Both the position numbers and the translations under genes were made by a program. Of a stretch of DNA of 64,000 nucleotides, positions 1 to 64,000 are shown one piece after another. Each line of letters starts with the position of its first letter. Positions within the stretch are counted from its first letter, which is position 1. Below the pieces are notes generated by a model. That model made no database searches and had not been told where the DNA came from. It saw nothing but the letters and a program-made list of their open reading frames with translations. Source of the DNA: Cloacibacillus sp. An23 (GTDB lineage: Bacteria; Synergistota; Synergistia; Synergistales; Synergistaceae); contig NZ_NFJQ01000006.1 in the NCBI RefSeq assembly GCF_002159945.1, positions 124,001 to 188,000 on the forward strand, given 5' to 3'.

Positions 1-2
1 GC

Positions 3-488
3 TGGGGCGACGTCTGGGACGGCGTGGGCTCCGGGCGCTCGGGCGACAAGCTGCGCGAGGTGATGAAGGACAGCCGCCTCGGCTCGTTTGGCGGCGCGTC
101 GCTTGTGCTCGCCTTCGGCCTCTGGACGGCGCTGCTTTCGTCGGTAGCGCCCGGCGACAGGCTCGCCGCCTGCGTCACGGCGGCAGCGGCGGCGCGCTTC
201 GGCGAGAACGCGGCGGCCTATTTCGGGCTGTACCCGTGGGAGAGCGGTATGGCGAAGGGCTGGGTGGACGGCTTCACTCTCTACGACCTTTTCACGGCTT
301 TGGTCTCTCTCGTTGTTTTTCTGCCGTTCGCTCCGCTCCGTCTGCCGCTCTGCGCGGCGGCCGCGGGGCTCGCCGGATTCGCGGCGGCGCGGTATATGAA
401 CGAAAGGCTCGGCGGGGTCAACGGCGACGTTATGGGAGCCGTCGCCGTGGCCTCGGAAATTATTTCAATGGCGGTGTGGGCGATATGA
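3..488 (+). CDS. cobS: Adenosylcobinamide-GDP ribazoletransferase (cobalamin synthase), C-terminal part
   Basis: Open from the window edge, so the N-terminus lies upstream. The visible ~160 residues contain the family motif ending the first catalytic loop (REVMKDSRLGSFG, about 45-85 bp), several hydrophobic membrane segments, and the C-terminal GGVNGDVMGA motif typical of CobS. The enzyme joins adenosylcobinamide-GDP to alpha-ribazole in the membrane, the last assembly step of cobalamin. Its stop overlaps the next ATG (ATGA at 485-488), so the two are translationally coupled. A B12-synthesis gene beside metF and a B12-dependent metH is a sensible neighbourhood. A GTG at 24 is internal and not the true start. 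Confidence 0.9.
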   Translation, partial: WGDVWDGVGSGRSGDKLREVMKDSRLGSFGGASLVLAFGLWTALLSSVAPGDRLAACVTAAAAARFGENAAAYFGLYPWESGMAKGWVDGFTLYDLFTALVSLVVFLPFAPLRLPLCAAAAGLAGFAAARYMNERLGGVNGDVMGAVAVASEIISMAVWAI

Positions 489-1297
489 AAAGACCGAAAC
501 TTATTGCGCTTGATATGGACGGGACGATGCTGGACGGCGAGAGCCGCCTGACGCTTCGGACGAAAGCCGCTCTGCGCGCCGCGCAGAAGGCCGGGATAAA
601 GGTGGTCGTGGCGACGGGCCGGATGTACCCCTCGGCGATGATACACATAGAGGACATAGGCATAAAAGGCGCGTGCATCTTCTACAACGGCGCGCTGATA
701 CGCGACACCGGGACGGGCGAGACCATATACGAGCGCAACCTCGGCCCCGAGCTGGCCGCCGAGATAATGTCGTTCTTCCATAAAAACGGCTGGTACATAC
801 AGATGTACTCGAACGACACGCTCGTCGTCGAGGACGACGCGGACGAGCGCTGCAGATTTTACGAAAAAATCTGCGGGCAGAAGGCCGTCGCGCTCGGCGA
901 CAAATTCTGGACATGCGGGCTGGACACGGCGAAGCTTCTCGGCGTCTCCTTCGACAAGGAGATTTTCGCCGCGATGTGCGAGGCGGTGCGGCGCGAGTTC
1001 GGCGGGCGCATATATCAGGCGACGTCGTGGAACGCCTTCATCGAGATGGTACACCCGTCTGTGAACAAGGCCGCGGCGCTGCGGCGCGTCTGCGAGCTGT
1101 ACGGCATAGCGCGCGAGGACGTGATGGCGATAGGCGACGGAGGCAACGACGCCGAGATGGTGCGCTGGGCCGGCACTGGGGTCGCTATGGGCAACGCGCG
1201 CGATTCGGTGAAGGAGGCGGCGGACGTGGTCGCCCCGCCGAACACGGAGGACGGCGCCGCGCGGATAATAGAAGACCTCCTCGTCGCCGCGGAGTAG
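485..1297 (+). CDS. Cof-type HAD-superfamily hydrolase
   Basis: Protein of 270 residues beginning MKRPKLIALDMDGTMLDG, with the HAD motif I DxD nucleophile at residues ~9-13. Motif II is the Thr in VVVATGR, and motif IV is GDGGNDAEMV near residue 215, which binds Mg. The insert between motifs II and IV is the large C2 cap of Cof/YidA-type sugar-phosphate or nucleotide phosphatases. The start overlaps the cobS stop. Being coupled to cobS, it could be the missing alpha-ribazole phosphatase, but that enzyme is normally a histidine phosphatase (CobC), so this is only a possibility. Exact substrate unknown. Confidence 0.85.
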   Translation: MKRPKLIALDMDGTMLDGESRLTLRTKAALRAAQKAGIKVVVATGRMYPSAMIHIEDIGIKGACIFYNGALIRDTGTGETIYERNLGPELAAEIMSFFHKNGWYIQMYSNDTLVVEDDADERCRFYEKICGQKAVALGDKFWTCGLDTAKLLGVSFDKEIFAAMCEAVRREFGGRIYQATSWNAFIEMVHPSVNKAAALRRVCELYGIAREDVMAIGDGGNDAEMVRWAGTGVAMGNARDSVKEAADVVAPPNTEDGAARIIEDLLVAAE

Positions 1298-1311
1298 AGA
1301 GGAGAAACGCA

Positions 1312-2181
1312 TTGAAGAATTTTTTCAAGCTCGACAAGCCCACGTTTTCATTTGAGATTTTCCCGCCCAAGGGCAAGGGCGACCTTACGCAGATTTTCAA
1401 CACGGTGGACGCTCTCGCGAGCCTCGACCCGGACCTTATAAGCGTCACCTACGGCGCGGGCGGCTCGAGCCGCGAAAACACGGCGGAGATAGCCTCGCGC
1501 ATACAGCGCGACTACGCGATCCCCGCGCTTGCGCACCTTACCTGCATCGGCTCCACGCGCGGCGAGATGCGCGCCATCCTCGACACGCTGCGCGACAAGG
1601 GGATACAGAACATCCTCGCTATGCGCGGCGACATCGTAAACGAAGGGACGAAGGACTTCGCCCACGCGAGCGACCTAATCAAATTCATCAAAGAAAATTA
1701 CGGCTTCCGCATCTTCGCGGCCTGCTATCCGGAAAAGCACATCGAGGCCTACTCGATGGAAGAAGACCTGAAATACCTCAAGGCCAAGTGCGAATGCGGC
1801 GTGGACGCGCTGATAAGCCAGCTTTTCTTCGACAACGAACATTTCTACGAGTTCCGCGATAAAGCTCGCGCGATGGGGATAACCCAGCGCATCGAGGCCG
1901 GCATCATGCCGATAACGTCGCCCTCGCAGATAAACAAGATGGTGACGATGTGCGGCGCTTCCGTCCCGGCGGGCGTGCAGAAGATAATCCGCGCCTACGG
2001 ACACAACGCGATGGCGATGCGCGAGGCGGGCACAGCCTACGCAACGGCGCAGATAATAGACCTCTTGGCGAGCGGCGTGGACGGCATACATCTCTACACG
2101 ATGAACCAGCCCGAGATAGCGAAGCGCATCTGCGAGAACATCCGCGGCGTGCTCTATTCGCTGCGGGTCAAGCGCGGATAG
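1312..2181 (+). CDS. metF: 5,10-methylenetetrahydrofolate reductase
   Basis: Protein of 289 residues. The start is TTG at 1312, chosen because AGAGGAG lies 7-8 nt upstream and the protein then begins at the conserved FSFEIFPPKG strand (residues ~12-21). A TIM barrel of the MetF family follows, with SVTYGAGGS, LAHLTCIG, NILAMRGD and ISQLFFD motifs lining the FAD and folate sites. It reduces methylene-THF to methyl-THF, the methyl donor for MetH, which starts 11 bp downstream; together they form a one-carbon/methionine operon. Confidence 0.95.
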   Translation: MKNFFKLDKPTFSFEIFPPKGKGDLTQIFNTVDALASLDPDLISVTYGAGGSSRENTAEIASRIQRDYAIPALAHLTCIGSTRGEMRAILDTLRDKGIQNILAMRGDIVNEGTKDFAHASDLIKFIKENYGFRIFAACYPEKHIEAYSMEEDLKYLKAKCECGVDALISQLFFDNEHFYEFRDKARAMGITQRIEAGIMPITSPSQINKMVTMCGASVPAGVQKIIRAYGHNAMAMREAGTAYATAQIIDLLASGVDGIHLYTMNQPEIAKRICENIRGVLYSLRVKRG

Positions 2182-2192
2182 GGGGGAAGATT

Positions 2193-4562
2193 ATGATACC
2201 GCTCGACAAAATCATGCTTCTCGACGGCGCGATGGGGACTATGCTCCAGCGGCGCGGACTCGCACTCGGAGCCGTGCCGGAGGCGCTGAACTTGACAGCG
2301 CCCGAGGAGATAAAGGCGATACACAGGGAATACCTCGAGGCCGGGGCCGGAGCGATATTCTCAAACACATTCGGCGCGAACCGCTTCAAGGCCGAGAAGG
2401 CCGGGCTTCCGCTCGCGGATATAGTGCGCGCCGGCGTGGAAAACGCGCGCGCGGCCGCCTCGGAGTTCGAGAACAGATACGTGGCGCTCGACATAGGGCC
2501 CTGCGGGCGTGTGCTGAAGCCCGCCGGAGATTTCGACTTTGAAGACGCCGTCGAAGTCTTCGCCGAGGTCGTGCGCGCCGGAGAATCTTACGCGGATTTC
2601 ATACAGCTTGAAACATTCACAGACCTTTACGAGCTGAAGACCGCCGTCATAGCGGCCAAGGAAAATTCAAAGCTCCCGATAATAGCGACGATGAGCTTCG
2701 AGGAGAACGGCTCGACCTTCTTCGGAGCCTGCGTCGAATCGGCGGTCGCCACGCTCGAGGCTCTCGGCGTCGCGGCGCTCGGAGTCAACTGCTCGCTCGG
2801 GCCGAAGCAGCTCGTCCCGATAGTGGACAGGATACTCGCCTGCGCGCACGTTCCCGTCTCCGTCAAGCCGAACGCCGGCCTCCCCGTCATACGCGGCGGC
2901 GAAACGGCCTATGACGTTACGCCCGAGGAGTTCGCTGGCTATCTGCGCGGATTCGTCGAAAAGGGCGTGAGCTTCGTCGGCGGCTGCTGCGGCACCACGC
3001 CCGAGTACATCCGCCTCACTCGCGAAGCTATAGCGGGCCTTTCGCCCGTCCGCTGCGACGTGCCGCGCCGCACCGTGATATGCTCGCCGTCGCGCGTCGT
3101 CTGCTTCGACGACGGCATCACCGTCATAGGCGAACGGCTCAACCCGACAGGCAAAAAAGCGCTCCAGGCCGCGCTGCGTTCCGGAGACACAGACTACCTG
3201 CTGCGCGAGGCGCTGCGCCAGCAGGAGCAGGGCGCTCAGGCGCTCGACTTGAACACCGGCCTGCCTGACATTGACGAAGCCGCCGCGCTCGCGGACGCCG
3301 CGCAGAAAATACAGGCCGTCACGCCGCTGCCGCTGCAGCTCGACTCGTCGTCGCCCGAGGCGCTCGAACGCGCCGCGCGCGTCTACAACGGCAAGCCGCT
3401 GCTCAACTCCGTCAACGGGAAAAAAGAATCGCTCGAGGCCGTCCTGCCCATAGCTAAAAAATACGGCTGCGCCGTCCTCGGCCTCGCGCTCGACGAACGC
3501 GGCGTGCCGAAGAACGCGCAGGAACGGCTCGAAATAGCGCGCCGCATCGTACGCGCCGCCGAAGCCGCGGGAATCCCGCGCGAAGACGTGCTGATAGACT
3601 GCCTCGTCATGACCGCGAGCGCGCAGCAGGAACAGGCCGCCGAGACGCTGAAGGCGCTCACGCTCGTCAAAAAAGAGCTCGGCGTGAAAACCGTCCTTGG
3701 CGTCAGCAACGTATCCTTCGGCCTGCCGATGCGCCCCGTCGTCAACCGCACGATGCTTGCGATGGCCTTCGCCGCGGGCCTTGACGCGCCGATAATGAAC
3801 CCCGGCGACGCGGGAATGTCCGAGACCGTAGCCGCCGCGCGCGTGCTGCTGGGCGAGGACAAAGAGGCCGCCGCCTACATAGCGCGCTGCGCAGAGGCCG
3901 CGCCCGAGGCGAAGGTCGAGAAAAAAGAGGAAAAGAGCGCGGACATACGCTACGCGATAACGCACGGCCTCGAGGACGAAGCCGCGAAAGCCGCCGCCGC
4001 GCTGCTCTCATCCGGCACGCCTCCGATGCGCGTCATAGAAGAGAAGATAATCCCGGCGCTAGACGAAGTCGGCAAAGACTACGAAACCGGCGCGATATTC
4101 CTGCCGCAGCTCATAAAATCCGCCGAAGCCGCGACGTCGGCCTTCGAGGTGCTGCGCGCCGAGCTGTCAAAAGGCGGCGGCGCGCAGAAGGGCGCGAAGG
4201 TCATCCTCGCCACAGTCTACGGCGACATACACGACATCGGCAAGAACATCGTCCGCGTCATCCTCGAAAACTACAACTTCGACGTCATGGACCTCGGCCG
4301 CGACGTGCCGCCCGCGCGCGTGGCCGAAGCCGTCAAAGAAAGCGGCGCGAAAATAGTCGGCCTCTCCGCGCTGATGACCACCACAGTCGCGAGCATGAAA
4401 GAGACCGTAGAGCTGCTCCGCCGCGAATGCCCGGACGTCCGCATAATCGCGGGCGGCGCGGTGCTCTCCGAGAGCCTCGCGCAGTACGCGGGCGCGGACT
4501 TCTACGCGAAAGACGCGATGGAAACAGTGCGCATCTCCGAAAAGCTCAGCGCCGCGAACTGA
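2193..4562 (+). CDS. metH: Cobalamin-dependent methionine synthase, short form without activation domain
   Basis: Protein of 789 residues. Domains in order: homocysteine-binding domain (1 to ~300) with zinc ligands in GVNCSLGP and GGCCGTTPEY; pterin-binding TIM barrel (~320-590) with the INVIGERLNPTG-like entry (here VIGERLNPTGKK); cobalamin cap and Rossmann domains (~620-789) with the B12 lower-ligand motif DIHDIGKNIV. The usual C-terminal AdoMet-binding reactivation domain of about 330 residues is absent, as in Thermotoga-type MetH; reactivation must come from a separate protein not seen here. A good RBS (GGGGGGAAG) precedes the ATG. A GC-rich hairpin follows the gene. Confidence 0.95.
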   Translation: MIPLDKIMLLDGAMGTMLQRRGLALGAVPEALNLTAPEEIKAIHREYLEAGAGAIFSNTFGANRFKAEKAGLPLADIVRAGVENARAAASEFENRYVALDIGPCGRVLKPAGDFDFEDAVEVFAEVVRAGESYADFIQLETFTDLYELKTAVIAAKENSKLPIIATMSFEENGSTFFGACVESAVATLEALGVAALGVNCSLGPKQLVPIVDRILACAHVPVSVKPNAGLPVIRGGETAYDVTPEEFAGYLRGFVEKGVSFVGGCCGTTPEYIRLTREAIAGLSPVRCDVPRRTVICSPSRVVCFDDGITVIGERLNPTGKKALQAALRSGDTDYLLREALRQQEQGAQALDLNTGLPDIDEAAALADAAQKIQAVTPLPLQLDSSSPEALERAARVYNGKPLLNSVNGKKESLEAVLPIAKKYGCAVLGLALDERGVPKNAQERLEIARRIVRAAEAAGIPREDVLIDCLVMTASAQQEQAAETLKALTLVKKELGVKTVLGVSNVSFGLPMRPVVNRTMLAMAFAAGLDAPIMNPGDAGMSETVAAARVLLGEDKEAAAYIARCAEAAPEAKVEKKEEKSADIRYAITHGLEDEAAKAAAALLSSGTPPMRVIEEKIIPALDEVGKDYETGAIFLPQLIKSAEAATSAFEVLRAELSKGGGAQKGAKVILATVYGDIHDIGKNIVRVILENYNFDVMDLGRDVPPARVAEAVKESGAKIVGLSALMTTTVASMKETVELLRRECPDVRIIAGGAVLSESLAQYAGADFYAKDAMETVRISEKLSAAN

Positions 4563-4594
4563 CGCGCGGAAGAAACGCTAAACCATGAAAAACT

Positions 4595-4644
4595 CCGCCG
4601 CCGAACGGGAAAACGCAAAAATTCCGACGGCGGCGGAAATTTTA
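4595..4644 (+). terminator. Possible terminator after metH
   Basis: A 9-bp inverted repeat CCGCCGCCG (4595-4603) / CGGCGGCGG (4628-4636) is followed by an A/T-rich stretch. The loop is long (24 nt) and the U-run imperfect, so termination is plausible but weak. Confidence 0.4.
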
Positions 4645-4680
4645 TAAAAAGGCCGCTAAACGGCGGCGGGGAGGACGAAG

Positions 4681-5454
4681 ATGAACGTAAAAGAACTTTT
4701 CGACATAGAAGGCAAAAAGGCGATAGTCACGGGCGGCGGACGCGGCCTCTGCCGCGCGATGGCAGAGGCGCTGCACGAAGCCGGAGCGGAAGTGCTGATA
4801 ATAGGCAGGAACGAAAGCGTCCTCGCGGAAGCCGCGCGCGAAATGGGCGCGGAGGGCGCGCCCGTGCTTTACGAACCCGGCGACCTCGGCGAGCTCGACA
4901 AAATAAAGCAGCTCTACGAACGCGCGCTCGCGAAGCTCGGCGGACGGCTAGATATACTCGTCAACGGAGCGGGCGTGCAGTACCGCGCCTTCGCCGAGGA
5001 ATTCCCCTTCGACGAATGGCAGCGCGTGATAGCCGTCAACCTCAGCGCCGTATTCCGTCTCTCGCAGCTCGCGGGCCGCACGATGCTCGCGCAGGGCCGC
5101 GGAAAAATAATCAACGTCGCCTCGATGACGTCGTTCTTCGGCAGCGAGCGCATCCCGGCCTACGCCGCGAGCAAGGGCGGCGTAGCGCAGCTCACGAAGG
5201 CCCTCGCGAACGAATGGACCTCGCGCGGCGTCTGCGTCAACGCCGTCGCCCCCGGCTACATGGAGACCGCCCTCACCAAAGACATAAAAACGACCAACCC
5301 GCGCTACTACGAAGAAATAACGGGCCGCATCCCAGCCCACCGCTGGGGCCGGGCCGAAGACCTCAAAGGCGTCACGGTCTTCCTATCCAGTGCCGCCAGC
5401 GACTACATATCCGGCGCGGTGATCCCCGTGGACGGCGGGTATCTGGGGAAGTAA
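4681..5454 (+). CDS. SDR-family oxidoreductase, KduD/gluconate 5-dehydrogenase-like
   Basis: Protein of 257 residues with a classical short-chain dehydrogenase layout: nucleotide-binding TGGGRGLC at ~18-25, NNAG-type VNGAGVQ near 96, catalytic Ser in NVASMTS (~142), Y-x3-K in YAASKGG (~160-166), and the C-terminal IPVDGGYL. The ASMTSFFGSERIPAY segment resembles 2-dehydro-3-deoxy-gluconate 5-dehydrogenases, so a sugar-acid keto/hydroxyl oxidoreductase is likely. It has its own RBS (GGGGAGGACGAAG) and is separated from metH by a hairpin, so it is probably a single-gene unit. Substrate not determinable. Confidence 0.85.
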   Translation: MNVKELFDIEGKKAIVTGGGRGLCRAMAEALHEAGAEVLIIGRNESVLAEAAREMGAEGAPVLYEPGDLGELDKIKQLYERALAKLGGRLDILVNGAGVQYRAFAEEFPFDEWQRVIAVNLSAVFRLSQLAGRTMLAQGRGKIINVASMTSFFGSERIPAYAASKGGVAQLTKALANEWTSRGVCVNAVAPGYMETALTKDIKTTNPRYYEEITGRIPAHRWGRAEDLKGVTVFLSSAASDYISGAVIPVDGGYLGK

Positions 5455-5628
5455 CGGGAAAAGCCGGAATAAAATACTTATTCACAAAGTTGAATCGAAC
5501 ACATTGCGTAACATGCAAATTATATAAAAATATCCCAGTGAGTATAAATAAACCTACGCAAAACATTGTTTATTTACATTTCATTAAGGTATCCGGCGGA
5601 TGAGAACGGATTACTAACGAAAAAACAA

Positions 5629-5656
5629 AGGCGGGCATTCGCCCGCCTCTGTTTTT
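5629..5656 (+). terminator. Bidirectional intrinsic terminator
   Basis: Perfect 8-bp stem AGGCGGGC (5629-5636), ATTC loop, GCCCGCCT (5641-5648), flanked by A5 on the left and T6 on the right. It can end transcription from both the SDR gene and the leftward TRAP operon. Confidence 0.85.
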
Positions 5657-5679
5657 TCGCTTTATATAGCTTGCAGCTT

Positions 5680-5931
5680 CTATTCCTCTTCCTTCTTCTC
5701 TCCCTTTTTCTTCTCCTTCGTGTAGCTCATTATGAAGCCGGCGAAGGCGCAGATGCAGGAGACCCAGACCGAGTAGGTCTTGAGCGAACTGTTGATGGTC
5801 TTGACTAGATGCCCGTCGCCGATGATCGCGCCGAAAAGCTGCGTGTAGACGAGCACGGCGCCCATGATTAGGAAGAGCGGCAGCGTGACCTGGAATATCA
5901 CCATGCAGATGCTGTAGATGGTCTTTTTCAT
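5680..5931 (-). CDS. 83-residue two-helix membrane protein, probable small TRAP partner
   Basis: Starts ATG at 5931 with a strong RBS (AAGGAGG, ~8 nt). Two hydrophobic segments (~5-35 and ~52-70) are separated by a short polar loop, and the tail is very basic/acidic (TKEKKKGEKKEEE). It begins 14 bp after the stop of the large permease, so it is co-transcribed. Classical DctQ subunits have four helices and ~150-170 residues; this is half that size and has no recognisable DctQ sequence motif. I infer a minimal small subunit or accessory protein; this is not established. Confidence 0.75.
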   Translation of the reverse strand: MKKTIYSICMVIFQVTLPLFLIMGAVLVYTQLFGAIIGDGHLVKTINSSLKTYSVWVSCICAFAGFIMSYTKEKKKGEKKEEE

Positions 5932-5945
5932 TCTAAAATTCCTCC

Positions 5946-7331
5946 TTACGCGCCGATTATCGGGATTATGCCGAGCATTATCAGCAGGGCTATGACGATT
6001 ACCGGCAGCGCGTAATGGAACAGCAGGTTCTTGAATATGACCGCGGGGTCGTCCAGCCCCGCGATGCCGCTGGCGATGTATATCGGCGCGGCCTGCGGCG
6101 GCGTGCAGCCTTCGTTGGAAGTGAGGAAGAGGAAGGCCACGCAGCATGTTACCGGCGGCAGGCCGATAGAACGCAGCGCTGCGTAGGAAAGGGCTCCGAT
6201 CGCCGTCGTCGTCGCCGTTCCGCTGAAGGGGCCGACCATGAGCGTGACTATCAGAGCCACGACCACCATGACGAGGTACGGCGAGTAGTTTCCAAGCACC
6301 GCGAAGATTCCAGAGAATTCCTCCTGAAGCCCGAGGTCGGCCAGGACGCTGGCCGCCGCGAAGGAGAAGAAAAGCTGGCATCCGACTTCGCTGAACTTCG
6401 GCGCGGACTTCTTTATCATGTCGTTCCAGCCGCCGATGCTGTGCGGGAGATATTTCCAGCCTTCTATAATCGTGAAGGTCGTCATTAGTATCGGTATCCA
6501 CATGACGAGCGATATTGCCTTGAACGAGCCGGAGAGGTCGGCGTTGAGAGTCGTCTTTATCATTTGGCCGACGGGGCCCATAGTGAAGACGAGCGGAATG
6601 AAAATCCCGAGGAAGATGACGAAGGAGCTTGAATATTTGCGCAGCTCCTCGCCGAGCGGTCTGAGCTGATCCTTCGGGATCGGCTTCAGCCCGTCGTGCT
6701 TCGCGTAGAGATACACGACGACGAGGCGGTAGGCCAGGACTATCATGCCCGCGCCCATCAGCCCGACGTAGAGCTCGTTGCTCGTAAGCTCGACCGCTAT
6801 CGTCTCCATACCGAGCAGAAGCAGCATCGACGACGACGGCGGGAAGACTATGCCGAGCCCCGCGTTGCCGGCGACGATGGTCGTGGCGCGCTCGGTCGTC
6901 CAGCCGCTGCCCTTCATCCACGGAATAGTGATCGAGCCGACAGCCGAGGCGTTGCCCGAGCCGGAGCCCGAAACCATGCCGAAGAGGGCGCTCGCTATCG
7001 TCGAGACGTAGCCCGAGCCGCCCGCGAAGCGTCCGAGGATGCTGTTCAATATCTGTATAAGGCGGTTGATTACCCCCGTGCGCTCCATCATATAAGCCAT
7101 GAAGACGAAGGCCATCGAAGCGTAGACGACCTCCTGCTTTGCCGCGTCGAGCAGTCCGTCCTTCGCGAGAGTCCAAATCCCCTTATCGCCGAACGTCCCT
7201 CCGATAACGACGATAAGCAGGAACGTCCACAGCATGGCCTCCGCCATGCGCCGCTTCAGAACGACGCTGATGATTAGGACGGCTGCAATGTAAATTATCA
7301 AAGAATATATGCCGATACCCAGCAGATCCAT
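5946..7331 (-). CDS. TRAP transporter large permease (DctM-like)
   Basis: Integral membrane protein of 461 residues with about 12 predicted helices. DctM-family features: SALFGMVSGSGSGNASAVGSI around residues 115-135, the re-entrant helix region GLGIVFPPSSS (~155-165), and the matching second-half element VGPFSGTATTTA plus TSNEGCTPPQ near 365-410. It should transport an organic acid driven by a Na+ gradient. The ATG at 7331 has AAGGAG 8-12 nt upstream. No periplasmic DctP protein is adjacent, so the binding protein is elsewhere or lacking. The leader from the promoter at 7519-7547 is about 180 nt long. Confidence 0.85.
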   Translation of the reverse strand: MDLLGIGIYSLIIYIAAVLIISVVLKRRMAEAMLWTFLLIVVIGGTFGDKGIWTLAKDGLLDAAKQEVVYASMAFVFMAYMMERTGVINRLIQILNSILGRFAGGSGYVSTIASALFGMVSGSGSGNASAVGSITIPWMKGSGWTTERATTIVAGNAGLGIVFPPSSSMLLLLGMETIAVELTSNELYVGLMGAGMIVLAYRLVVVYLYAKHDGLKPIPKDQLRPLGEELRKYSSSFVIFLGIFIPLVFTMGPVGQMIKTTLNADLSGSFKAISLVMWIPILMTTFTIIEGWKYLPHSIGGWNDMIKKSAPKFSEVGCQLFFSFAAASVLADLGLQEEFSGIFAVLGNYSPYLVMVVVALIVTLMVGPFSGTATTTAIGALSYAALRSIGLPPVTCCVAFLFLTSNEGCTPPQAAPIYIASGIAGLDDPAVIFKNLLFHYALPVIVIALLIMLGIIPIIGA

Positions 7332-7447
7332 TTTTCATCCACTCCTTTATTGTGATGCGCGCGGCGCGTCCGCGCTGTGTTTCAAGTACGCCGTGCGGCG
7401 TAAGACACTGAACATTCTGCCGTTATGTGTTCCTCCCTTCGCGCCCC

Positions 7448-7547
7448 GATATAAAAACGAAAAGTTCACGCCCCCGTATATTTCTTTCTCGAGCGTGAAC
7501 TTTCGCTGCCAATCGTGAATTATAAGATAACCCTCTGCCGATGTCAA
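7448..7547 (-). promoter_or_regulatory. Consensus sigma-70 promoter and structured leader of the TRAP operon
   Basis: On the minus strand: TTGACA (7547-7542), 17-nt spacer, TATAAT (7524-7519), a perfect consensus match. The ~180-nt leader carries an inverted repeat, GAAAGTTCACGC ... GCGTGAACTTTTC (about 7492-7449), which could be an attenuator or operator. Nothing else was recognised in 7332-7870. Confidence 0.8.
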
Positions 7548-7873
7548 AGAAGGTTTATCAGTATAAAAAAAAATAAAACGGCCTAAAATCCGCGCGCAAA
7601 GCCGCCAAGCCGCCGAAAAAACCGTGGCGAAACACGAAGAGTACGCGAAGATGAAACGGTGCGTAAAAACACGACCGAACGGAAAATAAAAAATCACGAA
7701 AGCCGCGCACGCAGTCCCAGCGGCGCGACACGCCAGGTCGGCCGCGCGTCGCTCGGCGCGGCAAGCGCAGCTTCGACGGACAGCGCCGCTTTTGCGCGAT
7801 GATCCAGATTGTAAACATGGGCATAAAAGACGTTAGAAAACTCATTAGAAATAATGAAGCTCCCGCGGAGCAT

Positions 7874-7907
7874 AAAAAAATGCCGGAGCTTCCAAACAGC
7901 TCCGGCA
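7874..7907 (-). terminator. Original tRNA-Ala terminator, now separated from the tRNA
   Basis: Perfect 10-bp stem TGCCGGAGCT (7881-7890) / AGCTCCGGCA (7898-7907), with A7 at 7874-7880 that reads as U7 on the minus strand. It sits just left of the attL repeat. Before insertion of the element it would have followed the tRNA-Ala gene now at 14400-14475. Confidence 0.75.
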
Positions 7908-7915
7908 CTGATATT

Positions 7916-7935
7916 TTCTGGTGGAGATAAGGGGA
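7916..7935. repeat. attL direct repeat
   Basis: TTCTGGTGGAGATAAGGGGA, identical to 14397-14416. It is the reverse complement of the tRNA-Ala 3' end; the copy here is the displaced one, not part of a tRNA gene. Confidence 0.85.
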
Positions 7936-8145
7936 AGCGAAGGATTCCCCACCGAATAAGCCTTGAAATGCAGGCTAAGACTGACTTTTGCCCTCATTGT
8001 CTTTCACAGCAAGGTGCTTTGTATTTACTTTTTGTCCCTAACTATGTCTGTTGACTGTCCGGCTAAAGACAAATAAAGCATAGCTAATTGTAACACGAAT
8101 ATTTATTAGTCGAGTATGCTCTTATGTTGGGTCTTTGGTGGTCGA

Positions 8146-8170
8146 TGTAACAGAATGTGATTCTGTTACA
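8146..8170. promoter_or_regulatory. Perfect palindrome upstream of the small integrase
   Basis: TGTAACAGAAT - GTG - ATTCTGTTACA, 11-bp perfect arms. It lies ~170 bp before the small recombinase start and inside the element near attL. A regulator or recombinase arm-binding site is inferred. Confidence 0.5.
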
Positions 8171-8341
8171 TAAGCCAACGTCGGATTTATCCAGTTGTAG
8201 CCTAGCTTTATGGCACTTTTTGAAATTCAGAGATTTTTTAGGACTTGTTTTTATGTAACTTATTATGTTATTCTACGCTTGTTAGTTGCTTTAATGTGTT
8301 TCAAGAAAAGCTGCAAAGTTTTTGAAGGGGAGTTGCATATT

Positions 8342-8914
8342 ATGGAACTTGTCGAGCCGATACGCGACATACGGAAGATTGAGAAGATGAAAAAGTATCT
8401 CAAGGGAAAAAGCCTTCGGGATTACTGTCTGTTCGTTCTCGGTATCAATTCGGGGCTGCGCGTTTCCGACTTGCTGAATTTGAAGGTCGGAGATGTGGAA
8501 GATGAAAGCGGTAAGCTGAAAGACAGAATTAGGTTGACGGAACAGAAGACAGGGAAGCACAAAGATTTCCCGATAAGCGACACGGCGGCGAAAGCTCTGC
8601 GGGAATATCTGGACGGAGTAAATGACAGGACGACCGCGGATTTCCTTTTCCCTTCGCGTAGGAAGACGGGAGCAATCAGCCGTATTCAAGCGTGGCGTAT
8701 TCTAAACGACGCAGCAGAGCATTCGGGGCTTGCTAAGGACGCTATAGGAACTCACACAATGCGGAAGACTTTCGGCTACCACGCTTATAAAAAGGGAATG
8801 GACATCACGATTATTCAAAAGCTGCTGAATCATTCCAGCCCTTCGGTTACTCTGTCGTATATAGGGATTACAAAGGACGACTTAGACAATGTTTATTTGA
8901 ATCTGAATCTGTAA
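8342..8914 (+). CDS. Core-only tyrosine recombinase (190 aa)
   Basis: Start ATG at 8342, preceded by GAAGGGGAG; longer readings upstream lack an RBS. The protein is essentially only the catalytic domain: Arg I in INSGLRVSDLL (~30), the beta-hairpin Lys region (EQKTGKHKDF), H-x-x-R in HTMRKTFGYH (~140-145), the second His in LLNHSS (~165), and the nucleophile Tyr in TLSYIG (~175). The N-terminal core-binding (SAM-like) domain is missing, as in several small XerC/D-like phage-type recombinases. It may act as an excisionase-like or resolvase-like partner of the large integrase at the other end of the element. Confidence 0.85.
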   Translation: MELVEPIRDIRKIEKMKKYLKGKSLRDYCLFVLGINSGLRVSDLLNLKVGDVEDESGKLKDRIRLTEQKTGKHKDFPISDTAAKALREYLDGVNDRTTADFLFPSRRKTGAISRIQAWRILNDAAEHSGLAKDAIGTHTMRKTFGYHAYKKGMDITIIQKLLNHSSPSVTLSYIGITKDDLDNVYLNLNL

Positions 8915-9391
8915 CGGCTTGGAGTGTCGGACTGTGTACGGCGGTCGTATCGCTGTAGGCCGCGGCGAACAGCCGCTTTTACTGCTGGCCTGCCTTCGCT
9001 CTGTTCTCTGCCTTAGCTCCGACAGCACTTCCCTTGCTCTCTGTTCGCTGTGTTCAGGCCGCGGCGGGCGACATGGGGGAAGCGCGCGAAGTTCTGTAGT
9101 AATATACCCTCTCAGATTTTTGTGCAGTTTTAACGGGGCTTTGTTAACGCAACTAAAAAGCAACTATGTTGCAATGATGAAAAATTTTTATCCTCTCTTT
9201 TGCATTAGTTACCGTTCCACTTCGGTTAAGCTGTTAGTCTTCTGATTAGTATTATATTCCGCGTATGTTTCCCTATATCTTTTAGGCCGTGTTCTTCTTC
9301 CTTGCGTTGTGCTGTATGCTTTTCTTCTAGCTCTTCTCGGTCAAATATAAGGCTGTCGAGCTTATTACAGTCGAAAGCTGTGCTGTTGCTG
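8915..9391. other. Noncoding stretch with GC-rich palindromic motif
   Basis: No convincing gene. The motif AGGCCGCGGC occurs near 8956 and 9056, and again near 9712, 12255 and 12465, all within the element, suggesting a dispersed element-specific repeat. Confidence 0.4.
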
Positions 9392-9397
9392 TATAAT
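9392..9397 (+). promoter_or_regulatory. -10 box of the tiny ORF transcript
   Basis: Exact TATAAT, ~75 bp upstream of the 46-codon ORF. No good -35 hexamer is at 17 bp, so the assignment rests on the -10 box and the RBS downstream. Confidence 0.4.
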
Positions 9398-9471
9398 GCT
9401 CTCTGACGGGCTTCTCAGGCGAATAGGGGGCCTGAAAAGGCGAAGGTCTTCCCTTGTGGGAGGTGAGCTGT

Positions 9472-9612
9472 ATGCGGAGACGCAAAAAGGCCGCTTCTCG
9501 GAATAAACAAAAAGGGCGAGACCGCTGCCACCAAGCTGTAGGCCTCGTCCCTTTTGCAGAGTTGCTTCTCAAAATCCTAGAGTTGATTCTACGGATTATG
9601 AAAGTAATCTAG
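9472..9612 (+). CDS. 46-residue cationic/hydrophobic peptide, toxin-like
   Basis: ATG at 9472 with a near-perfect RBS (GGGAGGTGA, ~6 nt spacing); stop TAG at 9610-9612. The first ~20 residues are very basic (MRRRKKAASRNKQKGRDR). The last ~25 form a hydrophobic stretch (AVGLVPFAELLLKILELILR) able to form one membrane or amphipathic helix. Codons 14-28 overlap an inverted repeat (AAGGGCGAGaCC ... GGcCTCGTCCC, ~9510-9552) in the DNA. Size, charge pattern and mobile-element location recall type I toxin peptides. No antitoxin RNA is proven, and I do not recognise a family. Confidence 0.5.
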   Translation: MRRRKKAASRNKQKGRDRCHQAVGLVPFAELLLKILELILRIMKVI

Positions 9613-9801
9613 CTTAACCCGAGAAGATTATAGCATTGCCGCGCCTCTACCGTCAAAAGAGACGCGGTTTCTACTCCGTGAGAATCCACAAAGCAAGCGG
9701 ATAAAAGACACAGGCCGCGGCGACTAGCCGCATTACTGCTGCAAGAACTGCCAGCGGCGGCCTGTGTCTGGCGAAGGAGGGAACTGTAGAACGACCTCTA
9801 T

Positions 9802-10089
9802 TCAAAACGCCCTAAGCTGTACGAAGGGCGATATATCTACGTTCTGTGCGGCTGCCGTAACTGTGAAGGTGAAGCCGTCGCGGGTGATGAGGTATTCGGG
9901 GTGCATTTCGCCTTTGGCGTCGCGGTATTCAACGGGTACAAAATTGCACCGGTTAAATTCCGGGCTGCAATCTAAATCCCTTATTGCGCGCATTACTAAT
10001 TTGTGTTCTTTCTCAAACACTCGCGCTATGTCCCTGCTGCTTACTACGGGGCGGTCGTTGCTGATGAAGATTCCTAAGTCGTTAGTCAT
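9802..10089 (-). CDS. Rha-family phage regulatory protein, C-terminally truncated
   Basis: Protein of 95 residues. The N-terminal ~75 match the phage Rha (pRha) domain: PVVSSRDIARVFEKEH, VMRAIRDLDC and YLITRDGFTF. In full-length Rha the last motif continues into MGFTG-KAA; here it switches to unrelated residues, so the ORF is a 3'-truncated copy. RBS AAGGAGAAAGAAAA precedes the ATG at 10089. Rha proteins modulate phage lysogeny/growth in IHF-dependent settings; activity of this fragment is doubtful. Confidence 0.7.
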   Translation of the reverse strand: MTNDLGIFISNDRPVVSSRDIARVFEKEHKLVMRAIRDLDCSPEFNRCNFVPVEYRDAKGEMHPEYLITRDGFTFTVTAAAQNVDISPFVQLRAF

Positions 10090-10274
10090 TTTTCTTTCTC
10101 CTTATCCTTTCTTGTTTGTTGATTTGCTGGTCATAAAGTGTCGCCGTGTTTATCTTTCGCCAGCTCATAGGGATTTTCTTGTAGTTCGGGCATTTGAGGC
10201 TCGAACCTTTAGGGGCGCGCATTTTGCAGTCGTTGCGGCACTCTTTGCAGAGCGCGAGGGTTTCTAGATGTCAT
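10082..10274 (-). pseudogene. Frameshifted Cys-rich small protein
   Basis: From the ATG at 10274 (overlapping a TGA at 10273-10271) the frame soon closes. One base less in the CCC at ~10259 would instead give a ~60-residue protein with the treble-clef-like pattern CKECRNDC ... LKCPNYKK and a basic tail ending in KKND, whose stop overlaps the Rha start. Either a sequencing indel or a real frameshift; function unknown. Confidence 0.4.
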
Positions 10275-10595
10275 GCTGCGGCGAACGCTTCGATACTCCG
10301 CTGCTTTGGCTCCCGTAAAGCCCATTGCGAGGAAGGTGAAGCCGTCGCGGGTGATGAGGTATTCGGGTTCTTCCCGCGCGCCGCCTCTAGGCATTTCAAC
10401 GGTTCGTGATGTCAACGCAAAATTGCGTTCAGTGAAACTTTTGGTACATTCAAGAGTTTGAATTGCACGTAGTATATCAGCGTGTCTTTTCTCGAATACT
10501 CTGGCTATGTCCCTGCTGCTTACTACGGGTCTGTCGTTGCTGATGAAGATTCCCAGCGTCGCAGACGCGGCTTTGAGTTCTTTGCCATTGGTTAT
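10271..10595 (-). pseudogene. Second Rha-family copy, degenerate
   Basis: A continuous reading frame contains LGIFISNDRPVVSSRDIARVF, then FTERNFAL, then EYLITRDGFTFLAMGFTG-AKAAEY, i.e. more of Rha than the first copy. There is no ATG/GTG/TTG in frame before the conserved start, and the expected C-terminal IEAF motif appears only after a frame change just before a TGA at 10273-10271. Part of it (~10506-10555) is nearly identical in DNA to the first copy, indicating tandem duplication followed by decay. Confidence 0.6.
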
Positions 10596-10779
10596 CTACT
10601 GCGCCGCTGTGCTTACGACACTTTGCTGCCTTCGCTTTACGACCGCAGTCAAGACGGGCAAAGCTGGGCGGTTCAGAGCGGTGAGAGTCTAAAAGAGTCC
10701 CCTATACTTTCCAACGACACACATTCATAGCAATTCAAAGCAATCAGTGGATTGCGGGGAATACCGATTTTCCTACGGT

Positions 10780-11736
10780 CTAAAAATCCGCTTTGTATTC
10801 TTCCGGTACGGGGTATTCTTCGCGCCCCCATTTTCTGCGGGAAGCGTTGAGTAAGGCCAACAGATTGGCTTCGTATTGCTGCGCCAGTGAGTTGTCGGCT
10901 AGGTAGTTGGCTCTTTTTGAAGCGAGCGACAAGGCGCGACGCACTTTTTTTAACGTCGCTGAGGTGTCGGCTAGTGGTGTTGCTATGGTTGTATCTCCCA
11001 TTTCTTCCGTGCTGCCGGAGATGTCGTCGTCGGCGGCGTTATCTTCTATCGTGACGTGCCGCTGCCTTTTGGTATGCTGCCTGTTAATCTCGCGGGCGAT
11101 GTCGGGGTACATTTTGCTGATGTAGGATATGATAGAGGTGTGTGTCATAAAGCCCAGCTCTTTTGCAATTCGTCTGTAGCTCTTCACATTCCCGTTTCCA
11201 ATTTCGTGCTGTCCTGTTTCGATGTAACAGCGCAGCACTTTTTCCCTGTCGGCCTTTGTGTAGGAATATCCGTGGATTAGGTTCTTTTGTACAGAAAAGT
11301 AGCGTGCTTCGTCTATAGTCATATCGTGGTGAGGAACGGCGGCGATGAAGTGATTCCAATTTTCCAGTTCTTTTCTTGCTTGGTAGCGGTGAAAGCCGTC
11401 CAATAGGTATAGGTACAGCTCTCCCGTCGCGTCGTCTTTTACCGTTCCAACGTCAACAGGGGGCAGTTCTGTCTCGTTGATGTAGCACTCTTTATATTTG
11501 CGGACGACATCGACAGACAGTTCTGTTCTTGACTGAAATCTTACCGCGTCGGCGGTTATCTCGTCGAGACGATACAGGCGTATTTCTTCGCCTTTGTCCT
11601 CTAATATCTTATTGACCGTCGCAATGAATGCGCCGAGCAAGCTCGCTGTTTGTTGGGGCGATAGCTGCCACGGTTTGTTATTCGGCAAAAACTCCTGCGG
11701 GTAGTGTTCACGGATAAGGTCATACCAGACAGACAT
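10780..11736 (-). CDS. ParB/Srx-nuclease-like DNA-binding protein
   Basis: Protein of 318 residues. Residues ~75-135 carry a ParB-N-like core: LPPVDVGTV, then LYLLDGFHRYQARKEL (the GxHR-type motif) and VQKNLIHG. A helix-turn-helix-like middle follows (SYRRIAKELGFMTHTSIISYI), then an acidic linker and a basic C-terminal helix. On plasmids and integrative elements such proteins act in partitioning or as regulators; no ParA is present, so a regulatory or nuclease role is as likely. Its upstream region holds palindromes that may be its own operator. RBS GGGGCTG precedes the ATG at 11736. Confidence 0.75.
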   Translation of the reverse strand: MSVWYDLIREHYPQEFLPNNKPWQLSPQQTASLLGAFIATVNKILEDKGEEIRLYRLDEITADAVRFQSRTELSVDVVRKYKECYINETELPPVDVGTVKDDATGELYLYLLDGFHRYQARKELENWNHFIAAVPHHDMTIDEARYFSVQKNLIHGYSYTKADREKVLRCYIETGQHEIGNGNVKSYRRIAKELGFMTHTSIISYISKMYPDIAREINRQHTKRQRHVTIEDNAADDDISGSTEEMGDTTIATPLADTSATLKKVRRALSLASKRANYLADNSLAQQYEANLLALLNASRRKWGREEYPVPEEYKADF

Positions 11737-11775
11737 ATAACAGCCCCCTTAGCTTCATGGCTGTATTATAGCGAG

Positions 11776-11831
11776 GATTGTAAAATTTTGACATTATCGG
11801 CAATGGCTGTGATTGTAAAAATTTTACAATC
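11776..11831. promoter_or_regulatory. Palindromic operator candidates upstream of the ParB-like gene
   Basis: A perfect palindrome, GATTGTAAAA-A-TTTTACAATC (11811-11831), and an almost complete half-copy, GATTGTAAAATTTTgaC (from 11776), lie 40-95 bp upstream of the ParB-like start. Two spaced copies of the same site suggest cooperative autoregulation or a parS-like centromere. Confidence 0.55.
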
Positions 11832-11836
11832 ATGGG

Positions 11837-12506
11837 GGAAATAGCTTGGTTTAACAGTCGGATAATGGAAACAAATGGATAAAATACCAGTACCCCCCTG
11901 CCGGGGCTTCTTCAGTTTAGCCGTATTTTTAAGCGTTGTCAACTCAGTGTATAGACTTTAAAGAAAATTTTAGGTTGGTATTCACTGTTTGTCAGTTAAG
12001 GTTAGCCATACATTCGCCCCTTGAATTTGCGGGGAAGCTGTAAAAACCGGCTGATTTTTCAGCCGATTAAAAGGGGCGGCATAAAACGCAGCACATTAGC
12101 TTGTGTTACCGCGTTTCATGGTAGCCCCCTGCAATAAGGGAAAAATTTCCCCCGTTTAGTTCGACGGGGCAAAAATTCGGCGCATCCAAAATTGGATGCA
12201 GCAGAAATATCGAGCACGAAAGCGTGCGCGATAGGATTTTTCAGTTTACCAATAGGCCGCGGCCTGTGTGAATTATGGGGGAGCATTTTGTTACCCCATC
12301 GCCTTCACGACCACAGTCAATCAGCGCTGTTCAGCGCGGTCGTCAAGCAATCGCGGATATGAAGGCACGCAACAACTGTACCGCCGACGTTTTACGACCG
12401 TCCGCGATAGGATTTTTTCATGAAGTCGCGTGCTCTGACGTGGAAAGATTTCCCAGTCAATAAATAGGCCGCGGCCTGTGTCTATAGCGCGTTAATAATG
12501 CCGTCG
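11837..12506. other. Hairpin-rich noncoding region of the element
   Basis: No credible gene. Visible: terminator-like CGGCTGA-TTTT-TCAGCCG (12048-12065); hairpin GCATCCAA/TTGGATGC (~12182-12199); hairpin GCACG-AAA-CGTGC (~12213-12226). There is also a duplicated block, GCGATAGGATTTTT ... AATAGGCCGCGGCCTGTGT, at ~12228-12268 and ~12404-12481. It could be a replication origin or structural RNA of the element. Confidence 0.45.
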
Positions 12507-14303
12507 TTACTCCTTCCGTTCCCTAGCAAACGGGTTCTCTTTCAAATGGTCAAAACTTATCCCGTAATCTATTTTATCCAGTACGTCGGCTTTTAATATC
12601 TTCGGGCTAAGCGCCTTCGCGTAATGGCCGTATGTTATCGGGTTGCCTTCCACTTTGTGTCCGACAACTCTTTCAAAGAGCGCGTCGGGTATTCTGTGCT
12701 GTACGCAGTAGTTTATGAAGGTGTGGCGGTAGGAATAGAATACTTTCGCGCCTTCTTTTGCGTCGCCCTGTATGCCGATAAATTCTTTCAGATGTCTGTT
12801 GTAGCTCTTTGAAAAATCATGACTGTATTTGCCTGTAGCCGCGTTCTTTTTCAGTTCTTCAAAGAGCCGCTGCTTTCCTGCGGCTTTTAGTTCCTGTACG
12901 TATTCCCATAGCCCCAGATTTAAGAGTGTGTCGTGGAGCGGGACGACGCGCCGCGAAGCTGCGTTCTTTATGCTCTTTGTCTTTATCTGGTTGCCTTCTT
13001 CATCTTCGGTTACTTCGCTTAGTTCAAAGCATTTCACGCCGTCTATTATTTTGAAGTCGGAAAGATAGAGCTGCGCCAGTTCTTCCAGCCTTGCGCCGCT
13101 GAATAACGCCATGAGCGGAAGCCAGAACTTCGCCCCGTCCTGCGGAAGTTTGCGGCCTAGCCCAGTCATGCCGCGCCCGCCTGTAACATACCAACGGTCA
13201 TAGAATATTTTTTGAAGGTCGTCTGTGCTGAACACGGCTTTAGATTTCCGCGTGTCGGTTATTATGTCGCCTTTGGGGGCTGACATTACGACGCTTAGCC
13301 AGTCGGGAAGTTCGTACATCGTTTTTACCCAGCTAAGGAAGCCGTTTATCTGGTTTATGTAGTTGTTGACTGTCGTCAGGCTCATGCGGTCGGCTTCTGG
13401 AATGTCCAGCTCTTTTATTTCCGCGATAGTTAAATCTCTGTATTTCGGAGATTTATTTTTATTCTTCGGGAAATTTATCAATGCCGTTTCAACAGCTTTT
13501 AATTTGCTCGGCGTGATGTCGCAGAGTTTTATATCACCTAAAAGCTCTATGAATACGTTTACTTTGTCGGAGATGCTTTTTTCCGTGCTTGCTGTCCAAT
13601 TTCCGTGTGCCTTCTTATCGTCTATGTATGCCTTGAATGCAGCGCTTATCAAGGTTTTCTGTGCTTTCACCGTGTTCGATTTTTGTACATTTCCGCTGTA
13701 CAAATCAGATGTCGCGGCGGCTGTGTATGCGGTCGGGTAGATGCCGCGGTTGCGGTCTTTTATTACTTTGCATATTTCTATTTGTGCTTTTAACATCTCG
13801 CGGCACAACGTTCTGAACTCTAGGGAATCGTGGGCTGCGGTCAGTCCGTTTTCTTCTAAGATGTCCATAGCTCCGTTTTTGAATAGGCTGTAATTGTTTG
13901 TCCCCAGCGCTTCGCGTGCTTCGCTTTCAATGTAGTCGTTCGCGTCGAAGGTCTCTATTTCTTCGCCGTGCGGCTCTGACGGACGCGCCAACGCCCTTGA
14001 CGCTTCGTCCTGTGATAGTATTTCTTCCGCCCATTTCTGTACTAGCTCCTGTATCTGCTCGCTTTTTAGCTCCGTCATTCTCCTGTCCCCTTTGCGTAAA
14101 GCTGAAAATATATCCCATACACGCGCCGATAAATATGCGGCGTGTCGCTTTGCTAGTTTCCTGTCCGGCGTTCTAAGCGATATGCGGAACTCTCGCCGCT
14201 GTATCGCGGAACGTAAATCTGCCGGTACTACCTGACGAAAGTATAATATCGTGCTGTTGCGGAAGATGTAAACGCCTTGTGATTGTCTGTTTGATGGCGG
14301 CAT
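12507..14303 (-). CDS. Site-specific tyrosine integrase of the tRNA-Ala element
   Basis: Protein of 598 residues. The N-terminus has a short beta-rich arm-type domain (VYIFRNSTILYFRQVVPADLR) seen in large phage-type integrases. A helical core-binding domain lies at ~230-340, and the catalytic domain follows: Arg I in LFSGARLEELAQL, then YSYRHTFINY (Tyr in place of the first His of HxxR), GHKV and the nucleophile Tyr in YGHYAK near the C-terminus. It ends adjacent to a noncoding block and begins ~95 bp from attR, the normal place for the enzyme that integrates the element into the tRNA gene. Confidence 0.9.
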   Translation of the reverse strand: MPPSNRQSQGVYIFRNSTILYFRQVVPADLRSAIQRREFRISLRTPDRKLAKRHAAYLSARVWDIFSALRKGDRRMTELKSEQIQELVQKWAEEILSQDEASRALARPSEPHGEEIETFDANDYIESEAREALGTNNYSLFKNGAMDILEENGLTAAHDSLEFRTLCREMLKAQIEICKVIKDRNRGIYPTAYTAAATSDLYSGNVQKSNTVKAQKTLISAAFKAYIDDKKAHGNWTASTEKSISDKVNVFIELLGDIKLCDITPSKLKAVETALINFPKNKNKSPKYRDLTIAEIKELDIPEADRMSLTTVNNYINQINGFLSWVKTMYELPDWLSVVMSAPKGDIITDTRKSKAVFSTDDLQKIFYDRWYVTGGRGMTGLGRKLPQDGAKFWLPLMALFSGARLEELAQLYLSDFKIIDGVKCFELSEVTEDEEGNQIKTKSIKNAASRRVVPLHDTLLNLGLWEYVQELKAAGKQRLFEELKKNAATGKYSHDFSKSYNRHLKEFIGIQGDAKEGAKVFYSYRHTFINYCVQHRIPDALFERVVGHKVEGNPITYGHYAKALSPKILKADVLDKIDYGISFDHLKENPFARERKE

Positions 14304-14354
14304 ACAAAGTTATCCCCTTTTGTACACCTTGCTTGTAAGCGGCCTTCGGATAAC

Positions 14355-14387
14355 AAAAAAGCCCTGCAAATCCAGTGATTGCAAGGC
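14355..14387 (-). terminator. Replacement terminator for tRNA-Ala, carried by the element
   Basis: On the minus strand GCCTTGCAA ... TTGCAGGGC forms a 9-bp stem (one G-U) followed by U6 (A6 at 14355-14360). It lies just inside attR, replacing the displaced terminator at 7874-7907. Confidence 0.75.
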
Positions 14388-14399
14388 TTTATAATATTC

Positions 14400-14475
<76 letters not shown>

Positions 14476-14699
14476 GAACAACAAGTGCGATTATACCGAG
14501 TAAGTGCGCAGGTGTCAAGATGGATTTTTCGTGCGGGGGGAGTTTAGCGCGGCTTCATAAAATCCACATACTTTTTTGATACAAATGGAGCCGCGAAGGA
14601 TGCGCGTGCAAGTGGTAAAATATGCGGACGAAGGGCGGCCTGCGCCGCGCTTTGAAAATTTTTGAATAAATTACGGACGGAGCGTATGCCGGTAGAGTT

Positions 14700-15935
14700 A
14701 TGACGAAGAAGGATATTTTGACAAGATTGATACGCGCCTGGCGCGCGGCCGTCGTTGCGGCGGTTTTTGTGTGCGCCGCGGCTTTTCCGATGGCGCGCGC
14801 AGAGGCGATGACGCAGGCGGATGTCGGGCCCGCCGTATCGGAGGCGCTCGGGCGCGAGACGCCGGAGAAATTTTTGACGGCGGTCGAGGGCGATATGACG
14901 CGGCGTGACGCGCTGCGGCTCGCCTTCGAGGCTATGGGCTGGAGGTTCGCGCTGGCTGCGGTCGATCAGATAGGCATCCTGCCGGAATGGCCCGAGGTCG
15001 AGGGCGTATCTTATATATCGGCGACTATGACGCCGAGGCCGCCGGAGGCGATGACTGCCTCTCTCGACGAGCCTCTGACGCCGGAGGATATGGTTGAATT
15101 TGAAAAATGGCTGCGCGAATGCCGCGAGTCGGTTTCATGGAAGGCCTCGTTCTCGTGGAACGGCACGACTCTGTTTATGATGAAGCGCGGCGTCGGGAAC
15201 CCGAACGGCCCGGCGAACGGCGATTTGGAAAACGGCGAAAACGAGCCGCTCTTCGCCGCGGCGCTCGCCGTGGACATGCAGACCGTGCCGTGCCAGATAG
15301 CGACGGCGGAGATGATTGGTTCGAAGCGCGCGACTCTCGCGACTATAGCGGCGGAGAATTACGGCGTCATAGGCGGCATCAACGGCGGCTATTTTTCCGG
15401 CGCGAAGCCGATCGGCGTGCTGCGCCGCCAGGGGCGCACGGACAATCCGAAATTCTGGCCCCACCGCTCGGCCTTCGGCTGGAACGACAAGGGCGAGTCC
15501 ATTTTCATAGACGGCAAGATCGTCAGCAACATTGGCTCTGCGCGCGAATACGACGAATATACGGAGCTTATGCAGGCGGGGCCGCTGCTCGTCAAAGACG
15601 GCGAGGCCGCGCCGAACACCGAGGATGTGGACCCGAACGTACTGAATAAGCGCCATCCGCGCACATTCGTCGGGACGGACGGCGCGCGCGTCGTCTGGGG
15701 AATCGTAGACGGACGCGACAATATGCACAGCGTCGGCATGACGATAGATGAGCTTCGCACGTTCTGCATAAAGGGGCTGGCCCTGACGGACGCGCTGAAC
15801 CTCGACGGCGGCGGCTCGAGCTCTATATGGTGGCGCGGGATGACCTTCTCGCAGCCGAGCAACTCTAGCGACGCCGAGCGCCCGATCCCATACGCGGTGC
15901 TGATGTTCGAGCCGGGCGCGGGGGTGCGCCAGTAA
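14700..15935 (+). CDS. Exported phosphodiester glycosidase-family (NAGPA/DUF2233) protein
   Basis: Protein of 411 residues. Signal-peptide-like N-terminus (basic RLIRAWRAA, then a hydrophobic stretch to ~35 ending AEA). C-terminal domain with the family markers INGGYFS (~225), QAGPLLV, HPRTFVGTDG and ALNLDGGGSSSIW (~365-375). This fold removes GlcNAc from phosphodiesters in animals; bacterial members such as YngK/SpoIID-associated proteins act on cell-envelope glycans. The central ~80-190 region is unassigned. The RBS is weak, so a start slightly downstream is possible. Confidence 0.8.
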   Translation: MTKKDILTRLIRAWRAAVVAAVFVCAAAFPMARAEAMTQADVGPAVSEALGRETPEKFLTAVEGDMTRRDALRLAFEAMGWRFALAAVDQIGILPEWPEVEGVSYISATMTPRPPEAMTASLDEPLTPEDMVEFEKWLRECRESVSWKASFSWNGTTLFMMKRGVGNPNGPANGDLENGENEPLFAAALAVDMQTVPCQIATAEMIGSKRATLATIAAENYGVIGGINGGYFSGAKPIGVLRRQGRTDNPKFWPHRSAFGWNDKGESIFIDGKIVSNIGSAREYDEYTELMQAGPLLVKDGEAAPNTEDVDPNVLNKRHPRTFVGTDGARVVWGIVDGRDNMHSVGMTIDELRTFCIKGLALTDALNLDGGGSSSIWWRGMTFSQPSNSSDAERPIPYAVLMFEPGAGVRQ

Positions 15936-16022
15936 AACGTTGCGCGGGAGCGCGCGCCGCTGTTAAACTATACCGGTGTCAGATCGATCCGCAAAAACTC
16001 AAAAGGCGAGAGGAAAAATAGA

Positions 16023-17597
16023 ATGAACGAGAAAATTTACGCGCCGGACATGGATTCCGGCGAATGGAAAGAATACACGGAGAAAGAACTCGGCGAGCCG
16101 TCGTACCGCGCCGGGCAGATATGCCAGTGGATCTGGCAGAAGCGCGCCGACGACACAGAGGAGATGACGAACCTGTCGAAAGCTTTGCGCGAGAAGCTCG
16201 CAGAGAAGCTCGACTTCGCCTTCCCACAGCTCGTGCGCGAGCAGAAATCGTCTGACGGCACGAGAAAATTCCTCTGGAGGCTGCGCGACGGAGAGTCCGT
16301 CGAGTCCGTGCTGATGAAGCAGGGCGACAGGCTGACCGCCTGCATATCGACGCAGGTCGGCTGCCCGCTTCAATGCACCTTCTGCGCGACCGGGCTGTCC
16401 GGCTTCGTGCGCAACCTGAGCGCCGGCGAGATAGCCGGGCAGGTCGCGGCGATCGAGAAAAAAATCGGACGCGAGATAAACAACGTCGTCTACATGGGCA
16501 TGGGCGAGCCGTTCCTCAACACGGAGGCCGTGCTGAAATCCATAAGGATGCTGAACGACCCGAAGATGCGCAATCTCGGCATACGCCACATAACGGTCTC
16601 GACCTCCGGCGTCATTCCGGGGATCCGCGCGCTGGCCGACTCCGGCCTCGGCGTGCGGCTGGCGGTCTCGCTCCACGCCGCGGACGGCGAACTGCGGGGA
16701 ATGCTGATGCCAGTCAACCACAGCTATCCCGTCGAAGAGCTGCGCGAGGCTCTCGTTGAGTATCAGGAAACGACCGGCGACCGCATAACGATAGAATACG
16801 CGCTCTTCGGCGGAGTCAACGACAGCGTCGAGCGCGCGAGAGAGCTAGTGCGGTATCTGCGCGGAATACACGTCTACGTCAACCTCATCCCATTCAACGC
16901 CGTAGACGGGCGCTACGCGAAGCCGGAGGCCGAAGACGTGCTGCGCTTCAAAAGCGTGCTCCAGACGGCTGGCTTCGAATGCGAGATACGCGCCGAACAG
17001 GGCGCGGACATAGACGCGGCCTGCGGCCAGCTCCGCAGAAAAGAAGAAGGCGGAGCGGACGCGCCGCTCGAACGCGGCTCATTCTCCGCGCCGAGAAACA
17101 TCATGGCGGAGGAACGCGCCGCCGCGAGAAGCTCGAAAACCGCTGCGAAGCCGAAACGCCGCCAATTTCCCCAAAAAGAAGAAAAACGCGGAAGCTCCGA
17201 CAGCCGCGGAGAAGAGGGGACTGGACGCGGACGTTTCGGCGCCGGCAAAAACGGGGCCGAACGGCGTTCATACGGAGCGGGCGATGACAAAAGCCGCGGA
17301 TTCTCAAAAAACGGCGGAGAACGCGAAACATTCAAACGCCGCCGCGAAAACGCCGAGCCTCAGGAACGTTACCGCAGCGGTAAAATGAAAGAAGCGCGCC
17401 CGACCTACAGAGGCGGCGGCGAGGAAAGAACCCTCGACGGCGGCGGCGCGCGCGGGGAGAGAAAATTCCGCGAGGCCGGGGCGAAGAGTCCGGCTCGCAC
17501 GAAAAGAGCGCCGGCCCCGCAGGACGGCCCGTTCGCGAAATTTTACAGGAACTCGGCGAAGCCGAAGCGCGGCGCGAAAAACGCTAAAAAATCATAA
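16023..17597 (+). CDS. rlmN: 23S rRNA A2503 / tRNA A37 C2-methyltransferase with long basic tail
   Basis: Protein of 524 residues. Residues 1 to ~345 are a complete RlmN: the radical-SAM CPLQCTFC cluster motif (~118-125), YMGMGEPFLN, the HITVSTSG strand, SLHAADGELR, and the C-terminal catalytic Cys in AACGQLRRK. It methylates A2503 in 23S rRNA and A37 in tRNAs by a radical mechanism. The remaining ~175 residues are low-complexity and strongly basic (many R, K, G, E, S; patches such as RGRFGAG and RRRENAEP), with no counterpart in typical RlmN (~350 aa). The tail is in frame with host-like codon use, so it is real rather than a misread stop. It may tether the enzyme to RNA. Confidence 0.92.
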   Translation: MNEKIYAPDMDSGEWKEYTEKELGEPSYRAGQICQWIWQKRADDTEEMTNLSKALREKLAEKLDFAFPQLVREQKSSDGTRKFLWRLRDGESVESVLMKQGDRLTACISTQVGCPLQCTFCATGLSGFVRNLSAGEIAGQVAAIEKKIGREINNVVYMGMGEPFLNTEAVLKSIRMLNDPKMRNLGIRHITVSTSGVIPGIRALADSGLGVRLAVSLHAADGELRGMLMPVNHSYPVEELREALVEYQETTGDRITIEYALFGGVNDSVERARELVRYLRGIHVYVNLIPFNAVDGRYAKPEAEDVLRFKSVLQTAGFECEIRAEQGADIDAACGQLRRKEEGGADAPLERGSFSAPRNIMAEERAAARSSKTAAKPKRRQFPQKEEKRGSSDSRGEEGTGRGRFGAGKNGAERRSYGAGDDKSRGFSKNGGERETFKRRRENAEPQERYRSGKMKEARPTYRGGGEERTLDGGGARGERKFREAGAKSPARTKRAPAPQDGPFAKFYRNSAKPKRGAKNAKKS

Positions 17598-17610
17598 GAA
17601 GGGGAAATAA

Positions 17611-17991
17611 ATGAACTTTACGTTCTTCCTGGTCCTGTTTTTTATAATAGGCACGCTCTTCTTCGGCATCGCCTTTCCGTTCATAATAATGTTCGCGGGC
17701 GTGATGCTCGTCGGCTTCGCAGTACTCGCGCTGCTGCGCCTCATGCGCGGAGGTTCCGGCTTCACGGTCTACACTTCGCGCGGAGCCGGCAGGCGCGCGG
17801 AAGAGCCGGAGGAACCGTCCCGCAGAAGAATATTCGCAAGCGATGAACCGGGCCGCGCGCGCGAAAACCGCGCGCCGCGTGGAGACTACATAAACGTAGC
17901 CGCCGACGACGAAGAGATGGCCGAAGCCGTAGAAGTGATAGAACTTCCAGCCACGGCCCTGCGCAAAGACGACGGGGAAGAGACGGAATAA
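17611..17991 (+). CDS. Small membrane protein with charged cytoplasmic tail
   Basis: Protein of 126 residues. N-terminal ~45 residues are almost wholly hydrophobic (two helices, FFLVLFFIIGTLFFGIAF and MFAGVMLVGFAVLALL); the rest is hydrophilic, rich in Arg and acidic residues. RBS AAGGGGAAATAA lies upstream and the gene is 13 bp after rlmN, so it is co-transcribed. No family recognised. Confidence 0.7.
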   Translation: MNFTFFLVLFFIIGTLFFGIAFPFIIMFAGVMLVGFAVLALLRLMRGGSGFTVYTSRGAGRRAEEPEEPSRRRIFASDEPGRARENRAPRGDYINVAADDEEMAEAVEVIELPATALRKDDGEETE

Positions 17992-18110
17992 AAAGCGCGC
18001 GGAGTTAAACGGCGCAATCTATGCCGCCCGGCGAGTATCCCGCGCGGCATACTCGGCGAAGGCTTAGTCGCGGCCTACTGCGGCTGCCGCCGCGTCCCCA
18101 TGCCGCTAGC

Positions 18111-19076
18111 TCACGCCCGCCTGCCGGTAAGCTGGCGGCACGTAACCGCGGATACGACGCCCTCCCCACGAGGTCTCTTGTGGGAAGCGTCACTGTGATG
18201 GTGCGGCTCTCTCGCCGTGACCGACGATTGGCAAATCTGTAATTTGCTTAGCAATATCTTCCGGCGAATAGAACTTATGCGCTTATGCGACGCGTAAAAA
18301 TATTCGTTATCGTTCCTGTGTGATCTTTCCGCCTTCCCGTTATGACGCGGCGTATACGGCTTTATCAGCTTATGCCTTATCACGCACTGCTCCAAATGAT
18401 TTTCAAAGAGCGTAGGTTTGTCTTTGTCAGAGGTAAACCGGTTCGTAAATTCCGTCCTGTTGTCGCTATGGACACATTTCACACGAAATTTGAAGAACCT
18501 CAGCATATGCGTCAGGAATGCTGCCGAGCTGTACGTGCTGTATTCTTCAGCTTCGACATAGCGGAAACGGCTATACTCGTCTATCGCAGTATATTGATAG
18601 AACTGTTTCCCCTCCGCTTCTCCGACGAGGCACGACTTCGGCACGAACTTAACGTCCACCTGTACGCGCTGCCCTGGATACTGCATTCGCTCGTTGGGCT
18701 TGGAAACGCATTTAGGGTTAGGCAGAGTGATGCGTACGGCTCCGATACGCTTCATCACCCTATAGAGAGCTGAAATGCTTCTGGAGTATCCTCTTTTCCT
18801 CAGTTTAACCAAAAGTACTACAAGCCTTGTGTTCTTGTTATGCCTCAGCATATTCCGTATAAGCAGGAGCTCCGCCGGAGAATGTTCATTCGGATGATGG
18901 CGTGGACGCCTCGACTTGTCACGAAAGGATTCGAGAGAACCATCGTAACGCTTCATCCACCTGTAAACATACTGCCTGTTCGTGGCATACCGTGCGGTGG
19001 CTTTAGTAACGCCGTACTTTATCGCGTACTTGATAAGAGATTGCCTGTAACGTTTCTTTTGTGATATTTTACTCAT
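18111..19076 (-). pseudogene. IS481/IS3-like (rve) transposase, 3'-truncated
   Basis: Reads MSKISQKKRYRQSLIKYAI at the N-terminus with a HTH (GVTKATARYATNRQYVYRWM). The rve catalytic core follows, with QVDVKF (D1), VHSDNRTEF (D2; Arg where Gly is usual) and HNGKAERSHR plus the Glu-containing helix. After FYASHKRISSI the sequence leaves the family and runs into GC-rich flanking DNA, so the last ~60 residues are missing or replaced. Nearly the same DNA recurs, with an internal deletion, at ~31000-31440. The copy is probably inactive by itself. Confidence 0.8.
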
Positions 19077-19189
19077 GCGGGAAACCGTCCACCTGTCAGT
19101 GGATTTGTGGTGAAATTACTTTACAGCATGGACAGGCTTCCCGCTTTTGTTTTGTGTTTTCTTGCGTATTCACATTAACTCATATCTTA

Positions 19190-19704
19190 CATATATTGAG
19201 TCTTATATACCTCTGCTCTCTGTTGCATAGGTATGGTAAATCTACAGGCTTTATATCTCGTATGAATCTCGAACATATTGACAATGATGGCTTCTATTCT
19301 GTCTATTATGGCATTATCAATACTGCCTTCATTAAAGACAAATGCCGCTTCATCAACATATTGCTGCAAATGCTTCCAAGAAACAGAACTATAATTCCCC
19401 TGATTCGGGATTTTAAATTACTTCCAAAAGCCCTCAATCGTGTTGGTATGAACGTCACCGTCAACATATTAACCCGTATTATGATTGACTTTCCCGTGTT
19501 CATAACCAAAATCTTTAAACTTGTCATAAGCCGTAAACTCATATGTGTAAATAATAGAATCGGCCAAGACAAGCTAACTAAAAATACCTAACAAAGTTTC
19601 AAACTTTGTATTGTCAATAACTTTAGTACCGACATACCCGCTTCTTGCAATCATGCAAAATACGGCTGTTTTACCAGCCGCACCACGCTTTGTATGAGCC
19701 TTAC
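19190..19704 (-). pseudogene. ISXO2/IS1595-like transposase remnant
   Basis: Minus-strand reading with several in-frame stops still shows the family order: KRGAAGKTAVFCMIARSG, then YVGTKVIDN, a degenerate middle (YTYEFTAYDKFKDFGYEH), then VHTNTIEGFWK and the terminal helix FNEGSIDNAI. The N-terminal zinc-finger part is absent; the right end abuts the regulator at 19705. Lower GC than the host chromosome. Confidence 0.75.
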
Positions 19705-20250
19705 TTATGATATTGGTGGAGCACAAACAGTTAGAAGTTCTATTATTTGATGCAATGGATTTGAAAACGTAAAAGGTTTAGCAGCATCGTAATAAATGCT
19801 GTCGCCTGGATGAAGATCATATGTAGCCCCTTCGTACTGGAAACGTAGTTGGCCTTTCACAACTATCATAAATTCTTCTCCATCGTGAGAAGAAAAGAAA
19901 TATTCTGTATTCGGAAGAATTGTTATATAAGTGGCCTGCATTTTTTTCCCGTTTGCACCTCCTTGTAGTGGCTCGTATATCAAAGTTTTATTATCAGACC
20001 ATAGACGCTTTCGTTCAGCTTTACGTACCACAACATCTTGACTAAGTTCTGTCTCAAAAAAATATACGATTGGTACCCCATAAAACTGAGCTAACCTTCG
20101 TAAGGTTGAGATTGTCGGTTCAACTTTTCCAGTTTCTAGCTGGCTTAAATAACTAGCTGATAAGCCAACGCCGCTGCTTACATCTTTGAGATATAGCTTT
20201 TTTCGTTTCCGTAAATTTTTTAGTTTTTCATGCAATAATTCGTGACTCAA
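19705..20250 (-). CDS. XRE-family regulator with C-terminal cupin (PuuR-like)
   Basis: About 181 residues from a TTG at 20250, chosen because GGAG lies ~8 nt upstream; an ATG seven codons earlier (20271) has no RBS. An HTH_3 domain occupies ~10-65 (LYLKDVSSGVGLSASYLSQL, then TISTLRRLAQFYGVP) and a Cupin_2 beta-barrel ~105-180 (SHDGEEFMIVVKGQL, LHPGDSIYYDA). Such proteins sense small molecules in the cupin pocket and control amine, amino-acid and betaine catabolism. It is divergent from the lyase-TRAP cluster and the only intact regulator in the island, so it is the best candidate regulator of that cluster. Confidence 0.85.
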   Translation of the reverse strand: MSHELLHEKLKNLRKRKKLYLKDVSSGVGLSASYLSQLETGKVEPTISTLRRLAQFYGVPIVYFFETELSQDVVVRKAERKRLWSDNKTLIYEPLQGGANGKKMQATYITILPNTEYFFSSHDGEEFMIVVKGQLRFQYEGATYDLHPGDSIYYDAAKPFTFSNPLHQIIELLTVCAPPIS

Positions 20251-20421
20251 TATAAACACTCCAATGTTCATAACATCTATAATTTTAATATAATTCTAAA
20301 CAAAAATTTTTAACATTTTTGCTTACATCATACTTTGTCTATGATATATTATTTCGTCATATTTATGCAAACAAAAAATGTTATAGTAATTTAACTACAT
20401 ATCATATACATATATACTATA

Positions 20422-21279
20422 ATGTATCCACGACAAGATATTCTAAAGGCCTAAGAGAACGCGCTATAAAATATCTTTTATCCGGGCACTCCTACAGAGA
20501 AACGGCTAAAACATTCAACGTCGGTACGCCTGCACTCGGACAATGGAAGAAAATGCTGGAAGAACAGGGAGATTTTCAAGATAAGCCTTGCAGAAAGTAT
20601 TTCAGAAAAATAGAGCCTAAAAACTGGAAGAATATCTCCGAGAGCATCCCGACTCCTATCTTCGAGAAATAGCTGGAGTATTCGGCTGCTCCATCGCCGC
20701 AGTCTCCAAAACTCTGAAATCTATGGGGTACACCAAGAAAAAAGAACGTCACATACAAAGAGCAGGATGTCCAAAAAGTAATCGAGTATCTGCAAAAGAT
20801 AAGGATATACGGCCGGAAACAGTCGCTTATATAGATGAGACTGGGATAGACAGAGCTATATCTACAGAGAGCGCGCCTGGTCGAAAAGAGGAGTCGGGAT
20901 TCCAGGCCGTATAAGCGGTAAGACGTATAAAAGGGTAGGCCTGGCCGCAGCATTGTACCGAGGCCAGCTGACAGAGCCTATGCAGTACGAAGGCACGATT
21001 GACGGAGAACTATTTGAAGAATGGCGAAGAAAGTTTTTATGTCCAGCCTTGGAATATGGGAGTACGCAGATAATGGACAACGTATCATTCCACAGTAAGA
21101 AAAAAGTTAAGGATATAGCAAGCAGTTTTGGACATAGGGTAATATTCTTCCCGCCGTACTCGCCTGAGCTTACCCATATAGAGCGTTGCTGGGCCGCATT
21201 AAAAAAGACTCTGAAAGGCGTTATTGATTCTGTTGCATCCATTGATGACGCTTTGCGTATATGTTTACAAAGAAAATGA
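20422..21279 (+). pseudogene. IS630-family transposase, frameshifted
   Basis: Three frames together give one IS630 transposase. The HTH part is YSKGLRERAIKYLLSGHSYRE to MLEEQGDF. The frame changes near 20625 to EEYLREHPDSYLREIAGVFG, again near 20795 to TVAYIDETGI (first Asp), and again near 20870. The last stretch holds IMDNVSFHSKKK (second Asp) and SPELTHIERCWAALKK (Glu). At least two frame breaks make it a pseudogene unless programmed slippage is used. Confidence 0.8.
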
Positions 21280-21429
21280 CTATATAACAGATTTTGAAAA
21301 AATCGACTAAAGGATGTTTTTTACTGCAGAATCTACGCTGTCAAGAAGTCTATGGTTTTGCTAAACGCCCTATTGATAGTTATGCTTGTTTATATTATCA
21401 AATTAATGGGTTAGAGATGGGAATATAAT

Positions 21430-21459
21430 TTGACATTATCAAATTTATATGATTAAATT
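21430..21459 (+). promoter_or_regulatory. Putative promoter/operator of the lyase-TRAP cluster
   Basis: TTGACA (21430-21435), 17-18 nt spacer, TTAAAT/TAAATT -10. The spacer contains the imperfect dyad ATCAAATTTATATGAT, a candidate operator for the HTH-cupin regulator. It is ~75 bp upstream of the first lyase RBS. Confidence 0.5.
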
Positions 21460-21533
21460 ACATCATTGAGAAACATATAATTTTTAGGTGCCTTTTTAAC
21501 AAATTCAATATTAATACTTGGGGGGGAGCTATT

Positions 21534-23120
21534 CTGAATAGATCTCTAGGTAATGGTTTTGCTAAAATAGGTTATGCGTCCGAAATTTCGCAGGTTGAAC
21601 TGGGAACACATGATATTACGCTTGTTGAATTCATAGCGATAGTACGTTATAACAGTAAAGTCGTGTTAACTCCAGAGTATGTTGAACGAGTAAAAAAATC
21701 TAGAACCCTAGTTGAAAAGTTCCTTAATGAGAACAGGGCTATCTATGGATTGACAACAGGTTTTGGCGATAACGTAAGGAAGGTTATTCCCCAAAGTGAA
21801 GCAGAAAGGCTTCAGCGCAATATTATACGTTCACATGCTGTAAGCGTAGGAGAACCTCTATCAGAAGAAGGAGTACGTGCTCTGTGGTTGATGCAATTAC
21901 TAAGCTTAGGGCGCGGATATTCTGGTATTAGACCTGATGTTTTGACTCTCATTGCAGAATGTCTTAACAGAAAAGTGTATCCATATGCGCCTTCAGAAGG
22001 AAGCATACAAAATCTTCCAGTTGAAGGTTATGTAAACTTAGTCCTTATGGGGGAAGGGCAAGCTTGGCTAGGCAATCAGCTTGTGACTGGACATGAAGCA
22101 CTAAAATCAGTTGGATTAGATCCGCTATCTCCAGCCTGCAAAGAAGGGTTATGCCTCACTAATGGCATTAACGGGGCAGAGGGACTTGCTCTTATTGCAC
22201 TACATGACTCTATTTTGGCGGCTCAGACAGCTGATATTTCAGGTGCTATGGCTTTCGAGGTACTGCGAGGTACATTGTTGGGATGCGATTATAGGCTTCA
22301 TTCGCTTAAAGAGCATCCTGAACAGGCTGGATGCGCTGCGAATATCAGATTGATATTGAGTGACAGTGAAATAGCCGCTAATTCAATGTATCACAGAGTG
22401 CAAGATCCGTACGTTATACGCTGTATTCCTCATGTTCATGGGGCAGCAAAACGCTTCATGAAGGATGTCTCAATTAGTCTTATTAGAGAAATGCTATCTT
22501 GTAATGATAACCCCATAGTGTGGCCAGATGGCAACGGAGAAGGTTTGATGGGGTCAAATTTCGACGGAACTTACGTTGGAGCCGGTTCTGATATTCTTTG
22601 CATGGCGTGCGCAAATATTGCCAAAATCTCTGAGAGACGTACAGATAAGCTTACTAATCAGAGTTTAAGCGGAGGTTATCCTGCGTTTTTAGCTGATAAA
22701 CCTGGGGTGGACAATGGATATATGATAGCCCAGTATACCGCATCTGCGCTTGTCAATGAAATTAGAGGACTCTGCATTCCCGCCACATCAGACAGCGTTC
22801 CAGTCAGTGCGAACTGGGAAGATCCTATTAGCATGGCTTGGTGGGCTGCAATGAAAGCAGTACACGTTGCTTGTAAGCTACAATATGTAATCGCCATAGA
22901 ATTAATGACTATGTCACGAGCTTTTGATCTAACTCGTGTAGAATACGGACACTTTTCAAGTGCTACACAATCGGTACATGACAAGATACGGGAAGTTGTG
23001 CCTTATATAAAAGGCGACAGGTATTTGGGGCCTGATATAGAAGCCATTTATTCCATGGTAAAAAATGGTGATATTGTAAAAAATGTTCAGGCCCGTATCG
23101 GTACTACACTGGCATTTTAA
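21534..23120 (+). CDS. HAL/PAL-fold lyase paralogue 1 (subtype A), MIO triad absent
   Basis: 528 residues if started at the CTG at 21534, which has GGGGGGAG 5 nt upstream. This start aligns residue for residue with the ATG starts of the paralogues; the first in-frame GTG (21663) would delete the conserved LVEFIAIVRY helix. The aromatic amino-acid lyase fold is clear: IYGLTTGFGDN (catalytic Tyr), RSHAVSVGEPL (His), GLCLTNGIN (Asn), VQDPYVIRCIP (Gln/Tyr/Arg), GSNFDGT and ANWEDPISM (Glu). Where lyases have GASGDL, which cyclises to MIO, this has GSIQNL, so no MIO can form. A cofactor-free elimination, as reported for ergothionase, is the leading hypothesis; substrate unknown. Confidence 0.85.
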   Translation: MNRSLGNGFAKIGYASEISQVELGTHDITLVEFIAIVRYNSKVVLTPEYVERVKKSRTLVEKFLNENRAIYGLTTGFGDNVRKVIPQSEAERLQRNIIRSHAVSVGEPLSEEGVRALWLMQLLSLGRGYSGIRPDVLTLIAECLNRKVYPYAPSEGSIQNLPVEGYVNLVLMGEGQAWLGNQLVTGHEALKSVGLDPLSPACKEGLCLTNGINGAEGLALIALHDSILAAQTADISGAMAFEVLRGTLLGCDYRLHSLKEHPEQAGCAANIRLILSDSEIAANSMYHRVQDPYVIRCIPHVHGAAKRFMKDVSISLIREMLSCNDNPIVWPDGNGEGLMGSNFDGTYVGAGSDILCMACANIAKISERRTDKLTNQSLSGGYPAFLADKPGVDNGYMIAQYTASALVNEIRGLCIPATSDSVPVSANWEDPISMAWWAAMKAVHVACKLQYVIAIELMTMSRAFDLTRVEYGHFSSATQSVHDKIREVVPYIKGDRYLGPDIEAIYSMVKNGDIVKNVQARIGTTLAF

Positions 23121-23141
23121 TGCATGAGAAAGGAAAATATC

Positions 23142-24725
23142 ATGGATCGAGTGGCAAAACTAGATATAGTAAAACTTAGTAAATGCATTACAATTCAAAA
23201 TGTTTGTATCGGTCCAGGCCCACTTCCCTTAGAAGAATTTATTGCCGTGGTACGATATGGAGCAAAGGTTAAGTTTTCGGACGAGTATAGGCAAAGGGTC
23301 GTCAGATCCCGCATTCTCGTAGAAAAAATCCTTGACGAAAATAGGGTTGTGTATGGTCTTACTACTGGTTTTGGCGATAATGTCAGGACAATTATCCCAC
23401 AGGAAGAGGCAATCGAACTACAATACAATATATTGCGCTCTCATGCCGTATCTGTAGGAGAGCCACTGCCTGAGGACGAAGTACGGGCTATATGGCTTAT
23501 GCAATTATTAAGTTTGGGCAGAGGGTATTCCGGTATTAGAATGGAAATGCTGGATTTGATAGCTCAATGCTTGAACAGTGGGATTTATCCATTTGTACCC
23601 AGATTCGGATCAGTTCAAGCTCTTGTTCTAGAAGCAAATGTAAATCTTGTCCTCATAGGTGAAGGACAGGCTTGGTACAAAGGTGAGCTGCTTACCGGCG
23701 CAGAAGCATTGCAAAAGGCCGGATTAAGCCCATTGGCTCCAGCTTGTAAAGAGGGGCTATGTTTAACAAATGGCGCAAACTCTGCCACGGGGCTTGCTGC
23801 ACTGGCACTATATGACTCCCTTATAGCTGTACAGACAGCGGACGTCTCTGCGGCAATGTCATATGAAGCACTAAAGGGGAATATTCTAGCTTGCGATCCT
23901 CGGTTGCATTCAGTGAAAGAGCATCCTAATCAAATTACCTGTGCTGAGAATATAAGGATTCTTTTACACGATAGTTCTATAATGGAAAACAACAAAGGTC
24001 AAAGTGTACAAGATCCTTTAGCGCTTCGGTCAGTGCCCCAAATGCATGGTGCAGTAAAGCGATATTTAGCAGACGCAGGGACAGATATTTTAGAAGAAAT
24101 GGCATCGTGCAGCGATAATCCTGTTTTATGGCCTGATGGAGACGATGGCGTAGCTCTGATGGGAGCAAATTTTGATAGTACGTTTTCCAGCGGAGCTGCT
24201 GACATTATCTCTATAGCGGATTCTAATTTAGCGAAGCTTCTAGAGCGCAGAATAGACAAGCTTACAAACAGAAATTTCAGTGGCTACCCGGCATTTCTAG
24301 CAGCAAAGCCGGGTGTAGACAACGGTTACATGATACTACAATACACAGCTGCTGGGCTTGTCAATGAGATTCGAGGATTGGCGCTTCCTGCGACGGCTGA
24401 TAGCATTCCGACGTGTGCGAACTGGGAAGATCCTGTAAGTATGGGACTGCTTGCTTCTCAGAAAGCTCTTGATATTGCACAAAAACTACAATACATCGTC
24501 GCCATAGAGCTCATGGTCACTTCCCGTGCTTTTGACTTGTTTACTGAAGGCGTAGGTTGCTTCGCGTCTGCGACGCAAGCTGTACGCGACAAGATTCGTA
24601 CGATAGTACCACCAATGACGGGGGACAGACATCTTAGTCCTGAGGTAGAAAAAGTCAAGAAAATAGTCTCGGAAGGTGAAATTATCCGCGTTGCTGAAAC
24701 ATATGTCGGAAATCTTGGCTATTAA
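23142..24725 (+). CDS. HAL/PAL-fold lyase paralogue 2 (subtype B), MIO triad absent
   Basis: 527 residues from ATG 23142 (AAGGAAAA RBS); this start matches paralogue 3 exactly in length to the EEF-AVxRY helix, so the ATG at 23124 is rejected. Conserved: VYGLTTGFGDN, RSHAVSVGEPL, GLCLTNGAN, ANFDST, ANWEDPVSM. The MIO position reads GSVQAL. Unlike subtype A, the second catalytic Tyr is Leu (VQDPLALRSVP) and the Asn-rich motif is CSDNPVLW. ERRIDKLTNRNFSGYPAF differs from the GGYP form of subtype A. These differences imply a different substrate or mechanism from its neighbours 1 and 4. The gap to paralogue 1 is 21 bp, so they share an operon. Confidence 0.87.
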   Translation: MDRVAKLDIVKLSKCITIQNVCIGPGPLPLEEFIAVVRYGAKVKFSDEYRQRVVRSRILVEKILDENRVVYGLTTGFGDNVRTIIPQEEAIELQYNILRSHAVSVGEPLPEDEVRAIWLMQLLSLGRGYSGIRMEMLDLIAQCLNSGIYPFVPRFGSVQALVLEANVNLVLIGEGQAWYKGELLTGAEALQKAGLSPLAPACKEGLCLTNGANSATGLAALALYDSLIAVQTADVSAAMSYEALKGNILACDPRLHSVKEHPNQITCAENIRILLHDSSIMENNKGQSVQDPLALRSVPQMHGAVKRYLADAGTDILEEMASCSDNPVLWPDGDDGVALMGANFDSTFSSGAADIISIADSNLAKLLERRIDKLTNRNFSGYPAFLAAKPGVDNGYMILQYTAAGLVNEIRGLALPATADSIPTCANWEDPVSMGLLASQKALDIAQKLQYIVAIELMVTSRAFDLFTEGVGCFASATQAVRDKIRTIVPPMTGDRHLSPEVEKVKKIVSEGEIIRVAETYVGNLGY

Positions 24726-24754
24726 TTTTTAAATTTAGCAGAAGGAGGATCTGT

Positions 24755-26335
24755 ATGGACGAAATATATATGCTTACTCCAGAGAAGATCGGAAGAGCTA
24801 ATAATATATATACAGTAATATTAGACAAGGCACCAATCAGTATTGAAGAGTTCGTAGCCGTCGCGCGTTATCACGCAATCGTTGAGTTTTCACAAGAATA
24901 TATTGATAGAGTCATTGCATCGAGAAACCTTGCTGCTAGATTTTTGGATGAAAATAGAAAGATATACGGCTTAACAACTGGATTTGGCGAGAATGTAAAC
25001 AGAATTATTCCCCAAGATGAAGCTGTGGAGCTGCAAATCAATATAATTAGATCTCATGCAACCTCAGTAGGGAAGCCTTTAAAGGAAGAAGCTGTGCGAG
25101 CCGTGTGGCTTATGCAGCTCCTTAGTTTAGGCAAGGGATTTTCTGGAATTCGTATTGAGACACTTTTCCTGATAGCTAACGCTCTTAATGTAGGACTTAC
25201 TCCTTATGTTCCAGGAGAAGGCTCTGTACAGTATTTGGCTATTGAGGCGCAAATGAACCTTGTCCTGATGGGAGAAGGAAAGGCATGGTACAAAGGACGC
25301 CTTTTAGCTGCTAATGAAGCTTTATATGAAGCAGGACTTAAGCCTTTTGTCCCTGCCTGTAAGGAAGGGCTGTGTCTGACCAACGGAGCTAACTCAGCAA
25401 CTGCGCTCGCTGCATTAGCCCTATATGACTGTGCCGTTGCAGTTCAGACTTCCGATATTGCAGCCGCAATGTCATACGAAGCACTTAAAGGAAATATTCT
25501 AGCTTGTGACCCTAGAGTACAGTCGCTAAAGGAGCATCCGCATCAGGCTGCGTGTGCCAGAAACATAGTCCGCCTGCTTAGCGACAGCGGGATCGCGTCT
25601 AAATATAAGGGCGCGCGTGTGCAGGATCCACTAGCATTGAGATCCATTCCGCAGATGCACGGCGCGATAAAATGTATGATTCAAGATTGCGCCAAGGACA
25701 TTCTGGAAGAGATGGACTCGTGCAGCGATAATCCAATTCTTTGGAATGCACCTAACGAAGAATGCGGTTTGATGGGAGCAAATTTTGACGGTACCTACGC
25801 AAGCGGAGCAGCAGATATTTTGTGTATAGCATCAGCAAATTTAGGCAAGCTTTTGGAACGTCGCATAGATAAACTCACAAATCGCCATTTTAGTGGATAT
25901 CCAGCATTTCTGGCAGAAAATCCGGGGGTAGATAACGGATATATGATAGTCCAATATACTGCGGCAGGCTTACTAAACGAAATCCGAGGCTTGTCTTTAC
26001 CTTCAACGGCGGACAGTATTCCGACATGCGGTAACTGGGAAGATCCAGTAAGTATGGGGTGGTGGGCCTCTCGCAAAGCATGGTATGTTGGGAAGAAAAT
26101 ACAGTACATAGCTGCAATAGAAATTATGACATTGTGTAGAGCTTTTGACTTAGAAAAAGAGGATGCATGTTTCTCTTCAGCGACAAGCGCAGTACATGAC
26201 AAAGTACGTTCTGTTGTACCGCCAATCACTGAAGATCGTCACTTTGGGCCGGATATAGAAAAAGTATTCAGCTTAGTGCGAAGTGGAGAAGTTATAAAAA
26301 CGGCTGAAGAAATTACCGGGACTCTCGAATTTTAG
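24755..26335 (+). CDS. HAL/PAL-fold lyase paralogue 3 (subtype B), MIO triad absent
   Basis: 526 residues; ATG at 24755 with a strong GAAGGAGG RBS. Closest in motifs to paralogue 2: GANSAT, VQDPLALRSIPQMHG (Leu for Tyr), CSDNPILW, ERRIDKLTNRHFSGYPAF, DSIPTCGNWEDPVSM. The MIO position reads GSVQYL. It keeps IYGLTTGFGEN, the RSHATSVGKPL His and the GLCLTNG Asn. Lies 29 bp after paralogue 2. Cytoplasmic, probably a homotetramer as in the family. Confidence 0.88.
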   Translation: MDEIYMLTPEKIGRANNIYTVILDKAPISIEEFVAVARYHAIVEFSQEYIDRVIASRNLAARFLDENRKIYGLTTGFGENVNRIIPQDEAVELQINIIRSHATSVGKPLKEEAVRAVWLMQLLSLGKGFSGIRIETLFLIANALNVGLTPYVPGEGSVQYLAIEAQMNLVLMGEGKAWYKGRLLAANEALYEAGLKPFVPACKEGLCLTNGANSATALAALALYDCAVAVQTSDIAAAMSYEALKGNILACDPRVQSLKEHPHQAACARNIVRLLSDSGIASKYKGARVQDPLALRSIPQMHGAIKCMIQDCAKDILEEMDSCSDNPILWNAPNEECGLMGANFDGTYASGAADILCIASANLGKLLERRIDKLTNRHFSGYPAFLAENPGVDNGYMIVQYTAAGLLNEIRGLSLPSTADSIPTCGNWEDPVSMGWWASRKAWYVGKKIQYIAAIEIMTLCRAFDLEKEDACFSSATSAVHDKVRSVVPPITEDRHFGPDIEKVFSLVRSGEVIKTAEEITGTLEF

Positions 26336-26359
26336 CACACAGCTAGGAAGGGGTTTAGA

Positions 26360-27949
26360 ATGGAGCATACATTGACCAATATTCCTAAAGTCGGATGGGC
26401 AGACACGATACAGAGTGTTACTTTAGGAACGAAGTCGTTGTCACTGGAAGAATTTGTGGCGGTGGCTAGATACAACGCTAAATTAACGCTTTCTCAAGAG
26501 TATTTGGAAAGAGTCTTCCAGTCTAGAGCGTTAGTTGAAAAATTCCTCGACGAGAATAGAGCTATTTACGGGCTTACGACAGGGTTTGGAGATAATGTCA
26601 GAACTGTAATACCACAAGAGGAAGCGGTGCATCTGCAGATCAATATTTTGCGATCTCACGCTGCTTCTGTGGGCAAGCCCATGTCACCGGAGTGCGTAAG
26701 GGCTACTTGGCTCATGCAGTTGTTGAGTTTAGGTCGCGGGGTCTCGGGAATACGTCCGCAGATGCTTTCTCTTATTGTGTCGTGTCTTAATGCAAACATA
26801 ATTCCCTATGCGCCAGGTGAAGGTTCAATTCAGTCTCTCTCTGTAGAGGCAAATATAAATCTTGTCCTCATAGGGGAGGGACAGGCATGGTATAACGGAG
26901 AACTGCTTCCTGGGGCTGCAGCATTAAACAAAGCAGGGTTAAAACCATTGGCCCCAGCTTGTAAAGAAGGGCTATGCCTGACAAATGGGATTAACGGCGC
27001 TACTGGTATCACTTTGATAGCGCTATATGACAGTATGGTTGGAGCTCAGACAGCCGATATCGCAGCTGCTATGGCTTACGAAGCTCTACGCGGTACGATA
27101 AAAGGATGCGACGCAAGGTTGCACGCGCTTAAACACCATTCAGAGCAGCAAGGCAGTGCAGAGAACATAAGAAACATTTTGGCCGACAGCAGAATTATGG
27201 CTAAGTATATGGATTCAAGAGTGCAGGATCCATATATACTACGATCAATACCCCAAGTACATGGAGCTGCAAAGCGTTTTTTAAAAGATGCAGCTACGTC
27301 CTTGATTCGTGAAATGGCATCGTGTAACGATAACCCCATAGTTTGGCCAAATGGTAACGGAGATGGAGAAGGTCTAATGGGGGCAAATTTTGATGGAACT
27401 TATGTAGGTGCTTATGCCGACACTATCTGTATAGCCGACGCTAACCTAGGTAAGTTCTCAGAGCGAAGGACGGACCGCCTTACCAATAGACATTTCAGTG
27501 GAGGGTATCCTCCATTTTTAGCGGACAATCCTGGAGTGAACAACTGCTACATGATTGTCCAATATACCGCGGCAGGTCTGGTAAGCGAAATAAGAAATCT
27601 CTGCATCCCAGCTACCGGTGACAGCATACCTGTTAGCGCAAACTGGGAAGACCCTATACCTATGGCATGGTGGGCAGCTATTAAGTCTAAAGCTGTGTCG
27701 GAAAAATTGGAATACTTAATTGCAATTGAAATTATGGTGCATACTAGGGCATTCGATTTGACTGACACTAAAGTACACGGGACTTTTGCAAGTGCCACTA
27801 TAGACGTACATGATCTAGTAAGATCAAAAGTGCCATATATAACTGGCGACAGGTATTTTGGCTCAGACATAGAAACGACCTATCAGATGGTAAAAAGCGG
27901 AGAAGTCCTCAAAACAGTAGAAAAACGTGTAGGTAAACTTATATTTTAG
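26360..27949 (+). CDS. HAL/PAL-fold lyase paralogue 4 (subtype A), MIO triad absent
   Basis: 529 residues; ATG at 26360 after AGGAAGGGG. Shares subtype A features with paralogue 1: GINGAT, VQDPYILRSIPQVHG (Tyr kept), CNDNPIVWPNGNG, ERRTDRLTNRHFSGGYPPF, DSIPVSANWEDPIPM (Pro where others have Ser). The MIO position reads GSIQSL. Retains catalytic Tyr, His, Asn, Gln, Arg and Glu positions of the fold. Last lyase of the cluster; the TRAP binding protein begins 39 bp downstream, so import and breakdown are co-expressed. Confidence 0.88.
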   Translation: MEHTLTNIPKVGWADTIQSVTLGTKSLSLEEFVAVARYNAKLTLSQEYLERVFQSRALVEKFLDENRAIYGLTTGFGDNVRTVIPQEEAVHLQINILRSHAASVGKPMSPECVRATWLMQLLSLGRGVSGIRPQMLSLIVSCLNANIIPYAPGEGSIQSLSVEANINLVLIGEGQAWYNGELLPGAAALNKAGLKPLAPACKEGLCLTNGINGATGITLIALYDSMVGAQTADIAAAMAYEALRGTIKGCDARLHALKHHSEQQGSAENIRNILADSRIMAKYMDSRVQDPYILRSIPQVHGAAKRFLKDAATSLIREMASCNDNPIVWPNGNGDGEGLMGANFDGTYVGAYADTICIADANLGKFSERRTDRLTNRHFSGGYPPFLADNPGVNNCYMIVQYTAAGLVSEIRNLCIPATGDSIPVSANWEDPIPMAWWAAIKSKAVSEKLEYLIAIEIMVHTRAFDLTDTKVHGTFASATIDVHDLVRSKVPYITGDRYFGSDIETTYQMVKSGEVLKTVEKRVGKLIF

Positions 27950-27988
27950 TCTTTCAAAATATCACAATAATATAGAGAGGTGTCCTTT

Positions 27989-28999
27989 ATGAAACGTGAA
28001 CGTTTGTATTTTTATTTGATGGCTATAGTTTGTACAATTATTTGTATCGAGACTGCCGAAGCTAAGCCCATGACGCTGAAGTTTGCAGGAATTAATCCAA
28101 TCGAGCATTCTTCTACAGTTGAGATGAAAAAACTTGCACAAAATGTTGAGGCAGCAACGAATGGTGAAGTAAAAGTAAGGGTGTTCCCTGCTGGTCAGTT
28201 GGGCGACTATAGCCTTGTCTATGAAGAAATTACCAAAGGAACTATAGATATGGCTCTCATCCCGATTCCGACAGAATATGAATCTAGGCACCAGATAACA
28301 ATGGTACCAGGACTTGTCAGAAATTATGATGAGATAGGTGAGGTTTTCGCGAGGGATGGCTGGCTCTACAATGTGGTAAAAGATCTTCACGAAGGGCTTG
28401 ACGTTGTATTTCTAGGCTTCCAAATAGAAGGTTTTGGCGGAATAGGATCATCTAAAGAAATAAGTGATCCGCTAAATCCCGACACCCCGAAAAATATGCT
28501 TTGCCGTATTTCGACAATGGAACTAGACAAAATGGTTATGGATGCTCTGGGTTATCCCACGGTTACAATACCTTATTCAGACCTCTACACCGCGCTTCAG
28601 ACCGGCGTAGCTGAAGGTTGGTACGGCGGTGCGGCAATTCACACATATCAGAGTTTCAGAGATGTTCTTGACTATTGGTATAATTTTAACTTGTTCCTTG
28701 AAACCTACCAGTTCGTTGTCTCAAAGCAAAGTTGGGACAAGATGACACCTGAACAGCAGAGAATAATCGCGACTGAAGCCGAGGCACTTTGCGTCAACAG
28801 CATAGACATAGCGAAAAGCGAAGAAAAAGACTGCCTTGAAAAGATGAAAGAGGCGGGGATGAATGTTTATATTTATAGTTCCGATGAACTAGAACCTATC
28901 AATCATCAGATAAGAACGAAGGTATGGCCGCAGCTCGACCAACTGCTTGGAAAGGAACTTACGGACAGTCTGATGAAAGAATTTTTGACCGATAAGTAA
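27989..28999 (+). CDS. TRAP transporter substrate-binding protein (DctP family)
   Basis: 336 residues from ATG 27989 (GAGAGG RBS, 9 nt). Signal peptide ~1-25 (hydrophobic YFYLMAIVCTIICIE, cleavage near AEAKP). Mature part is DctP-like: FAGINPIEHSSTVEMKKLA at the N-terminus, VRVFPAGQLGDY, GTIDMALIP, and the Arg-containing strand NMLCRISTMELD where the family salt-bridges the substrate carboxylate. It delivers a carboxylate to the permease pair downstream. The substrate is probably that of the lyases (an amino-acid betaine or related acid). Confidence 0.9.
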   Translation: MKRERLYFYLMAIVCTIICIETAEAKPMTLKFAGINPIEHSSTVEMKKLAQNVEAATNGEVKVRVFPAGQLGDYSLVYEEITKGTIDMALIPIPTEYESRHQITMVPGLVRNYDEIGEVFARDGWLYNVVKDLHEGLDVVFLGFQIEGFGGIGSSKEISDPLNPDTPKNMLCRISTMELDKMVMDALGYPTVTIPYSDLYTALQTGVAEGWYGGAAIHTYQSFRDVLDYWYNFNLFLETYQFVVSKQSWDKMTPEQQRIIATEAEALCVNSIDIAKSEEKDCLEKMKEAGMNVYIYSSDELEPINHQIRTKVWPQLDQLLGKELTDSLMKEFLTDK

Positions 29000-29013
29000 A
29001 GGATAGAGAGAAG

Positions 29014-29037
29014 GAGCGGGAGAAAATTCTTCCGCTC
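29014..29037 (+). promoter_or_regulatory. Intra-operon mRNA hairpin after dctP
   Basis: GAGCGGGAGAA/TTCTTCCGCTC (one G-U), with almost no loop and no U-run. This arrangement usually stabilises the upstream binding-protein mRNA, giving more DctP than permease. Confidence 0.6.
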
Positions 29038-29063
29038 TAATCCTTAGAAAGGAAGGAAAAACA

Positions 29064-29570
29064 TTGTTTCTAAAAAAGCAGAGAAATTTCTTAGTTACTT
29101 TTGAAGAAGCTATTCTTGTGATTCTCGGATTAGCAGTTCCTCTTATGGTTGCGCTCGGTGTATTCTTCCGCTATATCCTAAAAACAGATCTATTCGGTAT
29201 CGAAGAAATTGAAATCTTTTGCGCTATGATCCTCTATTTTATCGGCGCTGCTTACGCAAGCTATAAAAAACAGCAGATAACGGCGGATTTGACCCAGTCA
29301 ATGATAAAAAGTTTTAAGATACGCAAATTCTTTGCTATTGTTTCAACCTTCTTAGCCTTAGTTGCAGTAGGAGCATTTACATACTGGACTATAGATCTAG
29401 TTCAATATGCTGGACTTAGAAATCCTAAAACATCAGTTTGGAAAATACCGTTGGTTTGGGAGTATATCATGATTTTTTGGGGATTTTTTGTAATGACATT
29501 ATGTGCGGCTAGAGACTTTTACAACGCTCTCACAAGAAAGCCTGAAGCGTCTGTGGATTCCGAAAAGTAA
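29064..29570 (+). CDS. TRAP transporter small permease (DctQ family)
   Basis: 168 residues from TTG 29064 (GGAAGG RBS). Four hydrophobic segments (~14-36, ~50-68, ~88-108, ~128-150). DctQ hallmarks: VFFRYILKTDLFGIEEIEIF around 38-58 and a Lys/Gln-rich loop after helix 2 (YKKQQITADL). Partners the large permease that follows by 21 bp. Confidence 0.88.
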   Translation: MFLKKQRNFLVTFEEAILVILGLAVPLMVALGVFFRYILKTDLFGIEEIEIFCAMILYFIGAAYASYKKQQITADLTQSMIKSFKIRKFFAIVSTFLALVAVGAFTYWTIDLVQYAGLRNPKTSVWKIPLVWEYIMIFWGFFVMTLCAARDFYNALTRKPEASVDSEK

Positions 29571-29591
29571 TTAAGGAAGGAGAATGGTGTA

Positions 29592-30890
29592 ATGGTTGTA
29601 TCTGGTCTTTTATTCCTACTTATAGGTCTAGTAATTGGCATTCCAGTCCCTTTTGCGTTTTTTCTAACTGCGATGTATTTTCTGCTCACCGGGGATTACG
29701 CGACGACTTTTATGGTGCCTTACGCCGTAAGAAATCTTAGTAATACTGTTATATTTTCAATTCCTTTGTTTATCCTAGCCGGTAAACTTATGGAACGCGG
29801 TAATATCGCTGATAAACTGATCGGATTAGTTGAAGAAACTGTAGGTAGATTAAAAGGTGGACTTGGAATAGTAGCTACTGTTTCATGTGCAGTTTTTGGT
29901 TCGGTTACCGGTAGTGCCGCTGCAACGCTTACGTGCATAGGTTCTATAATGATTCCAAGGATGGAGAAAGCAGGCTATCCTAGAGGTCATTCTACAGCTC
30001 TATTAGCTAACTCTGCTGTGTTGGGTATGCTGATTCCACCAAGCGGTATTATGATACTTTATTCTTGGGTCGGCGGACAGTCTGTTTTGGCAAGCTTTCT
30101 TGCAACAGTGTTGCCTGGTATTGCCCTGACAATTTTATTCTCCATCATAAATTGCGTTTTATTGCGGAATAATGCGAATATTATAATTCCAGCTATATCA
30201 CAGGAAGAAAAGACATTCCAGCATAAATGTATGCGTATTAAAAAAGCATCTCCGGCCTTGATGATGCCAGTAATAATATTAGGCGGCATATATAGTGGCA
30301 TAATGACTCCAACTGAAGCAGCTGCCGTAGCCGTAATATATGCCATTCCTGTTGGAATGTTTATATATAAAGGACTTACAGTAAAAGGACTCAAAGAAAC
30401 GCTCATAGATTCCGGCATGGCAACTGGGACTATTATGATTATGATGTTCGGATGTTCAGTTTTGGCTAGAATGTTTGTCGAAGAAGATCTTCCTGGTGCG
30501 ATACTAAAACTACTGTATTCTATCTCGACAGATCAGAAAATGATTCTCCTTATGTTAAACATATTCATGATTATACTAGGCATGCTTGTAGACGATACAA
30601 GCGCAGTGCTTCTCGCTACTCCTATTATGATTCCAATAATACAAGAAATAGGTGTTAGCCCAGTACATTTCGCAGCAATAGTAGCCGTTAATTCTGGAAT
30701 GGGCAACATAACTCCTCCGTGTGCTCCACTTTTGTATCTATCCGGAGCCATTGCAAAATGTCCAATAAATGAAACGCTTCGCGTCACTGGATGGTTAATA
30801 TTACTTGGATGGCTCCCCATCCTTATTTTAACGACATACGTTCCTGAATTTTCAATGTGGTTACCACGTCTGGTTCTTGGGATAAAATAA
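29592..30890 (+). CDS. TRAP transporter large permease (DctM family)
   Basis: 432 residues, ~12 helices. Family motifs: AGKLMERGNI, FGSVTGSAAATLTCIGSIM (~98-116), NSAVLGMLIPPSGIMI (~137-152), IYSGIMTPTEAAAVAV (~233-248), and the C-half NSGMGNITPPCAPLLY. Completes a canonical DctPQM set in the island. Low GC like its neighbours. The transcript runs into a hairpin at 30940-30982. Confidence 0.92.
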   Translation: MVVSGLLFLLIGLVIGIPVPFAFFLTAMYFLLTGDYATTFMVPYAVRNLSNTVIFSIPLFILAGKLMERGNIADKLIGLVEETVGRLKGGLGIVATVSCAVFGSVTGSAAATLTCIGSIMIPRMEKAGYPRGHSTALLANSAVLGMLIPPSGIMILYSWVGGQSVLASFLATVLPGIALTILFSIINCVLLRNNANIIIPAISQEEKTFQHKCMRIKKASPALMMPVIILGGIYSGIMTPTEAAAVAVIYAIPVGMFIYKGLTVKGLKETLIDSGMATGTIMIMMFGCSVLARMFVEEDLPGAILKLLYSISTDQKMILLMLNIFMIILGMLVDDTSAVLLATPIMIPIIQEIGVSPVHFAAIVAVNSGMGNITPPCAPLLYLSGAIAKCPINETLRVTGWLILLGWLPILILTTYVPEFSMWLPRLVLGIK

Positions 30891-30939
30891 TGTAGGTTTG
30901 TCAAACATCTGTTACATCGAGCCTAAAGAGTGAGTTATG

Positions 30940-30982
30940 ACTTCCCGAGGAGACTTCCTGCTAAGGGGTCTCATAGGGAAGT
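30940..30982 (+). terminator. Hairpin after the TRAP operon
   Basis: ACTTCCC (30940-30946) pairs with GGGAAGT (30976-30982), and GGAGAC with GTCTC inside; no strong U-run. Possibly a terminator or the outer edge of the IS copy. Confidence 0.4.
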
Positions 30983-30989
30983 TATTGTA

Positions 30990-31440
30990 TCTGTGGTTAT
31001 GCACGGCCAGCTGCTTTGCAAAATCTTCCAGAGAATAGAATTGATGCGACGCATAAAAATATTCGTTATCCTTCCGGTGTGATCTTTCCGCCTTCCCGTT
31101 ATGACGCAGCGTTTACGGCTTTATCAGCTTATGCTTTATCGCGCACCGCTCCAAATGACTTTCAAAGAGCGTAGGTCTGTCTTTGTCAGAGGTAAACCGG
31201 TTCGTAAATTCCGTCTCGTTGTCGCTAAGGACGCATTCCACACGAAATTTGAAGAACCTCAGCATATGTTTCAGGAATATTGCCTGTTTGTTTCGTATTT
31301 TGTTGCAGCTTGGGTAACGCCGTACTTCATTGCGTATCTAATAAGCGATTGTGTGTAACGTTCCTTTTGTGATATCTTACTCATGCTGGAATCGTCCTCC
31401 TAGTGGATTTGCGGTGAAATTACTTTACGGCATGGACGTG
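30990..31440 (-). mobile_element. Internally deleted second copy of the rve-type IS
   Basis: DNA from ~31025 to 31265 matches the transposase at ~18260-18510. It then jumps, losing roughly 500 bp, to sequence matching 19000-19150, including the same N-terminal codons and the end region GTGAAATTACTTTAC-GCATGGAC. Same orientation as the first copy. Together they bracket the lyase-TRAP island like a decayed composite transposon. Confidence 0.75.
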
Positions 31441-31838
31441 TTTCCCGCTTCTTCATCCGGTTCTCTGTCACATATGTACGGTAAACATACGATGCCATAC
31501 TGAATAGTCCGGCGGCCGACCTTGACAAGGTGTATTACGCGTGCGCTGCAAGCAGTGGCGCAAAAGTTCCGTCAGAGCTGTTTAACGCTTTACCAGCTAA
31601 GGACTTTGCGTAAATTGCGAGAGCAGTGTAGAGTTTTTGCTCGTAATATAGGAGAACAGCCGGCACAAATTATCCGTGAGGTATGCTGCAGTCTGAACTT
31701 GGCTACGCATACCCCCTATTTCTTTCTGGCTGGAATTGAGTACAGCAAAAATAAAAAAGTGGATGCGGGCAATATCAAAAGCACGGAAATATCAATCGGC
31801 GTGCCCGTGCTATAATTAAACTGACGATTTTCTGGGAT
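31441..31838. other. Unassigned stretch right of the IS remnant
   Basis: A 97-codon forward frame (31522-31815) exists but has no RBS and no recognisable family. A TATAAT at 31812-31817 could serve the next gene. Probably decayed mobile DNA. Confidence 0.35.
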
Positions 31839-31850
31839 GTGTATAAAAGC

Positions 31851-32111
31851 ATGGAAACAAGTTTTAGATCCTATGACAAGCAAAATGATACTGAAACGGA
31901 ACAAAAATGCTTTGACCTCCACCCAAGAGTAAAAAGCCCTGGGAAAATATATTCTATTGTTTTGGGGATATACCTGGCTGCTTTTTTTATAGGTCTATGG
32001 TTTGCATATGATCTAGCGGGAGGTATTGGGGTATTGATGTATCTGGTCCTCGTCGTGGGCGTTGGGAGCGGATTATATGAAGCGTCTATACTTCTCTTTC
32101 CAGAAACGTAG
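31851..32111 (+). CDS. Small two-helix membrane protein
   Basis: 86 residues from the ATG at 31851 (a second ATG at 31839 is possible; neither has a clear RBS). Polar first ~35 residues, then two hydrophobic helices (IYSIVLGIYLAAFFIGLWFA and GIGVLMYLVLVVGVGSGLY). Followed by a strong terminator. No family recognised; prophage-neighbour context. Confidence 0.5.
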   Translation: METSFRSYDKQNDTETEQKCFDLHPRVKSPGKIYSIVLGIYLAAFFIGLWFAYDLAGGIGVLMYLVLVVGVGSGLYEASILLFPET

Positions 32112-32137
32112 TCTGTATTAGTTTGTATATTAAGAAA

Positions 32138-32166
32138 AGCCGCCTTTTTTGAGGCGGCTTTTTCCC
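32138..32166 (+). terminator. Intrinsic terminator
   Basis: AAGCCGCCT (32138-32146), short loop, AGGCGGCTT (32152-32160), then T-rich. Perfect 9-bp stem. Confidence 0.8.
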
Positions 32167-32187
32167 TGCCCTCAATGGGGTGAAACA

Positions 32188-32361
32188 GTGGCATCTAAAG
32201 AACTTCAATTAGCTATCGCCATCGGCGGTTCTCTTAATGCAAATTTAGACAAAAGCATTAAGCGGGCGAGCGAAACGCTTAATTCACTTTCCGTTGCAGG
32301 AACTGAGACGCAGAAAAAGTTAAGCGCTCTCGGGAAAATAGACGCGAACCTACATTGTTAA
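32188..32361 (+). pseudogene. Phage tail tape-measure N-terminal remnant
   Basis: GTG at 32188 after CAATGGGGTG. 57 residues resembling the start of tape-measure proteins (ELQLAIAIGGSLNANLDKSI ... LNSLSVAGTETQKKLSALGK), then a stop. Full proteins have many hundreds of residues, so this is a relic of a prophage tail module. Confidence 0.5.
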
Positions 32362-32381
32362 AATAAAACTGTCCGTACCCC

Positions 32382-32408
32382 TTGACAATCCGGCACGGGG
32401 CGTAATAT
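32382..32408 (+). promoter_or_regulatory. Promoter of the T-box operon
   Basis: TTGACA (32382-32387) with TAATAT at 32403-32408 (15-nt spacer; an overlapping TATCAT gives 18). Lies directly before the structured leader. Confidence 0.6.
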
Positions 32409-32419
32409 CATTTAAAAAT

Positions 32420-32725
32420 GCAGTCTTGATATTTGTGTGTCGAGACTTTTAAAAGTAAATAGCGTGAAACGCGATGACGGAGTTACGGCCGTCGCAGATA
32501 GGTTTACAGAGAGCCGGCGCGCAGGTGAAAGCCGGAACCGAAGGGCGGCGGAGCGGTCTCGCTCCCGAGCGGAGTTCCCTAAGGCGGCGCGCCGCTTTTA
32601 AGGAGCTACGGGTGGCCGCGTCAGAGGCCCTAATGAGCGGCCGCGGGAACGTGGCAATCAGGGTGGTACCGCGGAGTGTGAATTTTTCGCCCCTGAGGCA
32701 TGTGTATGCCTCGGGGGCTTTTTTT
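32420..32725 (+). ncRNA. T-box riboswitch leader, probable leucine specifier
   Basis: Contains the T-box sequence AGGGTGGTACCGCGG (32660-32674) with the UGGU bulge that pairs with an NCCA tRNA end. Stem I elements include CAGAGAG and GGTGAAAGCC. The terminator GCCCCTGAGGCA/TGCCTCGGGGGC (32689-32718) is followed by T7. By alignment with the G. kaustophilus glyQS leader (specifier, purine, pyrimidines, GAGC), the specifier is CTC at 32558-32560, i.e. leucine. Uncharged tRNA-Leu would stabilise the antiterminator and switch on the two genes downstream. Confidence 0.88.
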
Positions 32726-32774
32726 ATAGCCGTTCGGGGCGGGATTTCGGAAGACGAAAAAGGAGAGGTTTGAG

Positions 32775-34193
32775 ATGAAACAGATCAGATTCACGGACAT
32801 TACGCTGCGCGAGGCTTCGCGCTGCGGAGAAGGGGCCCTTTCGTTCAAGGAGATAATCGAGGAGGCGAAGATTCTCGACAGGCTTAATCTCGACGTTATC
32901 AGCCTCGCGCCGATAGAGAACGAAAAAATAGACTCGCTGCTCGTGCGCACCGTCGCCGCGGCGGTCAAGAAGAGCGCGCTTTCGATTCCCGTCGGTTTCG
33001 AGGAGGGCGGCGTCGAGACTGCGTGGAACGCCGTGGCCGAGGCGGCGCATCCGAGGCTTTACGTAGAAGCCCCGACCTCCACCGTGCAGATGGAGTTCGT
33101 ATGCAACAAGAAGCCGGACGGAATTATCAAGATGATAGAAACGCTTGTCGCGAAGAGCCGCGCTCTCTGCCCGGACGTCGAGTTTGCGGCGGTGGACGCG
33201 ACGCGCAGCGAGCCGGAGTTCCTTTACCGCGCGCTGCGCACGGCGATAGCCGCCGGCGCCACGACCGTGACGGTATGCGATTCGGCGGGCATGATGATGC
33301 CGTACGAGTTCAGCAATTTCGTGAAAGAGCTTTACGCGAATGTGCCGGAGCTTGAGAACGTGACGCTCGGCGTTAAATGCTCGGACGAGTTGTCGATGGC
33401 GGCGGCCTGCGCAGTTTCCGCCGTCCGCGCCGGAGCCTCCGAGGTGGACGTGACGGTTGGCGGCGGCTGCGCGCCGGAGCTGGAGGCCGCTGCGCAGGTC
33501 ATCCGTATGCGCGGCGACGACTACGACTATTCGTGCGGCCTGAAGTACACGGAGCTGCACCGCTCAGTCGCGCAGATGAACTGGATTACGCGCAGGGAGC
33601 GCAGCAAGACGAGCGCCTTCGAGACGGGCATGGCGATCTCCGACGGCTCCGACGTGCGCCTCGACGCGAACGACGACATCGACGCTCTGACGAAGGTCGT
33701 CGCGCGCCTCGGCTACGAACTCTCCGACGAGGATATGGCGAAGGTCTATGAAACTTTCGTGAGCGTGGCGCGCAAGAAGTCGGTCGGCACGAAGGAGCTC
33801 GAGGCTATAATCGCTACGACTGCGCTGCAGGTGCCGCCGACCTACGAGCTCGTCAGCTACGTCATAAACAGCGGCAACATCATCAGCGCGACGGCGAACA
33901 TCCACTGCCGCAAGAACGGCGCGGACCAGTTCGGCCTCGCGGTCGGCGACGGCCCGATAGACGCGGCCTTCCTCGCGATAGAGCAGATAACGGGACACCA
34001 CTACGAGCTCGACGACTTCCAGATACAGGCCGTAACGGAGGGGCGCGAGGCCATGGGCTCGACGCTCGTCAAGCTCCGCTCGAACGGCAAACTCTACGCG
34101 GGCAACGGCATTTCGACGGACATCATCGGATCGAGCATCATGGCGTATTTCAACGCGCTGAATAAGATTTCGTACGAGGAGAATCACAGATAA
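32775..34193 (+). CDS. LeuA-like (isopropylmalate synthase family) protein lacking the HxH metal motif
   Basis: 472 residues; ATG 32775 after AGGAGAGG. TIM-barrel domain 1 to ~275 begins FTDITLREASRCGEGALS, a divergent form of the DTTLRDGEQ metal/substrate motif (Asp and Arg kept). The second signature, normally HCHNDLGLA, reads VKCSDELSMA: both metal-binding His are lost. The usual NGIGERAGN is GGGCAPE. The C-terminal ~110 residues are a LeuA-type allosteric dimer domain (SATANIHCRKNG, GDGPIDAAFLAI, TDIIGSSIMAYFNAL), the leucine-binding part in true LeuA. A leucine T-box in front agrees with a leucine-related role, but ordinary condensation chemistry is doubtful. Its stop overlaps the next start (TAATG). 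Confidence 0.8.
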   Translation: MKQIRFTDITLREASRCGEGALSFKEIIEEAKILDRLNLDVISLAPIENEKIDSLLVRTVAAAVKKSALSIPVGFEEGGVETAWNAVAEAAHPRLYVEAPTSTVQMEFVCNKKPDGIIKMIETLVAKSRALCPDVEFAAVDATRSEPEFLYRALRTAIAAGATTVTVCDSAGMMMPYEFSNFVKELYANVPELENVTLGVKCSDELSMAAACAVSAVRAGASEVDVTVGGGCAPELEAAAQVIRMRGDDYDYSCGLKYTELHRSVAQMNWITRRERSKTSAFETGMAISDGSDVRLDANDDIDALTKVVARLGYELSDEDMAKVYETFVSVARKKSVGTKELEAIIATTALQVPPTYELVSYVINSGNIISATANIHCRKNGADQFGLAVGDGPIDAAFLAIEQITGHHYELDDFQIQAVTEGREAMGSTLVKLRSNGKLYAGNGISTDIIGSSIMAYFNALNKISYEENHR

Positions 34194-36727
34194 TGAAACT
34201 CTCATTTTCAACTTTCGGCTGGCACGACTACACATGGCAGGATTTCTGCGCGGTCGCCAAGGACGGCGGCTTCGCAGGCATAGAGGTACACAACATACAC
34301 GAGCCCAAGCTCTCGGAGAAGACGAGCATCTTCGACCCCGCGATGGCGAACGCGGCACACCGCGAGATGACCGAGGCCGGGCTTTCGATACCGTGCATCG
34401 ACACGTGGCACAATATCGCCGACGCGGCGATGTTCGACGAGAACTGCGCCGAAATAAGAGAATATATCGAGACGGCGAAGAACCTCCGCATACCGTACGT
34501 CCGCCTCGGCGCGAAGGACGCGGGCAAAAGCTACGAGGAGGAGCGCGGCGCGGTGAAGGCCATTATCGACGCGGTGCTGCCCGCGGCGCGCGAGGCCGGC
34601 GTGACGCTGCTCATCGAGACCATAGGCATATTCTCCGACACGGACAGGCTCTGCGAAGTGCTCAACTCATACGCCTGCGACAACCTTGCGGCGCTCTGGG
34701 ATTTGCAGCACACTTTCCGCGACGCGGGCGAAGCGCCGGAAAAGACGGTCAAGAACCTCGGCGCGTACATCAAGCACGTACATCTGAAAGATTCCGAAAT
34801 AGTTGACTGCGCCGTCGAGTACCGCCTCGTCTGCGAGGGCAGCCTGCCGATCGACGCGATGATGCGTTCGCTCTACTCGCTGAACTACGACGGCTTCATC
34901 TCGCTCGAGTGGAATCCCGAGTGGATGCCCGACATCGCGAACCTCGAGCTTATCTCGCTGCACTTCGTGAACACGATGAACCGCTTCGGCAGCCCGGCGC
35001 GCATGGTGAAGTCAAAGCGCCTCTACGAGAGCAAGCGCGGCAAGGGGCTTTATCCGTGGCAGAAGGACAAACTCATCGAAAAGACCTTCCCGCAGGTGCT
35101 CGACCGCATAGTCGAGGAATTCCCCGACCAGTACGCCTTCAAGTACACGACGCTGAACTACACGCGCACTTATTCCGAGTTCCGCGACGACGTGGACGAG
35201 TTCGCGCGCGCGCTGGTCTCTCTCGGCGTCAGGCCCGGCAGCCACGTCGCGATATGGGCGACGAACCTTCCGCAGTGGTACCTGACCTTCTGGGCGACGA
35301 CCAAAATCGGCGCGGTGCTCGTCACAGTCAACACCGCCTATAAAATCCACGAGGCCGAATACCTGCTGCGCCAGTCCGACACGCACACGCTGGTAATGAT
35401 AAAGGGCTACCGCGACTCGCACTACGACGAGATAATGAAAGAGCTCTGCCCGGAGCTTGAGACGGCGACGCCCGGCAAGCCGCTCGCATGCCGCCGCCTG
35501 CCCTTCCTGCGCAACATCATCACGGTGGACTTCCGCATGAAAGGCTGCCTCACGTGGGACGAGGCCGTCGCGCGCGCACACATGACGCCGCTTGAAGAGA
35601 TACACCGCCTCGCCGCCGCAGTAGACATCCACGACGTCTGCAACATGCAGTACACGAGCGGAACGACCGGCTTCCCGAAGGGCGTCATGCTCACGCACTA
35701 CAACGTCGTCAACAACGGAAAGTGCATAGGCGACCGCATGGATTTGTCCACCGAGGACCGCATGATGATACAGGTGCCGATGTTCCACTGCTTCGGCATG
35801 GTGCTCGCTATGACCGCCGCTATGACGCACGGCACGACGCTTTCGCCGCTGCCTTACTTCTCGACCAAAGCGTCGCTCGCCTGCATAAACCAGGAGCACA
35901 TCACCTGCTTCCACGGCGTGCCGACGATGTTCATAGCGATGATGGAGCACGAGGACTTTGCAAAGACCGACTTCTCCTACATGCGCACGGGAATCATGGC
36001 CGGAAGCCCATGCCCGATAGCGAAGATGCGCGACGTCGTCGATAAAATGAACATGAAGGAAATCGTCATAGTCTACGGTCAGACGGAGGCCTCGCCTGGC
36101 TGCACTATGAGCGACACGAGCGACTCGCTCGAGGTGCGCGTCGAAACGGTCGGACGCGCGCTGCCCGAGATAGAGTGCCGCATCGTAGACCCCGAGACGA
36201 ACGAAGAATTGCCCGACAACGTGAACGGCGAGTTCGTAGCGCGCGGATACAATATAATGAAGGGCTACTACAAGATGCCCGAGGCGACGGCGGCCGCGAT
36301 AGACAAAGACGGCTGGCTCCACACGGGAGACCTCGCCTGCCGCACGCCGGACGGCAACTATAAGATAACCGGCCGTCTGAAGGACATGATCATCCGCGGC
36401 GGAGAGAACATCTACCCTCAGGAGCTCGAAGAATTCCTCTACACCTATCCGAAGGTGAAGGACGTGCAGGTCATAGGGGTGCCTGACGAGGCGCTCGGCG
36501 AAGAGATATGCGCCTGCATAGTGCTCAAGGACGGAGAGACCGCTACCGAGAAGGAGATAAAAGACTACTTCCTCGCGAACATGGCGCGCCATAAATGTCC
36601 GAAGTACGTCGATTTCGTCGAGGCGTTCCCGATGAACGCCGCCGGCAAGATCCTGAAATACAAGATGCGCGAAAACGCCGTCGAGAAATACGGCCTGCAG
36701 AAGGCCGCGGCGGTAAAGACGGCGTAG
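34193..36727 (+). CDS. Fusion of sugar-phosphate isomerase/epimerase TIM barrel and AMP-forming acyl-CoA ligase
   Basis: 844 residues. Residues 1 to ~270 are a xylose-isomerase-like/AP-endonuclease-2 barrel (LSFSTFGWHDYTW, GIEVHNIH, IETIGIF, HVHLKDSE, ISLEWNPEW), keeping the His/Glu metal-site residues. From ~290 to the end is an ANL acyl-CoA synthetase: TYSEFRDDVDEFA, P-loop YTSGTTGFPKGVM (~487), YGQTEASP, TGD, GRLKDMIIRGGENIYP, and catalytic Lys in NAAGKILKYKMRE. Translationally coupled to the LeuA-like gene and under the same T-box. A ligase supplying a branched acyl-CoA (e.g. isovaleryl-CoA) for leucine synthesis by reductive carboxylation is one inference. The frame is continuous across the junction, so the fusion is real in this assembly. 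Confidence 0.85.
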   Translation: MKLSFSTFGWHDYTWQDFCAVAKDGGFAGIEVHNIHEPKLSEKTSIFDPAMANAAHREMTEAGLSIPCIDTWHNIADAAMFDENCAEIREYIETAKNLRIPYVRLGAKDAGKSYEEERGAVKAIIDAVLPAAREAGVTLLIETIGIFSDTDRLCEVLNSYACDNLAALWDLQHTFRDAGEAPEKTVKNLGAYIKHVHLKDSEIVDCAVEYRLVCEGSLPIDAMMRSLYSLNYDGFISLEWNPEWMPDIANLELISLHFVNTMNRFGSPARMVKSKRLYESKRGKGLYPWQKDKLIEKTFPQVLDRIVEEFPDQYAFKYTTLNYTRTYSEFRDDVDEFARALVSLGVRPGSHVAIWATNLPQWYLTFWATTKIGAVLVTVNTAYKIHEAEYLLRQSDTHTLVMIKGYRDSHYDEIMKELCPELETATPGKPLACRRLPFLRNIITVDFRMKGCLTWDEAVARAHMTPLEEIHRLAAAVDIHDVCNMQYTSGTTGFPKGVMLTHYNVVNNGKCIGDRMDLSTEDRMMIQVPMFHCFGMVLAMTAAMTHGTTLSPLPYFSTKASLACINQEHITCFHGVPTMFIAMMEHEDFAKTDFSYMRTGIMAGSPCPIAKMRDVVDKMNMKEIVIVYGQTEASPGCTMSDTSDSLEVRVETVGRALPEIECRIVDPETNEELPDNVNGEFVARGYNIMKGYYKMPEATAAAIDKDGWLHTGDLACRTPDGNYKITGRLKDMIIRGGENIYPQELEEFLYTYPKVKDVQVIGVPDEALGEEICACIVLKDGETATEKEIKDYFLANMARHKCPKYVDFVEAFPMNAAGKILKYKMRENAVEKYGLQKAAAVKTA

Positions 36728-36748
36728 CTCCGCCTCTTATCTATTGCA

Positions 36749-36787
36749 CGAAGCCCTCCGCGCGAGAGCGCGGCGGGCTTCGTTATA
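36749..36787 (+). terminator. Terminator of the T-box operon
   Basis: ACGAAGCCC ... GGGCTTCGT, 9-bp perfect stem with a further GC-rich inner pairing; weak T-run (TTAT). Separates the operon from nifJ. Confidence 0.6.
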
Positions 36788-36876
36788 AACGCGGCCTTGC
36801 ACTGCCGCCGTTGTGATACAATTTATAAAATTATGCTGCAACAGGGAAGGTTTATAGAGTTTTCCGAAAGGGGTCA

Positions 36877-39800
36877 ATGGTTTTGAACGAAAGACAGCTT
36901 GTAACGATGGACGGCAACGAGGCTGCGGCTTATATAGCCTACGCCTTCACCGAAGTCGCCGCCATATATCCGATAACGCCGTCGTCGCCGATGGCGGAGA
37001 AGACCGACGCGTGGGCCGCGAAGGGTAAGAAAAACATCTTCGGGCAGCCGGTCACTCTAATAGAGATGCAGTCCGAGGCCGGGGCCGCGGCGGCGGTCCA
37101 CGGCGCGCTCGAGACCGGGGCGCTCGCCTCGTCCTTCACCTCGTCGCAGGGGCTTATGCTGATGATTCCCGTCCTGCACAGGCTTTCGGGGCAGAGGCAT
37201 CCCGGCGTCCTCCACGTCGCGTCGCGTACAGTCGGCACGCACGCCTTCTCGATATTCGGAGACCACTCCGACGTTATGAACTGCCGCCAGTGCGGCCTCG
37301 CGCAGCTCTCGACCGGCAGTGTGCAGGAGATAATGGACATCGGCGGCGTCGCGCACCTCGCCGCTATAAAGGGCCGCATCCCGTTCATGCACTTCTTCGA
37401 CGGCTTCCGCACATCGCACGAGATAAACAAAGTCGAGGCCATGCCCTACGAGACGCTCGCCTCGCTGCTCGACCGCGAGGCGCTCGCGGCCTTCCGCGCC
37501 GAGGCTCTGAACCCCGAGCACCCGATGATGCGCAGCACCGTGCAGAACCCCGACATCTACTTCCAGATACGCGAGGCGAACAACGGCTTCTACGACGCTC
37601 TGCCCGGCATCGTCGAGGACTACATGGCGAAGATAAGCGCGATAACGGGCCGCGAATATCATCTCTTCAACTACTACGGCGCGCCCGACGCGGAGGAAAT
37701 CGTCATCGCGATGGGCTCCGTCAGCGGAGCTGCGGAAGAGACCGTCGATTACCTCAACGCGCAGGGGCGCAAGACCGGCTACGTGCAGGTGCACCTCTTC
37801 CGTCCGTTCTCGGTCGAGCATCTCTTCCGCGCCATTCCGAAGAGCGTCAAAAAAATCGCCGTCCTTGACCGCTGCAAGGAAATGGGCTCGAACGGCGGGC
37901 CGCTCTACCAGGACATATGCACGGCATTCTCGGGCAGCGGCATGAGCCCCGTCATCGTCGGAGGGCGCTACGGCCTCTCGTCGAAGGACACCGACCCGAC
38001 GCAGATAATCGCCGTCTTCGACAACCTCGCGCAGGAAAATCCGAAAAACAACTTCACGATAGGCATCAACGACGACGTTACGCACCTCTCGCTGCCGCTC
38101 GGCCCGCGCGTCAATCCCGACGGCGCGCGCCAGCTCTCCTTCAAGTTCTGGGGGCTCGGCGGCGACGGCACCGTCGGCGCGAACAAGAACACGATAGATA
38201 TCATCAACAGCTACACGAGCAAATACGGACAGGCCTACTTCGAGTACGACGCGAAGAAATCCTTCGGCGTCACCATCTCGCACCTGCGCTTCTCCGACAC
38301 TCCTATACGCTCGTCATACCTCGTCAAGCTCGCGGACTTCGTCGCGGCGCACAATCCGACCTATATCCAGAACTACGACATAGTGAGCGAGCTCAAGGAC
38401 GGCGGCACGCTGCTGCTCAACTGTCCGTGGGAGCCGGACGAGCTTGAGGAAAAAATCCCGGCGGACATACGCCGCAAACTCGCGCGCAAACACGCGAAGC
38501 TCTACACGATAAACGCGACGAAGATAGCCGAGAAGCACCACCTCGGCAGCCACGTCAACATCCCGCTCCAGTCGGCATTCTTCCACCTCGTGAACCTCAT
38601 CCCGATAGAGGACGCGAAACGTTACATGGAGGACGCGGTGTGCAAGACTTTCTTCGCGAAGGGCGACGAAGTCGTCAACAACAACATCGCAGCGATAGAA
38701 GACGGCGGCGCGATGCTCGTCAAAATAGAAATTCCCGACTCGTGGGCCGAGGCTCAGGACGAGCCGAAACGCCCGCGCCCGGCAGGAGAGCCCGCGATAG
38801 TCGAAAAGCTGCTCGAGCCGATAAACCGCCAGCAGGGCGACGACCTCCCCGTCAGCGCCTTCAAGGGCTACGAGGACGGCACAGTCGAGCTCGGCCTCAC
38901 GGCCTTCGAGAAACGCGCGATAGCGACGCACGTCCCCGAGTGGGACCCCGCGCGTTGCATACAGTGCAACCGCTGCGCCTACGTCTGCCCGCACGCCGTC
39001 ATCCGCCCCTACCTGCTCACGGAGGAAGAAAAGGCCGCCGCGCCGCATGGTTTCCTGACGATGCCCGCGATAGGGAACAAGGGCCTCTACTTCTCGATGC
39101 AGGTCAGCCGCGACGACTGCACCGGCTGCGCGAGCTGCGTCTCCGTCTGCCCCGCGAAGGAAAAGGCGATAAAGATGGTGCCGATAGAGGAATCCAAGTC
39201 GCTGCCGGAACAGTGGGCCTACGGCCTCACGATAAGCGACAAAGAGGGGGCCTTCGACCCGTGGACTGTAAAAGGCAGCCAGTTCCGCCAGCCGCTGCTC
39301 GAATTCTCCGCGGCCTGCGCCGGCTGCGGAGAAACGCCATACGCGAAGCTCATGACCCAGCTCTTCGGAGACCGTGTATACTGGGCCAACGCGACGGGCT
39401 GCTCGCAGGCCTGGGGCGGCGCGATGCCCGGGATCCCGTACACGAAGAACAAAGCCGGAAAAGGCCCGGCGTGGTCGAACTCGCTCTTTGAGAACAACGC
39501 GGAGTTCAGCCTCGGAATGTTCCTCTCCGTCAAACAGCAGCGCGCGGCGGAGAAAATGCGCGCTGAAAAGCTCCTTTCGATGGAGATACCCGCGGAGCTC
39601 GCCGCGGCGCTGAAAAACTGGCTCGCCGCATTCGACGACTTCGACGAATCGCCGAAGGCCGGAGCGGAACTCGTATCGGCGCTCGAAGCCGCGAAGCTCA
39701 GTGGCGATGCCGCGCAGACGGCGCGCGAACTTCTGGCCAACAAGGACCACCTGTCGAAAAAGACCTTCTGGATGTACGGCGGCGACGGCTGGGCCTACGA

Positions 39801-40434
39801 CATAGGCTTCGGCGGCCTCGACCACGTGCTCGCGATGGGCGAAAACGTCAACGCCCTCATCGTAGACACCGAAGTCTACTCCAACACAGGCGGCCAGTCC
39901 TCTAAGGCGACGCCGATAGGCGCGGTCGCGCAGTTCTGCATCAGCGGCAAAAAAGTCGCGAAAAAAGACCTCGGCGCGATGCTCATGACCTACGGCAACA
40001 TCTACGTCGCGCAGGTCGCGATGGGCGCGGACATGAACCAGCTCGTCAAGGCGCTGCGCGAGGCCGAGGAATACGAAGGCCCCTCCGTCGTCATAGCCTA
40101 CACGCCGTGCCTCGCGCACGGCCTCAAGTGCGGCATGGGCGGCGCGCAGGCCGAAATGAAGCGCGCCGTAGACGCGGGCTACTGGATACTCTACCGCTAC
40201 GACCCGCGCAAGGAAAAGCCGCTGACGATAGACTCCAAAGCCCCGACGATGGCCTACGAGGACTTCCTCGACGGCGAAGTGCGCTACTCGGCGCTCAAAC
40301 GCACCTTCCCCGAAAACGCGAAAAAATACTTTGCGGAAGGCACGCGCGAAGCCGCCGAGCGCTACAGAAAATACAAACACATGGAAGAGAGCCAGGAGCC
40401 GCAGCACGAACCGGCGAAGGACAGAGAAAGATAA
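36877..40434 (+). CDS. nifJ: Pyruvate:ferredoxin (flavodoxin) oxidoreductase, single-chain
   Basis: 1185 residues, the normal full length. Domain order: N-terminal pyrimidine-binding region with YPITPSSPMAE (~27-37); domain with the GDHSDVM active-site loop; C-terminal-gamma region; ferredoxin domain with CIQCNRCAYVCP and CTGCASCVSVCP (two 4Fe-4S, ~690-770); proximal cluster Cys in CAGCGETPY (~815); and TPP-binding core GDGWAYDIGFGGLDH ... VYSNTGGQSS (~970-1010). It interconverts pyruvate and acetyl-CoA + CO2 with ferredoxin. RBS AAGGGG precedes the ATG. Monocistronic between two terminators. Central to energy metabolism in an anaerobic fermenter. Confidence 0.97.
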   Translation: MVLNERQLVTMDGNEAAAYIAYAFTEVAAIYPITPSSPMAEKTDAWAAKGKKNIFGQPVTLIEMQSEAGAAAAVHGALETGALASSFTSSQGLMLMIPVLHRLSGQRHPGVLHVASRTVGTHAFSIFGDHSDVMNCRQCGLAQLSTGSVQEIMDIGGVAHLAAIKGRIPFMHFFDGFRTSHEINKVEAMPYETLASLLDREALAAFRAEALNPEHPMMRSTVQNPDIYFQIREANNGFYDALPGIVEDYMAKISAITGREYHLFNYYGAPDAEEIVIAMGSVSGAAEETVDYLNAQGRKTGYVQVHLFRPFSVEHLFRAIPKSVKKIAVLDRCKEMGSNGGPLYQDICTAFSGSGMSPVIVGGRYGLSSKDTDPTQIIAVFDNLAQENPKNNFTIGINDDVTHLSLPLGPRVNPDGARQLSFKFWGLGGDGTVGANKNTIDIINSYTSKYGQAYFEYDAKKSFGVTISHLRFSDTPIRSSYLVKLADFVAAHNPTYIQNYDIVSELKDGGTLLLNCPWEPDELEEKIPADIRRKLARKHAKLYTINATKIAEKHHLGSHVNIPLQSAFFHLVNLIPIEDAKRYMEDAVCKTFFAKGDEVVNNNIAAIEDGGAMLVKIEIPDSWAEAQDEPKRPRPAGEPAIVEKLLEPINRQQGDDLPVSAFKGYEDGTVELGLTAFEKRAIATHVPEWDPARCIQCNRCAYVCPHAVIRPYLLTEEEKAAAPHGFLTMPAIGNKGLYFSMQVSRDDCTGCASCVSVCPAKEKAIKMVPIEESKSLPEQWAYGLTISDKEGAFDPWTVKGSQFRQPLLEFSAACAGCGETPYAKLMTQLFGDRVYWANATGCSQAWGGAMPGIPYTKNKAGKGPAWSNSLFENNAEFSLGMFLSVKQQRAAEKMRAEKLLSMEIPAELAAALKNWLAAFDDFDESPKAGAELVSALEAAKLSGDAAQTARELLANKDHLSKKTFWMYGGDGWAYDIGFGGLDHVLAMGENVNALIVDTEVYSNTGGQSSKATPIGAVAQFCISGKKVAKKDLGAMLMTYGNIYVAQVAMGADMNQLVKALREAEEYEGPSVVIAYTPCLAHGLKCGMGGAQAEMKRAVDAGYWILYRYDPRKEKPLTIDSKAPTMAYEDFLDGEVRYSALKRTFPENAKKYFAEGTREAAERYRKYKHMEESQEPQHEPAKDRER

Positions 40435-40438
40435 AACG

Positions 40439-40465
40439 AAGCGCCCCGTAAAAGGGGCGCTTTTT
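40439..40465 (+). terminator. Intrinsic terminator of nifJ
   Basis: AAGCGCCCC-GTAAAA-GGGGCGCTT followed by TTT; perfect 9-bp stem. Confidence 0.9.
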
Positions 40466-40665
40466 CGCGGCTTGCGTTTATGCATAAAGGGGAAATCCGG
40501 CGCGCGTTCCGCCGCGGATAAGCCGTTCGGTCGAGGCGCCGCGCGGCGGAACGTGGTACGCTTATCCGTGGAAGTTTGTCTTTGCGGACTGCGGACGAAA
40601 ATCGGAAATCTCTTGAAAAAATGAGACTCGGCCGCGGCTGTGCGGCGAAGAAGGAGGCGCGCGGA

Positions 40666-41124
40666 ATGTCCGAAGAATTTACGATCTGCGTCGAAACGGA
40701 GCGCGGCGCTGCGCTCGTCGCGGAGCTTCTCTCGCTTTGGGAAAACTCCGTGCGCGCGAGCCATGATTTCCTCGCTGACGGCGGCGTGGAATTTTACCGC
40801 CCCTACGTCGAAGAGGCGCTGAGGAGCCTGCCGCTGCTCGTGACAGCGCGGCGCGCTGGGCGGGCCGCCGGCTTCATGGGCGTCACGTCGTCGCACCTCG
40901 ACGCGCTCTTTGCCGCGCCGGAATATTTCGGAGGCGGCGCCGGGGCCATGCTCATGCGCGAAGCTCTCGCGCGCGGCGTCCGCTCCGTAGACGTGAACGA
41001 ACAGAACGCGCGCGCCCGCCGTTTCTACGAAAAGCACGGCTTCCGCGCAGTAAGCCGCCGCGAGACCGACGACTGCGGAAAGCCCTACCCGATACTGCGG
41101 ATGGAACTGGCGGAAGATGATTGA
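40666..41124 (+). CDS. GNAT N-acetyltransferase, YjaB-like
   Basis: 152 residues; ATG 40666 with AAGGAGG upstream. Matches the YjaB layout: LWENSVRASHDFL near the N-terminus, AGFMGVTSSHLDALF (~75-90), the acetyl-CoA pyrophosphate loop GGGAGAMLM (~97-105), and VNEQNARARRFYEKHGF, ending DDCGKPYPILRM. Acetylates an unknown amine. Stop overlaps the region of the next gene. Confidence 0.85.
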   Translation: MSEEFTICVETERGAALVAELLSLWENSVRASHDFLADGGVEFYRPYVEEALRSLPLLVTARRAGRAAGFMGVTSSHLDALFAAPEYFGGGAGAMLMREALARGVRSVDVNEQNARARRFYEKHGFRAVSRRETDDCGKPYPILRMELAEDD

Positions 41125-41162
41125 CAAAAAAGGCGGCGCGCGGCGTTACGAGGGGACAGCCA

Positions 41163-41651
41163 ATGGAGCTCGATGAAAAACTTATGGACGCGCTTTATTC
41201 CATCGACTGGTTTTCAAACTGCGGAAAGGCAGCGGCGGTTGAAAACGCGGAAGCCGTCGCCTCGCTCTCAAAGCTCAAACGGTCGATACGGTCAATCAGA
41301 TATGAAAACGCTGTCCTGGACCGTCAGGGCGATTTTACGGCCGCGCTCTGCGCCTCCCATCGGGAAGAATACAATAAGTGGTGGAACGTACTGGCCGGGC
41401 GGTTCAAAGCCGAACGCCTTCCCAAATTGCTCGAGATGTGGGAAAGCGCCCTCGCTCCGCTGGGATTGAATGAAAAATATATAATCAACGATATTTCCTT
41501 CAACGTCCTGAACATAGCAATGATAGACGCTTATAAAGAACAGCTCCCGACGCCGGATTTTTTCAAGACCATGCTCGCGGTTTACCGGAGCGGACGCCTG
41601 ATATGCGGATGGACGGGAAATATAGAAAAAGGCAAATTTCTCGTCTACTGA
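41163..41651 (+). CDS. Hypothetical protein, 162 aa
   Basis: Starts at ATG 41163 (GAGGGGACAGCC RBS); a TTG at 41121 is an alternative without RBS. Helical, soluble, charged; no signal peptide, membrane helix or recognised motif (ALYSIDWFSNCGK, HREEYNKWWNVLAGRF, SFNVLNIAMIDAY are distinctive). Only 39 bp after the GNAT gene, so likely co-transcribed. The pattern is reminiscent of small immunity or DUF proteins, but I cannot assign it. Confidence 0.65.
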   Translation: MELDEKLMDALYSIDWFSNCGKAAAVENAEAVASLSKLKRSIRSIRYENAVLDRQGDFTAALCASHREEYNKWWNVLAGRFKAERLPKLLEMWESALAPLGLNEKYIINDISFNVLNIAMIDAYKEQLPTPDFFKTMLAVYRSGRLICGWTGNIEKGKFLVY

Positions 41652-42255
41652 CGCGCGCGGCGAACTGCGCGCCGTTGTAGATGTTTGTGCTCCATATCTT
41701 CCCGAACTTCGCCTCGATACGACGGACGCGCAGAAGCCCCTGCCGCAGACGCCAGCGTCCGGTTCCTCTGCCGTGAGGACAGGGAGGGCTTCGGCGTCGC
41801 CGCGGTACAGGCCGTCCTTCCGTTCGGCGCATCCGTCTTGGAATATTTCTATTTTTTATCAGCTCACAGCGCGGCAGATTGATCAGTATAATTTACCATA
41901 GCTAAAAAGCATGATTTCAATATAACATATCTGCATTAGACATTATATCCGTATGTGCATAAAATCAGAATCAGCAAAGGCTGCGGGACGGCTGAGGAGA
42001 TATTAGATAAAAATTTGGCAAAGCGGAAGCGATGTCCGACCGGCGACGTTTTAACAACGCTTTGCGAAAGAGATAAAAAACATACGGGAAAGAAGTGAAG
42101 ATAATGCCTATCGTCAAATCATATTTTTTGTTCATGTAGAAGCCGGGCTTAGATCGTCCGAAGCCGTCAAAACAGTTGATTTCATAAATCACAAATTTCG
42201 CCGCCGGCAGTACATACGGGAAATAAGAGTCTAATCAAGAAAGGATATAATACAA
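41652..42255. other. Intergenic region without a credible gene
   Basis: The first ~180 bp are GC-rich with host-like composition and no RBS-led frame; ~41880-42250 is clearly more AT-rich, with only short frames. May hold decayed sequence and the promoter of the flavodoxin-fold gene. Confidence 0.4.
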
Positions 42256-42897
42256 ATGAAAATGATAAAGTTTTGCAGGCAATGCTTGCTTATCTGCGCG
42301 GCCGTCCTCGGGATAATGGGATGCGGGACGGCCTTTGCCTCCAGCCGTATCCTGGTCGTTTCGGGAAGCCCGGATATCCAGAAATCGATCGCCAACCGCA
42401 CGATCCTCGAAGAAGTACACAAAGCGATTCCGGATGCCGGCATTCTGTACCTCGACCAAACCAAAGTAGAATCTCAGGACGACATAAAACGCGAACGCGA
42501 GCGCGTCCTCGACGCGGATATTATAGTGTTTCAGTATCCTATCTATTGGTATCAGCCGCCGTCCATATTCAAAAACTATTTGGACAGCGTCTACACGTTT
42601 GGATTCGCCCATGACGCGGAGGGCGGACTGCTGAACGGGAAGACGCTTATTCTGTCGTGCACTTCCGGAGCGCCGGAGAGCGACTACGCCCCCGGAAAGC
42701 GCATGAATCACGCCATGATCGATTTCCAGCTTCCGCTGATACAGTTTGCGAATCTTTGCGGACTGGATTTCGGCGGCCTTGTCTACAGCGGGGGTTACAA
42801 CCTCGGACGCCGCGACCAGGAACACGACAAGCAGGTGGAGCAGGCCCGTCTGCACGCGAAACGTCTGATTGATAAAATCAGAGAGGTTTCGAAATAA
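42256..42897 (+). CDS. Exported flavodoxin-fold NAD(P)H oxidoreductase (MdaB/KefF-like), possible lipoprotein
   Basis: 213 residues; RBS AAGAAAGG before ATG 42256. N-terminus MKMIKFCRQCLLICAAVLG ends in a lipobox-like IMGC (Cys ~23), then ASS. The rest is a Flavodoxin_2 domain: ILVVSGSPDIQKSIANR (FMN phosphate loop), ADIIVFQYPIYWYQPPSIFKNYLD (FMN ring), GKTLILSCTSGA. The family is normally cytoplasmic (quinone reductases, KefF); an N-terminal export signal is unusual. Possible role in periplasmic redox; a flavin must be loaded outside the cytoplasm or the signal may act as an anchor. Confidence 0.8.
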   Translation: MKMIKFCRQCLLICAAVLGIMGCGTAFASSRILVVSGSPDIQKSIANRTILEEVHKAIPDAGILYLDQTKVESQDDIKRERERVLDADIIVFQYPIYWYQPPSIFKNYLDSVYTFGFAHDAEGGLLNGKTLILSCTSGAPESDYAPGKRMNHAMIDFQLPLIQFANLCGLDFGGLVYSGGYNLGRRDQEHDKQVEQARLHAKRLIDKIREVSK

Positions 42898-42982
42898 ACT
42901 AAAGCGGGAGGGCAGGCGGGCCGTTTTATGGCGGCGTTTCCGGAATTATTTTCTGGATATACCGGCGATGACAAGCGCTATA

Positions 42983-43011
42983 AATAGCGTGCCGTTAGGT
43001 GGCACGCTATT
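42983..43011 (+). terminator. Hairpin after the flavodoxin-fold gene
   Basis: AATAGCGTGCC-GTTAGGT-GGCACGCTATT, perfect 11-bp stem followed by GTATT, so a U-poor terminator. The next ~320 bp (43012-43333) show no gene. Confidence 0.65.
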
Positions 43012-43333
43012 GTATTAGCTGTACCGGCGCAGCGAATATTTTGTCATGCAGCGCTTGACGCGGCGTCCGGCGGCTTGAACGGCGCGCGCCCGGCGTGAGC
43101 TTGAGACTTCGGACTCCCGCGTCGTCGGGAAACGTGCGCGGCGTCAGACGCGGAGCTGCTAAGCTGGGGACGACGTCGTTTTATCCTCCGTCCGCGTGCG
43201 GTACCGGGCTTCGGCGTTCAGCGCGCGGCGCGCGGCAAAGCGCCTTTTAACGCCGCGCCGCGTATCATCAGGCCGCCGCGCCGAATGACTGGAATCAAGC
43301 CGGACGTGTAAAACGACAATGCGGCCCGTCCTC

Positions 43334-44521
43334 CTACATCGCAGCCCTGTATATCTTCTCCATGTCCGGTGCGAAGAGCTTTTTCATCGTGCCTACGCCG
43401 CCCTCGAATTTCGATTCGCATTTCTCGGCCATTTCCTTCAGCTGCGCTTCGGTCGGCTCTATGCCGAGGCCGCGTATCGTCGTGGGCATTTTTATCTCGC
43501 GGTAGAAGTCTTCCATAGCGGCTATACCGGCGAGCGCCGTCTCTTCGTCCGTCGCTCGGCGCGCTACGCACATGACCTCTTCGGCGAATTTCGCGAAGCG
43601 CGCGGGGTTTTCCTTGTAGACGTATCTCGCCCAGCTTCCCCATACGGCGGCGAGGCCCGCGCCGTGCGCCACGTCGAAGATAGCGCCTATCTCGTGTTCG
43701 AGCTGGTGCGTCGCCCAGTCGCCTCCGTCCGTGCCGCAGCCGGTGAGGCCGTTGTGCGATAGACTGCCGGCCCACATGACTTCGGCGCGCGCGTCGTAGT
43801 CGCCGGGCTTTTCCATGAGTATGCGCGCGTTCCTCATCACCGTGCGCATGAGCGCCGCCGCCATGCCGTCGGTCAGCTCCATGTTCCCGCCGCCGCCGAA
43901 CCAGCGTTCCATCGTGTGCATGAGGATGTCCGTGCAGCCGCAGGCCGTCTGGTAGGCGGGCAGGGTCATTGTCAGCTCCGGGTTCATGACTGCGAATTTC
44001 GGGCGGCTGATGTCGTTGCCGTAGCCGCGCTTCGTTTCGGTCTCTTCGTTCGTGATCACCGACGAGGCGCTCATCTCGCTGCCCGCCGCGGAGATCGTCA
44101 GCACCGCGCCGACGGGCAGACAGGCGCGCGGAACCCGCGTGCGCGCGTAGAAGTCCCAGACGTCGCCGCGCTCTTCGTCGGCGGCCCCGTAGCCTATCGC
44201 CTTCGCCGAGTCTATAACGCTTCCGCCTCCTACGGCCAGTATGAAGTCCGCTCTTTCGCGGAGGCAGAGCTCTATCCCTTCGCGCACGAGCGAGAGACGC
44301 GGATTGGGCACGACGCCGCCTAGCTCGGCGAACCCGACGCCCGCTTCGCGCAGCGACTCGCGTATCCTGCCGAGCAGCCCCGTGCGTTCGGCGCTCCCGC
44401 CGCCGTAGTGGAGCAGGACTTTTTTGCAGCCGAGCTCCGCGACGAGCGCTCCAGTCTTGTTTTCCGCGCCGCGCCCGAATACTACCTTGGTCGGCGTGTA
44501 ATATGTGAAGTCTTCTATCAT
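43334..44521 (-). CDS. Iron-containing alcohol dehydrogenase (butanol dehydrogenase/YqhD-like)
   Basis: 395 residues from ATG 44521 (GAGGGGG upstream). DYTYYTPTKVVFG-type start (here FTYYTPTKVVFGRG), NAD(P) loop ILAVGGGSVIDSAKAI (~90-105), ISAAGSEMS, then metal ligands Asp in CGCTDILMHTMERWF, His in HQLEHEIG and in DVAHGAG. Reduces aldehydes to alcohols, often NADPH-linked. Single gene, convergent with the region to its left and divergent from the secreted protein at 44711. Physiological substrate unknown. Confidence 0.9.
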   Translation of the reverse strand: MIEDFTYYTPTKVVFGRGAENKTGALVAELGCKKVLLHYGGGSAERTGLLGRIRESLREAGVGFAELGGVVPNPRLSLVREGIELCLRERADFILAVGGGSVIDSAKAIGYGAADEERGDVWDFYARTRVPRACLPVGAVLTISAAGSEMSASSVITNEETETKRGYGNDISRPKFAVMNPELTMTLPAYQTACGCTDILMHTMERWFGGGGNMELTDGMAAALMRTVMRNARILMEKPGDYDARAEVMWAGSLSHNGLTGCGTDGGDWATHQLEHEIGAIFDVAHGAGLAAVWGSWARYVYKENPARFAKFAEEVMCVARRATDEETALAGIAAMEDFYREIKMPTTIRGLGIEPTEAQLKEMAEKCESKFEGGVGTMKKLFAPDMEKIYRAAM

Positions 44522-44710
44522 CGGAAAATTTCCCCCTCGCGCGGCAGCCGCGCAGAATTTTCGTGCTTTCGACAATTATACCGTGCGGGCGCGGAACCCG
44601 GCGCGCCGGTACGCGCGCGGCGTCGAAATTTCGCGCACGTCCCGCGCAAAGCGGGCGCGCTCTCCGTTATAATAGGGCGTGCCGGCAGCTTTGGAAGGGA
44701 GGCGCGCAGT

Positions 44711-46201
44711 GTGAAACGTTCTTGCAGATCATTGACGGCGGCTGTTTGTCTGGCTTTCTTGTCATTTATATCTCCGCGCGGCGCGGAGGCCGTCCGCATC
44801 ACGATAGACGTTCCGTCCATAACGGAGACGGTGCTCGAGTCGGGGCGCGACTTTTACGTCGCGGGGCGCGTGGACCGCGAAGGCGTACCGGCTTCGGAGA
44901 TGCCGCTCGACATCCGCGTCGAGGTGGCGGACGCGGGGGAGATGCGCGACGGCGTACGAAAGCCCGTGCGCGTAGTCGAGAGCCGCGTCTCGCCGGTCAG
45001 CGGCGTCACGCCCGAGCGCGACATATTCTTCGAATATCCGGGGATAGCGCCGTGGGCGGAACTGCCGCGCGAGGAGCTCGTTGCCTCGCCGCCGCCGGAG
45101 CTGATATTCCGCGCCGAGTCGCCCGAGTCGTTCCTCGACCCGCGCGTGAAGGCCGCGGTGACGGAGGAGCGCTACGCGGCGCTCGTGCAGGGCGGCGTGA
45201 CGAAGGAATATGACAGCGACTATGCCGAAATCTACGACAAAGACCTCGAATGGAACTATTACCGCGTCACTGTGAGCGCTCTTCACGAGGGGCGCGTCGT
45301 CGCGGAGGCCTACAAGGACGTGATGCTCGGCTCCGTGCCGGACAAGATTCTGACGCGCTTCTCGCCGCCCGAACATTTTGAGAAAGCCGCGGCTCTCGCG
45401 CGCGAGCGTGGCTGGCGGCTCTATCTCGACCCGTTCCCCGGCTACTGGAACGTCGGCCTCTCGGCGCCCTGCGAGATACCGCTGCGCTGGCGCGCGAACG
45501 ACGCGCTCGAATATTCGTCTGGCTTCGTCCACACTATAATCTACAACATCTCGGAGCGGAGCACGTCGCAGAGCGTCGAGCTCGGGCGCATGGCTTTCGA
45601 CGGGCGCATGTTCCGCGACGACGAGGTTGTTTTTTATGTCTACGACATAGGCGAGCCGTCTCTGGCTTACGAAGGACGCAAGGGCGAGGAACTGCGCCGC
45701 GAGGGCGAGATAACGCGCCTCGGCGAAGGAGAGCGGCTTCGCTTCGCGCGCGCCGAGCTCGGCGAAAGGCCGGATAAATATTTCCCGCGCGGGAACGCGG
45801 GGCGCGTGGACTGGAACGTCTACAACTCCGTGGCGCTCCGTCCCGGCGAGGCTGTGACGCTCTACGGAGCCGTGACGCCGGTACAGCCGATGCTCTCCGA
45901 GGTCGAGCCGAACGGCGACGGCACGTACACGGTGAAGAACAGAATAGCGAAAATCCGCCTGCGCGCCGAGGAAATCAGCCGCGGCGAGGTGATTGCCGAC
46001 GAATTCCCCGTCGGCCTCGAACGCTTCTACGACGAGTCGAAGCCGGACGAAGGTTCGCCCTCGATATACGAATTCCGCCGCACGCTGCGGCTGCCGAAAC
46101 GCGAGGGAAAGAGCCTCTACACAGTGACGGCGCAGGGATTCGACGTCCGCGGCGAGCCCGTCGAGGGGACGGAGACGATTTTCTATCTCTGGGTGCGATG
46201 A
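44711..46201 (+). CDS. Secreted protein of unknown function, 496 aa
   Basis: GTG start at 44711 after GGAAGGGAGG; the longer upstream frame overlaps the divergent dehydrogenase and is rejected. Signal peptide ~1-25 (VKRSCRSLTAAVCLAFLSFIS, cleavage near AEA). No transmembrane segment after that. The mature part is beta-rich, with repeated mentions of IDVPSITETVLESGRDFYV and VALRPGEAVTLYG; the N-terminal part could be an Ig-like fold. High-GC host composition. No family recognised. Confidence 0.75.
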   Translation: MKRSCRSLTAAVCLAFLSFISPRGAEAVRITIDVPSITETVLESGRDFYVAGRVDREGVPASEMPLDIRVEVADAGEMRDGVRKPVRVVESRVSPVSGVTPERDIFFEYPGIAPWAELPREELVASPPPELIFRAESPESFLDPRVKAAVTEERYAALVQGGVTKEYDSDYAEIYDKDLEWNYYRVTVSALHEGRVVAEAYKDVMLGSVPDKILTRFSPPEHFEKAAALARERGWRLYLDPFPGYWNVGLSAPCEIPLRWRANDALEYSSGFVHTIIYNISERSTSQSVELGRMAFDGRMFRDDEVVFYVYDIGEPSLAYEGRKGEELRREGEITRLGEGERLRFARAELGERPDKYFPRGNAGRVDWNVYNSVALRPGEAVTLYGAVTPVQPMLSEVEPNGDGTYTVKNRIAKIRLRAEEISRGEVIADEFPVGLERFYDESKPDEGSPSIYEFRRTLRLPKREGKSLYTVTAQGFDVRGEPVEGTETIFYLWVR

Positions 46202-46273
46202 AGGGACAAATGCAAAAAATAAAAAATATCTGAAATTTGGAAAAACGGATTTATGTAAGCCAACTGACTGTAA

Positions 46274-46307
46274 AAAAGCGGGGCCACCGTCAGGCGGCTC
46301 CGCTTTT
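46274..46307. terminator. Bidirectional terminator
   Basis: AAAAGCGGGGCC (46274-46285) / GGCTCCGCTTTT (46296-46307), 12 bp with one G-U, A-run on one side and T-run on the other; serves the secreted protein and the leftward otnKC operon. Confidence 0.85.
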
Positions 46308-46331
46308 CTGCGTTGCTGGATTTTTTCGCGT

Positions 46332-46919
46332 TTACGCGCCTTTGCGCAGCATCCAGGCTATTTTAGCGCTTTCTTCGAGCTCTTCGAGCGAATAGAAGGC
46401 GTCCATCAGGTTTTTGCCCGGGACTACGGCTCCGTGCTGCTTCAGCAGGTAGCCGCCGCTCTTGTCCACACAGCGCTCGAAGGCGTCGAATAGCGCCTGC
46501 GAGCCGGGCTGCTCGTAAGGCACCGCGCCTACCGTGCCGAGCTTCATCTTGAGATACGGCGTGTGGTGCGGTATCACGTCCGTCTCGTCCTCGGCCGGAA
46601 CGAAGCTCCACAGCACTGCGTAAGTGCCGTGCGTGTGTATGACGGCCTGCGCCTCGGGGCGGTGCTTATAGACGCAGAGGTGCAGCGGCCACTCCTTGCT
46701 CGGCTTGTTGTCGGAGAGGATTTTTCCGTCCATGTCCATGACGGCGAACTGTTCCTCCGTCAGCGAGCCGAAGCAGCTTCCGCTCTTCGTTATGTACATC
46801 CTGCCGTCGTGCAGGAAGCTCATGTTCGCCGACGAGCCGGAGGTCTTGTTGCGGTCGAACAGGCTCCTGCCTATCCATATCGCGTCGCGCAGTTTTTTCG
46901 CAAGCTCTTCCATATTCAT
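46332..46919 (-). CDS. otnC: Class II aldolase/adducin-family enzyme, probable 3-oxo-tetronate 4-phosphate decarboxylase
   Basis: 195 residues. Class II aldolase signature: SGSSANMSF (~27-35), ITKSGSCFG, zinc ligands HTHGTYAVLW (His93/95 region), and LLKQHGAV (third His, ~157). Length and pairing with an OtnK-type kinase (4-bp ATGA overlap at 46916-46919) point to OtnC, which decarboxylates the phosphorylated 3-oxo acid to a triose phosphate. Alternative: a fuculose-phosphate-type aldolase. Downstream of the sigma-54 promoter at 48218-48232. Confidence 0.82.
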   Translation of the reverse strand: MNMEELAKKLRDAIWIGRSLFDRNKTSGSSANMSFLHDGRMYITKSGSCFGSLTEEQFAVMDMDGKILSDNKPSKEWPLHLCVYKHRPEAQAVIHTHGTYAVLWSFVPAEDETDVIPHHTPYLKMKLGTVGAVPYEQPGSQALFDAFERCVDKSGGYLLKQHGAVVPGKNLMDAFYSLEELEESAKIAWMLRKGA

Positions 46920-48172
46920 TCTTCCTTTCCGGTCATGCGCAGGGCGCGCTCGAAGAAGTCCTCCTGGCCGAAGTTGCCGGATTTCAGCACGAGGCGCACG
47001 TCCGGCACTCCGTAGGGCGTCATCACGGGCACGCCGGGCGCGACGCTGTGCCCTATGTGGAAGGCCGAGAAGCCGAGGCCGCGCGTGACGGCTCCCGAAG
47101 TCTCGCCGCCCGCGACGATTATCCTCCTGTATCCGGCATTGAGCGCGCGCTTTGCAAGCTCCGCCATCGTGTTCTCGAGCAGAGAGGCGACGGCCTCCTG
47201 TCCGAACGTCTGCGCCTCCTTCACGTTGTCGCTCGTGTCGGAGCTGTATATGAGCGTCGGCACGTCCGGCTCCGCCGCGGCGAACTTCCAGATATTCTCT
47301 ATATTATCGCGCCCCTCGAGCATCGCCACAGGGTCCACTTTGTAGGAGCGCCCGCCGTTTTCAATGAAGTGTTTTATCTGTCCGAGCGTGGCCTTCGAGC
47401 AGCTTCCCGCTAAAAGTATCGCGCGCCCGTCCGTGCCGTGGACGTGCGACGGCGCGTAACGGCCGTCCTTCGAGGCTATCTTCGCGAGCGGCTCGAGAAT
47501 CCCGCTGCCGCCCGTGAGAAGCGCAAGCCCGCCGAAAAGCCCGGCGATACGCTCGCCGTCCTCGTCCGTCTCGTGGTCCGGTATGACGTAGAAATGTTCG
47601 CGCCCTTCGCCGAATTTTTTGATTTTCTCGTAAATCTCAGCGTCCGGCAGCGCGAGCTCGTCTTTGTGCAGCTCCATGCACCCGTAGCGGCTCTGCGGGC
47701 GCATCAGCTCCGCTATGCGGCTGTCCCACATCGGGGTCAGCGGGTGGTTCTTCATGTGGCTTTCGTCGAGCGGCACGCCGTTCACGTAAAGACGCCCCTG
47801 CGAGACAGTCCTGCCGTTCGCGGGCAGGCCGGGGCAGAGCACTGTGTAGCGCGTGCCTAGATATTCCATCGCGGCGTCGGCTATCGGCCCGATGTTGCCC
47901 TGCGGTGTCGAGTCGAATGTCGAGCAGTATTTTATATAGAACTGTTTCGCGCCGCGGGCCTCGAGCCATTTCAGCGCGGCGAGAGAATCGCTCACGGCGG
48001 CCTCCTTCTCCTGAGTGCGCGACTTGAGCGCTATGACGACGGCCTCCGTCTCGCGCGGCTCATGTTCCGGCACGCCGTTCGTGAGCAGCACGGACATCCC
48101 GCCCTTCGCGAGGAACGACGCGGCGTCGCTCGCTCCCGTGAAGTCGTCCGCGACGCATCCTAAGGTCGGCAT
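46916..48172 (-). CDS. otnK: Four-carbon acid sugar kinase (OtnK/DtnK family)
   Basis: 418 residues from ATG 48172 (GGAGG at 10 nt; the GTG nearer the RBS is too close). N-terminal four-carbon acid sugar kinase domain: GCVADDFTGASDAA at the start, KYCSTFDSTPQGNIGP (~88-103), CPGLPANGRTV. C-terminal nucleotide-binding domain: LLAGSCSKAT, VAGGETSGAV (ATP loop, ~360) and APGVPVM. Phosphorylates 3-oxo-tetronate or D-threonate/erythronate; the paired otnC favours 3-oxo-tetronate. Confidence 0.88.
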   Translation of the reverse strand: MPTLGCVADDFTGASDAASFLAKGGMSVLLTNGVPEHEPRETEAVVIALKSRTQEKEAAVSDSLAALKWLEARGAKQFYIKYCSTFDSTPQGNIGPIADAAMEYLGTRYTVLCPGLPANGRTVSQGRLYVNGVPLDESHMKNHPLTPMWDSRIAELMRPQSRYGCMELHKDELALPDAEIYEKIKKFGEGREHFYVIPDHETDEDGERIAGLFGGLALLTGGSGILEPLAKIASKDGRYAPSHVHGTDGRAILLAGSCSKATLGQIKHFIENGGRSYKVDPVAMLEGRDNIENIWKFAAAEPDVPTLIYSSDTSDNVKEAQTFGQEAVASLLENTMAELAKRALNAGYRRIIVAGGETSGAVTRGLGFSAFHIGHSVAPGVPVMTPYGVPDVRLVLKSGNFGQEDFFERALRMTGKEE

Positions 48173-48217
48173 GATGATCACTCCTCCGTAAAATTTCCCT
48201 TTCTGCTTTTAATAATA

Positions 48218-48232
48218 GCAAATTGAATGCCA
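48218..48232 (-). promoter_or_regulatory. Sigma-54 (-24/-12) promoter of otnKC
   Basis: Minus strand TGGCATTCAATTTGC: -24 TGGCA and -12 TTGC at the required 10-bp GG-GC spacing, ~45 bp before the otnK start. Confidence 0.8.
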
Positions 48233-48288
48233 CCGCGCCCGCGCGTCCGCGCACGGCCGCGGCGGAAATTTACGGTTCGCCGGCGTAA

Positions 48289-48330
48289 GTGTTGCATTTG
48301 ATTGACACGTATGTTGCAATGTTGTAACAT
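48289..48330. promoter_or_regulatory. Enhancer sites of the PrpR-like activator
   Basis: GTGTTGCAT (48289-48297) and the near-palindrome ATGTTGCAA-TG-TTGTAACAT (48311-48330), 80-125 bp upstream of the predicted otnK start of transcription and just upstream of the activator gene. The same half-site recurs as an inverted pair at 57709-57739. Confidence 0.7.
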
Positions 48331-48380
48331 CGGCGCATCAGTTAGCGATACAGAGACTTAAAGTTAAGGAGAGAACCGTC

Positions 48381-50288
48381 ATGCGCATACTTTTCATCTC
48401 CCCGTACCCCGAACTGCGAGACACGGTGGAACGCGTCTTTATGAATCACCCGAAGCGGCGCGAGATAGACATGGAGGTGCGTATAATGACCGTCGATCAG
48501 GTCTCAGCGAAGGACGTGGACGCATACGACGTCGTCATCGCGCGCGGCCTGACGGCGAAGCGCGTGCGCTCCATACTGCCGCAGCTCCCGTTCGTAGACC
48601 TCACCATCTCGGGCTACGACGTGATACGCACTCTCGCCGAGTGCCGCCGCGACTTCGGCGCGAAGCGCGTCGCTATATGCGGCTTCTACGAGAAGATACG
48701 CGAGACCGCGAACATCTGCAAGCTGCTGGACTGCGATATATTTTTCTACCCCGCAGAGACTTACGCGGAGCTTGAAAAAAGTATAGACAGGGCGGAGGCG
48801 GACGGATGCGACGCGCTCATAGGAGGATTCTCCGCGGTAGGACTCGCAAGCGCCCGCGGCATAAAATGCCGTCTGATACGCGCGGGCGAGGACGCCATAG
48901 TCCACGCGATAAACGTCGCGGTCGAGACCGTGGAACAGATAAAGCACGAGCGCGTGGTCGCGGAGCTCTACAAAACCGTCATATATACGTCGAAGGACGG
49001 CGTGCTCTACGTGGACGCGGACGGCGTCATCCAGGTGCGCAACCACGTCGTTAAGGACATGAACCGCGGCGCGAGCCTGCTGCACCGGCAGCTCAAGCCG
49101 TCGCTGCCGTACCTCTGCGCCCCGTTCATGGACGTTCTGCTCAGCGGGCAGGGCATAGAGGGGCGCGTCATCACGATTCCCTCGACGGGGATAACCGTAT
49201 CGGCGTCTCTCGCGCCGGTCAGGGTGGGCGGCCTCATATCGGGCGTCGTGATAACGCTGTCCGACATCACCGACATACAGCGCCTAGAGAGCCAGATACG
49301 CCGCAGCCTCAACGAGAAGGGGCTCGTCGCGAAGTACAACTTCGGCGACATCGTACACGAGAGCGAAGTAATAGAGCGCGCCATAGCGACGGCGCAACGC
49401 TACGCGGCGTCCGACTCGAACATCATCATCGTCGGCGAGACCGGCACGGGCAAGGAGCTTTTCGCGCAGAGCATCCACAACGCGAGCGCGCGCCGCAAGG
49501 GGCCCTTCGTCGCAGTCAACTGCGCGGCGCTTCCTGAAAACCTGCTCGAGAGCGAGCTCTTCGGCTACGTCGAAGGCGCTTTCACCGGCACCAAAAAGGG
49601 CGGCAAGATGGGGCTCTTCGAGCTTGCGCACGAAGGGACGCTGTTTCTCGACGAAATAAGCGAAATCTCGCTCTCATTGCAGAGCAAGCTGCTGCGCGTG
49701 CTCCAGGAGCGCGAAGTGCGGCGCGTCGGCGACACGAAGGTCATCTCCGTCAACGTGCGCATAATCTCCGCGACCAACAAGAGCATATCTCGGCTCGCCA
49801 AGGAAGGGCTCTTCCGCAGCGACCTCATGTACAGGCTCGACGTGCTGCGCCTCTTCCTTCCGCCGCTGCGCGAGCGCGGGCGCGACGCGGAGGTAGTCTT
49901 CGCGCACCTGCTGAAGCGCCTCGGCGCTGTCTCCGGCGCGCGCTGCCCCGAGATAGCGCCGTCGGCGCTCGAAGCGCTTGGCGGCTACCCCTTCGCCGGC
50001 AACATACGCGAGCTGCGCAACATAGTCGAGCGCGCGGCCGTCCTCTGCGCTGACGGCGTGATAACGAAGGCCGGCGTGCTGAGCGCGCTCTACCCGAAGG
50101 ACATGGAGCCTGAGCCGGCGCGCCCCATTCACGCCGCGCCGGAGGCGGAGGACGGAGCCCGCGGGGAAAGGGCCGAGGTGGAGCGCGCGCTCGCCGAGTG
50201 CGGCGGCAACAGGAGCCGCGCCGCGAAGCAGCTCGGCATAGACCGCTCTACGCTCTGGCGGAAAATCAAAAAATACGGGATAAAATAA
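48381..50288 (+). CDS. PrpR-type sigma-54 enhancer-binding activator
   Basis: 635 residues. PrpR_N receptor domain ~1-185 ([39 protein letters not shown]). A PAS-like domain spans ~200-310. The AAA+ domain (~325-560) has Walker A GETGTGKE, the sigma-54 contact loop [15 protein letters not shown], Walker B GTLFLDEI and the arginine finger region. A Fis-type HTH closes the protein ([20 protein letters not shown]). It should bind TGTTGCA sites and open the three local -24/-12 promoters in response to a small metabolite. Divergent from otnK. PrpR relatives sense 2-methylcitrate; here the ligand is probably a sugar acid or its derivative. Confidence 0.9.
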
Positions 50289-50305
50289 AATTTTTATGAG
50301 GAGAT

Positions 50306-50320
50306 TGGCACGCAATTTGC
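50306..50320 (+). promoter_or_regulatory. Sigma-54 (-24/-12) promoter of gntP
   Basis: TGGCACGCAATTTGC, an excellent match, in the 78-bp gap between the activator and the permease. No TGTTGCA enhancer was found nearby. Confidence 0.85.
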
Positions 50321-50366
50321 TTTTAAGATAAACGGGTTTTTTAATTCACAGTAGGAGGGCCTGTTT

Positions 50367-51692
50367 ATGGCAACTGGTTATGTATTAGCGGTTTTTGCGA
50401 TCGTTATCGTGCTGATGATTGTGCTTATCTCCAAGTACAAGCTGCACGCGGGATTCGGCATCCTGATCGCGGCGATAGTCCTCGCCATCGGTCTCGGAAC
50501 GCCGTGGGAGAAAATCGAAGGGACCATCAACAGCGGGTTCGCTGGCACGATTAAAAGCGTCGCGATAGTCATCTTCCTAGGCTGCACGATGGGCACCGTT
50601 CTTGAAAAGACGGGAGCCGCCGTACGCATCACGAAGTGGGCCATCAAAATCTGCGGCGAAAAGAATATCATATGGGGAATCGCGCTCGCGTCCTTCATCC
50701 TCGGTATTCCTATCTGGGCCGACACCGTAGTCATACTTCTTATACCGATAGTCTCCCTGCTCGCCTATGAGACGAAGAAATCCATGATGAGCTACGGTAC
50801 CGCGCTTTACATGGGCGCGCTCATCACCGCCTCGCTCGTTCCGCCCACGCCCGGCCCCGTTTCCGCCGCGGCGCTTCTCGGCGTGCCCATCGGCGAAGCG
50901 ATAATCTGGGGCATCATCGTAGCCATCCCGAGCACCATCGCCGCGACGCTCTACTGCATCACGCTCAAGACCCCCGTCGCGCCTAAGGAAGAGTTCATCA
51001 AATCCGCGCGCGATTCCGAGCACATGGAGCTGCCTTCGCTCGGCACGTCGCTCATGCCTATACTCTTCCCGCTCTTCCTCATACTCTGCAACACGGTAAC
51101 CTCCGTCATAGCACCCAAGACGCCGGTCGCGAACTTCATGTCCTTCATAGGCAGCCCGCTCGCGGCGCTCCTCACCGGATGCATCCTCTCGCTCGTCCTC
51201 ACGGGCAAAGAGTGGAAGACTAAGAAAGTCCTCAGCAACTGGGTAGACGAAGGCATCAACGCCGCGGCTATGCCGATAATCGTCACCGGTATGGGCGGCG
51301 CGCTCGCGGTATTCGTCAAGAACTCCGGCGTCGCCGACCAGATAGGCCAGCTCATAGTCGCTTCGCCATTCCCGCCCATCATCGTCCCGGTGATACTCGC
51401 GGCCATCATCCACATGGTCACCGGCTCCAACGCTCTCGGCGTCATGACGGCGGCGGCGCTCGTCCAGCCGATGCTTGACTCGCTCGGCGTCTCGCCGGTC
51501 GCGGCCTTCCTCGCCTGCGGCACCGGCGCGCTCATGTTCAAGCACGCGAACTCGAGCGGATTCTGGGTCACGGTCTCTATGTCCAACATGGACGTCAACC
51601 AGGGCATCCGCGCCGTCGGCGGCGGCTCGACCGTTGCCGGCTTCACGGGCGCGCTCGTGACCTGCGTGCTCTACATGCTCGGAATCATCTAA
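50367..51692 (+). CDS. GntP-family sugar-acid permease
   Basis: 441 residues; RBS GTAGGAGG before ATG 50367. About 12 helices. GntP family pattern: GFGILIAAIVLAIGLGTPWEKI, SGFAGTIKSVAIVIFLGCTMG (~50-75), LVPPTPGPVSAAALLGVP (~152-170), GMGGALAVFVKNSGV, ITGSNALGVMTAAA-like VTGSNALGVM, and SGFWV. Imports gluconate-like acids; a four-carbon sugar acid fits the otnKC neighbours. Transcribed from the sigma-54 promoter at 50306. Confidence 0.92.
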   Translation: MATGYVLAVFAIVIVLMIVLISKYKLHAGFGILIAAIVLAIGLGTPWEKIEGTINSGFAGTIKSVAIVIFLGCTMGTVLEKTGAAVRITKWAIKICGEKNIIWGIALASFILGIPIWADTVVILLIPIVSLLAYETKKSMMSYGTALYMGALITASLVPPTPGPVSAAALLGVPIGEAIIWGIIVAIPSTIAATLYCITLKTPVAPKEEFIKSARDSEHMELPSLGTSLMPILFPLFLILCNTVTSVIAPKTPVANFMSFIGSPLAALLTGCILSLVLTGKEWKTKKVLSNWVDEGINAAAMPIIVTGMGGALAVFVKNSGVADQIGQLIVASPFPPIIVPVILAAIIHMVTGSNALGVMTAAALVQPMLDSLGVSPVAAFLACGTGALMFKHANSSGFWVTVSMSNMDVNQGIRAVGGGSTVAGFTGALVTCVLYMLGII

Positions 51693-51704
51693 ACCACTCA
51701 GGCT

Positions 51705-51741
51705 CCGCCGCTCCGGCACGTCTCGGGGCGGCGGTCTTTTT
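51705..51741 (+). terminator. Terminator after gntP
   Basis: CCGCCGCTCC ... GGGGCGGCGG stem with small mismatch, followed by TCTTTTT. Readthrough to the dehydrogenase 43 bp on is possible. Confidence 0.75.
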
Positions 51742-51784
51742 CAGTTGAGACGAATCACGGAAATTTTGCAAAGGAGCGGAAACA

Positions 51785-52774
51785 ATGGAAAAATTCGTAA
51801 CAAAGGCCGCGCGCCTCAACGGCCCCTACGACATCGAGCTTATTGAAAGAGAGCTCGTCTGCGGGGAGGACGACATAATAGTCAAGAACCACCTCATGGG
51901 CATCTGCGGCTCCGACAAGAGCTTCTACCGCGGACACATGCCGCCTCAGACGGCGGAGTTCCGCCAGCCGCCGGAGTTCCCGTTCCTGCTGGGCCACGAG
52001 AGCGGCGGCACCGTCGTCGCGGTGGGCAGCCGCGTCAGCGACTACAAGGTAGGCGACAAGGTCATGGCCTTCGGCTGGAACAACAACTTCGCCGAATACT
52101 TCAAGGCCAAGTCCTTCCAGCTCCAGCCGGTGCCCTACGATCTCGACATGGACATCGCCGGCCTCGGGGAGCCGACCGCCTGCGCCATGTACTCGGGCCT
52201 CAACAGCGGCGTGCAGCTCGGCGACTACGTCGTAGTCATGGGCGCGGGCTACGCGGGACAGATAATCGCGCAGTGCTCGAAGCTCAAGGGAGCATACAAG
52301 GTCATCATGGTGGACGTGCTCGAGGGCAAGCTCGAGCTCGCCAAGAGCCTCGGCGTGGACATCACCATCAACAGCAAAGAGGAAGACCCCGTCGCCAAGG
52401 TCAAGGAAATCACGAACGGCAGGGGAGCCGACGTTGTGGTGGAGGCCGCCGGCACCGAGGAATCCTTCAACGCCGCGAGCGCGCTCATCAAGCACAACGG
52501 CAAGTTCGTCTTCTACAGCTGGGTGACGACCCCCGTGAAGCTCAACATCAGCCGCTGGCACGACGACGGCCTCGAGTTCGTCAACACATGCCTCGTCCAC
52601 CACACGTGGCAGCAGCGCTACGTCTGGGTGCCAGACACCATGCGCCCGATAGCGCAGGGCCTAGTCAAGATAAAGCCGCTCATCACGCACGAGTTCAAGC
52701 TCGACGACATCAAGGCCGGCTTCGAAATGGCCGACAAGAACGACGCCGCGATAAAGATAGTCTTCCGCCCGTAA
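51785..52774 (+). CDS. Zinc-type MDR-family dehydrogenase
   Basis: 329 residues; RBS AAAGGAGCGG before ATG 51785. GroES-like catalytic domain: zinc-ligand Cys in GICGSDKSFYRG (~40), GHESGGTVVAVG (~75-86), then GEPTACAMYS (~128). Rossmann NAD loop VVMGAGYAGQIIAQ (~148-160). The structural four-Cys zinc lobe is missing, giving a shorter protein like sorbitol/threonine-dehydrogenase relatives. By position it may oxidise the imported sugar acid to the keto-acid used by OtnK. Confidence 0.85.
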   Translation: MEKFVTKAARLNGPYDIELIERELVCGEDDIIVKNHLMGICGSDKSFYRGHMPPQTAEFRQPPEFPFLLGHESGGTVVAVGSRVSDYKVGDKVMAFGWNNNFAEYFKAKSFQLQPVPYDLDMDIAGLGEPTACAMYSGLNSGVQLGDYVVVMGAGYAGQIIAQCSKLKGAYKVIMVDVLEGKLELAKSLGVDITINSKEEDPVAKVKEITNGRGADVVVEAAGTEESFNAASALIKHNGKFVFYSWVTTPVKLNISRWHDDGLEFVNTCLVHHTWQQRYVWVPDTMRPIAQGLVKIKPLITHEFKLDDIKAGFEMADKNDAAIKIVFRP

Positions 52775-52804
52775 CGGCGCGGCGTGATTTAAGAGAGTAA
52801 ACGT

Positions 52805-52849
52805 AAAGAGCCGCCCCTCGCGGAAAATCAGCGCGAGGCGGCTCTTTTG
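52805..52849 (+). terminator. Strong intrinsic terminator
   Basis: AAAGAGCCGCC-CCTCGCG ... CGCGAGG-CGGCTCTTTT, a stem of ~17 bp with one bulge, then TTTT. Confidence 0.9.
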
Positions 52850-53033
52850 CGCGCGGTCATAACCCGCGCCGCCTTGCGCGTGCCGCGGTGATAAGCGCAG
52901 GGGAAGGAGCATACGCGCGAGGCGAAACGGAAAAGTGAAAAAATTTCGCACACGCGGCGGGAACGGCGAACATTTGCGGCGGTTATGCTGTAGAATGGAG
53001 AACTGCAATAGCCTGAAAAGGAGGAAGGAATAC

Positions 53034-56000
53034 ATGAAACAAAACGAAACTTCATTTAAGAGGAACGATACTCCCCCCCCCCCGAAAAATTAAACTTTCG
53101 GTTAATCTCACGCTTTTCAACATTTTTCATCTCGATATTCGTTTTCACGCTCTTTGCGACGGCCTTCGCCTCTCCCGCGCGCGCCGCGATAACTGCCGAA
53201 GAGCCGCCGCTCGTTGACGGCGTCTATCAGCTCTCCACTGCGGGACATCTCGTATTCTTCCGCGACGTCGTCAACGGCACGAACGGACAAACTCGGAACA
53301 CGAGCGCGAGCGCCGTACTTGCGAGCGACATAGACATTTCCGGAGAAAGTAACTGGACGCCGATAGGGGCAGCCGGCAACGATTACGCCGGGACATTCGA
53401 CGGCGGCGGACACTCGATAAGAGGAATGACGATGACGGGCCGCACCTACAGCGGGCTATTCGGATATATCGGAACCGGCGGAATAATCAAAAACCTGACG
53501 GTGGCGGAGGCGGACATAACTGCCTCCAGCGGAAATTCCATGGGCATAATAGCGGGTGTAAACACTGGCGATATAGAAAACTGCACCGTCTCCGGCGGAA
53601 TAACGACTACCTCCGAAGAGGGCTATTCCAACGCTAGTTATCTCGGCGGGATAGCGGGGCAGAACGAAAGCAGCGGAAAGATAACCAACTGCGTCAACCG
53701 CGCCGATGTGTACGGCTATGACTTCTTAGGCGGCGTCGTTGGAAGCAACAACGGCGGAACAGTCGAGAATTGCCGGAATTATGGCACGATTACCGGAATC
53801 TATTTTTACATCGGCGGTATCGCAGGATACGGAAGAGGCGATTACAAAATAACTAACTGCGCCAATGAAGGCTCTGTGTCCGGCGCGTCCGTCGCCGACA
53901 GCAGACCCCAGAACATCGGCGGCATCGTCGGGTACGGCGGGGCAGGTTCCGTAACGAACTGCGTCAACAGTGGAAAGGTATCCGGGTCGTCCGACTTTGT
54001 CGGCGGCATCATGGGCCAAAGCTCCGGCGGCGACAAAATAACGAACTGCGTCAGCACAGGAGAGGTGTCCGGGAATGGCAGCAGCTATGTAGGCGGCATC
54101 ATCGGACACACAGGAGGGGCGACGCTGGGGAACTGCGCGTGGCTCGAAGGCACGGCGGGCAAAGGCGTAGGGGGGGGAACCCAACCTGGCGGAGTTACAA
54201 TGATAGGAACAAGCGCAGATGTTAGCGGCATCGCGACGACGCTCTCGGCCTCTATCGACAAGACCGCGATAAACCCGAACGCCGCGACGGGCGACGCCGA
54301 TTACAGTGCGACGATCAGCCTCGTTCCCTTTCCCGGCAAGCTCGCGGACGTCTACGGCACGGGCGTGAAGGATGCAGGCGCGACGACCAACAGCGGTATC
54401 ATCAATATAACCGACAACGGCAATGGCACGTTCACTGTCACGCCCACGGGCGCGGCGTCCGGCTCGGCGCAGATAACGGTGACGGCAGACCTCTATAAGT
54501 ATGATTTTGCATCCTCGTCGTACTCCGGTACGGAATATACGCAGTACACATTCACACTGAACGTCATAGTCTCGGATATCGAACTGACGCAAATCACGCT
54601 CTCGCCGGCCTCCGACGACGTGTCGATGAAAATAGGCGAGACGCAGACATTCTCCGTATCATACAAACCGACCAACGCGACGAACAAATCCGTAACGTGG
54701 AGCGCCTCGCCAAGCGGCGTCGTGAGCATCACGGACAGCGGAAACGGCGCGGCTACGGTCGCAGCCGTCGCCGCGGGCGAGACGACGCTCACGGTAACGT
54801 CGCAGGCAAACTCCGCGCTCACCGACACCTGCAGGATAACAGTAACGCCCGTCTACGCCGAGAACGTAACGATATCGCCCGACGTGACGGAGACGCTCTA
54901 CCTCGACGGAAGCTCGCACACATTCACGGCCACGGTCTCGCCCGCAAACGCGGCGAACCGGAACGTAACGTGGAGCCTGACGGACGTGAGCGGCACTCTG
55001 GTACAGAACGGGGACGTGAGCATATCGGGCGGCGCGACGGACAACCCCGTGACGGTATCGACGAAGAACGCGGCTTCCGCCGGAAGCGTGAAGCTGACCG
55101 CGACGGCGGCTGGCGGCGACCCGCAGAGCGGACAGCCGAGCGGCGAACTGACGCTCGACTTCGCGCTGCCGAACGTGAGCGGGCTTGCGCTTAACGCGGA
55201 GACGCTCGACATCGACCTGAATGTCGCGGCATACGGCGAGCTTGAAGCGAAGGTCTCGCCCTCGAACGCCCAGTTCAGCGCCGTGACGTGGAGCGTAGAG
55301 CCGCCGATTGCGAGCATTTCATACGACGGCGACAAACAGACGAAGGTGACGATAACTCCGTCGAAGGGCGGCACGGCGACGGTGACGGCCTCGGTCGGCG
55401 GGTATTCCGACACGTGTGCTCTGACGGTCACGCCTATCTACGCGACTGGGCTGACGCTGTCGAGCGGCTCGCTCTCGCTCGAGTCCGGTACGACGGCGGC
55501 GCTCACTGCGGCCGTGACGCCGGATAACGCGACGGACAGGAGCGTAACGTGGACGACGAGCGACGCGGCTGTGGCGTCGGTAGACGAAAACGGCACGGTC
55601 AGCGCGCACGACGCGGGAAGCGCGACTATAACGGCGACGGCGAACGGCGCGCGCGAAGGAGCGGAGCTCACGGCGCGCTGTATCGTAACAGTGACTCTGC
55701 CGCCTGTGCCGGTCGAGGACATAGACATAGACGCGAGTGGAAGCACTGCGCTGACGGTGGGCGGCACGGTCAAATTTACCGCGACGGTGACGCCGCCGAA
55801 CGCGACCAACCCCGCCGTAACGTGGGCGAGTTCCGATGAATCTGTCGCGACGGTGGACGCCGAAGGGCTTGTCACGGCAAGAGGCGAGGGCACGGCGACG
55901 ATAACCGCGACGAGCATAGACGGAAGCGTAGCCGCGAGCGTGACTGTGACTGTAGCCGCCGCCGAGCCGGCGCCGGCACCGCAGCCCTCGGGCGGCGGCG

Positions 56001-56077
56001 GAGGCGGATGCTCCGCGGGATGGGGAGCGCTCGCTCTGCTTGCGATAGTCCCGCTCGCGATGAAGAGAAGGAAATAA
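53034..56077 (+). CDS. Phase-variable GLUG/Big2 surface protein with Synerg-CTERM-like tail (frame OFF here)
   Basis: ATG 53034 follows AGGAGGAAGG. After 13 codons the frame enters an 11-C tract (53073-53083) and stops at TAA 53091-53093. With 12 Cs the same ATG reads through a signal segment (FFISIFVFTLFATAFASPARAA) and ~1,010 residues to 56077. Mature protein: ~53250-54200 GLUG-type repeats (GGIVGYGGAGSVTNCVNSG and similar); then about five Big2 Ig-like domains (SVTWSAS, AVTWSVEP, SVTWTTSDAAVASVD, AVTWASSDESVATVD); then SGGGGGGCSAGWGALALLA and basic KRRK, the sorting signal pattern of Synergistota. Expected at the cell surface, adhesive. A miscounted homopolymer would make it simply intact. 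Confidence 0.8.
53073..53083 (+). repeat. Poly-C tract (11 C), slipped-strand switch
   Basis: Homopolymer 39 bp after the ATG and before the signal peptide. 11 C gives a 19-residue peptide; 12 C restores the long frame. Confidence 0.85.
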
Positions 56078-56118
56078 CGCGCGCCGCGCGCCGGCGCGAA
56101 GCGCAATCCACAAGACGA

Positions 56119-56146
56119 GAGAGAGGCCGCGCGCCTCTCTCTTCTC
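56119..56146 (+). terminator. Terminator after the surface protein
   Basis: GAGAGAGGC / GCCTCTCTC, 9-bp stem with short GC loop, then TTCTCTT. Confidence 0.6.
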
Positions 56147-56224
56147 TTGCGCGCCGTACAAAAAATCCCCGCCGCGCGGACGGGGATTTCGTACTGCTGT
56201 GTTCTTTCGCGGATTTCGCGCGGC

Positions 56225-57595
56225 TTACAGCGCGAAGCCTTTTTCGTAGAGCTCCACGGGGACGCCGCTGCCGAGGTCCACGGAGTCTTTCGTGACGGGC
56301 TCGCCCTTCTTTATGTCGTGCTTCAGCGTGAGGCCGTTCAGCAGATAGAACGGGGCGATCTCCGCAGCTTCGGCCTTCTCCCAGAGCTCGGGGACGAGGC
56401 CGTCTATCGAGTGGTGGTGCCCCTTGACTTCAAGCACAGTCCCGGCGGGGAGGTCGCGGCTCGCGACGCCCGCCATGACGGAGACCTGACGGCACTCGGG
56501 GTGCGCGCCGATTCCCATGAAGTCGCCGAGGATTATCGAAGCCGGCGTCTCTGTGCCCATGATGTGGTAGGGCAGGAAGAGGCAGGCGTATTTTTTGTTG
56601 CGGCTTACGACGTGGCCTTTGCCCGCGAGAAGCTCCCACACCGCGTCGTTCTCGCATTTGACGATGATGAATTCGCCGCCGCCGAAGCTCGCCTCGTCGG
56701 GCGCGCGCAGGCAGCAGAAGACGTCCACGACGCCGGTCTTCTTAAGCACGCCGCCGTCCTCCTCGGGGATGAAGATGTCGGCGAGCTCGCTCGCCTTCGC
56801 TACGGGATAGCTGAGGCGCTTCGCGGCGGGGACGAGGCCCGTGATGTTGGAGACGAGGTTCATCTCGCAGAGGTCGGCGGAGATGACGTTCATGTATTTT
56901 TCAAGCAGTTTGCGGCGTCCCTCGAGCGTCGAGCGGTCCTTGTAGTGCCAGAACTCTTTGAGGCCGGGGATGTTCTCGTGCGGGAAGTGCGGGCCTTCGG
57001 TCATCGTCATTTCGCCGGTCTCGGGATCCCATACGAAGTCGTACTCGCTCGCCTTGCCCGCCGCGATTATCTCGAAGCCGAGCAGCGTGCCCCACGACCA
57101 GAGATCGACGAGGTTGCGCGGCTGGTCGCCGTTGACGAGCGCGTATATCGCGTTGTTCTCGGCGGCTATCTGGTTCAGCATCGTGCCGCAGACGCTGTCG
57201 GTCTCCTTCGAGCACATATAGACGTTTATGCCCCTCCGAAGAGCTTCTATGCAGACCTCGGAGCTGACGAGGGAGTTGCCGGTGCATTCGACGAGCGCGG
57301 TGATGTCGCTCTCGGGGACGAGGCGGTAGTCGCCGACGATGAGCACCGCGTCCTTCGGCGCGGCCTGTATCTCTTCCTTGGTCGAGCAGACGGCGAGCTT
57401 CTCTTTAGGCCATCCGAGCTCGATGAGGACCTTCTCGCATTCGTCGGTGTGGCGCGAGGATATGAGGCGCAGCTCCATCAGCTTGACCTTCGGTATCTGC
57501 GCGAGCAGCGTGTAGCCGTAGCCCTTAGTCGCTCCTATTATCCCAACACGCGACTTCTTGCCGCCGGCGTTCTTCAGCAGATTGGTGTAGTCCAT
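56225..57595 (-). CDS. SAF-domain NAD(P)-dependent oxidoreductase (homoserine-dehydrogenase-like)
   Basis: 456 residues; AAGGAG RBS before ATG 57595. N-terminal Rossmann domain: SRVGIIGATKGYGYTLLAQI (~15-35), VECTGN (~102), with the catalytic-type Lys region in MNLVSNITGLVPAAKR. The C-terminal SAF domain (~385-430) contains DLPAGTVLEVKGHHHSIDG. Such proteins occur in sugar-acid and branched-sugar catabolic loci. Expressed from its own sigma-54 promoter and probably by the PrpR-like activator. Reaction uncertain: oxidation or isomerisation of the imported acid. Confidence 0.8.
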   Translation of the reverse strand: MDYTNLLKNAGGKKSRVGIIGATKGYGYTLLAQIPKVKLMELRLISSRHTDECEKVLIELGWPKEKLAVCSTKEEIQAAPKDAVLIVGDYRLVPESDITALVECTGNSLVSSEVCIEALRRGINVYMCSKETDSVCGTMLNQIAAENNAIYALVNGDQPRNLVDLWSWGTLLGFEIIAAGKASEYDFVWDPETGEMTMTEGPHFPHENIPGLKEFWHYKDRSTLEGRRKLLEKYMNVISADLCEMNLVSNITGLVPAAKRLSYPVAKASELADIFIPEEDGGVLKKTGVVDVFCCLRAPDEASFGGGEFIIVKCENDAVWELLAGKGHVVSRNKKYACLFLPYHIMGTETPASIILGDFMGIGAHPECRQVSVMAGVASRDLPAGTVLEVKGHHHSIDGLVPELWEKAEAAEIAPFYLLNGLTLKHDIKKGEPVTKDSVDLGSGVPVELYEKGFAL

Positions 57596-57646
57596 AAGCC
57601 CATCTCCTTATGAAAATTTGTATGAAACCTACCGCCTATAGTTATA

Positions 57647-57661
57647 GCAAACGCCGTGCCA
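57647..57661 (-). promoter_or_regulatory. Sigma-54 (-24/-12) promoter of the SAF oxidoreductase
   Basis: Minus strand TGGCACGGCGTTTGC, perfect spacing, ~50 bp before the start codon. Confidence 0.85.
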
Positions 57662-57708
57662 AAGTTTTTGCGCAGGGGCGCGCGCTTTTGCCCGCCTGCG
57701 GCGCTGTG

Positions 57709-57739
57709 GTGTTGCATCAGGCGCCGCATCATGCAACAC
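57709..57739. promoter_or_regulatory. Inverted enhancer pair GTGTTGCAT/ATGCAACAC
   Basis: Perfect 9-bp arms separated by 13 bp, 75-105 bp upstream of the predicted start of transcription and abutting the rpoN stop. Same half-site as at 48289-48330. Confidence 0.75.
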
Positions 57740-59110
57740 TCAGCGCCGGAGGACGGCCTTTCTGGCGCGGCAGTCGGCTATGCCGAGCTCGCCGCGGTAT
57801 TTCGCGACGGTGCGGCGCGATATCTCTATGCCCATGAGGCCGAGCATCTCTGAGAGCTTCTGGTCGCTGTATGGGGCCGCCCTATCCTCCTGCGAGATGA
57901 CGGCTTTCAGCTTTTCCTTGACCTGCTGCGTCGCTATCTCCGCTCCGCCGCCCTCCGAGCCGTAGCCCTTAGAGAAGAAATAGCTCATGCTGAATACGCC
58001 CCAGCGGCACTGGAGGTATTTTCCGCTGACGGCGCGGCTCACCGTCGATTCGTGCAGGCCGAGCTTTTCCGCGACGTCTTTCATCCGCAGCGGGCGCAGG
58101 GCGGAGCGCCCGCGTTGGAAAAATCCGCGCTGTTCCTCCGCGATGCAGGCCGCGAGCTCCGTCAGGGTTTTGTTGCGCCGTCTGATGTTCAGCGAGATCT
58201 GCTCTATTTCCCTGGCCTTTCCCTCGATGTAGCTTCGCACGTCCTCGGGACAGTCGTCGCTGCGCGCGAGCTCGAGATAGCGGTGGTTGAGCGAGAGCGA
58301 CTCTCCCGCGTCGAAGCATAGCTCCGCCGCAACGCCGCCGCCGCGCAGCGAGACCGTGACGTCTGGCCTCACGTACCCCGCGGGCTCGCCGCCGGCGAAT
58401 CCGTTGGCCGGCTTCGGGTTCAGCGTTTTTATTCTGTCGAACGCCTCGAGCACGCGCTCGGGAGTGATTTTCATCTTCTGGGCTATGGTTTTGAACTGTC
58501 GCTTTGCGAGAGCTTCAAGATGGCGGGTTACGATTTCACGCTCGATTTCGCTTCCGCCGCTTCGTTCGAGCTGGATGGCGAGACATTCCGCGAGGGACGA
58601 GGCGCATATCCCGGGAGGGTCGAGCCGCTTCATCACGCCGAGACTGCGCTCGGCCTCATCCTCCGTTATGCCGAAGCGGGAGGCGAGCTCCGCCGCGCTC
58701 TCGGTGAAGTAGCCGCGTTCGTCGAGGCTCTCCGCGACGCAGCGGAAAATTTTCATATCGGCGTCGCTGAAGCCGCGTCCGGCGAGCTGTTCCATGAGCG
58801 AATCGGCGAGGGTCTCTTCGCGCGGGGCCGCTATGTTTTCGAGCCAGTCGTCCTCTTCGTCCGAGTCCGCCGCGCGGTAGGCGGAGTTCTGCTCGTCGAA
58901 GCTTGCCAGCCACTCGAGTTTTTTCAGGCTGCCCTCGGCAGGGGCGGGCTGGCTTTCGCCGCCGCGCGAATCCAGTTCGAGGAGCGGGTTTTCCGCGTAA
59001 AGCTCCTCTATGCGTTCTTCAAGCTCTCCGCGCGGCATCTGAAGCACGCGGAGCGACTCTATCATTTTGCCGGAAAGCGCCTGTATCTGTTTCTGTTCGA
59101 GATTCAGCAT
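57740..59110 (-). CDS. rpoN: RNA polymerase sigma-54 factor
   Basis: 456 residues. Gln/Leu-rich region I (LEQKQIQALSGKMIESLRVLQM, ENPLLEL), acidic region II (~65-95), core-binding region with LDPPGICASSLAECL (~165-180), DNA-contact HTH with LGLHESTVSRAVSGKYLQC (~355-375) and the RpoN box RRTVAKYR (~437-444). It directs transcription from -24/-12 promoters with AAA+ activators, three of which promoters lie within 10 kb. The reading frame starts at ATG 59110. Confidence 0.96.
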   Translation of the reverse strand: MLNLEQKQIQALSGKMIESLRVLQMPRGELEERIEELYAENPLLELDSRGGESQPAPAEGSLKKLEWLASFDEQNSAYRAADSDEEDDWLENIAAPREETLADSLMEQLAGRGFSDADMKIFRCVAESLDERGYFTESAAELASRFGITEDEAERSLGVMKRLDPPGICASSLAECLAIQLERSGGSEIEREIVTRHLEALAKRQFKTIAQKMKITPERVLEAFDRIKTLNPKPANGFAGGEPAGYVRPDVTVSLRGGGVAAELCFDAGESLSLNHRYLELARSDDCPEDVRSYIEGKAREIEQISLNIRRRNKTLTELAACIAEEQRGFFQRGRSALRPLRMKDVAEKLGLHESTVSRAVSGKYLQCRWGVFSMSYFFSKGYGSEGGGAEIATQQVKEKLKAVISQEDRAAPYSDQKLSEMLGLMGIEISRRTVAKYRGELGIADCRARKAVLRR

Positions 59111-59270
59111 TACGGCCCACCTTCGCGCGAACGGGCTGAGGCGGCGCGGCGGTTACGCGCGGCGCGCCGCTTTCCACCAAACTAAGGCAAACGCGGGCAA
59201 AAGTCAAGCCGCGCCGTCCATCGCGCGTATGCGCGGCCGACGGCGCGGCCTTCGTACAGCGTTCGGCGCG

Positions 59271-59591
59271 CTAGTGTCCCGAGCTGAATTTCAGGCCGAC
59301 GATGCCGGCGACGAGCAGCGCGGCGAAGAAAAGGCGAGAGGCCGTCGCAGGCTCCTTGAAGAGTATTATCCCGACGACGACCGCGCCGAGAGCGCCGATG
59401 CCCGTCCATATCGCGTAGGCCGTCCCCATCGGCAGCGCCTTTATCGCCTGAGCGAGGAAGTAGACGCTGACCGCCATACCCGCGAAGGTGAAGAAGGTGA
59501 ATTTCAGATTGGTGAAGCCGTGCGAATATTTCATGCACGTAGACCATACCACTTCGAATATTCCCGCAATGAAAAGCTCGATCCATGCCAT
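59271..59591 (-). CDS. gdx: SMR-family guanidinium exporter (Gdx/SugE type)
   Basis: 106 residues, four helices. Begins MAWIELFIAGIFEVVWSTCMKYSHGF, with the conserved Glu13, and has the SugE/Gdx marker GTAYAIWTGIGALGAV (~57-72). The Gdx branch exports guanidinium by proton antiport; EmrE-type drug export is less likely. Preceded by a good sigma-70 promoter. I looked for guanidine riboswitch motifs in the ~110-nt leader and saw none clearly. Confidence 0.88.
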   Translation of the reverse strand: MAWIELFIAGIFEVVWSTCMKYSHGFTNLKFTFFTFAGMAVSVYFLAQAIKALPMGTAYAIWTGIGALGAVVVGIILFKEPATASRLFFAALLVAGIVGLKFSSGH

Positions 59592-59701
59592 GACGCAGTC
59601 CCCCTAAAAAATAAACGCCTTCGCCCGCGCGTCTTCCAAGGCCTAACGACGCGGCGGCAAAGGCATACGCGCCCACCCGGCGGCGGACGCTACGCGGCGA
59701 A

Positions 59702-59730
59702 GTATAGCGCAGCGCGCGCGCTTTGGCAAC
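59702..59730 (-). promoter_or_regulatory. Sigma-70 promoter of gdx
   Basis: Minus strand TTGCCA (59730-59725), 17-nt spacer, TATACT (59707-59702). Confidence 0.75.
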
Positions 59731-59771
59731 GGCGGAGCTTCGGCGTTTTTCGCGCAGCCGCATGAACGACA

Positions 59772-59797
59772 AAAGGCGGAACCGCGGCCCCGCCTTT
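59772..59797 (-). terminator. Terminator of the ADH-DUF1638-comB operon
   Basis: AAAGGCGG ... CCGCCTTT stem with A/T runs on both sides. Confidence 0.75.
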
Positions 59798-59824
59798 TTC
59801 GCTGCGCGTTATTTTCCGCCGCTT

Positions 59825-60997
59825 CTACCACGCGCGCTCGTATATCGCTTTCACGGCCTCTTCGGTAAGTCTGCGCGGATTGTTGTTTATCAGCCGGGTC
59901 TCCTTCATCGCGGCCCCGGCCATGCGCGCCGCGGCGTCTTTCGGGATTCCGAAGTCGCGCAGCCGCGTCTTGACGCCGCATTCTTCGCCGAGCGCGATCA
60001 TCGCGTCGAGAGCCGCTTCCGCCGCGCGCCCGGCGCTCATGCCCGCAGTGTTTATCCCCATTGCCTCCGCTATCGGGACGAATTTTTCGGGACAGCCTTC
60101 GAGGTTGTATTCCATCACCCAGCGCAGCATCGCGGTGTTCGCCTCGCCGTGCGGCACGTGGAATTCGCCGCCTAGCGGATAGGCGAGCGCGTGTACGCCG
60201 GCCGTGCCGGACATCGCGAAGGCCATGCCGGCGGTCAGGCTGCCGTATGCCTGCGCGGCGCGCGCCTCGGCGTTTTCCGGCTCTTTGACGCAGATGGCGA
60301 GGTTCGGCGCTATTTTGCGTATCGCTGAGAGCGCGAGGTCCTGCGTCAGCGGGTTCGTGCCGAGCGCTAGGTACGACTCGACGGCGTGGACGAGCGCGTC
60401 CATGCCGGAGGCCGCCGTTGTCGCGGGAGGCAGGCCGAGCGTCAGCTCCGGATCGACGAGCGCGATGTCGGCGACGATGCTGCCGCTCGCGACGCCCTTT
60501 TTGGTCTTTTCCTCAGGGAATGAGAACACCGCGACCGCCGAGACCTCCGAGCCGCTGCCAGCCGTCGTCGGTATCATTATCGTCGGCAGCCCGCGCGCCG
60601 GAACCTTCTCCGAGCCGACCATGTCCGCCGCGTCGAGCTCCGGGAACTTCGCCAGCACCGCCGTCATTTTCGCGAAGTCCATCGAGCTGCCGCCGCCGAG
60701 AGCTATGAGGCAGTCGCCGCGAGATGCGCGTATATCGGCGGCGGCCTTGTAAAGCAGCGCGGCGGGCGGCTCCGGCTCGACCTCGGGCCACAGCGACGGC
60801 TCCATGCCGCGGGCCTTCGCCGCGTCCATAAGGCGCGCGAGCGCCGCGCTTTTCGCCATGCTGCGCCCCGTTATGAATACAGGCCGCCTTGCGCCGAGGG
60901 CCGCAGCTTTTTCTGCCGCGAGCGCCGACGTTCCCGCCCCGAACACGACTTCGCGTGGCATTCTGAAATTAAAGGGACTTTCCATGATATCCGCCAT
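59825..60997 (-). CDS. Iron-containing alcohol dehydrogenase
   Basis: 390 residues; RBS AGGAGG 8 nt before ATG 60997. FNFRMPREVVFGAG start, LIALGGGSSMDFAK (~95-108), PTTAGSGSEVS (~140), metal-ligand region GMDALVHAVESYLA (~197-210), and AYPLGGEFHVPHGEAN (His pair). Last gene of a three-gene operon with comB and a DUF1638 gene (gaps 22 and 12 bp). The context suggests an aldehyde linked to sulfonate or C1/C3 metabolism; substrate unknown. Confidence 0.9.
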   Translation of the reverse strand: MADIMESPFNFRMPREVVFGAGTSALAAEKAAALGARRPVFITGRSMAKSAALARLMDAAKARGMEPSLWPEVEPEPPAALLYKAAADIRASRGDCLIALGGGSSMDFAKMTAVLAKFPELDAADMVGSEKVPARGLPTIMIPTTAGSGSEVSAVAVFSFPEEKTKKGVASGSIVADIALVDPELTLGLPPATTAASGMDALVHAVESYLALGTNPLTQDLALSAIRKIAPNLAICVKEPENAEARAAQAYGSLTAGMAFAMSGTAGVHALAYPLGGEFHVPHGEANTAMLRWVMEYNLEGCPEKFVPIAEAMGINTAGMSAGRAAEAALDAMIALGEECGVKTRLRDFGIPKDAAARMAGAAMKETRLINNNPRRLTEEAVKAIYERAW

Positions 60998-61009
60998 TTC
61001 CGCCGCCTC

Positions 61010-61693
61010 CTAATTTTCGCCGGGACGCGCGGGTGAGCCGAAAAATTTCGCGCACGTCAGAGTCTCTCCGGGCTCTGCGACCACGAACAGATCGTCCCAG
61101 CGGCCCGAGACGAGCTTTTCCAGCACGACGTTGCTCCCCGGCACATGGCGCAGTTCGCAGCCCGCGATTCGCGCGCCGCGTTCAGCCTCCGCGAGAAAAT
61201 CCCTGTCGCGGCTGTCGTAGGTTCCCGTGTCGATTATGTCCGCGTGGGTGTAATTCTTGAACCAGCTTTCGAAGAGCGCGCGCCCTTCCGCTTCGCCGTA
61301 CTTTTCCATTACGCTTTCGCGCAGCCCTTCAAGAGAGTAACGCCCTCTGTCGGAGTCCCTGATGTAGAAGTGTCCCGGCTCTTTGAGGTTTTCGTGCGGC
61401 GCTCCGCCGGTGTTCAGCAGCATCGTGATGCAGTCGTCGGCGCGCGGCACGACGACGCGCCGCGAAACGCTCACGGAATCCCACGAGCCTCCGCAGAAGC
61501 CCATGGCGACGAGCACGGTGTCCGTCTCTTCGCTCATTTCGCCGAGCGCCCTGACGAGCTGCAGGCGCATCTCCTTCGGCTCGGCGTGGAAGCGCCGGTC
61601 TACGCAGCGGACGGGCCAATTCGTGCACATCTTTTTCTGCGCGGCGGCGACTGCCCCCGCGAGCGAGCTGCACGCTAAAATTACCGCCTTCAT
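61010..61693 (-). CDS. DUF1638-domain protein
   Basis: 227 residues. Cys-containing N-terminus MKAVILACSSLAG, central VLVAMGFCGGSWDSV and ADDCITMLLNTG, and a Tyr-rich segment near HADIIDTGTYDSRD. These Cys/Asp motifs match DUF1638 (often encoded near corrinoid methyltransferases in anaerobes). Cytoplasmic, no membrane helix. Function unknown; sits between comB and an iron ADH. Confidence 0.7.
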   Translation of the reverse strand: MKAVILACSSLAGAVAAAQKKMCTNWPVRCVDRRFHAEPKEMRLQLVRALGEMSEETDTVLVAMGFCGGSWDSVSVSRRVVVPRADDCITMLLNTGGAPHENLKEPGHFYIRDSDRGRYSLEGLRESVMEKYGEAEGRALFESWFKNYTHADIIDTGTYDSRDRDFLAEAERGARIAGCELRHVPGSNVVLEKLVSGRWDDLFVVAEPGETLTCAKFFGSPARPGEN

Positions 61694-61715
61694 CGAAACT
61701 TCTCCGGACGCGCCG

Positions 61716-62456
61716 TCAGCGCCCGACTATCGCCGGGACGCCGGAAATCTCTTTGACGACCGGCACGGTCGAGCTCGCGTCTATCTCTCCGCAGAAGAAA
61801 AGGTCGTTGTCGAAGCCGAGGCCGGAGAGTATCTTGCCGTGAGTAGACTCGCGGCATATCGCCGTGACGTCCGGGCCGAGGCTCTGCCACAGCGAGAGCG
61901 CTGCGAAAGCGCCGTCCGTCAGTTCCATCTCCCCGGCGCCGTTCGACGGCGCGAGCGCCAGCAGCTTCTCGACGAGCATACCGGCGCATACCGAATCCTC
62001 AAGCGAAAATTCGCCGTTGCGCCCGGCGCATATCACGCCGACCGACGGCCCGGCGCAGAGCGCGTCCCACGCCGCGGCCTCCGCGTTGCGGGCGCAGCCG
62101 GCTATCACGTGCGCGCAGTCCCTAACGGCGCGCATTATCGCGCGCGTGCCGTTCGAGGTCGTTATTATCGCGTGCTGCGGCGCGCCCGCGGCCTTAAGCT
62201 CGAGCGGCGAATTGCCGAAATCGAAGCCTGGCGCCGGCAGTCCGCCGCGCTCGCCCATGATCTTCCAGTCGTCTCCGAGCTTCGCTTTCATCGCGAAGGC
62301 CTCGTCCACCTCGGTCACGGGCACGAGCACCTCGCCGCCCACGTCGAAGAAGGTCGTTATCTGCGTCGTCGCGCGAAGCAGATCGACCACTATGCGCGCG
62401 TCGTGCTTTTTTAGAGCTTCGCATGGAAGGTATGCTACGTCGAATGTGTATTTCAT
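61716..62456 (-). CDS. comB: 2-phosphosulfolactate phosphatase family protein
   Basis: 246 residues; GGAGGTG RBS 6 nt before ATG 62456. ComB features: VVDLLRATTQITTFFDVGG (~23-41), MGERGGLPAPGFDFGNSP (~67-84), TTSNGTRAIM (~98-107). ComB converts phosphosulfolactate to sulfolactate in coenzyme M synthesis; bacteria without CoM also carry homologues whose substrate is unclear. No comA/comC is visible here. Confidence 0.88.
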   Translation of the reverse strand: MKYTFDVAYLPCEALKKHDARIVVDLLRATTQITTFFDVGGEVLVPVTEVDEAFAMKAKLGDDWKIMGERGGLPAPGFDFGNSPLELKAAGAPQHAIITTSNGTRAIMRAVRDCAHVIAGCARNAEAAAWDALCAGPSVGVICAGRNGEFSLEDSVCAGMLVEKLLALAPSNGAGEMELTDGAFAALSLWQSLGPDVTAICRESTHGKILSGLGFDNDLFFCGEIDASSTVPVVKEISGVPAIVGR

Positions 62457-62732
62457 ATGACACCTCCGAATATTTAATATTTCATTTGAAATTGCGCGGA
62501 CGTTCCGCCGTATAAAGAATGTGCGGCATATCCGAGCCTCTGTATCTTATATCGTCCATCTGCCGGTCTCTTTCATGCCGAGCCGCCCGGCTACGCGGCG
62601 CGACGCAGCGCCGGCATCGCGGATTCGTCGCGCAGTATAGCGGCGGGGCTTCGCAGCCGCCGCCGCTCATCTTGCGCAGAAACGTCCGCTCAGTCCTCAA
62701 TATTATACGTCCTTCGCGCCCGTCCGCCCGCG

Positions 62733-63644
62733 TCATACGTTCCTCCAGCGCTTGAAGCCGCGTCCCACGACTTCGTCGGCCTCTGCGAGGACCATGAACG
62801 CGCCTGGGTAGTGCTCGCGCAGGAAGCCTTTCAGCTCCACCGCCTCGCGCGTGCGCAGCAGAGTCATTATTGTGAAGCCCTCGTGATGCTTGTAGCCGCC
62901 CTCGCATGTCAGCAGCGTGCAGCTCCTGTCTAGGCGATGCGTGATGAAGTCCACTACATCCTGCGTGTGCGAGGCTATGACGAACACCAGCTTGCGCTTC
63001 TCGAACGACGAGAGCACGCGGTCCATCGCCATTCCGTTGACGTAGCAGGCGATGAAGCCGTAGAGCGCGTTCGTCAGCCCGATGATGCCGATTGAGATAA
63101 TGAGCAGCGTCGTGTTGAAATAAATGCTTATCTTGCCGACCTCCAGGCCGTATTTCTTGCGTATGACGAAGATCGGTATGTCGAGGCCGCCGAGGCTCAC
63201 GCCGGCGCGGTAGAGCAGCCCAGCGCCGGAGCCCTTGATCGCGCTGCCGACGACCGCCGCGAGAAACCTGTCCTCTATTACGGGGAACGGCACGGTCTGC
63301 ATAAAGTCGAGAATGAAGGACACCAGGAAGGCGTTTATCACCGTCCATACGAGAAAGCGCTTAGAGAGCGTCCGCGCGCCGAACAGCAGCAGGGCGACGT
63401 TCAGCGCCAGCACCGTGTACGCAGGGTTTATGCCTATCGCGTACTTCACCAGCACCGAGACGCCCATGACTCCCTGGTCGGCGAAGCGGTAGGGCAGAGT
63501 GAAACCGGCGACCCCTATCGAATATATAATGATGGCGGCGACCGACGTGACGAGCGTTCGCCACTCGGAAAAGAATATGACCTCGGCCTTTTTATACAAA
63601 TGCTTCCACTTCAGCTCGCCAGACGGATGCCCGGAATGTTCCAT
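62733..63644 (-). CDS. YitT-family membrane protein (DUF161/DUF2179)
   Basis: 303 residues; the N-terminal part has ~6 helices (TLVTSVAAIIIYSIGVAGF; GVMGVSVLVKYAIG; GAGLLYRAGVSLGGLDIPIF) and the C-terminal ~80 residues form a soluble DUF2179 domain (CTLLTCEGGYKHHEGF, VLAEADEVVGRGF). Family of unknown transport or sensing role. No convincing gene lies between it and comB (62457-62732). Confidence 0.85.
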   Translation of the reverse strand: MEHSGHPSGELKWKHLYKKAEVIFFSEWRTLVTSVAAIIIYSIGVAGFTLPYRFADQGVMGVSVLVKYAIGINPAYTVLALNVALLLFGARTLSKRFLVWTVINAFLVSFILDFMQTVPFPVIEDRFLAAVVGSAIKGSGAGLLYRAGVSLGGLDIPIFVIRKKYGLEVGKISIYFNTTLLIISIGIIGLTNALYGFIACYVNGMAMDRVLSSFEKRKLVFVIASHTQDVVDFITHRLDRSCTLLTCEGGYKHHEGFTIMTLLRTREAVELKGFLREHYPGAFMVLAEADEVVGRGFKRWRNV

Positions 63645-63750
63645 TGCCTCGTTCTCCCCGTAAGATTTTTTTCATATCTCGCGCGGCGGAAAACTCTCCG
63701 CGCCCACGCGCGATTTTAGCACAAACCGTCATTTTTGCCGTAATTATCTT

Positions 63751-63776
63751 TTGCCTGGGCCAAGCTGTGATAAAAT
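63751..63776 (+). promoter_or_regulatory. Promoter of the last gene
   Basis: Extended -10 TGATAAAAT (ending 63776) with a TTGCCT upstream (63751-63756; spacing short, so the extended -10 carries the weight). Confidence 0.5.
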
Positions 63777-63810
63777 GTAGCCTGAAAATTTATGTTCGGG
63801 AGGAATCACA

Positions 63811-64000
63811 ATGCCGGCACCAATGCAGATAAGTCTTGAAGAGATAATATCCATGCTGCTCCAGCGCGTCGAGGCGCTCTCCGCGAGCGACGAGAACAGC
63901 AAGACGAAGCAGAATATAATCTACAGGGTCCTTTACAAGAAGGGGCTTCTCACCGACGCTGACATACTCGACTCGGTGAAGGAGGAGTACCGTATGCTCA
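63811..64000 (+). CDS. Unknown protein, 5' part only
   Basis: ATG 63811 after CGGGAGGAATC; 63 codons to the window edge, frame open. Begins MPAPMQISLEEIISMLLQRV, helical and charged, with KNIIYRVLYKKGLLTD-like middle (here QNIIYRVLYKKGLLTD), suggesting a short regulatory or chaperone-like protein. No family assigned. Confidence 0.6.
   Translation, partial: MPAPMQISLEEIISMLLQRVEALSASDENSKTKQNIIYRVLYKKGLLTDADILDSVKEEYRML

Follow-up and report, generated by a model that had tools for sequence, protein, structure and literature searches.

In histidine ammonia-lyase (HAL), exemplified by HutH of Pseudomonas putida (PDB 1b8f; EC 4.3.1.3), the prosthetic group MIO acts as the electrophile which captures the amino group of the substrate and makes ammonia leave. 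No adduct with MIO can be formed by a trimethylammonium group, which also requires no such activation. It has been described as a good leaving group (PMC8364193), and ergothionase, known from Treponema denticola (PDB 6s7j), is a trimethylamine (TMA) lyase of the same superfamily that operates without MIO (PMC13405746). The open-access literature searched yielded neither a hercynine lyase nor any MIO-less HAL besides ergothionase.

The window analysed here, a stretch of 64,000 nucleotides from Cloacibacillus sp. An23, contains four head-to-tail genes (W1–W4) on the plus strand between positions 21534 and 27949, the products of which match PF00221 with E-values of 1e-139 to 1e-150 and 464–500 bits, as expected from the original prediction of four adjacent lyases of this family. 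They and their surroundings are arranged as follows:

18111..32000 (limits approximate), no strand: low-GC island, mostly 37–46% GC versus ca. 60% in both flanks
19705..20271, minus strand: XRE-cupin transcriptional regulator of PuuR-like organisation, divergent to the operon
20319..21279, plus strand: broken transposase (DDE_3) between regulator and operon, a mark of a mobile island
21534..23120, plus strand: W1, MIO-less PF00221 lyase, loop GSIQNL, Tyr at HAL position 280, CTG start preferred
23124..24725, plus strand: W2, MIO-less PF00221 lyase, loop GSVQAL, Leu at HAL position 280, modelled with AlphaFold2
24755..26335, plus strand: W3, MIO-less PF00221 lyase, loop GSVQYL, Leu at HAL position 280
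26360..27949, plus strand: W4, MIO-less PF00221 lyase, loop GSIQSL, Tyr at HAL position 280
27980..28999, plus strand: TRAP solute-binding protein DctP (PF03480), 30 bp past W4
29064..29570, plus strand: TRAP small permease DctQ (PF04290)
29592..30890, plus strand: TRAP large permease DctM (PF06808)

The lyase genes are separated from each other by 3, 29 and 24 bp and from dctP by another 30 bp, and they form one operon with the TRAP transporter genes. DctP is presumed to serve the import of the lyase substrate; its relatives among solved binding proteins are all distant (best E-value 1.5e-19) and allow no inference of a ligand. The XRE-cupin protein is a possible regulator of the operon, and a scan for promoters and terminators gave matches no more numerous than in shuffled sequences. 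Apart from the lyases the operon holds TRAP genes only, and no BCCT, MttB or hut gene adjoins it. The low GC content relative to the flanks gives the stretch the appearance of an acquired island, presumably of horizontal origin. The low-GC island with the lyase operon is also flanked by IS elements.

The beginning of W1 deserves a comment, as position 21534 offers neither ATG, GTG nor TTG. It carries a CTG, taken as the start in the original prediction, with GGGGGGGAG five bases upstream, and the first common start, a GTG at 21663, would drop 43 residues for which the paralogues have aligned counterparts. We therefore prefer the CTG at 21534 and keep the GTG at 21663 as an alternative.

The segments corresponding to the MIO-forming loop, all on the plus strand, are shortened in each protein:

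21999..22016, plus strand: shortened MIO loop of W1 (GSIQNL)
23607..23624, plus strand: shortened MIO loop of W2 (GSVQAL)
25220..25237, plus strand: shortened MIO loop of W3 (GSVQYL)
26822..26839, plus strand: shortened MIO loop of W4 (GSIQSL)

Both these motifs and the absence of the Ala-Ser-Gly triad from all four proteins had been recognised beforehand. The assumed gapless alignment, in which GSIQNL replaces GASGDL, turned out to be a misalignment. Aligned with the HutH encoded in the same genome, the sequence GSVGASGDLCPLSH corresponds to GSIQN---LPVEGY, and more generally GSVGASGDL to GS[IV]Qx---L. As the Gly-Ser of GSIQ is aligned with that of GSVGASGDL, Ala-Ser-Gly falls inside a three-residue deletion. 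Tyr53, His83, Asn195, Gln277, Arg283, Asn313, Phe329 and Glu414 (P. putida HAL numbering throughout), whose roles in the pocket are those assigned in established HAL work, are kept in all four proteins, while Gln413 and His416 are changed to Trp and Pro (NWEDP instead of NQEDH). The earlier claim that the catalytic positions are retained hence holds for Tyr53, His83, Asn195, Gln277, Arg283 and Glu414. Tyr280 is present only in W1 and W4 and replaced by Leu in W2 and W3 (VQDPLALR); position 280 is the only checked pocket position at which W1–W4 differ from each other. A search of the open-access literature found no paper on the roles of the active-site tyrosines of TAL.

W1–W4 share 56–67% of their residues, and their synonymous sites are saturated in pairwise comparison at dN values of 0.29–0.39, on which basis all four copies appear to be under purifying selection. 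That they are non-catalytic paralogues, serving as binding proteins or regulators, might be suspected from the loss of the catalytic prosthetic group. This view is scarcely credible in the light of the selection on each copy, the conservation of all remaining tested catalytic positions but 280 in the four proteins, and the location of relatives inside catabolic operons (see below). The AlphaFold2 model of W2 (pLDDT 91.3, pTM 0.93) matches the structures of HAL, tyrosine aminomutase and ergothionase over the entire length with Z-scores of 41–45. The structural comparison with HAL and ergothionase that had been suggested thus returned a HAL fold, at TM-scores of 0.84–0.92.

The genome of Cloacibacillus sp. 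An23 encodes seven PF00221 proteins: one canonical HutH, two ergothionase-type proteins and W1–W4. The canonical HutH carries the loop GSVGASGDL and scores 672 bits against TIGR01225, whereas W1–W4 reach 461–472 bits and stay below the HutH equivalog cut-off of 539 bits. Both ergothionase-type proteins, encoded on contig C3, contain the loop GSVGEADI, find their best PDB match in 6s7j (1e-146 and 1e-131), and their genes lie 77–171 bp from a BCCT transporter gene. HutU is also present; a gene for MttB was not found in this genome. These data bear on the possibility that W1–W4 are ordinary histidine ammonia-lyases which work without MIO or build a non-canonical MIO from other residues, as the preserved HAL pocket and the name ‘histidine ammonia-lyase’ given to the family in sampled plasmid records could suggest. 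We consider it highly improbable, given that no X-Ser-Gly is left in the loop, that the scores fall short of the equivalog cut-off, and that a canonical HutH in this and most examined short-loop genomes would render the step redundant.

When 84,980 species genomes were scanned, 71 loci were retrieved, most with proteins 40–55% identical to W1–W4, in Pseudomonas, Streptomyces, Mycobacterium, Bacilli, Clostridia, one member of the Calditrichales, one of the Neomarinimicrobiota and one deltaproteobacterium. The full-length relatives share the shortened loop, usually as GSVGYL or GSVAYL, with a conserved Glu two residues further. In a tree from which the loop columns had been left out, the short-loop proteins (consensus GSVGYL; Pseudomonas, Bacilli, Actinobacteria, Clostridia and Synergistota) form one group (SH-aLRT 100, 42 rows) that lacks Ala-Ser-Gly throughout; two Pseudomonas proteins whose loops resemble this one (GSVGYLTHM and GSVGYISHM) fall outside this main group. 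Ergothionases form a separate group, with an SH-aLRT of 100 after omission of the three oddest rows. W1–W4 nest within the short-loop clade (SH-aLRT 97–100), apart from the ergothionases, which answers the question of their place in a PF00221 phylogeny. Together with L146, a single-copy protein from another genus of the family, they constitute a subgroup with full support, within which W1 and W4 are sisters (SH-aLRT 99), as are W2 and W3 (96). The residues Tyr53, His83, Asn195, Gln277, Arg283, Asn313, Phe329 and Glu414 are kept in nearly all members of the nearest branch. Trp413 is found in the W1–W4 subgroup only, so that its substrate may differ from that of the branch linked to hut genes. 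The GS[IV]Q subtype occurs in 3 of 188 genomes of the phylum, and in several copies only in Cloacibacillus sp. An23. An AU test did not reject the union of short-loop proteins and ergothionases in a single MIO-less clade (p 0.47), so that an independent loss of MIO in the two groups, though attractive, is not claimed. Solved structures and the open-access literature searched contained no characterised member of the short-loop clade.

Indications of the chemistry come from the gene neighbourhoods of the relatives. In Brevibacillus and Aneurinibacillus an MFS transporter, the MIO-less lyase, an AraC regulator, HutG, HutU and HutI are encoded in a row, with the lyase in the slot of HutH, and in Fictibacillus HutU and HutI are encoded upstream of the MFS transporter and the lyase; Bacilli with such hut-linked lyases carry a canonical HutH elsewhere in the genome. 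HutU is also encoded downstream of the lyase at five Pseudomonas loci, most of which include an ABC transporter of the basic amino acid type. The HutU proteins beside the lyase in the Bacilli and in two of the Pseudomonas loci (L034 and L038) score 990–1017 bits against urocanase, those of the Bacilli 990–1015 bits, and no more than 745 bits against the models of thiourocanate and S-methylthiourocanate hydratase. By these scores they are true urocanases, which makes urocanate the probable product of the hut-linked branch.

The nature of the leaving group is suggested by other members of the clade. Next to clostridial and further representatives lie genes for BCCT betaine transporters, SSS symporters and PrdR-like sigma-54 regulators. 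In 21 genomes a BCCT gene lies within 2 kb of 17 of the 56 divergent PF00221 genes, against 0.19 expected, and of 1 of the 26 canonical ones, the latter also neighbouring a short-loop gene. The division into divergent and canonical genes at 590 bits is a proxy, and the divergent set mixes ergothionase-type genes, which serve as a positive control, with short-loop and a few MIO-bearing genes, so that the figure speaks for the group collectively and not for each member. At least one divergent protein encoded beside a BCCT gene (L179) retains a Cys-Ser-Gly triad, and the BCCT link is thus not confined to MIO-less proteins. MttB-family genes are located 96–185 bp from divergent lyases in the Calditrichales and in Smac51, and at a greater distance in Cuneatibacter and a genome of the Synergistota; their occurrence near divergent and near canonical genes does not differ significantly (Fisher P 0.55). 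The hut-linked Pseudomonas and Bacilli loci have no adjoining BCCT or MttB gene, and in place of hut genes the neighbourhood of L146 contains an SNF-family symporter, a molybdenum hydroxylase and a TRAP set. As the evidence for urocanate and that for trimethylamine stem from different branches of the clade, the two halves of the reaction are joined by inference.

On these grounds we tentatively propose, with confidence that falls just short of even, that W1–W4 are active MIO-free TMA-lyases of the HAL fold which act on N-alpha-trimethyl amino acids, most likely converting hercynine (histidine betaine) to urocanate. In the envisaged mechanism the Tyr at the position of HAL Tyr53 would abstract the beta-proton of the N-alpha-trimethylated amino acid, while Arg283 would hold the substrate carboxylate and His83 and Glu414 the imidazole ring. 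Trimethylamine, already a good leaving group, would depart directly; because of this prior activation the electrophilic MIO would be dispensable, which might account for the deletion of Ala-Ser-Gly. In the Asn195/Phe329 branch, to which W1–W4 belong, hercynine would most likely be the compound cleaved, to urocanate and trimethylamine. At the present locus the substrate would be imported by the adjacent TRAP transporter and urocanate would enter the hut pathway via the HutU of the genome. The original prediction of active MIO-free lyases on betaine substrates, with ergothionase as precedent, is consistent with the BCCT, MttB and urocanase context of the relatives; the proteins themselves are not ergothionases. 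The multi-substrate character also envisaged there is conjectural, with position 280 as the sole checked pocket position that varies among the copies.

The same TMA-lyase chemistry might instead be directed to another quaternary betaine or to several of them, such as hypaphorine, phenylalanine betaine or other histidine-derived compounds, with each copy tuned to one. The four copies at 56–67% identity, the alternation of Tyr and Leu at position 280, the subgroup-specific Trp413, the TRAP transporter, unlike the hut-linked branch, and the SNF symporter and molybdenum hydroxylase beside L146 all accord with this possible but doubtful alternative; the unchanged His83, Glu414 and Phe329 in all four proteins, however, favour imidazole-type substrates. 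A quite improbable variant is the elimination of a different alpha-substituent, i.e. dimethylamine, the hydroxyl group of imidazole-lactate or an acylamino group. The HutU/HutI/HutG context is indeed more informative on the product, urocanate, than on the leaving group, and no BCCT gene lies beside the lyase in the Pseudomonas and Bacilli loci, but in other parts of the clade the enrichment of BCCT genes and the adjacency of MttB point to trimethylammonium, and no enzyme serving such alternatives was recognised among the recurrent neighbours.

Returning to hercynine as the preferred substrate, we may speculate further that the short-loop clade represents an undescribed class of MIO-free hercynine TMA-lyases which, in several phyla, supply the hut pathway, and that paralogues assemble to hetero-tetramers where Tyr280- and Leu280-type genes are adjacent (here W1/W4 with W2/W3), given that the active sites of HAL are each built from three subunits; this extended proposal as a whole is unlikely. 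If the TMA-lyase assignment is true, genes that bear the name ‘histidine ammonia-lyase’ in Pseudomonas, Streptomyces, Bacilli and gut Clostridia would encode TMA-releasing enzymes, and the cleavage of histidine betaine from the diet or from microbes would constitute a gut and soil bacterial source of trimethylamine hidden by annotation. The HAL family would then provide a natural experiment on the need for MIO, which would be dispensable with a pre-activated leaving group. Judged from neighbouring genes, the short-loop MIO-less family, which is widespread and routinely mis-named (the sampled plasmid records annotate its members as ‘histidine ammonia-lyase’), probably removes trimethylamine from histidine-like compounds that carry methyl groups.

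Compared with the established systems, W1–W4 share with HutH the fold (TM-scores of 0.88–0.92 at ca. 34% identity) and the residues Tyr53, His83, Asn195, Gln277, Arg283, Phe329 and Glu414. They deviate in the loop, which is three residues shorter by deletion of Ala-Ser-Gly and devoid of any [A/C/S]-Ser-Gly triad, in Trp413 and Pro416, in Leu280 of W2 and W3, and in their score under the equivalog. With ergothionase they have in common the PF00221 fold without MIO, and W2 and W3 also Leu280; BCCT neighbours link ergothionase to other members of the short-loop clade, and TMA elimination by W1–W4 is proposed by analogy. However, the ergothionase loop (GE[AG]D) has a one-residue and not a three-residue deletion, position 195 is Ser, Cys or Thr in ergothionase-type proteins and Asn in W1–W4, the identity amounts to 26%, and the two belong to separate tree groups (SH-aLRT 100 each). 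Ergothionase forms thiourocanate and TMA from ergothioneine; the hydratase linked to the wider short-loop clade is urocanase, not thiourocanate hydratase. An assignment of W1–W4 as ergothionases is ruled out by the loop, Asn195 and tree position. The closest counterparts are the GSVGYL proteins of the short-loop clade. Betaine/TMA-related or hut neighbours, a feature of many but not all of them, are absent beside W1–W4, and the BCCT, SSS, ABC or MFS transporters of the clade are replaced here by a TRAP system. W1–W4 are further distinguished by GS[IV]Q where the clade has GSVG, by NWED in place of NQED and by their four tandem copies, yet they are nested within this clade, with equal loop length and roughly 40–55% identity.

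Two ergothionase-type genes with a GEAD loop are located on contig C3 of the organism's own genome (locus L008), each with a BCCT transporter gene at a distance of 77-171 bp, and this adjacency suggests that Cloacibacillus sp. An23 utilises ergothioneine or a related betaine.

L008:7732-9243, minus strand, ergothionase-type gene
L008:15115-16635, minus strand, ergothionase-type gene

A gene for an XdhA-like molybdenum hydroxylase lies close to most ergothionase-type genes and to the single-copy sister gene of the window lyases (L146).

L146:3528-5852, minus strand, molybdenum hydroxylase (XdhA-like) gene

The genome of Deltaproteobacteria Smac51 from cockroach hindgut contains 25 MttB-family, 16 BCCT and 7 PF00221 genes, and the bacterium is apparently a quaternary-amine specialist.

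In the window, the first lyase gene (W1) seems to be translated from CTG 21534 (window 21531-21536); this codon is preceded by a GGGGGGGAG ribosome-binding site, and no ATG, GTG or TTG was found in the W1 frame upstream of GTG 21663. Two genes further along were assigned by sequence reading alone, the second of which seems to join a sugar-isomerase-like TIM barrel to a downstream AMP-forming acyl-CoA synthetase.

Window 32775-34193, isopropylmalate/homocitrate-synthase-like gene, directly before the next
Window 34193-36727, plus strand, single 844-aa frame

In two other Synergistota genomes, complementary PF00221 portions are divided between two adjoining genes, one partner carrying the Y53/H83/loop GSTGLSDL/N195 and E414 parts and the other the Q277/R283 part and the C-terminus. 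These pairs look like obligate two-subunit lyases.

L147:3888-6245, minus strand, split PF00221 gene pair
L148:12462-14861, minus strand, split PF00221 gene pair
L165:8108-10545, plus strand, split PF00221 gene pair
L166:10414-12757, minus strand, split PF00221 gene pair

A second short-loop lyase type, characterized by Leu280, Ala or Cys329 and Tyr416, is found in a recurrent cassette (L150:5881-10691, minus strand; also L145, L149, L153, L158, L160, L075 and L014) of variable composition, some loci being devoid of certain parts. Further components are an SSS symporter, a ca. 325-aa protein with two 4Fe-4S motifs at its end and a ca. 180-aa protein which matched no Pfam family.

Two short-loop lyase types repeatedly adjoin in Clostridia (L014, L056, L058, L065, L068, L072, L075 and L078), type one usually with Tyr280/Phe329 and type two with Leu280 and Ala, Cys or Pro329, hinting at a paired function or mixed oligomers. 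The clostridial pairs resemble the Tyr/Leu mix of the window, with Tyr280 in W1 and W4 and Leu280 in W2 and W3.
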